Positions 1 to 27,712 of a stretch of DNA of 27,712 nt are shown one piece after another. Position 1 is the first letter of the stretch, and each line of letters begins with the position of its first letter. The stretch spans positions 1 to 27,712 of the IMG/VR virus record IMGVR_UViG_3300049617_000295; one strand, 5' to 3'. Origin of the DNA: a virus. Under the pieces are notes generated by a model, which was given only the letters and a program-made list of their open reading frames with translations, searched no databases and was not told the DNA's origin. The position numbers and the translations under genes were made by a program.

Positions 1-327
1 GGCGATGTCGATCGGAACATAAGCGCGCGGTTGGTCCAGGTGAGCCAGAACGAGATCGGCCTTCAGACTGCTGCTGGCGCCATACTCGACCAGGCAGGCC
101 CGGGCCGGCAGGGCGTCGCGCAGCGAACCGCCGATGCTCCGCAGGATTGCGAGTTCGGTGCGTGTGACGTAGTATTCCGGTAGTGTAGTAATTGCCTCGA
201 AAAGGCGGCAGCCCGCTTCATCGTAGAACAATTTCGGCGGCAATGTCTTTCGGGTTTGCAGAAGGCCCATCATGGCGTCGCCGACCACGTCGGCGTTGAG
301 CGCCGGGGTTGCCTGTTTCCTTGACAT
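1..327 (-). CDS. egtD: EgtD, histidine N-alpha-trimethyltransferase (partial, runs off left edge)
   Basis: The first 109 codons of a protein that continues beyond base 1. The translation starts MSRKQATPAL and carries LPPKLFYDEAG and FEAITTLPEYYVTRTE, followed by the SAM-site loop LVEYGASSSLKADL, the N-terminal pattern of EgtD-family methyltransferases (DUF2260/Methyltransf_33). EgtD uses three SAM to convert histidine to hercynine, the first step of ergothioneine synthesis in the cytoplasm. The ATG at 327 is preceded by AAGG about nine bases upstream and lies 11 bp after the egtB stop, so the two genes form one operon with egtB first. The family assignment is firm; the C-terminal catalytic half is outside the window. 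Confidence 0.9.
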   Translation of the reverse strand, partial: MSRKQATPALNADVVGDAMMGLLQTRKTLPPKLFYDEAGCRLFEAITTLPEYYVTRTELAILRSIGGSLRDALPARACLVEYGASSSLKADLVLAHLDQPRAYVPIDIA

Positions 328-338
328 TTGGCTGGCCC

Positions 339-1538
339 TTATACGTCAGCCGCGAGGCGCAGGCCGGAGAACTGCCAACGTGCATCAGGCGGAAAGAAGT
401 TGCGGTACGTCAGTCGGGCATGGCCAGGCGGTGTTGCGCACGAGCCGCCCCGCAGGACCATCTGATTGATCATAAACTTGCCATTGTACTCGCCGATCGC
501 GCCGGGCGGCGGCCGGAAGCGCGGATAAGGCAGATAGGCGCTGCCGGTCCATTGCCAGACGCTATCGGCTAGGTTTTCTATGCGCGGGTCCCGCGCGGCG
601 ACTTCCCACTCCTGCTCCGTGGGCAGGCGGGCGTCGCGCCAACGGGCGTAGGCATCCGCCTCGTACCAGCTGATATGTCGGACCGGCGCCTGCCAGACGA
701 TCGGCGAAAGCCCGCCCGGTCCCATCTGCAGCCAGTCGTCTTCGTTATCCTGTCTCCAATAGAGCGGCGCGGCCCAGCCATTCTGCTGCGCGGCTGCCCA
801 GCCATCGGCCATCCAAAGCGTAGGCGTGTGGTAGCCACCGGCTTGGATAAAGCCCAGGTAATCGATGTTGCGGACGAGACGATCGGCCAGCCGGAACGGG
901 GCGAGGAGGGCTTCGTGCGAAGGTGTCTCGTTGTCGAAGGTAAAGCCCGCACCGGGTTGGGCGCCCAAGGTTAACTTGCCGCCTTCGAAGGCCACCAACC
1001 TGGCTTCGATGGCCTCGCCGGCGTCCCGCCAGGTTGGGTGGATGGCCGGGGCGATCGGGTTTTGCGCGAACGCGTGGAGCATATCGGTGACCAGCAACTC
1101 CTGGTGCTGCTGCTCATGCTGGAGACCAAGCTCAACAGTGCTGGCCAGATCGTCGGTGGCGGTGTCCAACAGGCGTTCGACATGCCGATCGACATGGGCG
1201 CGATAGGCACCCACCTGATCGGCGCTGGGGCGGGTCAGCAGGCCGCGCTTGGGGCGCGGGTGCCGGGCACCTACCTGCTCGTAGTATGAGTTAAAGAGGT
1301 AGCGAAAGGCGGGATCGGGCGACTGGTAGCCGGGTAGGTGAGGTCGCAGCAGGAATTCTTCAAAGAACCACGTGGTATGGGCGCGATGCCATTTGGCGGG
1401 GCTGGCATCGGGCATCGACTGGACGCATTGGTCTTCGGGGGTGAGATTGCTGGCCAGCGCCTCGGTGTATTGACGCACCGCCTGATATCGCGCTTTGAGC
1501 GCATCAAGACGGTGCTGCCAATGATGACGGGAATGCAC
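339..1538 (-). CDS. egtB: EgtB, ergothioneine biosynthesis iron-dependent sulfoxide synthase
   Basis: A 399-residue protein. EgtB is a non-haem iron enzyme joining hercynine to a thiol donor (gamma-glutamylcysteine or cysteine) with O2. Three iron-ligand histidines are visible: H54 in WHRAHTTWFFEE, then H141 and H145 in the HEQQHQE motif of the DinB-like N-terminal domain. The C-terminal FGE-sulfatase-type domain (about 190-399) shows FDNETP, WQWTGSAYLPYPRF, GEYNGKFM, LRGGSCATP, TYRNFFPP and GLRLA. I choose the GTG at 1538 because AGGAG lies nine bases upstream and homology begins there; the frame stays open to 1934 without EgtB-like sequence. No egtC or egtE is seen, as is usual in bacteria outside actinobacteria. 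Slightly short for the family but complete. Confidence 0.93.
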   Translation of the reverse strand: MHSRHHWQHRLDALKARYQAVRQYTEALASNLTPEDQCVQSMPDASPAKWHRAHTTWFFEEFLLRPHLPGYQSPDPAFRYLFNSYYEQVGARHPRPKRGLLTRPSADQVGAYRAHVDRHVERLLDTATDDLASTVELGLQHEQQHQELLVTDMLHAFAQNPIAPAIHPTWRDAGEAIEARLVAFEGGKLTLGAQPGAGFTFDNETPSHEALLAPFRLADRLVRNIDYLGFIQAGGYHTPTLWMADGWAAAQQNGWAAPLYWRQDNEDDWLQMGPGGLSPIVWQAPVRHISWYEADAYARWRDARLPTEQEWEVAARDPRIENLADSVWQWTGSAYLPYPRFRPPPGAIGEYNGKFMINQMVLRGGSCATPPGHARLTYRNFFPPDARWQFSGLRLAADV

Positions 1539-1726
1539 TATGGGATTCTCCTTCAGGCTTGCTATCGGCGAGCCCTTCGACCCAACCGCCGAGAGGGATT
1601 TTGGTTGCCGACCTTGGCGTAATGCCTTGAAAGGGTGGACCGCGTCGGCCGATCGGCAAGCCTTCTTCGACGGGGCACCAGCTTCCCGCCGGATAACCAT
1701 TGACATGCTTACGGGAGTTTGACGCC
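1539..1726. other. Divergent intergenic region between egtB and the SCO1 gene
   Basis: This 188-bp stretch must hold the promoters of both the egtBD operon (leftward) and the SCO1 gene (rightward). It contains the egtB Shine-Dalgarno (plus-strand CTCCT, about 1548-1552) and the SCO1 one (GGGAG, 1713-1717). I could not find a convincing -35/-10 pair in either direction. Open frames crossing it show no recognisable protein features. Confidence 0.4.
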
Positions 1727-2365
1727 TTGGGGAAGTCGCAACAGCCGGTCTCCGCCGCCAGCGAAATTTGGCCCCGGCGGCTGGCCCTCGGCGGTGGCCT
1801 GGTCGCGGCGTTAATGATCGCTGGTGCGGGCTATCTTTGGGTCGGCCGAGCCGGCGACAGGGGGGCGGCCGCGCCGCCGTTCGGCGGCCCGTTTGAGTTG
1901 ACGGGACCAAACGGGCCTGTAACGCAGGCGACATTCCGCGGCCGGTATATGCTGTTGTATTTCGGGTATACTTTCTGTCCTGACGTCTGTCCCACGACGC
2001 TGAATGCGATCGTTCAGGCGACCGATCATCTAGGTCGCAAAGCGGATGAGCTGCAAATTGTTTTCATCACGGTTGATCCGGCCCGCGACACGCCGGAGGT
2101 CATGCGCGACTACACCCAGGCGATCTCTCCACGCATTATGGGCCTGACCGGCACGCCGGACCAGATCGCTAAAGTGGCCGCCGAGTATCACGTGTATTAT
2201 AGGGTGAACTCAGCCGGCGCGCGCGGCGAGGCCTACAGTGTCGACCACAGCTCGATCCTGTATTTGCAGGGGCCAGACGGCGCGCCGCTGGCACTGATCC
2301 CCGCCGATGCGACGCCCGACCGGATGGCAGCCGATATCGAGAAATACCTGCCGGGGCCGAGCTAA
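1727..2365 (+). CDS. SCO1/SenC family copper chaperone of cytochrome c oxidase assembly
   Basis: A 212-residue thioredoxin-fold protein with an N-terminal membrane anchor (residues about 19-39, LALGGGLVAALMIAGAGYLW). It has the SCO copper site: CPDVC (C84, C88) and a distal histidine in SVDHSS (H174). Other family blocks are FRGRYMLLYFGYTFCPDVCP and VFITVDPARDTPE. SCO proteins deliver copper to the CuA site of haem-copper oxidase or act as periplasmic thiol-disulphide reductase. The start is a TTG at 1727 with GGGAG nine bases upstream; a TTG at 1700 in the same frame would add nine residues but has no better ribosome site. The gene is convergent with the giant gene that follows, with a 34-bp gap. 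Confidence 0.9.
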   Translation: MGKSQQPVSAASEIWPRRLALGGGLVAALMIAGAGYLWVGRAGDRGAAAPPFGGPFELTGPNGPVTQATFRGRYMLLYFGYTFCPDVCPTTLNAIVQATDHLGRKADELQIVFITVDPARDTPEVMRDYTQAISPRIMGLTGTPDQIAKVAAEYHVYYRVNSAGARGEAYSVDHSSILYLQGPDGAPLALIPADATPDRMAADIEKYLPGPS

Positions 2366-2399
2366 GCACCGCAAGGGCTGCTCTTCCAATGGCCGCCGC

Positions 2400-5300
2400 T
2401 CACGACGCCGAGAAGCTGCTGCTGGTGACATTCTGGACGCCCAGGAAGGTGATCCGGGTATTATCGGGTAGCGTGACGGTGGTGTTTCCTCCGGAAGTGG
2501 TCTGCCCGGCGAGGGCAGCGTTCAGTACGCTGGACGAGTAGTTCCAGAGCGCAATCTGGTCCTGGGTGGGATTGAAGTTTACGATCAAGGTGCTGCCGCC
2601 GCCCGCGGCACTGGTGAAACCGTAGATTTCGGACGGGCCGCCGCCCATGATCGTCTGTTGGCCGGAGCTGGCGACAACGATACCGGGCGCGTCGGCGAAG
2701 GTGAGTGTGTGGGCGCCGGCGAAGACGGTGGTGTTGCCGGCGTCCATGGTGACGACGTCATTGCCCAGGCCGGCCTGGATGACGGTGTTGCCCGGACCGG
2801 CGAAATACTGATTGCCGCCGGTGGAACTGCCGCCCAGCAGCGTTTCGTAGCCGCCGCCCGCGGCCAGGACGTCGCTGGCGGCATTGTCGGCGACCAGAAA
2901 GTTATTGTTGCCATTGCCACCGGCCAGCGTGCATGACCCCGAACCGGTGCCGGCTTCCAGGTAGCTGTTGCCGGCCTCCCCGCCCCAGTATTGGCCGCCG
3001 CCGCTGGAGCCCCACACCGTGTCGCTGCCGGCCCAGCCGAGGACATTCATGGGCAGCGCTCCGCCGATGATGACCGAGCCGCCGGTGCCACCTAGGAAGG
3101 TCAGGTTGCTGGAGTTCGCGAAGATCTCAATGCTATTGCCGTCGGCGCTGGCATTGACGGTGTCGGCGCCGCCCGTGACGGTGTCGCAGCTGACCACATC
3201 GGTGCCGGTATTCATCACGTAGTCGTTGCCGGACCCCAACAGGATGGTGTCCGAACCGGTGCCGGCGGCGATCGAGTCGTTGCCCGTGATGGCCTGGATG
3301 ACGTTGGTGCCTGACCCGGTGTCGACGACATAGTTCCCGCTGGCGCCGGCTGCGCTGTTGTTGATGGTGACCAGGCTGTTGCCGGTCGTGGACGTGCCGC
3401 CTGCAGCCTGATTGGCCAGGTAGACACCAGAGCCGCCGTTACTTTCGAACGTTGTGGTGGCGTTGCTGCCGGTAGACAGGAAGAGCTGGTTGTTACCGCC
3501 GCCCACGAGGGTGACGGCGCCATTGGCGACGTCCGAGACGACATTGGTCGCCGCCGGCACGGTGATGATGTCGTTGAGGTCCGAATTGTCCACGGTCAGC
3601 CCAAGGCTGGAGCCAGCGGCAGGGGTGGGCGGGGTCTGCTGATACCTGTAGTAGGTCACCTCGCTCGGGATTGCGGCATTCGCGGCAATGCCGAACGGAA
3701 GGTTCGTGCCGATCTGCACGGGTTTCGCGAGATTGACCACCACGCTCAACTGGGCGGACTGGGCGCTAATGTCGCCGAAGGCATCGGTCGCCTCGGCGGT
3801 CAGCCCGTAGGTGCCGGAGTTGAAATTGTAGCTCGGCTGTACCGACCAGGAGCCGGTAGCCGCCGCCGTGGTGGTGGCGAGAATGGTGCCGTTGTTGAGC
3901 AGCGTGATGAGGTCACCAGCCGGCCCGGTGCCGACGATCGTGGGGTTGGCCGTCGTCGCGACCACGCTGCCGCTGCTGGCGACCGCGCCGCTGATGCCGC
4001 TGATGACCGGTGTGGCGGGGGTCGCGGAGACTGTCACGGTAGTGGCGACCGATGCGGCGCTGGTCTGACCAAGCAGGTTGGTCTGTTCGGCCGTGATGCT
4101 GTCCTGGCCGAGCGGGAGCGCGGTGGTGACGGCTACCGACCAGGAGCCGGAGCTGCCGACGGTACCGGTGCCCAGGACGGTCGTGCCGCTCAGCAGGGTT
4201 ACGACATCGCCGACGATGCCGGTGCCGATCAGCGTGGGGCTGGCGAGGTTCGTATGGGTGCCGCCCGTGCCGGTTTGGCTGGCGGGCGCCAGCCCGCTGA
4301 TGGTCGGCACGGCGACCACGGGGGAGATAGCGTCGATGACGAGCGGGCTGGAGGCGGCGCTGCTATTGCCGGCGGTATCGTAGCGGACGGCGGCGGTCAG
4401 GGTGTTTTCACCCAGGACCAGCCCGACAGGGTCAGACCAGCTGCCGTTGTTGGAGACCACGGTGCCGACCGTCGTGGAGCCTTCGAGGATCGCGATCGTG
4501 GCACCCTGCTCAGCGGTGCCCGACAAGACGACGGTGCCGGCGTTGGTGATGTCGTTGCTGGTGATAGTGCCCGTGGTGGCCACAACGCCGGTGATCACGG
4601 GTGCCGGTGCCGTGGTGGTGATGGTGATGGTGAGCGGGTCGGAGGCGACCGTGTTGCCAGCCCCGACGGTGACCACGGCGACCAGCGTGTTGGAACCCTG
4701 GACCATCGCCGTGGCGGGGGTGAAGGTCCACTTGCCAGCCGCGTTGGCGGTGGTGGCGCCTATCGAGCCGCTGTTGTCCAGGATGCTGATGGCCGCATTG
4801 GCGACCGCGACCCCGTCGATCTGCGGGTTGACGACATTGGTGATGTCATCGCCGGCGACCCCGCTGTCGCTACCCGCATCAAGCGTGGGCGCCACCGGCC
4901 GGACGGTGACCACCGCGGTGCCGGCGTTGCTGACGTCGCCATAGGCGTTTGATGCCACTGCGACGATCGTGTTGAGGCCGATCGGTAGTGCAGCGGTTGG
5001 CGTGAAGGAGGCCGTCGAGCTTTGCTGCGGGCTCGGCAGAGAGCCGATCAGGCTGCCGTTGTCGTAGATCGTGACCGCGTTGTTCAGTCCGTTGCTCGAC
5101 GTGATTGAGAATTGCGGTTCCGTGCTGTCGGTGGTGGCAATACCTGAGGCCAGCGCGATGACGGGCTGTGCCGGTATGGCATCAATCGTCACGTCATACG
5201 CGGTAGATGAGCCGCTGATGGTGCCAAACGGGTCGGTGATGGTCGCGGTGAGGGTGGCGGTGGCGGAAACCGGCAGCGCAGTGGTGATGGCGGCGGACCA

Positions 5301-8300
5301 GGTGCCGTTGCTGCCGACGGTGCCGGTGGCGACCACGGTGCCGGCATTCGTTACCGTGATGCGGTCACCGGGGGTGCCGGTGCCGACCAGGGTGGGTGTG
5401 GTGCTGTCAGTGCGGCTGTCGCCGAGCGTGCCGGTGTCGCTGCTGGTGGCGAGGCCGATGATGCTGGGCGCCGCGGGCTTGGCCGGAAGTGCATCAAGCA
5501 CGAGCGCGCTGGAGGGCGCGCTGCTGTTGCCGGCCAGATCGCGGCTGACCATCGCGGTGAGGGTGTTCTGACCCAGGGTCAGCGCGACCGTGTCGGCCCA
5601 GGCGCCGGTGCTGCTGGCGACCACGGTGCCGATGGTGGTGGTGCCGTCCATGATGGCGATCGTCGCACCCTGTTGGGTGGTGCCCGTCAGGACGATGGTA
5701 CCGGCGTTGGTGAGGTCGGTGCTGGTAATGGTGCCGGTGGTCGCGACGGCGTTGGTGATGGTCGGCGCGGCAACGGCGGTTTCGATAGTCAGCACGAGGG
5801 GAGACGAGACGATGCTACCGCTGATGCCGAGGCTGGCGATTGCGGTGAGCGTGTTGACCCCTTGCAGGAGCGCCGTGCCGGGCTGGAGGGCCCAGACCCC
5901 GCTGGCGTTGGCGGTGGTGGTCCCGATCGTGCCGCCGTTGTCGAGGACCGTGATCGCGGCGTTGGGGGTCGCGGTGCCGTCGATCTGCGGCTTGACGACG
6001 TTGGTGATGAGGTCTCCCAGGATGCCGCTGTCGCTGGCCGGGTCGAGTGCGAGCGTCGTCGCCGTGCCGGTCACAGTGATCGTGGCGCTGGCCGGGTTGC
6101 TGACGTCGCCGTACTGATCGGTGAAGACGGCGGTGATCGTGTTCAGGCCCAGCATCAGCTGGCTGGTCGGGGTAAAGACCGTTCCAGCCGCCGAGATCGT
6201 GCCGATGGCGCGGCCGTTGTCGTAGAAGCTGATGGTGCCGGCAGCATTCTCGCCGTACGTAATCGTGGGGGTCAGGCTTTTGGTTGTGCTGCCCGCGGTC
6301 AGCGAGAGTGAGGGCGCGGCGGGAACTGGGTTGATCGTCAAATTGTAGGCCGCCGATGCGCCGCTGGTGTTGCCCAGCAGGCCAGCTGCGGTGGCAACCA
6401 GCGTGGCCGGGCTCGCGACGATCGAGCCGCTGACGAACCAGGTGCCGTTGACCCCGACGATGCCGGTGCCGACCACCGCGGTGCCCTGGACCGCGCCGTT
6501 CGCATATTCGATCTGGGTCAGGGTGACGGTGTCGCCCGGGGTGCCGGTGCCGGTGAAGGTCGGTGTGCTGATATCGGTCGCGTTGTCGCCCAGGATGCCG
6601 CTGTCGGTCGCCGGGGTGATGCCCAGGATCGTCGGCGTGGCCGGCGGGACGAGGTCGGCGGTCAGCATCAGCGGCGACGAGGCGGCGCTGCTGTTGCCGG
6701 CCGCGTCGTTGGTCACCTTCGCGGTCAGCGCGTTGGTGCCTTGGCTGAGAATGACCTGCTCGGACCAGGTGCCGCTGCTGTTGGCGATGACGCTGCCGGG
6801 GGCGGTCACGAGGTTATCCGACACGACGATCGTGGTCCCGGCAGCGGCGGTGCCGCTGACGAGAACCGTGCCGGCGTTGGTGAGCAGGCCGGCGGTGACG
6901 ACGCCGCTGCTGGCCGCGACCGCACCGGTGATGGCGGGCGCGGCCGCCGTGGTCTCGATCGTCAGGTCGAGTGTGGTGGCGGCACTGATGTTGCCGACTG
7001 TATCGGTCGCGGTGGCAGTGAGGACATGCATACCAGGCGTCAGCACGGTCGGGACGGCGAACGACCAGTCGCCGAATTGATCGGTGCTGACGGTCCCCAG
7101 ATTGATGCCGTCGGCCGCGACGGTAATGATTTCCTTGGGCAGCGCCGCGCCGTCGATGACCGGGGACGTGAAATTCGTCAGATTATCGCCTACCATCCCG
7201 CTATCGCTGCCCGGATCGAGCGTGACGTTGGTGGGTGCCAGCGGTGGGGTGGTCTGGATGGTTACAACATAGACGCTGGAGGCCTGGCTGGTGAGACCGA
7301 CCGGGTCGGTGGCGACCGCTGTCAGGTTGTGGGCGCCGTTGGTGAGTGCCACCGTGCTGGTGACGGACCAACTACCGCTGGCGTTGGACACGGCACTGCC
7401 AATCGAGCTTGTGCCATCGTAGAGCACGATTGTGTCGTAAGGATCCGAGGTACCGTCGATCTCAACGTGGCGGACGTTGGTGATGCTGTCGCCGACCGTT
7501 CCGCTGTCGGTGCTGACATCAATGCCGGTAATGGCAGGTGTGTTGGGGCCGGTAGTGTCGATGACCACGGTGGACGAGTTGGAGGTGTTGCTCGACACGC
7601 CCGAGATGTCGAGGACTTCGGCCATGACGGTATGGGTGCCGCCGCTGAGTACCTGGCTGGCGGCGACGGTCCAGGCGCCACTGGCGTTGGCAATCGTTTC
7701 GCCGATCTGGGTATATCCGTCCATGTACAGCAGGACTTCGTCGCCGGCGACCGCGGTGCCGGTGAAAGACGGCGTCGTGCTGGTGGTGAAGCCCCTGGTG
7801 CCCACGAGCAATCCGGTGACGACCGGCGTTGCCGGGGTGGGTATGATCGTGTTGCCGAAGGTCGAGGCGCTCGCGCCCGTGAGGTAGGACGTAGCGCTAC
7901 CGACCGTCTCGAAACCGTTGCCCAGCGCTACGGCTGGGCTGTTACCGACGGTGACCAGGGTGTGGCCGTAGCCGTCCGGCGTGGGAGCGACGGTGACGGT
8001 GGTGCCGGCGGTGGGGGTGAAAACCTCGTAGCCGCTGTTGTCCGAGGCCCAGATGGTGATGGCCTGGCCGTCGGCGGCGATCGTGATGATGCCGTTGCTG
8101 GGATGCAGCGTGAGTGCACCGGCCTGGGTGAGCTTGATGTTGCTCAGGCCGCCGGTGACGGTCTCGCCCGCGTTGCCGCCGGAGATGGTGGCGTTGCCGG
8201 TGGCGAAGAGCAGGGAGACGGCGAGCGAGCCTGAGCCGCCCACGACGTCGAGATTGTTGGTGTCGTTGAAAGCGAACACCCCGGCCGCGCCACTGCCCCC

Positions 8301-8432
8301 CAGGATGGTGTCCGTACCAAGGCCGACCACGACCGAGGCGGCATTGCTGCCCAGCTGGACGACCGTGTTGCCGGTGTGGTCCTGCAGCAGCCCGCCGGCA
8401 CCGCCGTTGATGGTCGTGGTCGATCCGGACAT
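2400..8432 (-). CDS. Giant Ig-like repeat surface protein with RTX-like C-terminal region (adhesin/biofilm-type)
   Basis: A 2010-residue acidic, Gly/Ala/Thr/Ser-rich protein. Residues 1-195 are beta-rich with NGGxG-type turns and no signal peptide. Residues about 197-1568 are 14 tandem Ig-like domains of 87-108 residues, recognisable by recurrent SDSGxxGDxxTN, PxIDGTAxPN, NASGxWS and GxNTLTAxxTDxxGN blocks. The C-terminal 440 residues are Gly/Asn/Asp repeats including GTGSDTILLGSGNDYV (an RTX-type beta-roll), ending FNPTQDQIALW and TSSSFSAS. This architecture is typical of type I-secreted biofilm or adhesion proteins exported by a C-terminal signal; secretion is inferred because no T1SS genes are nearby. 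ATG at 8432 follows CGGAG at seven bases. It lies downstream of, and in the same direction as, the XRE regulator (142-bp gap), so cotranscription is possible. The exact ligand or role cannot be read. Confidence 0.85.
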   Translation of the reverse strand: MSGSTTTINGGAGGLLQDHTGNTVVQLGSNAASVVVGLGTDTILGGSGAAGVFAFNDTNNLDVVGGSGSLAVSLLFATGNATISGGNAGETVTGGLSNIKLTQAGALTLHPSNGIITIAADGQAITIWASDNSGYEVFTPTAGTTVTVAPTPDGYGHTLVTVGNSPAVALGNGFETVGSATSYLTGASASTFGNTIIPTPATPVVTGLLVGTRGFTTSTTPSFTGTAVAGDEVLLYMDGYTQIGETIANASGAWTVAASQVLSGGTHTVMAEVLDISGVSSNTSNSSTVVIDTTGPNTPAITGIDVSTDSGTVGDSITNVRHVEIDGTSDPYDTIVLYDGTSSIGSAVSNASGSWSVTSTVALTNGAHNLTAVATDPVGLTSQASSVYVVTIQTTPPLAPTNVTLDPGSDSGMVGDNLTNFTSPVIDGAALPKEIITVAADGINLGTVSTDQFGDWSFAVPTVLTPGMHVLTATATDTVGNISAATTLDLTIETTAAAPAITGAVAASSGVVTAGLLTNAGTVLVSGTAAAGTTIVVSDNLVTAPGSVIANSSGTWSEQVILSQGTNALTAKVTNDAAGNSSAASSPLMLTADLVPPATPTILGITPATDSGILGDNATDISTPTFTGTGTPGDTVTLTQIEYANGAVQGTAVVGTGIVGVNGTWFVSGSIVASPATLVATAAGLLGNTSGASAAYNLTINPVPAAPSLSLTAGSTTKSLTPTITYGENAAGTISFYDNGRAIGTISAAGTVFTPTSQLMLGLNTITAVFTDQYGDVSNPASATITVTGTATTLALDPASDSGILGDLITNVVKPQIDGTATPNAAITVLDNGGTIGTTTANASGVWALQPGTALLQGVNTLTAIASLGISGSIVSSPLVLTIETAVAAPTITNAVATTGTITSTDLTNAGTIVLTGTTQQGATIAIMDGTTTIGTVVASSTGAWADTVALTLGQNTLTAMVSRDLAGNSSAPSSALVLDALPAKPAAPSIIGLATSSDTGTLGDSRTDSTTPTLVGTGTPGDRITVTNAGTVVATGTVGSNGTWSAAITTALPVSATATLTATITDPFGTISGSSTAYDVTIDAIPAQPVIALASGIATTDSTEPQFSITSSNGLNNAVTIYDNGSLIGSLPSPQQSSTASFTPTAALPIGLNTIVAVASNAYGDVSNAGTAVVTVRPVAPTLDAGSDSGVAGDDITNVVNPQIDGVAVANAAISILDNSGSIGATTANAAGKWTFTPATAMVQGSNTLVAVVTVGAGNTVASDPLTITITTTAPAPVITGVVATTGTITSNDITNAGTVVLSGTAEQGATIAILEGSTTVGTVVSNNGSWSDPVGLVLGENTLTAAVRYDTAGNSSAASSPLVIDAISPVVAVPTISGLAPASQTGTGGTHTNLASPTLIGTGIVGDVVTLLSGTTVLGTGTVGSSGSWSVAVTTALPLGQDSITAEQTNLLGQTSAASVATTVTVSATPATPVISGISGAVASSGSVVATTANPTIVGTGPAGDLITLLNNGTILATTTAAATGSWSVQPSYNFNSGTYGLTAEATDAFGDISAQSAQLSVVVNLAKPVQIGTNLPFGIAANAAIPSEVTYYRYQQTPPTPAAGSSLGLTVDNSDLNDIITVPAATNVVSDVANGAVTLVGGGNNQLFLSTGSNATTTFESNGGSGVYLANQAAGGTSTTGNSLVTINNSAAGASGNYVVDTGSGTNVIQAITGNDSIAAGTGSDTILLGSGNDYVMNTGTDVVSCDTVTGGADTVNASADGNSIEIFANSSNLTFLGGTGGSVIIGGALPMNVLGWAGSDTVWGSSGGGQYWGGEAGNSYLEAGTGSGSCTLAGGNGNNNFLVADNAASDVLAAGGGYETLLGGSSTGGNQYFAGPGNTVIQAGLGNDVVTMDAGNTTVFAGAHTLTFADAPGIVVASSGQQTIMGGGPSEIYGFTSAAGGGSTLIVNFNPTQDQIALWNYSSSVLNAALAGQTTSGGNTTVTLPDNTRITFLGVQNVTSSSFSAS
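3725..4903 (-). repeat. Four-domain Ig super-repeat, unit 3 (domains 11-14)
   Basis: Third copy: A has GSDSGVAGDDITN and PQIDGVAVANA; B has DITNAGTVVLSGTAEQGATI; C has LIGTGIVGDVVTL and AVTTALPLG; the D domain is the most diverged (TDAFGDIS). The marker word is at 4537, 1164 bp from unit 2. Units 2 and 3 are more alike than either is to unit 1. Confidence 0.75.
4904..6063 (-). repeat. Four-domain Ig super-repeat, unit 2 (domains 7-10)
   Basis: Second copy: A has ASDSGILGDLITN and PQIDGTATPNA; B has DLTNAGTIVLTGTTQQGATI; C has LVGTGTPGDRITV and GSNGTWSAAITTALP; D has IYDNGSLIGSL and SNAYGDVSN. The marker word CCGGCGTTGGTGA is at 5701, exactly 1170 bp from its place in unit 1. Confidence 0.75.
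6064..7247 (-). repeat. Four-domain Ig super-repeat, unit 1 (domains 3-6)
   Basis: First of three tandem copies of an A-B-C-D block of Ig-like domains. A starts with GSDSGMVGDNLTN, B contains LLTNAGTVLVSGTA, C contains FTGTGTPGDTVTL, and D contains FYDNGRAIGTI and TDQYGDVSN. The DNA word CCGGCGTTGGTGA in the B domain is at 6871 on the plus strand. Boundaries are accurate to about 10 bases. Confidence 0.7.
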
Positions 8433-8482
8433 TTCTCACTCCGCTCAAAACGCGGCACCCTGGGTGCTTGAGGTGAGAAATG
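8430..8482 (-). promoter_or_regulatory. Potential mRNA stem masking the start codon of the giant Ig-like gene
   Basis: Three nested inverted repeats lie around the start codon. CATTTCTCAC (8430-8439) pairs perfectly with GTGAGAAATG (8473-8482), CTCAA (8444-8448) with TTGAG (8468-8472), and GCACCC (8455-8460) with GGGTGC (8462-8467). In the mRNA the AUG (8432-8430) would be inside the outer helix, and most of the CGGAG Shine-Dalgarno in a 4-nt bulge (8440-8443). The innermost one or two pairs must open to give a loop. This is a seen structure with an inferred translational-control role. Confidence 0.5.
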
Positions 8483-8574
8483 CGGGACCGACCTGAATTC
8501 GCCGTAAAAATCTCCTTCTATGGCGCATTTATGAATAGTTAGCGCAGCTTGGGACGGTTGAGACTCGTCTGGCG

Positions 8575-8943
8575 TTAGCCGACCGGTTCCTCGATGGAGG
8601 CGATGCGACGAGCCATGAGCAATAACAATTGTTGGTCCGCCGGCGAGCAGGCGCGGTAGAGGCGCAGCATGGCCCGCTCGTCGCCGGCCTGGGCGACCGT
8701 CCCGATCGCGTGCCGTTCGTCGTCGCGCATCAGGTCATCGATCTGCACCCCGAGCGCATCGGCGAGGCGGCGCAGATGCAATGTCGCCTGTCCTGAGCGA
8801 CCGCTTTCCCATTGCGCAACAGCGCTGCGGCTGACGCCAACAGTGGTTGCCAACTCGTCCTGGGTGAGCCCGCGCATTTGGCGCAGCTGACGGAGACGGG
8901 AGCCGAGGTCCTTGGGACCGGAACCGGGTTTTATGCCTGACAT
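8575..8943 (-). CDS. XRE/Cro-CI family transcriptional regulator
   Basis: A 122-residue protein with one XRE helix-turn-helix at residues about 14-68 (LGSRLRQLRQMRGLTQDELA, then VGVSRSAVAQWESGR and LRRLADALGVQIDDLM). A C-terminal helical tail (RAMLRLYRACSPADQQLLLLMARRIASIEEP) resembles the tail common in small chromosomal and phage regulators; no LexA-type peptidase domain is present. ATG at 8943 has AGG eight bases upstream; a GTG at 8949 is an alternative giving 124 residues. It is divergent from the GcrA-like gene across a perfect palindrome (8966-8986), so autoregulation and control of that gene are likely. It may be the prophage repressor, but its position next to the giant Ig gene leaves open that it regulates that gene instead. 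Confidence 0.85.
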   Translation of the reverse strand: MSGIKPGSGPKDLGSRLRQLRQMRGLTQDELATTVGVSRSAVAQWESGRSGQATLHLRRLADALGVQIDDLMRDDERHAIGTVAQAGDERAMLRLYRACSPADQQLLLLMARRIASIEEPVG

Positions 8944-8965
8944 GGCCACAGCCTAAGGGCAGAAA

Positions 8966-8986
8966 GTCTAACATTCAATGTTAGAC
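8966..8986. promoter_or_regulatory. Perfect 21-bp palindrome, probable operator of the XRE regulator
   Basis: Two 10-bp arms (GTCTAACATT and its exact complement AATGTTAGAC) flank one central C. It is 22 bp upstream of the XRE start codon, and a TTGACG at 8990-8995 immediately to its right could be the -35 of the divergent gene. Position, symmetry and the neighbouring XRE gene make it the likely repressor site. Confidence 0.75.
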
Positions 8987-8989
8987 ACA

Positions 8990-9016
8990 TTGACGTTCTT
9001 GTTTTGTTCGGATATT
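8990..9016 (+). promoter_or_regulatory. Candidate promoter of the GcrA-like / DUF6362-like genes
   Basis: TTGACG (8990-8995) matches five of six -35 positions; GATATT (9011-9016) matches four of six -10 positions at a short 15-bp spacing. It adjoins the palindromic operator, so a bound repressor would overlap polymerase. The -10 is weak, so the call is tentative. Confidence 0.4.
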
Positions 9017-9043
9017 TGGTCGGCGTCATTTGGGAGCCTGCCG

Positions 9044-9334
9044 ATGCACAGCCTGACAAAATGGTCCCCCGAGATGGATAACCGGCTGCGCTACCTGCGG
9101 GGCGCCGGCGAAAGCTGGGACGCGATCGCGGCGATGATGGGGTTGACCCGCTGGACAACGATCGAGCGGGGACGCCGATTGGGCGCACGGCGGCTGCCCC
9201 CCGCGCCGCGGCCGGTTGGCGAGGACCCCAACCGACCCCCGTTGCCGGCGGGCCACCCATTGACTTGGGGGCTGCTGACCGACGGGACGCTGTTGGACGG
9301 CGCCGCCTATCCCTATCCCGTATTCACTCGCTGA
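9044..9334 (+). CDS. GcrA/Myb-like helix-turn-helix protein, early phage gene
   Basis: A 96-residue protein. Residues about 6-50 (WSPEMDNRLRYLRGAGESWD, IAAMMGLTRWTTIERGRRLG) form the helix-turn-helix found at the N-terminus of GcrA-like and Myb-like proteins; the tail is proline-rich and ends near HPLTWGLLTDGT. I chose ATG 9044 because GGGAG (9032-9036) lies seven bases upstream; the frame is open further left, through the operator, but without a ribosome site. It is the first gene rightward of the operator and is followed 11 bp later by the DUF6362-like gene. Probable DNA-binding role; possibly a phage regulator or a small-terminase-like DNA recogniser, which cannot be told from sequence alone. 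Confidence 0.65.
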   Translation: MHSLTKWSPEMDNRLRYLRGAGESWDAIAAMMGLTRWTTIERGRRLGARRLPPAPRPVGEDPNRPPLPAGHPLTWGLLTDGTLLDGAAYPYPVFTR

Positions 9335-9345
9335 GGGCCCTGCAC

Positions 9346-9813
9346 ATGAGCGCCTTGCCGATGGTTGATCTGGATAACGGGCGCCGCTTCGCCGGCCAGG
9401 CCGCGGACAGCACTTACGTGGTTGCCCGGCTGGAGGAGGCGGGCGCGGCGATCCTGGCGCTGCCGCCGAGTGGGTACACCACAAAGTTGCGAACCAGTTC
9501 CCTAGACGTCGTCCGTGCCGCGGCTGAGAGCTACGGCTGGGGGCCGGGAAAGGTGCGGCCACCGATGCCGTCCAACGCGCGCATTAGCCGAATGGATGAA
9601 GCTTTCACATGGCTGCAGCTGATTCCCGATGACCGTTACGTGCTGCGGCGGATCGTCGGCGCCCGCAGCCTGGTGAGTCCGGTAACCGATCGGCATCTAT
9701 TTGCCTGGCGGCGGCTGGCGGCGGCGATCGGCGCCGACCACAAAGCGGTTCAACGCTGGCATGCGCAAGGCATCGACATCATTGTCGCTGGCCTGAATCG
9801 ACGCCCTGCCTGA
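9346..9813 (+). CDS. DUF6362-like phage protein
   Basis: A 155-residue protein with the blocks YVVARLEEAGAAILALP, RMDEAFTWLQLIPDDRYVLR, RIVGARSLVSP and GADHKAVQRWHAQGID. I recognise these from a domain of unknown function (DUF6362) carried in alphaproteobacterial prophages near the terminase gene. The C-terminal segment reads like a helix-turn-helix (WRRLAAAIGADHKAVQRWHAQG), so DNA binding is likely. The ATG at 9346 has GAGGG eight bases upstream. It sits directly before the packaging genes, where a small terminase would be expected, and none is otherwise recognisable; that role is a hypothesis only. Confidence 0.6.
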   Translation: MSALPMVDLDNGRRFAGQAADSTYVVARLEEAGAAILALPPSGYTTKLRTSSLDVVRAAAESYGWGPGKVRPPMPSNARISRMDEAFTWLQLIPDDRYVLRRIVGARSLVSPVTDRHLFAWRRLAAAIGADHKAVQRWHAQGIDIIVAGLNRRPA

Positions 9814-9832
9814 GCGGGCGCGCGTGGTGATG

Positions 9833-10321
9833 TCAGCCCCGCTGCAGGGCGACACGCCACGCGCATCGGCCGGATTCCAGTCGCCCGACGATGCTTTCCT
9901 CGCCGCGATCCGGTCGCTGTCCGATGCCGGAGAAGCTGAGCGAGCGTTCGACATGTTTACCGCTTTCGCCGGACAGCACCCGTTTCAGGACGCCGTGCAA
10001 GGCGCCGTCGTCAGAGACGGTGCCGGTCACAACGAAGGTGCCACCGAAGGGATCAAAGGCAAACCCGCGCGCCGTGATCGTCATGCTTCCCCGTGTCTGG
10101 ACGCCGCAATCGGCGGCGACTGGAGTGACATCGCCGGCCCAACGGCCTTCCAGTCCATAGATTGCAAAGGTCCGGCCGGTGCCGAGGGATGCGGAGGCGC
10201 CCTCTCGGACGGATGTATAGGATTCACAGCCGGTTACGGTCAGCAGGGCAGCCAAAATGGCGCCGCGCAGGGCAGCCTGGTATGCCCGTTCAAGCCAAGA
10301 AAAGGAAATATGTCCGCTCAT
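9833..10321 (-). CDS. Small outer-membrane-type lipoprotein of unknown function, inside the phage block
   Basis: A 162-residue protein on the strand opposite to the phage operon. The N-terminus has a positively charged start, a hydrophobic stretch (GAILAALLTVT) and a lipobox VTGC with C32 as the lipidation site; the residue after Cys is Glu, not Asp, so outer-membrane sorting is expected. The mature part is a small beta-rich domain with paired segments (LEGRWAGDVTPVAADCG, GSMTITARGFAFDPFGGTF, VTGTVSDDGALHGVL, IVGRLESGRCAWRVALQRG), resembling small lipoproteins encoded in Acetobacteraceae chromosomes. The start at ATG 10321 fits the signal peptide, although the nearest purine-rich ribosome site is weak. 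It is convergent with the DUF6362-like gene and divergent from terminase, the usual placing of a lysogenic cargo (moron) gene. No function is recognised. Confidence 0.7.
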   Translation of the reverse strand: MSGHISFSWLERAYQAALRGAILAALLTVTGCESYTSVREGASASLGTGRTFAIYGLEGRWAGDVTPVAADCGVQTRGSMTITARGFAFDPFGGTFVVTGTVSDDGALHGVLKRVLSGESGKHVERSLSFSGIGQRPDRGEESIVGRLESGRCAWRVALQRG

Positions 10322-10636
10322 AGGAAAATTGCCTTGCCCATCTACCCCAGCGAAGGGTATATCTTCCGCCATGATGGCCGTTTGCGCATCGACGCGACGG
10401 ACGTTGCGAGCGGGCTGAGCGGCAATGCTCGTTAGTGTTTTGGGTTCGCGGCTTACTTTGACAACCCAGAGCGCAGGATGCGCCAGCGCGCGTAAGGCGG
10501 GCTGCTCACCTTTTGCAACACTGGCATTTTGTAAAACTGGGGCGAGCGCCTGTTTCCGATCTCGCCGAACCAGGAAAGCCGGCAAGCCGCCGCGCCGGCC
10601 GGGCTGGCTTGCGATCTTGCCGCGCCGCGCGACAGC
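10322..10636. other. Gap between the lipoprotein gene and terminase
   Basis: This region of about 315 bp contains the upstream region of the leftward lipoprotein gene and of the rightward terminase operon. A TTGACA at 10458-10463 could be a rightward -35 box but lacks a good -10. The terminase frame is open from 10535 without an ATG, so part of the gap may encode the terminase N-terminus. No other protein is recognisable. Confidence 0.4.
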
Positions 10637-11989
10637 TTGACAAAATGGGTGACGGAGGTGCTGCGGCCGGCGGGCCTGGAACCGGCGCGTCACCACCTGA
10701 TGCTCCTTGCGGCGCTGGAGGATGTGGCGGCGGGGATCACCGATCGGCTGATGCTGCTGATGCCGCCTGGTTCGGCGAAGTCTACGTACACCTCGGTGCT
10801 GTTTCCGCCCTGGTGGCTGACGCGCCATCCGGCGAGTTCGATCATTGCGGCCTCGCACACCGCCGACCTGGCGGCACATTTCGGACGCCAGGTGCGCGCA
10901 ACGGTGCGCGAGCATCAGGAACAGCTAGGCTACACAATCGCTGACCGCGGTGGCGGAGCGGCGACACGCTGGCAGACATCGACCGGCGGGCAGTATTTCG
11001 GCACTGGCGTGCGCGGGCCGATGATCGGCCGGCGCGCTGATCTGGTGATTATCGACGACCCGGTGAAGTCCCACCACGAAGCCGATAGCGCGCGGGCGCG
11101 CGCAAGGCTTTGGGAGTGGTATCGGGCCGAACTGCTGACACGCTTACGGCCGGGTGCACGCGTGGTCCTGATCATGACACGCTGGCACCTCGACGATCTC
11201 GGCGGTCGGTTGCTGGCGCAGGATCACGAGGACTGGCGCTGCCTGCGACTGCCGGCGGTGGCCGAAGCGGAAGACCCGATGGGCCGTGCGCCGGGTGAGC
11301 CGCTTTGGCCGGAGTGGGAAGATGCCAAAGCGCTCGCCCGCAAGCGTGCGGCGGTCGGTGAGCGGACATGGTCGGCGCAGTATCAACAGCGACCGATGCC
11401 GCTGGACGGTACACCATTCCCTATCGAGCGATTCGATCTGGTCAGCCGTCCGGCCACGTTGGTGGGTGCCCCGGTCGTGCGCGCCTGGGATTTGGCTGCC
11501 ACGCCGATGGGCGCGAATGGCGACCCGGACTGGACCGTTGGTCTGAAACTGCTTCGTGAGCAGAGCGGTCGTTTCGTGGTGCTGGATTTGGTGCGGTTCC
11601 GCGGATCGCCTTTGGCGGTGGAGCAGACCATTCTGCGCACGGCTATCGAGGATGGCGGGACGGTTACCATTGGCATTCCGCAGGATCCGGGGCAGGCGGG
11701 CAAGTCGCAGATCGGCGCGTTGACAGGCCTTCTGGCGGGGTTCCGCGTGGTCTCCTCACGAGAGACGGGATCGAAATGGGTGCGGGCGTTGCCCGTGGTC
11801 TCGCAGGTCGAGGCCGGCAACTTTGCCCTGGTGCGTGCCGACTGGAATGCTGACTTCCTTGAAGAGCTGCGCGATTTTCCACATGGCGCCAAGGATGACC
11901 AAGTAGACGCCCTGTCGCGCGCCTTCACCCTGCTGCTGGAACAGGGTGCTGCGGCGCGGCGCATCGACGTGCCGCTGCTGCAGCGCTGA
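10637..11989 (+). CDS. terL: Phage terminase large subunit
   Basis: A 450-residue packaging motor (ATPase plus nuclease) of the type whose C-terminal domain is modelled as TIGR01630. Walker A is MPPGSAKST (residues 42-50), Walker B is ADLVIIDD (134-141), and a coupling motif follows at IMTRWHLDDLGG (179-190). The nuclease half begins at VRAWDLAAT and ends GAKDDQVDALSRAF, which carries the late acidic metal-binding residues. The start is uncertain: TTG 10637 gives a protein lacking the first part of the usual N-terminal helix, and the frame is open back to 10535 with homologous-looking sequence (AAPRDSLTKWVTEVL) but only TTG or CTG codons. It is followed 18 bp later by portal. Confidence 0.93.
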   Translation: MTKWVTEVLRPAGLEPARHHLMLLAALEDVAAGITDRLMLLMPPGSAKSTYTSVLFPPWWLTRHPASSIIAASHTADLAAHFGRQVRATVREHQEQLGYTIADRGGGAATRWQTSTGGQYFGTGVRGPMIGRRADLVIIDDPVKSHHEADSARARARLWEWYRAELLTRLRPGARVVLIMTRWHLDDLGGRLLAQDHEDWRCLRLPAVAEAEDPMGRAPGEPLWPEWEDAKALARKRAAVGERTWSAQYQQRPMPLDGTPFPIERFDLVSRPATLVGAPVVRAWDLAATPMGANGDPDWTVGLKLLREQSGRFVVLDLVRFRGSPLAVEQTILRTAIEDGGTVTIGIPQDPGQAGKSQIGALTGLLAGFRVVSSRETGSKWVRALPVVSQVEAGNFALVRADWNADFLEELRDFPHGAKDDQVDALSRAFTLLLEQGAAARRIDVPLLQR

Positions 11990-12007
11990 TCGCCATCAAG
12001 GACATCC

Positions 12008-13426
12008 ATGTTCGAGACAATTTGCGACTTGGTGCCGCGCGACCGCGATCTGTCGCAACGTGCCCGCATGCTGGACATTCTGCGCCGCGTGCTGGACGGC
12101 ACCATCTACGATGTTCTACGGCATGAATTCCACGAGGAGCGTACTGCCGGCGGTGAATATATCCCGCTGCGTGCGCGGCGGCCAAGCGTGCGTTACGGTC
12201 TGTGCCGCGTGGTGGTGGAAGATAGCGTCGCACTGCTGTTCAGCGAGGGGCATTTCCCGACCATCGATTGCGCGGACCGCGCGTTGCAGGCTCGCCTGTC
12301 CGACCTGGTGAAGGAAACCAGACTCAACCAAGTGATGATCGAGGCGGCGATACGTGGCAGCATCGGCTCGGTAGCGATCCTGCTGCGGGTGCTGCGTGGC
12401 CGGGTGTTCTTTAGCGTGCTTGATACGGCGAACCTGGAGCCGGTATGGGACCACGAGGCGCCGGATACCCTTGTGTCTGTTCGGGAACGATACAAGGTGG
12501 CCGGGCACCTGCTGGCCGAAAGCGGCTACGCAATCACCGAACCGGCTGCCGATTATTGGTTCACGCGGCAATGGGACGCCAACGACGAGACTTGGTATGA
12601 GCCGGTCCAGGTTGGCGTTGCTGCCGAGCCCGAGATTGATCTGCCACGATCGGTGCGGCACGGGCTGGGCTTCGTGCCATTGGTCTGGGTGCGCAACCTG
12701 CCGGGTCCGGCGGCGACCGGATCGACGCTGGATGGTGCCTGCACTTTTCGTCCTGCGGTCGAGACCTCCATTGAAATCGACTACCAGTTGAGCCAGGCGG
12801 GGCGCGGGCTTAAGTACAGCAGCGACCCGACGCTGATTATCAAGGAGCCTGCGGGATCGGACGGCGAGATCATCAAAGGCGGCGGCAACGCCTTGGTGGT
12901 GAGCGAAAAGGGCGACGCCAAGCTGCTGGAGATAGGCGGGACGGCATCGGCGGCGGTCATTGAATACGTTCGTACTTTGCGCGAGTTGGCGTTGGAGAGC
13001 CTGCATGGCAGCCGCGCCAACCCCGATCGTTTGACCGCCGCACAATCCGGCCGCGCGCTGGAGATGCTGAACCAAGGGCTGATCTGGCTCGCCGACAATC
13101 TGCGCGTCAGCTACGGCGAGGGTGCGTTGGTTGCCCTGATGCGCATGGTCTTGCGCGCCGCTCAGGTCTACCGGCTCCAGATCCTGGGAGACGAGCTGTA
13201 CAAGCCCGATCCCGACATACGGCTCACTTTGAAGTGGCCGCGCTGGTACCCGCTCACTGCCGAAGATCGGCTGCGCGACGCGCAGACACTTGCGACGCTG
13301 ATTTCTAATGGGACGATCTCGCGGGAGACCGCGCTGAAGGCAGTCGCCGATTCCTATGACCTTGAGGACATCGCGGCCGAGCTGACGCGTATCGCTACCG
13401 ATCGACGCAACCACAGGAAGCACTGA
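12008..13426 (+). CDS. Phage portal protein (SPP1 gp6-like)
   Basis: A 472-residue protein. It forms the dodecameric ring at the capsid vertex through which DNA enters and to which the tail joins. Supporting blocks are the stem-clip region RLSDLVKETRLNQVMIEAAI with RGSIGSVAILLRV, the wing FVPLVWVRNLPGP, SIEIDYQLSQAGRGLKYSSD, and the crown-side sequences SGRALEMLNQGLIWLADNLR and LKWPRWYPLTAEDR. The ATG follows AAGGA at five bases. The stop overlaps the next start (TGATG). Position after terminase and before scaffold and capsid fits. Confidence 0.85.
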   Translation: MFETICDLVPRDRDLSQRARMLDILRRVLDGTIYDVLRHEFHEERTAGGEYIPLRARRPSVRYGLCRVVVEDSVALLFSEGHFPTIDCADRALQARLSDLVKETRLNQVMIEAAIRGSIGSVAILLRVLRGRVFFSVLDTANLEPVWDHEAPDTLVSVRERYKVAGHLLAESGYAITEPAADYWFTRQWDANDETWYEPVQVGVAAEPEIDLPRSVRHGLGFVPLVWVRNLPGPAATGSTLDGACTFRPAVETSIEIDYQLSQAGRGLKYSSDPTLIIKEPAGSDGEIIKGGGNALVVSEKGDAKLLEIGGTASAAVIEYVRTLRELALESLHGSRANPDRLTAAQSGRALEMLNQGLIWLADNLRVSYGEGALVALMRMVLRAAQVYRLQILGDELYKPDPDIRLTLKWPRWYPLTAEDRLRDAQTLATLISNGTISRETALKAVADSYDLEDIAAELTRIATDRRNHRKH

Positions 13427-13830
13427 TGTCCGATGTCGACGCGCCTTCCCCCGAGGCAATTGTCGCTGATCTGCGGCTCCGCGCCGAGGCACTGGAACAA
13501 CAGCTGACCGTCGTACAACGAGATGCTGAAAATCGACTGATTAGGGCCGAGCTGAAAGCCGAGGCGGTGCGCGCCGGCATTCTGGATCTGGACGGCCTGA
13601 AGTTGGTCGATACGTCCGGTTTGAAGCTGAACGACATGGGCGATGTAGAGGGCGCTCCGCAGATTATCGCGCAATTGCGGCAGGCGAAGCCTTGGCTGTT
13701 CGGCTCCGCGTCCTCGTCCTCAATCGCCGCGCCGCCGCCGTCGCAACCGCCGCGCCAGAAGCGCGCAACTGACATGACCGAGGCCGAGTGGCGAGCGGCT
13801 CGCGCCGACATCCTTCGGCGCCGCTTTTAG
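13426..13830 (+). CDS. Scaffolding-like small head protein
   Basis: A 134-residue, highly charged protein. Residues about 10-50 form a heptad-rich coiled coil (IVADLRLRAEALEQQLTVVQ, then RDAENRLIRAELKAEAVRAG), followed by a short loop, a Ser/Ala/Pro-rich linker (SSSSIAAPPPSQPP) and a basic C-terminal helix (TEAEWRAARADILRRRF). Coiled coil plus basic tail, with a location between portal and major capsid, is the classic layout of phage scaffold or GP20-like proteins. Its ATG overlaps the portal stop. No protease domain is visible in it. Function is assigned from position and composition, not by a diagnostic motif. Confidence 0.6.
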   Translation: MSDVDAPSPEAIVADLRLRAEALEQQLTVVQRDAENRLIRAELKAEAVRAGILDLDGLKLVDTSGLKLNDMGDVEGAPQIIAQLRQAKPWLFGSASSSSIAAPPPSQPPRQKRATDMTEAEWRAARADILRRRF

Positions 13831-13869
13831 TCACCGCCTTCCGCGCAACCAGCATAACCGAGGACACAG

Positions 13870-15192
13870 ATGGGCATCCAAAACTTTCCGACCGCTTTGC
13901 AGCCGATCATCCAGCAGGGCTTCCTGGAACGGGAGTTCGAGCAGGCGCTGCGGTCGCGCCTTGGCTACCGTGCGGTTGCGGACCGCGAGGAGATCGCAGT
14001 CGGTATCGGTGAGACCTTGACCAAAACCCGCGCCGGGCTGAAGCCGAGCGTGACGACGCCGATGGCGGCGGCGTCGAACACCAACCTGGACAACGGGTTG
14101 ACCTCCACCACCTGGGCGGTTGAGCAGTATACGCTTTCGATCAACAGTTACGCGGCCACCACCGATCTGAACATGGTGACTAGCCGTGTCGGCATCGCGA
14201 GCCAGTTCCTGCAGAATGCCTATGTGAACGGCGAGCAGGCTGCCCGCAGCCTGGACGAGCTGGCGCGCAATGCCCTGTTCGGCGCCTATTTCGGCGGCAA
14301 CACGCGGGTGCGCACCACGTTGGGTTCGGCTGGCACCTCGGTTGCGGTCGATGACATTCGTGGCTTTACCTCTACCTTCGTCTATGGCGTTCCGACAACG
14401 GTGAGCGCGAGCGCACCGTTGACGGTGACGATCGGCAGTGATGCCTACCAGTTGGTTGGCACTTCGGCGGATGCAACCAACGTTTCGACCGCGCCGAACG
14501 GCATTTCTGGAACACTGACGCTTGCCAGCAGCGTTTCTGTGGCTGATGGCACTGCCGGGAATACTGTGCAGTCCGCCACCGCTTCAGTGATCGTGCGCCC
14601 TTCGGACCGCGGCAACACCGCCGACCTTCAGGCCACCGATACGCTGACGATGTCCAACCTGCTGGACGCCGTGGCGACGCTGCGGGCCAATGCCGTGCCG
14701 GAGATCGACGGCGTCTATAATTGCTATCTCGATCCGGTTTCCGCCCGCCAGCTGTTCGCCGACCCAGACTTCCGGCAATTGTTCCAGGGTGCGACGTCGG
14801 CGAACCAGGTCTTCCGCCGCGGCATGGTGAACGACTTCCTGGGCCTACGTTTCGTCACCACAACAGAATCGTTCGTGCAGACCCATCCGACCCTGACGGG
14901 TCTGCTGGTCCGCCGGCCGATCGTCTGCGGCCAAGGTGCGCTGATCGAGGGTGATTTCGCGGGCATGGCCGCCGACGACGTGGCGCCCAAAGATTCGATC
15001 ATCGCCATTGTGGACGGCGTGGCGATGGTCACGCGTGAGCCGCTGGATCGACTGCAGCAGATCATCGCCCAATCCTGGTACTGGATCGGCGGCTTCTGCG
15101 CGCCGACTGATACGACCACGAACAGCACCACAATCCCGACCGCCAGCAACGCCGCTTACAAGCGCGCGGTGATGATCGAGCATATCGGCTAG
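13870..15192 (+). CDS. Major capsid protein (HK97-fold, N4-gp56-like)
   Basis: A 440-residue protein. Its N-terminal segment (ALQPIIQQGFLEREFEQALR), the E-loop-like stretch containing GLTSTTWAVEQYTLSINSYA, and the C-terminal LIEGDFAGMAADDVAPKDS and REPLDRLQQIIAQSWYWIGG fit capsid proteins of the N4-gp56/P22-like group. Residues about 160-265 are a Thr/Ser/Val-rich beta domain (GSAGTSVAVDDIRG to ATASVIVRP) inserted in the fold, as accessory I-domains are. The ATG has GAGGA five bases upstream. No cleavage protease gene accompanies it, consistent with assembly on a separate scaffold. Confidence 0.85.
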   Translation: MGIQNFPTALQPIIQQGFLEREFEQALRSRLGYRAVADREEIAVGIGETLTKTRAGLKPSVTTPMAAASNTNLDNGLTSTTWAVEQYTLSINSYAATTDLNMVTSRVGIASQFLQNAYVNGEQAARSLDELARNALFGAYFGGNTRVRTTLGSAGTSVAVDDIRGFTSTFVYGVPTTVSASAPLTVTIGSDAYQLVGTSADATNVSTAPNGISGTLTLASSVSVADGTAGNTVQSATASVIVRPSDRGNTADLQATDTLTMSNLLDAVATLRANAVPEIDGVYNCYLDPVSARQLFADPDFRQLFQGATSANQVFRRGMVNDFLGLRFVTTTESFVQTHPTLTGLLVRRPIVCGQGALIEGDFAGMAADDVAPKDSIIAIVDGVAMVTREPLDRLQQIIAQSWYWIGGFCAPTDTTTNSTTIPTASNAAYKRAVMIEHIG

Positions 15193-15206
15193 GCGAGGGC
15201 ACGGCA

Positions 15207-15515
15207 ATGTCGATCGGGTCCAACCAGCCGTTTCGTGCGGCGGGCACGGCTAGCGTTTCGGCCAGCACCACGTCGTCGGTCGTGGCCTTGGTTGGCGGGG
15301 GGGAGACGGTGCTGGTGACGAATGCGGCGAACGCGGTTGCGTTCGTTGCCTTCGGAACGAGTGGTAGCACCACCGCAACGTCCGCAAGTCTGCCGCTGCT
15401 GCCGAATAGTAGAGCCTTGCTGGCCGCCAACGTCTATATGACCCATGCAGCGGTCGTCCTGGCCAGCGGCACCGGCACTGTCTACTTCACGCTCGGCGAC
15501 GGGTCCGTGATCTGA
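15207..15515 (+). CDS. Small beta-rich head protein, possible capsid decoration
   Basis: A 102-residue Ala/Thr/Ser/Val-rich protein with alternating hydrophobic residues throughout, for example SVVALVGGGETVLVTNAANA, TVYFTLGDGS. It lacks charged helices and has a predicted all-beta look. It lies directly after the major capsid gene, where decoration or stabilising proteins are usual, and its stop overlaps the next start. GAGGG is found seven bases before the ATG. I do not recognise a family, so decoration is a positional inference. Confidence 0.6.
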   Translation: MSIGSNQPFRAAGTASVSASTTSSVVALVGGGETVLVTNAANAVAFVAFGTSGSTTATSASLPLLPNSRALLAANVYMTHAAVVLASGTGTVYFTLGDGSVI

Positions 15516-15895
15516 TGGAACCGCTGACGGATGCGGAAAAGACCGACGCACGGCGGTTCTGTGGGTATCCGGCGTACGGCGCCGGGGCGGCCGGGTTCCA
15601 GGGCTGGCGGTTCTTCCAGGTTTACGGGCTTATGGAATACCGTCTGAACAATCTCTCGGATGCGGAACTCGCCGTCATCCGGACTTACCTGGCAACACTC
15701 AACACCCTGGAAACCGCGATCCCGAACGCGAGTGCCAATTTGGACACCGCCCAGGCGTCGGTCTGGCGGCATAACGCCAACGAACTTGATGATCGACTGC
15801 GCCTCTTCGACAGCTGGCGACGCCGGCTGTGTGGCTTTTTGGGTTTGCCGCCCGGACCGGCCTTGTCTGATGGCACTGTCACACTGGTGGTGTAA
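15515..15895 (+). CDS. Phage head-tail region protein, unknown function
   Basis: A 126-residue mainly helical protein beginning MEPLTDAEKTDARRFCGYPA. It contains an aromatic segment (GWRFFQVYGLMEYRLNNLSD), a long helix (AELAVIRTYLATLNTLETAI) and a C-terminal helix with basic residues (FDSWRRRLCGFLG). The N-terminal helix pattern resembles head-tail adaptor proteins, and the location between capsid and neck genes fits that. ATG 15515 overlaps the previous stop as TGATG. No diagnostic motif is visible. Confidence 0.6.
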   Translation: MEPLTDAEKTDARRFCGYPAYGAGAAGFQGWRFFQVYGLMEYRLNNLSDAELAVIRTYLATLNTLETAIPNASANLDTAQASVWRHNANELDDRLRLFDSWRRRLCGFLGLPPGPALSDGTVTLVV

Positions 15896-16573
15896 ATGCG
15901 TCCTTTGCCGCCCGCGACGAATGCCGCCGATCCCGGTTGGCAGCGGCAGGACTTTGTGTCCCGTGGCCTGGGGATTGCGGCGCAGGCGATGGGGTTGACC
16001 ACCGATGTCTATCGCCCATCCGGGCCGGTCGCGCCGATGTCAGCACGTAACCGTCTAGTGCGTCTCCACGCGGCCTTTACGGATGCGGATGCGGCATTCG
16101 TGCGGCCTCCCGGCTATGGGGATGCGATCTGGTATGGGCTGTTCGATACGGCCTATACCCGATCGGGCGACTACCTGCTGCAGAACAACGACATTTGGTT
16201 TGTTGGATCGCAGCCTCGGTTGATGCCTGCCTTATGCGTTCGGGCCGACCGAGTTGTATCGTTTGCCCGACCTGTCACGACGCGGACGATCGGCGCGGCG
16301 GGCTATAGCGGGGTTGAGCTGAGCGAGGCCCAGCTGCTGCTGCGGGACTGGCCTGCCAGCGTGATCGGTGCGACGGGTGTCGTACGGACCCAAGGCCACC
16401 TGCCGGCGGATGGCGGCATGACCGAGAGTGTTGTGCTGCTGCCGGCGACGCCTGGGGTGCATCTGGAGCCAGGCGACATCATGCTGGACGAGCTGGGTCG
16501 ACGCAGCGTTGTGATTGCTACCGAACTGACGGAGCTGGGTTGGCGGCTAGGCGTGCGGCAGGCCATTCCCTGA
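15896..16573 (+). CDS. Head closure / neck protein candidate
   Basis: A 225-residue protein whose ATG directly follows the previous TAA. It is rich in beta segments (YGDAIWYGLFDTAYTRSGDY and DIWFVGSQPRLMPALCVRAD, then SVVLLPATPGVHLEPGDIML). The segment giving a short loop with a query on data quality (QNNDIWFVGSQP) is typical of phage proteins that cap the connector and carry a small beta barrel. Placed between the adaptor-like protein and the terminator-like protein, it is the likely head-closure (stopper) protein. The family is not recognised with certainty. Confidence 0.55.
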   Translation: MRPLPPATNAADPGWQRQDFVSRGLGIAAQAMGLTTDVYRPSGPVAPMSARNRLVRLHAAFTDADAAFVRPPGYGDAIWYGLFDTAYTRSGDYLLQNNDIWFVGSQPRLMPALCVRADRVVSFARPVTTRTIGAAGYSGVELSEAQLLLRDWPASVIGATGVVRTQGHLPADGGMTESVVLLPATPGVHLEPGDIMLDELGRRSVVIATELTELGWRLGVRQAIP

Positions 16574-17388
16574 TGGCGGACCAATCTGATGTAGAAACCG
16601 CGCTGGTCGGCCTTGTGCTGGCTGCCGTCTACCCAAACGGCACGGCAGCGCCAAGCGTGTGCAACGCGGACTGTCGCATCTATCGGGGCTGGCCGCTGCC
16701 GGCGACGTTGGATGCCGATTTGGCCAGCGGAGTGGTCAACGTGACCGTTCTGCCAGTTAGTGGAACGCTGCAGAACACAACTCGCTTTCCGTACGTCTGG
16801 CAGCTGCCGCCAGGGCAGGCTCCGACTTTGACCGCGACCGTGGCCGGCCAAACGGTCACGTTTGCAGGGACACCGCAGGTAGGGCAGTTGGCAGGTGTGA
16901 TCGTCAACGGCAACAGCTACGTCTACACCATCCAGACGGGCGACGATGCTGATCTGGTTGCGGCGAACATGGCGGTGCTGATTCGAGCGAACTTCGTTGC
17001 CAACTATAGCGGCGCGACCGTGACGGTCCCGACGGCCAAGCGGCTGATCGGGCGGGTGGTGGCGGGCAGCGAGGCGACCCGGGAGGTGCGCCGGCAGCGG
17101 CAGGACTTTCGCATAACCTGCTGGTGCCCGGACTATGCCACGCGCGATACGATTGCCGTCGCGATCGACGTGGCGCTGTCACAGATGGCTTTCATCGATC
17201 TGCCGGACGGCACTTCCGCCCGGCTGATCTTCCGCAACGGCGCCACCACAGACAGGGCGGAAGATGCCGGACTATATCGCCGCGATCTGATCTATTCGAT
17301 TGAGTACGCAACGATCACGACCGAGAACCAGCCCGCGATGCTGTTCGGCGGCGGCACTGTGGATGCGGTCACCCCCTACCTCGGCTGA
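16573..17388 (+). CDS. Tail terminator / neck protein candidate
   Basis: A 271-residue protein. The C-terminal half has REVRRQRQDFRITCWCPDYA and RDTIAVAIDVALSQMAFIDL, then LIYSIEYATITTE, the pattern of neck terminator proteins that cap the tail tube (LIC_12616-like). The N-terminal half adds a beta-rich insertion (TVAGQTVTFAG, VIVNGNSYVYTIQTGDDADL), which resembles a small carbohydrate- or tail-type beta domain. ATG 16573 overlaps the previous TGA. It is directly upstream of the sheath operon part, the usual place for a terminator gene. Assignment is moderate. Confidence 0.55.
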   Translation: MADQSDVETALVGLVLAAVYPNGTAAPSVCNADCRIYRGWPLPATLDADLASGVVNVTVLPVSGTLQNTTRFPYVWQLPPGQAPTLTATVAGQTVTFAGTPQVGQLAGVIVNGNSYVYTIQTGDDADLVAANMAVLIRANFVANYSGATVTVPTAKRLIGRVVAGSEATREVRRQRQDFRITCWCPDYATRDTIAVAIDVALSQMAFIDLPDGTSARLIFRNGATTDRAEDAGLYRRDLIYSIEYATITTENQPAMLFGGGTVDAVTPYLG

Positions 17389-17401
17389 CACGGGAGCAAC
17401 G

Positions 17402-17590
17402 ATGGATACGCAACTGGTTGTGGTGAGGCCGTTTGCCGGCTTTGCCCGCGGCGCCGTGGTCACGGACCCGGCGCAGGTAAAGGCCATTCTGGCCGGTGAG
17501 CATGCGCTGAATGTGGTGCGTGTCCTGGGTGCGGGCGCTGCCAAACCGCAGTCGCCGGCGCCCTTAGCCGGCAAGCAGGGAGGCCGTTGA
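17402..17590 (+). CDS. Small phage protein upstream of tail sheath
   Basis: A 62-residue protein, MDTQLVVVRPFAGFARGAVV followed by TDPAQVKAILAGEHALNVVR and a Pro/Gly/Lys-rich tail. The pattern (FxxxxRGxVVTDPxxVxxIL) is common in small proteins placed before sheath genes in contractile-tail phages, where a short neck or sheath-accessory protein is expected. GGGAG lies five bases before the ATG, and its TGA overlaps the sheath ATG. No function is established. Confidence 0.6.
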   Translation: MDTQLVVVRPFAGFARGAVVTDPAQVKAILAGEHALNVVRVLGAGAAKPQSPAPLAGKQGGR

Positions 17591-19167
17591 TGCCGATTGT
17601 ACAGCAAGGCAGCATCAATACCACCGCGCTGGTGGTGCCGGATCTGTATGTACAGATCGTGCCGCCGCAGAATCTCGTGCTGAATGGCGTACCAACCGAC
17701 GTTGTCGGGATCGTGGGCAGCGCTTCCTGGGGTCCGATCGGCCAGCCAGTGATCGTGGCGACGATGGCTGATTACGCCAGCCAATTCGGCCCGGTGGTTG
17801 CCCGCACTTACGACATGGGCACGCAGGTGGCGACCGCCGTCCAGCAAGGTGCGCAGAACTTCCGCTGCGTGCGCGTGACTGATGGGACCGATACGGCGGC
17901 GCAGAGTCTGGTGCAGAGTTCGTCCAGCACCGATTATGCCCTGCTGTTGACCGCTGCATACACCGGCACGCTCGGCAATTCGTTGGTGGCCAGCGTGAGC
18001 AACGGATCAGCGGCCCAGACCTGGCGGCTGACGATAACGCTGCCGGGACTGCAGCCTGAGCTGTTCGACAACATCCCCGGCACGGACCTACAGCTTTGGC
18101 AGAATATGGCCAACGCGGTGAACAATGGACTGAGCCTGCAGCGTGGTCCGTCGCAGTTGGTGACTGCGCAGGTCGGTTCTGGCAACTCCGTCGGCGGTAT
18201 GCCTGTGGTGGCCAGCTATACATTCGCGAATGGCACCGACGGCGCGGCCAGCATTACCGCGGCGAACTTGGTTGGTTCCGATACCCTGCCTCGGACGGGG
18301 ATGTATGCCCTGCGCGGACAGGGCTGCAGCCTCGGACTGCTTGCTGACTCGACCGACTCGACACAGTGGAGCGTGCAGGCTGCCTTCGGCCTTTCCGAGG
18401 GTGTGTATATGATCCTGACCGGTCCGGCCGGCGACAACATCCAGAATGCGGTCAGAGTTGCCGCGTCTGCCGGGTTGGATAGCTATGCGGCTAAGCTGAT
18501 GTTCGGCGACTGGCTCTATTGGTCCGACCAAGTGAATAACACGGTCCGTCTGGTTTCGCCGCAAGGCTTCGTCGCGGGCCGGTTGGCGAATTTGTCGCCC
18601 GAGCAGTCGAGCCTGAACAAGCAGCTTTACGCCATCGTCGGTAGCCAGAAGTCAGGCACGCCGGGTTCGGGTCAGGCGACGACTTATGCCTCGGCCGATC
18701 TGGCGGCGCTGCTGAGCGCGGGGATCGACGTGATCGCGAACCCGCAGCCAGGTGGCGCTTACTGGGGCGTACGTGGCGGCCATAATTCCAGCACCAATAC
18801 TGCCATCAACGGTGACAACTACACGCGCCTGACGAACTACATCGCAGCGACCCTGGCCGCCGGCATGGGCCAGTATGTCGGCCAGGTGATCAATGCCCAG
18901 CTGTTCCAGAACATCCGATCGACGCAGCTGAGCTTCTTTCAGAACATGCTGTCGCAGGGGATGCTGGGCAGCACCGACGGTTCCCTGCCGTTCAGCGTGG
19001 TGTGCGACACGTCGAACAATCCGACCAGCCGAACGCAACTTGGATATGTGCAGTCCGATGCACAGGTGAACTACCAGGCGATCAACGAGAAGTTTATCGT
19101 CAACATTGAAGGCGGCCAGACGGTCGAGGTGAGTCGGCAGACACTGCCGAGCGGACAGTCGAGCTGA
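17590..19167 (+). CDS. Phage tail sheath protein
   Basis: A 525-residue contractile sheath subunit. Family features are the N-terminal GIVGSASWGPIGQPVIVATM and YASQFGP, the middle domain, and the C-terminal core with GGAYWGVRGGHNSS, NGDNYTRLTNYIAATLAAGM, IRSTQLSFFQNMLSQGMLGS and a final strand (INEKFIVNIEGGQTVEV) that links neighbouring subunits. The presence of this gene fixes the phage as myovirus-like. I chose ATG 17590 (GGGAGG six bases upstream, overlapping the previous stop) over TTG 17587. Confidence 0.93.
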   Translation: MPIVQQGSINTTALVVPDLYVQIVPPQNLVLNGVPTDVVGIVGSASWGPIGQPVIVATMADYASQFGPVVARTYDMGTQVATAVQQGAQNFRCVRVTDGTDTAAQSLVQSSSSTDYALLLTAAYTGTLGNSLVASVSNGSAAQTWRLTITLPGLQPELFDNIPGTDLQLWQNMANAVNNGLSLQRGPSQLVTAQVGSGNSVGGMPVVASYTFANGTDGAASITAANLVGSDTLPRTGMYALRGQGCSLGLLADSTDSTQWSVQAAFGLSEGVYMILTGPAGDNIQNAVRVAASAGLDSYAAKLMFGDWLYWSDQVNNTVRLVSPQGFVAGRLANLSPEQSSLNKQLYAIVGSQKSGTPGSGQATTYASADLAALLSAGIDVIANPQPGGAYWGVRGGHNSSTNTAINGDNYTRLTNYIAATLAAGMGQYVGQVINAQLFQNIRSTQLSFFQNMLSQGMLGSTDGSLPFSVVCDTSNNPTSRTQLGYVQSDAQVNYQAINEKFIVNIEGGQTVEVSRQTLPSGQSS

Positions 19168-19180
19168 AGGAACGTAACAC

Positions 19181-19609
19181 ATGCCGATCAATAACTTTAA
19201 TATCGGTCGCGACTGTCAGCTCGTGCTGATCGGACCGGCCGGACGGGTAGACCTGTCGTACGTGACAGGGTTCGAAAGCCGGCAGATCACTCATTCGATC
19301 CGAGTTGACAAGCTGGACGGCACACAGATTTCTGCTGAGCTGCCGCGCGGATGGGAAGGCACATTTGAACTCGAACGCGGCACCTCCGCAGCCGACGACT
19401 TTATCGCGGCAGCGGAGCAGTCCTACTTCAACGGGGACGGCGTGCCGTTTGGAACAGTCTATCAGTACGTAACCGAGACTGATGGATCGATCTCAACATA
19501 TCAATATAACACCGTCGTTTTCAAGCTGGCCAACGCGGGCAATTGGAAAGGCGATGCCAGTGTGAAGCAGAAGCTTGAATTCTTCGCGTCGCAGAGACAG
19601 CGCGTATGA
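19181..19609 (+). CDS. Phage tail tube protein
   Basis: A 142-residue protein immediately after the sheath gene: MPINNFNIGRDCQLVLIGPA, with VTGFESRQITHSIRVDKLDG, LPRGWEGTFELERG and WKGDASVKQKLEFFA. These beta-sandwich features and the position match the inner tube subunit of contractile tails. AAGGA precedes the ATG, and its stop overlaps the next start (ATGA). Typical length for the family is about 140-170 residues. Confidence 0.85.
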   Translation: MPINNFNIGRDCQLVLIGPAGRVDLSYVTGFESRQITHSIRVDKLDGTQISAELPRGWEGTFELERGTSAADDFIAAAEQSYFNGDGVPFGTVYQYVTETDGSISTYQYNTVVFKLANAGNWKGDASVKQKLEFFASQRQRV

Positions 19610-19959
19610 TCGGCGGACCATCCGCTCAGATCATCGCGAGCACCGGTCAGCCGAACGTTGTGACCGCTGCCGATGGACGGCGTCTGACGCTGCGGCGCAT
19701 GAATGCCCTCGACAAACTGCGGATCTTCAAGGCGGCTGGGCCGATGCTATCTCAAAATGAGCCGTGGTTGGGCATGGCACTGTTGGCATGTTCGGTTCTT
19801 GCGATCGACGACGTGCCGGTGCCCGTGCCCGCCAACGAGCAGCAGATTGAGGCATTGGTCGCACGGTTGGGCGACGCCGGAATCGCCGCTGCTGCTTCCG
19901 CGTTAACTACACATGAGACGGCTGACCCGCAGGCGATGGTGGCGTCCGCGGGAAACTGA
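19606..19959 (+). CDS. Tail assembly chaperone, short form (lambda gpG-like role)
   Basis: A 117-residue protein, starting MIGGPSAQIIASTGQPNVVT and with LRRMNALDKLRIFKAAGPML and a helical C-terminus. Between tube and tape-measure genes in long-tailed phages the assembly chaperone is encoded in two overlapping frames; here the short product ends with Gly-Asn then TGA at the slippery heptamer GGGAAAC (19950-19956). The start overlaps the tube stop. It would coat the tape measure during tail assembly and is not expected in the virion. Confidence 0.75.
   Translation: MIGGPSAQIIASTGQPNVVTAADGRRLTLRRMNALDKLRIFKAAGPMLSQNEPWLGMALLACSVLAIDDVPVPVPANEQQIEALVARLGDAGIAAAASALTTHETADPQAMVASAGN
19950..19956 (+). 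promoter_or_regulatory. Probable -1 ribosomal frameshift site (GGGAAAC)
   Basis: The heptamer is in the correct phase for simultaneous slippage (G GGA AAC to GGG AAA) and is followed directly by the zero-frame TGA (19957-19959). It fits the X XXY YYZ rule and differs from the lambda G/GT site, GGGAAAG, only in the last base. The -1 frame then stays open for 57 codons. No strong pseudoknot is seen; two short stem possibilities follow the stop. Confidence 0.75.
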
Positions 19960-20129
19960 GTCGGCACCCCGATCTGATCGACTGTCTTTACCTAGTGAAG
20001 AACGGGGTGCCGTTCGATGTGGCTTTCTCGCTGCCGCCGGATGAGCGGCTTGCGTACGTCGTAGTCCTGGGGACCTTACAGGGCAGCAGTTTCGATTGGG
20101 TGCATCTGCGTTGGGAGGAGGAACGTTGA
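19956..20129 (+). CDS. Tail assembly chaperone, -1 frame extension (lambda gpT-like part)
   Basis: This 57-codon stretch in the -1 frame begins LSRHPDLIDCLYLVKNGVPF and ends FDWVHLRWEEER before TGA at 20127-20129. It has no ATG and no ribosome site of its own at the beginning, and continues directly from the slippery site, so it is expected as the C-terminal part of a 174-residue fusion. The end of this frame overlaps the next start (TTGA). The sequence is well formed (mixed helix, charged C-terminus) and unlike an out-of-frame shadow. Confidence 0.7.
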   Translation: MSRHPDLIDCLYLVKNGVPFDVAFSLPPDERLAYVVVLGTLQGSSFDWVHLRWEEER

Positions 20130-20509
20130 GGCAGTTGCTGGAACGGCTGCGGGTGTTGGAGCGTTCGTTGCAGGCCCTTGATCTCGAAGCCGTACGCCAA
20201 TCGGCCGGCCAGGCGATCGCCCAGCGGATCGAGGCGACTGTGGCGGACAGCTTGTCCCATCGGCCAGGTGATGAGCATGGCAACCCATGGCAACGCACCG
20301 GCACATTGCGCGCCAGCATTGGAAGTAAGGTCACGGCGAATGCCATCGTGGTAGGTTCCACCGACCCTGCAGCGGTCTTTCAGGAAGAGGGAAGCCGGAC
20401 GGTGCCGCCACGACCGTTCCTGGCACCAGCCGGCAGCGCGGCTGCCACGGGGGCGATCCAAGCTCTCGGCACCGCGACAGCTGAGGCGTTGCGGGAGGCC
20501 CTACGATGA
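20126..20509 (+). CDS. HK97 gp10 / gpS-like tail completion or morphogenesis protein
   Basis: A 127-residue protein: N-terminal helix (RQLLERLRVLERSLQALDLE), then NPWQRTGTLRASIGSKVTAN, VVGSTDPAAVFQEEGSRTVP and PRPFLAPAGSAAA. The triplet TGxLRxSI, VGS...A.xxExGxxxxPPRPFL is the signature of HK97 gp10-like and phage virion morphogenesis proteins that act in tail completion. The TTG at 20126 is chosen because GGAGGAGG (20114-20121) is just upstream and it overlaps the previous stop; no ATG is in a better position. Its stop overlaps the next ATG (ATGA). Confidence 0.75.
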   Translation: MRQLLERLRVLERSLQALDLEAVRQSAGQAIAQRIEATVADSLSHRPGDEHGNPWQRTGTLRASIGSKVTANAIVVGSTDPAAVFQEEGSRTVPPRPFLAPAGSAAATGAIQALGTATAEALREALR

Positions 20510-21624
20510 ACGATGCATATACCGTCGGGCTGACGCTGGCGCTGGAAGATGGTGTATCAGCGGGTATCGAGACGATCCGCCGCGAGTTGGGTGCGCTGGA
20601 TCAAGCGATTGTTGCGTCGACCGCCAACTTGGTTCGCCTGCAAGAAGTGGCTCGCGGGGCGGTGAACGCAGGAGTGGCGCAGGCTGGCGCCATGGCGGCG
20701 CTGACGCGGGAATCGGCCGCAGCGGCAGCGCGGCAAGCGGCAGTGCCACCACGGACGCCGGTTGTGACCATGCCGGATGCAGCCTCCGCAGGTCCGGCGG
20801 CGCAAACCGGAACGCAGGACGCAGCGATTGCGACCCCGCCGCGGGCCTCAATGGCGGCCACCACCCAAGACGACGGCGAGGCGGCCCCCGCCGCACCTGT
20901 CATGAGGGCGAGCGCCGAGCCTTCCCCGCAGACACCGAAGACTTCCAGCGCTGCCGTTGTAGGCGCGCCAGTCCAAGGCTTGGCCGCTGGGATAGCCCAA
21001 GCGGCTGCACCGATAACGGTTGCACCGGCGGCCGCGTTCGAGCAGCCGGTGCGGGCGCGGCCGATTGCGGCCGAGCCCCCGGTTTCGATGGTGCCTTCGC
21101 CAGCGATTCGTGAGCCATCCGCGCCGCCGGCGCCTATGCCGACGTCGCTGACAATGATCGAACCGCCGGCACCACCGACTGCGCCACCACCATCGATCGG
21201 GATAGCGGCAATGCCGGTGGCGCTGCCGGTCGCATCTGAGAGAAGGCAGTCTGATCAAGCTGCGGCACCCGTGACGCGGATTGAAACCGCGGCCCCGGCG
21301 GCTTTCTTCGAAGCACCTCGACAGCCCGACATGACACCGGCGCCGAGCATGGCGCCGCCGCCCCGTGGCTCGCCAATGCCGCCGACGACCGAGCCGTCGC
21401 GTCGGCCGCCTCATCGGGAGCATGCTGCATCGGTGGCGCCCCGGCAGGCGACCGACCGCCACCGGGAGCAGGCGATGTCGGGGACAATCGTGATCGACGG
21501 TACGGAGTTGGGCCGCTGGATGGCCGACTATCTTGCCCATGCCGCTAGCCGGCCGCCGAGTGGTGGGGTCGGATTTGATCCGCGCATGACGCCGGTCTGG
21601 GCGGGTGCGCCGATCGGAGCGTGA
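20506..21624 (+). CDS. Short proline-rich tape-measure candidate
   Basis: A 372-residue protein in the place where the tape-measure gene is expected, between assembly chaperone/gp10 and baseplate genes. N-terminal residues 1-75 are helical and Ala-rich (YTVGLTLALEDGVSAGIETI, then RELGALDQAIVASTANLVRL), like tape-measure N-termini. The middle is an unusually Pro/Ala-rich region (about 80-320). The end is SGTIVIDGTELGRWMADYLA with a short C-terminal tail. It lacks the hydrophobic segments and long coiled coils usual in tape measures and is much shorter than most. Function is inferred from position; it could instead be a chaperone or baseplate-associated protein, with no true tape measure in the window. 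Confidence 0.55.
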   Translation: MNDAYTVGLTLALEDGVSAGIETIRRELGALDQAIVASTANLVRLQEVARGAVNAGVAQAGAMAALTRESAAAAARQAAVPPRTPVVTMPDAASAGPAAQTGTQDAAIATPPRASMAATTQDDGEAAPAAPVMRASAEPSPQTPKTSSAAVVGAPVQGLAAGIAQAAAPITVAPAAAFEQPVRARPIAAEPPVSMVPSPAIREPSAPPAPMPTSLTMIEPPAPPTAPPPSIGIAAMPVALPVASERRQSDQAAAPVTRIETAAPAAFFEAPRQPDMTPAPSMAPPPRGSPMPPTTEPSRRPPHREHAASVAPRQATDRHREQAMSGTIVIDGTELGRWMADYLAHAASRPPSGGVGFDPRMTPVWAGAPIGA

Positions 21625-21681
21625 GAGCAGTGCACATGTTCGGCGTGACCAGGGGCCGCCGTATCTGCAGGAGGACGGGCC

Positions 21682-22422
21682 ATGTCTGATTCAGCCGTTG
21701 TTCTCGGCCCGGTGGTCCTTGACAATTTCGAGGTGGTGTCCGGGATCACCTTTGGGGGTACCCAGCGGCTGGTTGTTCATGACCTGCCGGGTGGCCGGCG
21801 CGTTGTGGACGCGCTGGGACGCCAGGATGCAGCGATCACGTTCCAGGGTTTTTTCTCGGGAACGGACGCGACCGAACGAGCTCGGCTTGTAGATGAGCTA
21901 AGAGCGGCCGGTGGGGTTTTATCGCTTTCCTGGGACGTGTTCATCTATTCGGTCATTATCCGAAGCTTTGCTGCTGACTTCCGATGCAGCTGGTGGATAC
22001 CGTACCGCGTTGAATGCCTGGTATTGCGAGATGACGCGGCGGCGCTTATCGAGGCCGCGATTGATCTGGGGACGAGTGTGCTGGATGACCTGGGCTCGGC
22101 GGCCGGGTTTGGTTTGCCGCCATCGGTCAGCCTAAAAGCGGCGCAGACCTATGCTGCGGCATCCGGCGCCGCCGTTGCGGGTACGACGTCCTACAACACC
22201 GCGCTGGGCAGCTTGACCCAGGCGAACCTTGGCATTTCCGGTGCCATCACGGCGACAGGCAATCAGATTGACGCCGGAACGCTGTTCGGCTCGGCCACCG
22301 CGAGAACCGGAATCAATTCGCTGAACGCGATGGCTAGTACGACCGGGGTTCTTTCAGCCCTAACCGCGGCTTCAGGCTATACCGGGCGCGCGCTTCTGAA
22401 TCTAACAAACGCAAGCACGTAG
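21682..22422 (+). CDS. Baseplate protein with DNA-circularisation N-like domain
   Basis: A 246-residue protein. Residues about 10-125 (VLDNFEVVSGITFGGTQRLV, HDLPGGRRVVDALGRQDAAI, TFQGFFSG) resemble the beta domain of Mu gp43-like and DNA-circularisation N-terminal proteins, which in phages are baseplate proteins joining tail tube and hub. The C-terminal half is Ala/Ser/Thr-rich and probably helical. A strong AGGAGG is seven bases before the ATG. It lies 57 bp after the tape-measure candidate and is followed by LysM and gpD genes, supporting a baseplate role. Confidence 0.6.
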   Translation: MSDSAVVLGPVVLDNFEVVSGITFGGTQRLVVHDLPGGRRVVDALGRQDAAITFQGFFSGTDATERARLVDELRAAGGVLSLSWDVFIYSVIIRSFAADFRCSWWIPYRVECLVLRDDAAALIEAAIDLGTSVLDDLGSAAGFGLPPSVSLKAAQTYAAASGAAVAGTTSYNTALGSLTQANLGISGAITATGNQIDAGTLFGSATARTGINSLNAMASTTGVLSALTAASGYTGRALLNLTNAST

Positions 22423-22430
22423 GCGCAGTG

Positions 22431-22616
22431 ATGCAGACCGTAACGGTGGCTGGTGGCAATCTATTTCAGATTGCCGCTCAGCAGCTAGGTGATGCGACGC
22501 AATGGATACGGATCGCGCAGTTGAATAAAATCAGCGATCCTGTGCTGCTTGGTGTCACCACGCTGCTGATCCCGATGGTCAACCCGCAGGCTGGGGGCGG
22601 GATTGTTAGCCAGTGA
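22431..22616 (+). CDS. LysM-type tail protein (P2 gpX-like)
   Basis: A 61-residue single LysM domain: TVTVAGGNLFQIAAQQLGDA, TQWIRIAQLNKISDP and a closing LLIPMVNP strand. LysM domains bind glycan chains such as peptidoglycan, and in P2-like tails the gpX protein lies just before gpD. The ATG follows GTG 22428 in the same frame, either of which could be used. The stop overlaps the next gene's start by 14 bases. Confidence 0.85.
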   Translation: MQTVTVAGGNLFQIAAQQLGDATQWIRIAQLNKISDPVLLGVTTLLIPMVNPQAGGGIVSQ

Positions 22617-23691
22617 CATCCTAACGCCGGCGCGCCAGCCGAGCCTGCTGATCGTTGCCAATGGCGTGCCACTGAACGGTAGGAGTAGCGCTCAGGTTAT
22701 TTCGACCAACTACCTGAGCGCCGACCGTTTTACGGCCGAGGTCGCACTGGGAGCGGATCCCGGCTTCGATGCGGCGTTTTGGGCGAACGAGGCTGATATC
22801 TCGGTTGACATACGTGTGAGCGCCGACGGTTTGTCGGCGCCGCAGAGCCTGCTGCAAGGCACCGTGGATCTGGTCACGATCGAGCCGCTCCGCGGCCTGG
22901 TTGTCATCGAAGGACGTGACTTGACCGCCCGACTCATTCAGGCCCGAACGCAGGAGATTTTTGCCAACCGAACATCGAGCGAGATCGCCACCATCCTGGC
23001 GCAACGGGCGGGTCTGACGCCCGTGGTAACTGACACCACCACGTTGGTTGGCCGCTACTACCAGGATCAGCACGAGCGGATCACGCTCGACCAGTTCAGC
23101 AGGACGACGACCGATTGGGACCTGCTGGTATTGCTCGCGAAGCAGGAGGCGTTCGACGTCTTTGTGCAGGCTGACAATCTATACTTTCAGCCTCCCGCCT
23201 CTGACGGCTTGGCTTCGATCGTGCTGGATGTAGCCGATTTGGAGGCGTTGCGCCTGGATCGCGAGCTGACTTTGGCTGGGCCGATTACAGTCTCGGTGAA
23301 GAGCTGGAACACTACGCAGCAAACCGTGGTGACCAGTACCGCTAGCAACGCGACGGCAGGCGGATCGACGACACCCCAAAATTACGTCGTGGTGCAGCCC
23401 AATCTGACCGATAGCCAAGCCAGCCAGCTCGCACAACTCAAACTTAACGAATTGCTTGCTCACGAGCGTAGAGTCACTGCCAGGATGGCAGGAGAGCTGA
23501 CGATCTTTCCCCGCGCCCAGGTGCAGTTGCAGGGCACCGGCACTGCCTTCGACCAAGTCTACATGGTCGACGAGGTGACCCGGCGGCTCAGTTTCGCGCA
23601 TGGTTTTGCGCAGACCGTGCGTATGCGAAGCGCCAGTGAGTCCGGCTCATCCAGTCCGGGGAGCCTCACGGCGACAAGCATTTACGCTTGA
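22603..23691 (+). CDS. Late control D / baseplate hub protein (P2 gpD-like)
   Basis: A 362-residue protein of the gpD/VgrG-N (gp27-like) family, which forms the trimeric hub between tail tube and spike. Key blocks are LVTIEPLRGLVVIEGRDLTA, RTQEIFANRTSSEIATILAQ, LDQFSRTTTDWDLLVLLAKQ, LYFQPP, SVKSWNTTQ and a final GTAFDQVYMVDEVTRRLSF. The TTG 22603 (LASDI) start is chosen since no ATG or GTG lies before homology begins; it overlaps the LysM stop. Followed 39 bp later by the spike gene. Confidence 0.85.
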   Translation: MLASDILTPARQPSLLIVANGVPLNGRSSAQVISTNYLSADRFTAEVALGADPGFDAAFWANEADISVDIRVSADGLSAPQSLLQGTVDLVTIEPLRGLVVIEGRDLTARLIQARTQEIFANRTSSEIATILAQRAGLTPVVTDTTTLVGRYYQDQHERITLDQFSRTTTDWDLLVLLAKQEAFDVFVQADNLYFQPPASDGLASIVLDVADLEALRLDRELTLAGPITVSVKSWNTTQQTVVTSTASNATAGGSTTPQNYVVVQPNLTDSQASQLAQLKLNELLAHERRVTARMAGELTIFPRAQVQLQGTGTAFDQVYMVDEVTRRLSFAHGFAQTVRMRSASESGSSSPGSLTATSIYA

Positions 23692-23730
23692 GGTGCTGCG
23701 GAAACCACCAAAACGGGCCTCAGGAACACA

Positions 23731-24240
23731 GTGGTGATGCAGCAGCTTCTAAATGCACTCAAGGCGCAGGCCGGTGCCTTGGACCTGGGTGCGGCCCAGC
23801 CGCGGCTGGCGCTCGTCACATCCGTCGATCCGAGCACTGCGACTGCACGGGTGACGCTGCAGCCCGAGGGGGTTTTGAGCGGCTGGCTGCCAGTACTGAC
23901 ACCCTGGGCGGGCAACGGCTGGGGGCTCGTCTGCCTGCCAAGCCCGGGCGCCCAAGTGTTGGTGATCGCGCAGGAAGGTCACGCCGATCACGGTATGATC
24001 ATTGGAGCGGCCTTCAGTGCAACGGCGACCCCCCCGGCGGCACCAGCCGGCGAATTCTGGCTGGTGCATCAGTCGGGCAGCTACATCAAGCTTATAGCAG
24101 ACGGTACGATACAGATTAACGGCGATCTACATGTTGCTGGTGATGTGTACGATAGCCATGGTTCGCTCAACCGCTTGCGGCAGCACTACGACGTGCATGT
24201 GCACCCCGGTGTGAGCGGTCCACCGAACCCGCAGGATTAG
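23731..24240 (+). CDS. Baseplate spike / assembly protein (P2 gpV-like, gp45-like)
   Basis: A 169-residue protein. The N-terminal domain is an OB-fold-like unit (residues about 25-95: LALVTSVDPSTATARVTLQP, LVCLPSPGAQVLVIAQEGHA), followed by a short beta-helix region (YIKLIADGTIQINGDLHVAG) and an end of HYDVHVHPGVSG. H156 and H158 form an HxH motif like the iron-binding tip of P2 gpV/phi92 spikes. GTG 23731 is the first start after AGGA (23722-23725); GTG 23734 and ATG 23737 are possible alternatives. Confidence 0.85.
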   Translation: MVMQQLLNALKAQAGALDLGAAQPRLALVTSVDPSTATARVTLQPEGVLSGWLPVLTPWAGNGWGLVCLPSPGAQVLVIAQEGHADHGMIIGAAFSATATPPAAPAGEFWLVHQSGSYIKLIADGTIQINGDLHVAGDVYDSHGSLNRLRQHYDVHVHPGVSGPPNPQD

Positions 24241-24244
24241 GTGA

Positions 24245-24622
24245 ATGGGGGATCTTTCACATCAATGGGGGTCTGACCTTGTTGTGGGTCCGACTGGCGA
24301 TCTGGCTGTCGTCGACGGATCGGTGCTGGGCCAGCAACGCGTTCTGCGACGGCTGCTGACCAACCAGGGCGACTATATATGGCAATTGGCTTATGGCGCC
24401 GGGCTGCCGCAGTTCATCGGGCAGCCGGTCAGTTCGGCCCGCATAGCTGCCGTCGTGCGAAGCCAGATTTTCCAGGAGAGCAGCGTCGCCCGCACGCCCG
24501 AGCCCGTGATCGAGATCCAGCTTGCACCAGACGGCCTGCCCACCACCGTCTACGTGTATATTCGATATGTCGACGCGCCGAGCGGCCAGACGCAGACGCT
24601 TTCCTTTCAGGTAGGAGGCTGA
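24245..24622 (+). CDS. Baseplate wedge protein (gp25/gpW-like)
   Basis: A 125-residue protein. The pattern LVVGPTGDLAVVDGSVLGQQ, LRRLLTNQGDYIWQLAYGAG and SARIAAVVRSQIFQESSVAR is that of gpW/gp25 wedge proteins that link the hub to the sheath in contractile systems. The motif with R before L and the tryptophan after GDY is characteristic of the family core. The ATG follows the spike stop by four bases. Confidence 0.88.
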   Translation: MGDLSHQWGSDLVVGPTGDLAVVDGSVLGQQRVLRRLLTNQGDYIWQLAYGAGLPQFIGQPVSSARIAAVVRSQIFQESSVARTPEPVIEIQLAPDGLPTTVYVYIRYVDAPSGQTQTLSFQVGG

Positions 24623-24626
24623 CGCG

Positions 24627-25751
24627 GTGCAGTTGTCATTGCAGAATTTTACCACGTTGGTGCAGAACGCAGCGGCCTCGGTGCAGGCTTCATCGTCGCA
24701 ACTGCTGGACCTGACAGTCGGTTCTGCGTTGCGAGCGGTGCTGGAGGCAAACGCATCCCTGGGGCTGTGGATGCAATGGCTGATTGTGCAGGTCATGCAG
24801 GTGACGCGTGCGGCGACCAGCGTGGGCACGGATCTTGATACCTGGTTGGCCGATTACGGGGTCTCTCGTCTGCCGGCGGTCGCAGCCACGGGAACGGTGA
24901 CGGTGGGGCGCTACACGGCGCTTGGTAGCGCTGTGGTGCCGTTTGGGGCGGTGGTGCGGACCCAAGACGGCTCGCAGAGTTTTGCGGTGACGACCGACCC
25001 GACAGTGCCTGGCTACAATTCGGCCCTCGGCGGATATGTTATGCCGGCCGGCACGTACAGCATCGACGTGCCGGTAGCGGCCCAGACTGCAGGGCAAAGC
25101 GGCAACGTGCTGGCGGGTACTATCACTCTGCTGGTCTCGGCGACGCCTGGCCTGGACACAGTGGTGAATCAGGGGCCGCTTACAGGCGGCATTGACGTGG
25201 AGTCAGATGCGGCTGTACGAACCCGTTTTCAGAGCTTCCTGGATACCCGGTCGCAGGCGACACCGACGGCTGTCGGCTACGCGGTGCAAGGTGTGCAGCA
25301 AGGTTTGACTTATCTTCTCCAAGAAAACGTCAATACAAGCGGCGCAGCGCAATTGGGAAACTTCGTCGTTACGGTCGACGATGGGAGTGGCAATCCATCC
25401 TCGAATGTAATTACGGCAGTGAACAGCGCGGTCGACCTCGTGAGGCCCGTCGGAACGACCTTCACCGTTCAAGGCCCGGTTGTGACAGCGGCCAATGTAT
25501 CGATGACGCTTGGGCTGCCGGCTTCGGCGGACCGTCCATCGGCGGCCGCGGCCGTGACGGCGGCGGTGACGACCTATATCAACGCATTGGCGGTGGGTGC
25601 TCCGCTAGCTCTGACGCGCCTGGCGCAGGTCGCCTATGATGCCTGGCCGCCGGTCAGTAACGTGAGCAACCTGACGATCAATGGGAGCGGCGCCGACCTG
25701 GTGGTGCCCCCCAACGGTGTGGTCAAGGCCGGTTTGGTGTTGGTGAGCTGA
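24627..25751 (+). CDS. Baseplate J protein (gpJ-like)
   Basis: A 374-residue protein of the baseplate J family (P2 gpJ; T4 gp6). Blocks seen are LTVGSALRAVLEANASLGLW, GTDLDTWLADYGVSRLPAVA, ATGTVTVGRYTALGSAVVPF, GAVVRTQDGSQSF, VPVAAQTAGQSGNV and GIDVESDAAVRTRFQSFLDT. GTG 24627 has AGGAGG eight bases upstream. Its TGA overlaps the next ATG (TGATG). Normal length for the family. Confidence 0.9.
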   Translation: MQLSLQNFTTLVQNAAASVQASSSQLLDLTVGSALRAVLEANASLGLWMQWLIVQVMQVTRAATSVGTDLDTWLADYGVSRLPAVAATGTVTVGRYTALGSAVVPFGAVVRTQDGSQSFAVTTDPTVPGYNSALGGYVMPAGTYSIDVPVAAQTAGQSGNVLAGTITLLVSATPGLDTVVNQGPLTGGIDVESDAAVRTRFQSFLDTRSQATPTAVGYAVQGVQQGLTYLLQENVNTSGAAQLGNFVVTVDDGSGNPSSNVITAVNSAVDLVRPVGTTFTVQGPVVTAANVSMTLGLPASADRPSAAAAVTAAVTTYINALAVGAPLALTRLAQVAYDAWPPVSNVSNLTINGSGADLVVPPNGVVKAGLVLVS

Positions 25752-26422
25752 TGACCGGCGATCAGTCCGACATGGTTTCTCGGCTGAAGGCCGTCCTGCC
25801 GCCAGCTTGGTTTCCTGACACGACGCCCGTGCTCGACAGCTTGCTGTCCGGCCTTGGGAGCGTATGGTCCTGGGTATACGCGCTGATCGCCTTTGTCGGG
25901 CAGCAGACGCGCATAGCGACAGCGGGCGGTGTTTGGCTTGACATGATTGCGAACGATCTGTTTGGGGCCAGTCTCCAACGCAATCAGGGCGAAGCTGATG
26001 ATCCGTTCCGAAACCGTATCACGCAAGAGATCACGCGCACCCGCGGCACTCGTGCGGCGATCATCGCCACTCTGACCGACCTGACTGGCCGGGCGCCGAC
26101 AGTGTTTGAGCCAGCGCGTTCAGCCGATACCGGCGGATGGGGTTCGCAGTCCGGCGGCTTTAATGGCTTCGCGTATGGGGAGGCTGGTGGCTGGGGCAAC
26201 CTGGATATGCCTTTCCAGGTGCTGGTGACAGCCTACCGCCCGGCCGGGACCGGCATTGCGTATGTGAGCGGCTGGGGTGGTCCCGGCGGCTACGGCGTGG
26301 GACCGATCGAGTATGGCGACGAGGCCATGATCGAGGGATCGGTCACGGATGCCGATATCTACGCCGCCGTGGCGGCCGTTCTGCCGACGACTGCGACAGC
26401 CTGGACCCAAATCAGCAACTGA
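25751..26422 (+). CDS. Tail protein I-like (P2 gpI / Mu gp48-like) baseplate protein
   Basis: A 223-residue protein immediately after gpJ, where gpI is expected. N-terminal residues carry RLKAVLPPAWFPDTTPVLDS and helices, then GVWLDMIANDLFGASLQRNQ and DPFRNRITQEITRTRGTRAA, followed by a Gly/Tyr-rich beta region (GGWGSQSGGFNGFAYGEAGG, SGWGGPGGYGVGP). The N-terminal part resembles the gpI/gp48 family; the Gly-rich region is unusual in length. ATG overlaps the gpJ stop, and its own stop leads into the interrupted tail fibre gene. Confidence 0.75.
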   Translation: MTGDQSDMVSRLKAVLPPAWFPDTTPVLDSLLSGLGSVWSWVYALIAFVGQQTRIATAGGVWLDMIANDLFGASLQRNQGEADDPFRNRITQEITRTRGTRAAIIATLTDLTGRAPTVFEPARSADTGGWGSQSGGFNGFAYGEAGGWGNLDMPFQVLVTAYRPAGTGIAYVSGWGGPGGYGVGPIEYGDEAMIEGSVTDADIYAAVAAVLPTTATAWTQISN

Positions 26423-26436
26423 ATGCCGAGGACACC

Positions 26437-26580
26437 GTGGATCGAAATCTGGTCTACCCAGGCGCCATACCGCTGGACACCGATATCCTGTCGCTCAATC
26501 GCAACGCGATGGTGGCGCTGGGATTCTTGGCGCAGGCTTGTCTGGGAACGAACACGGTCGTCGATGGGCTAGTGCTCTGA
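26437..26580 (+). pseudogene. Tail fibre gene N-terminus, truncated by the IS630 element
   Basis: Forty-seven codons from GTG 26437 (GAGGA at 26428-26432) translate MDRNLVYPGAIPLDTDILSL, NRNAMVALGFLAQACLGTNT, then VVDGLVL and a TGA at 26578. The last three codons before the stop enter the insertion sequence, which begins at 26572, so the native frame is lost after 45 codons. The segment resembles the conserved N-terminus of tail fibre or tail structural proteins that follow gpI in related prophages, and is too short to be complete. An overlapping frame from ATG 26423 encodes a tryptophan- and arginine-rich peptide with no structure. Confidence 0.7.
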
Positions 26581-26583
26581 CTC
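26572..26583. repeat. IS630 left terminal inverted repeat
   Basis: GTGCTCTGACTC, complementary at ten of twelve bases to the right end. It follows the TA duplicate at 26570-26571 and overlaps the stop of the truncated fibre frame and the last bases of the transposase gene. Confidence 0.8.
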
Positions 26584-27652
26584 ATACGGACCGTGCAGAC
26601 AGTCTGTCGAGCTTGGCCAGGATCGAGGTGGCCGATGCGGTCCAGACGAATGGCTTTGGCTCGGCGTTGTGCTCGGTAAGGTAGCGCTTGATGGCGGCTT
26701 GCAGATCGACCAACGAGTGGAAGCTGCCGCGGCGGATGCGCTTGCGCGTCAACACGGAGAAGAAGTTCTCGACGGCATTCAGCCATGATCCGGAGGTTGG
26801 TGTGAAGTGGAAGGTCCATCGCGGATGGCGTTCGAGCCAGGCCTTTACCTTCGGATGCTTGTGGGTTGCGTAGTTGTCGACCACGGCTTCGATCAGCTTA
26901 CCTGCGGGGACGGCGCGCTCGACCTCGTTGAGGAAGCGGATGAATTCCTCGTGCCGGTGTTGCTGCATGCAACGGCCGATGACTGTGCCGTCGAGCACGT
27001 TGAGCGCCGCAAACAGCGTCGTCGTGCCATGGCGCTTATAGTCGTGGGTCATCGTGCCGCAGCGGCCGGGCTTGATCGGCAGGCCCGGTTGCGTGCGGTC
27101 CAGCGCCTGGATCTGACTCTTCTCGTCGATCGACAGCACGACCGCCTGCGTCGGCGGGTCCAGGTAGAGGCCGACGATATCGGTCAGCTTGGCCGCGAAG
27201 TCGGGGTCGCGCGATCGCTTGAACGTGCGCACGCGATGCGGCTGCAGCTTGTGCGCCTGCCAGATGCGTTGCACCGACGCCAGCGAGATGCCGGCGGCAC
27301 GGGCCATCGCCCGGCCGGTCCAGTGTGTTGCCTGGTGCGGCGGCTCGGCGCAGGTCAGCGCCACGACGCGCGCCACCGTCTCGGCGGCAATCGGCGGTTT
27401 GCCGGGCTTGCGGGTCTTGTCGCGCAGCAGCCCGTCCGGGCCTTCCTCGGCGAAGCGCCGTTGCCAGCGCCACACCATCGGACGACTGACGCCCAGACGC
27501 GTCGCCACCACTTGCACCGGGTCGCGCCTCGCTGCCGCGAGCACGACCCTTGCCCGCTCGACATGCTTTTGCGGCCGGTTGCGGTCGGCGACGATCGCCT
27601 CAAGCATCTGTCTGTCCGACGAACTCAGGATCACGCATACCGTCTGTGCCAT
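26582..27652 (-). CDS. IS630-family transposase
   Basis: A 356-residue protein. The N-terminal winged helix-turn-helix is at about 28-72 (ARVVLAAARRDPVQVVATRL, VSRPMVWRWQRRFAEEGPDG). The DDE catalytic core follows: D176 in VVLSIDEKSQIQ, D259 in AVVDNYATHKH and E295 in SWLNAVENFFSVLTRK. All three acidic residues are intact, so the enzyme may be active. ATG 27652 is at the promoter end of the element, and the stop at 26582 lies ten bases from the left end, typical of IS630. Confidence 0.95.
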   Translation of the reverse strand: MAQTVCVILSSSDRQMLEAIVADRNRPQKHVERARVVLAAARRDPVQVVATRLGVSRPMVWRWQRRFAEEGPDGLLRDKTRKPGKPPIAAETVARVVALTCAEPPHQATHWTGRAMARAAGISLASVQRIWQAHKLQPHRVRTFKRSRDPDFAAKLTDIVGLYLDPPTQAVVLSIDEKSQIQALDRTQPGLPIKPGRCGTMTHDYKRHGTTTLFAALNVLDGTVIGRCMQQHRHEEFIRFLNEVERAVPAGKLIEAVVDNYATHKHPKVKAWLERHPRWTFHFTPTSGSWLNAVENFFSVLTRKRIRRGSFHSLVDLQAAIKRYLTEHNAEPKPFVWTASATSILAKLDRLSARSV

Positions 27653-27697
27653 ACGGCCAGATTCGCACGACCGCAGACCGTTGTGAATCGCCTGAAC

Positions 27698-27709
27698 GGG
27701 TCAAAGCAC
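27698..27709. repeat. IS630 right terminal inverted repeat
   Basis: GGGTCAAAGCAC, the complement of GTGCTTTGACCC, followed by TA (27710-27711). With the left end it defines the element. Confidence 0.8.
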
Positions 27710-27712
27710 TAG

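Follow-up and report, generated by a model that had tools for sequence, protein, structure and literature searches.

This locus raises the question of how a reading frame that opens beyond the stop codon of a short gene, and that shows no evident start of its own, comes to be translated. We analyzed the whole stretch of DNA (hereafter the window), which comprises the 27,712 bases of IMG/VR record IMGVR_UViG_3300049617_000295. The short frame occupies positions 19606..19959 of the plus strand and encodes 117 amino acids with the C-terminus AGN. Its 3' end reads GCG GGA AAC TGA, which places a slippery heptamer, G GGA AAC, in frame at 19950..19956 (plus strand) and the short-form stop directly after it (TGA, 19957..19959, plus strand). 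The -1 frame extension (19956..20129, plus strand) begins with a CTG codon on the last base of the heptamer and remains open for 57 codons. After a -1 shift on G GGA AAC, the extension reads LSRHPDLIDCLYLVKNGVPFDVAFSLPPDERLAYVVVLGTLQGSSFDWVHLRWEEER up to the TGA at 20127-20129, and the fusion is 174 amino acids long (117 + 57). A preliminary description of the locus had given the same coordinates, open -1 frame, and fusion length, all of which were correct, and had also noted that the extension lacks a start. Consistent with this, ATG is absent from the extension, and the earliest of its internal GTG codons is extension codon 14. GGGAAAC is found at two places on the plus strand of the window and is not rare or remarkable by itself; the evidence is that it lies in frame where a 34-nt overlap between the two frames ends, and that it is conserved. 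On the comparative sequence evidence given below, a programmed -1 ribosomal frameshift very probably yields two forms of a tail assembly chaperone.

The locus belongs to a prophage-like module for a contractile tail. Genes for the terminase (10637-11989), portal (12008-13426), and major head protein (13870-15192) precede the sheath gene (17587-19167; phrog_23), which is followed by a tail tube-like gene (19181..19609, plus strand; phrog_12993) whose tube role we infer from its position after the sheath. The tube-like gene lies directly upstream of the short frame, and the start of the short frame at 19606 overlaps its stop at 19609. Next downstream of the extension is an HK97-gp10-like, or tail completion, gene (20126..20509, plus strand; phrog_5, E = 6e-12), with a ribosome-binding sequence, GGGAGGAGG, at 20113-20121 within the end of the extension. 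This gene likely starts at a TTG that overlaps the stop codon of the fusion. It is followed by a putative short tape-measure gene of 372 amino acids (20506..21624, plus strand). The tape-measure assignment is probable by position, and family searches of the protein returned no match. The middle of this product is rich in Pro and Ala, and the counterpart gene in phage phiKX2 encodes approximately 742 amino acids. The gene order is thus sheath, tube-like, chaperone, HK97-gp10-like, and the presumed tape measure; a gene intervening before the tape measure is known from HK97 and KL1 (PMC3483164).

Baseplate genes lie downstream of the chaperone region, the last of them at 25751-26422. Close behind it is a transposase-like reading frame on the minus strand (26582-27652), which may have cut off the tail fiber region. 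Toward the other end of the window, a minus-strand reading frame of 2010 amino acids (2400-8432) contains numerous Ig-like repeat units, has a C-terminal part rich in glycine and aspartate, and looks adhesin-like when judged by eye. Because it adjoins EgtB-like (339-1934) and SCO1-like (1700-2365) reading frames, the left third of the window looks like host DNA. The virus is a contractile-tailed phage of Acetobacteraceae and is probably temperate.

The short form matched phrog_20383 (E = 5e-21), a family of unknown function, and sequence searches with the fusion against Pfam, NCBIfam, and the PDB returned no match. The short form of one relative weakly matched the phrog_508 tail assembly chaperone (E = 0.0065). 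At the level of structure, the AlphaFold (AF2) model of the short form had a pLDDT of 86, and its best Foldseek match in the PDB was the HK97 tail assembly chaperone (2OB9), a weak match with E = 0.33, probability 0.60, and TM 0.43. Matches among viral models included the Gemini and Finch tail assembly chaperones and Mu FS-gp41, with E values of 0.01-0.03 and probabilities up to 0.99. For the extension, the model shows a compact and largely helical domain (pLDDT 91), whose best match was an uncharacterized protein, A0A6J5SEC2 (TM 0.70). No single named match is strong, and the product is likely to be a tail assembly chaperone because its predicted fold, its position after the tube gene, and the frameshift agree.

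Scans of IMG/VR, GTDB genomes, and annotated phages gave 241 homologous loci. Both parts were readable in 240 of these, and the other one, L022, stops at a contig edge before the extension. The two parts stood in a -1 relation in 191 of 191 distinct loci from IMG/VR, Acetobacteraceae genomes, and phage phiKX2. We removed near-identical sequences, loci of a clade with a longer linker, and one exceptional locus (L128) to obtain 169 representatives. Conservation of the heptamer and the -1 extension, which had been proposed as a check on the frameshift, was borne out by the constant -1 relation and by the presence of a slippery heptamer in every representative: GGGAAAC in 151, AAAAAAC in 16, and GGGAAAT and AAAAAAA in one each. 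The exchange of GGG for AAA replaces Gly with Lys in the protein and retains slipperiness. Since the encoded residue changes and the site is still slippery, we argue for selection on the heptamer at the RNA level. We also scanned IMG/VR with a pattern blind to protein, in which AAACT and the hairpin described below were fixed and the first three letters of the heptamer were free. All 77 distinct matches had either GGG (64) or AAA (13) at these letters, and all encoded the same extension. Mean column identity in an alignment of extensions was 63%.

Prophages of acetic acid bacteria that resemble phiKX2 have low protein identity to the window, and every one of the 26 distinct loci carries AAAAAAC with TGA or TAA after it. 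For phiKX2 itself (L082, 5989-6530), the only annotated relative that we examined, the published annotation gives two separate hypothetical proteins, one per frame. Its AAAAAAC-TGA and conserved hairpin indicate a putative single, frameshifted gene. Relatives that lack the heptamer and keep both frames had been named beforehand as a case against frameshifting. One such relative was found, set against 169 representatives with a slippery heptamer. This locus, L128, comes from a metagenome-assembled genome (JAFKFJ010000279) and retains the sheath, the tube, both parts, and their -1 relation, but its positions 3266-3445 contain no X XXY YYZ heptamer (CAT TTT CCG is in its place) and the stem is weaker. 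It is the only relative found with the -1 relation and without the heptamer, and it may be decayed, misassembled, or a user of single-tRNA slippage. In a further prophage copy, L282, a one-base length change in the extension (near 2300-2400) shifts the sequence beyond it out of frame, and this copy is probably decayed.

Downstream of the heptamer we found a hairpin that is a putative stimulator of frameshifting. Its 5' arm, CGGCACCCCG, occupies 19962..19971 and its 3' arm, CGGGGTGCCG, occupies 20003..20012 (both plus strand), with a 31-nt loop between them. The 10-bp stem has a z-score of -3.44 relative to shuffled sequences. The spacer between heptamer and hairpin (19957..19961, plus strand) is 5 nt, or 6 nt to an 8-bp core, and 5 nt falls in the canonical range of 5-9 nt for -1 frameshift stimulators (PMC5009743). 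All eight core pairs formed in 154 of the 169 representatives and seven formed in the other 15. As a null expectation, we replaced the six stem codons with synonyms drawn according to background usage, which gave a mean of 2.6 and a maximum of 9 fully paired representatives across 300 simulations. The Val codon of the 3' arm was GTG in 169 of 169 representatives and its Gly codon was GGG in 166 of 168. Val and Gly codons elsewhere vary widely, and the next Pro codon, which has its third base outside of the core stem, varies freely. Likewise, the third base of extension codon 3 was G in all 169, though the amino acid was R, G, E, S, V, W, or Q. A consensus fold recovered the stem unaided as a simple hairpin, and 98.8% of cells were paired in the true register versus 35-49% with the partner slid. 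The core stem was part of the minimum-energy structure in 80 of 80 sequences, and a median of only 1.8% of neighboring 56-nt segments were equally stable.

The main clade contained no double-sided compensatory change in the stem, and its variation was mostly from C-G to U-G and from G-C to G-U. Covariation is absent there because the arms hardly vary, and support for the stem in this clade thus comes from synonymous constraint and energy. Accordingly, we turned to remote clades for covariation. In the L075/L079 clade (9 distinct), the heptamer is either GGGAAAC or GGGAAAT, and an unrelated hairpin with a short loop, GCGCGGCCGG / CCGGCCGCGC, starts approximately 6 nt past it. Across 8 sequences of this clade, three pairs were changed on both sides, which is supportive rather than decisive evidence from a small set. 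Most phiKX2-like loci retain a GGCACCCC/GGGGTGCC stem, and a subclade has other pairings at the same place. In a group of acetic acid bacteria prophages (L278-L281 and L268-L269), RHP..GVP has been replaced by RSP..GI(A/P), and different bases restore the stem.

We considered an H-type pseudoknot, which can but need not serve as the stimulator of such a cassette, and rejected it, as synonymous positions in the region 3' of the hairpin (codons 20-38) vary as background. The earlier remark that no strong downstream pseudoknot is apparent held insofar as there is no sign of a pseudoknot partner, but it overlooked the strong simple hairpin. Upstream of the heptamer, the window has no AGGA, GGAG, or GAGG at -22 to -4 that could represent a Shine-Dalgarno sequence, an optional stimulator of bacterial -1 frameshifting. 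Across the family, such tetramers were present at these positions in 70 of 169 representatives (41%) versus 13% in the background, an approximately threefold excess. An upstream tetramer of this kind is a possible extra stimulator in part of the family, and shared ancestry possibly accounts for the excess as well.

The stop codon next to the heptamer had been suggested to raise frameshifting through pausing of the ribosome. As a main stimulator it would be compatible with the frameshift itself, and a stop (TGA, TAA, or TAG) does directly follow the heptamer in 136 of 169 representatives, as well as in every distinct phiKX2-like locus. There is also precedent in pea enation mosaic virus, where a stop 3 nt on is important for frameshifting (PMC5009743). 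However, the other 33 representatives have TCG, TTG, TCA, or TTA at this position, with the next stop in the 0 frame exactly six sense codons further. These 33 keep both heptamer and hairpin, and the adjacent stop is therefore dispensable. Nor was selection for the stop through choice of Leu codon clearly distinct from background: where the second codon of the extension starts with A, the first was CTG in 123 of 143 extensions, compared to 116 of 145 for CTG before A in the background. Moreover, in E. coli, a stop placed behind the slippery site of HIV reduced frameshifting, and extra RF2 abolished it (PMC4373837). The suggested effect of the stop is thus doubtful, and we regard it as unlikely to be a main stimulator. 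A more elaborate possibility is that the hairpin acts as a switch under regulation, for instance through a phage protein that binds it or through the level of RF2, and thereby sets the ratio of short to long chaperone during infection. This reading would rest on the nearly fixed hairpin sequence of the main clade and on the presence of a stop before or inside the hairpin. A switch is not required, because conserved amino acids fix most stem positions and pairing fixes the rest, and we judge it very unlikely.

Other explanations dispense with ribosomal frameshifting altogether. Given that the window is a metagenomic virus contig and that L282 carries an indel-like change in its extension, the second frame could be attributed to a sequencing or assembly indel, or to a decayed gene. 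The extension nonetheless evolves under purifying selection in the -1 frame, with a median pN/pS outside the stem codons of 0.27 in this frame and of 1.6 and 1.9 in the other two. In addition, 191 distinct loci, drawn from isolate genomes and numerous projects, share the -1 relation at the identical base. We assign next to no probability to an indel or decay at this locus, and for the family as a whole it is already refuted by conservation. The extension could alternatively be an independent small gene translated from an internal start, a view that its internal GTG codons permit and that the phiKX2 annotation follows by giving it a reading frame of its own. Against this, extension codons 1-13 contain ATG in 2 of 169 representatives and any of ATG, GTG, or TTG in 58, and no ribosome-binding site is visible before the first GTG of the window. 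A separate gene would also leave unexplained why the heptamer switches from GGG to AAA as a unit and why the hairpin is held at a fixed spacing, all of which makes it extremely improbable. We attach a similarly slight probability to slippage during transcription as the source of the second frame. The AAAAAAC variants do provide a run of six A, on which RNA polymerase can slip, but no run in the predominant GGGAAAC is longer than three bases, and an RNA hairpin at 5 nt combined with an in-frame X XXY YYZ is a hallmark of ribosomal -1 frameshifting (PMC5009743).

Choice of heptamer may reflect the tRNAs of the host. XXXAAAG sites are very slippery in E. coli because one tRNA-Lys reads both AAA and AAG, and slipping at XXXAAAG is expected to be poor where a second lysine tRNA reads AAG (PMC5009743). 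We examined five host-type genomes with relatives of the locus (Limobrevibacterium, Rhodopila, Acidisoma, and two Acidisphaera). A tRNA-Lys(UUU) motif was present in all five and a tRNA-Lys(CUU) motif in four, with an exact-motif search for the latter failing in the remaining genome. ARAGORN confirmed the CUU gene in four genomes and the UUU gene in each of the five. Not a single distinct locus had AAAG at the shift site. A dedicated tRNA-Lys(CUU) in the hosts plausibly explains the use of AAAC rather than the AAAG of lambda, an agreement that fits this explanation without constituting a test of it.

The preliminary description had likened the locus to the lambda G/GT frameshift, and this comparison is upheld by the conserved slippery site and -1 extension, the chaperone-like fold, and the adjoining tube gene. 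Under programmed frameshifting, the majority of ribosomes would terminate at TGA to give the 117-residue short form, which by reference to lambda gpG would coat the tape-measure protein. When a ribosome is positioned on G GGA AAC, the 10-bp hairpin 5 nt on would lie at the mRNA entrance and resist unwinding. A minority of ribosomes would then re-pair on GGG AAA and continue in the -1 frame to give the 174-residue form, whose 57 extra residues, by reference to lambda gpGT, would recruit the tube protein. On the same analogy, neither form would be part of the virion. Plausibly, AAAG is not used because the dedicated tRNA-Lys(CUU) of the hosts would read AAG and not slip. We infer the slipping itself, its rate, and the roles of both forms, and, by analogy, their ratio, essentiality, and binding partners.

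Frameshifted tail chaperones are well known in tailed phages, and the window adds a well-supported example that is new but not surprising. Its analysis gives a likely function to the unnamed family phrog_20383 and its -1 extension, and the frameshift cassette of heptamer and hairpin is traceable through about 200 relatives. Among them are natural variants that either carry or lack the adjacent stop, that use one or the other of two interchangeable heptamers, or that form one of two unrelated hairpins. Such variants are ready-made material for studying the effect of a stop after a slippery site in bacteria. The host tRNA sets further suggest a testable rule for the use of XXXAAAC versus XXXAAAG by phages.

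The shift site of lambda G/GT is GGGAAAG. As proposed for the window, lambda makes a short chaperone and a low level of a -1 fusion from genes beside those for the tube and tape measure (PMC5009743). The window differs from lambda in its GGGAAAC, in the conserved hairpin at 5 nt, in the stop directly after the site, and in its contractile tail, as indicated by the sheath gene. The HK97 chaperone (2OB9) is the best solved-structure match of the short form, albeit weak and with no match at the sequence level. Mu FS-gp41 is among the best viral fold matches (E = 0.015), also without a match at the sequence level; Mu is contractile too, and its frameshift is of another type. The dnaX cassette of E. 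coli includes an upstream Shine-Dalgarno stimulator, whereas the window has no clear one. The dnaX heptamer is also different, A_AAA_AAG, and is combined with a downstream stem-loop (PMC5009743, PMC7282821).

A precedent is provided by gp18/gp19 of Burkholderia phage KL1, with a predicted -1 site of GGGAAAC directly before the short-form TGA (PMC3483164). We confirmed the GGGAAAC-TGA site in the KL1 sequence record, and KL1 was not among the matches of a tblastn search with the window protein. Like the window, KL1 has a short form ending in AGN, a gene intervening before the tape measure, and a predicted downstream stem-loop. Unlike the window, its extension is approximately 122 residues long, it is called a siphovirus, and the local structure predicted over 60 nt of its sequence is weaker, at -7.8 kcal/mol. 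Tail-chaperone frameshifting measured in reporters was 6-7% (PMC3711429). In the g-t genes of the haloarchaeal viruses HCTV-1 and HCTV-2, the shift sites are G_GGA_AAC and A_AAA_AAC (PMC5009743), which are the same two heptamers that interchange in the family of the window, here in different viruses with archaeal hosts.
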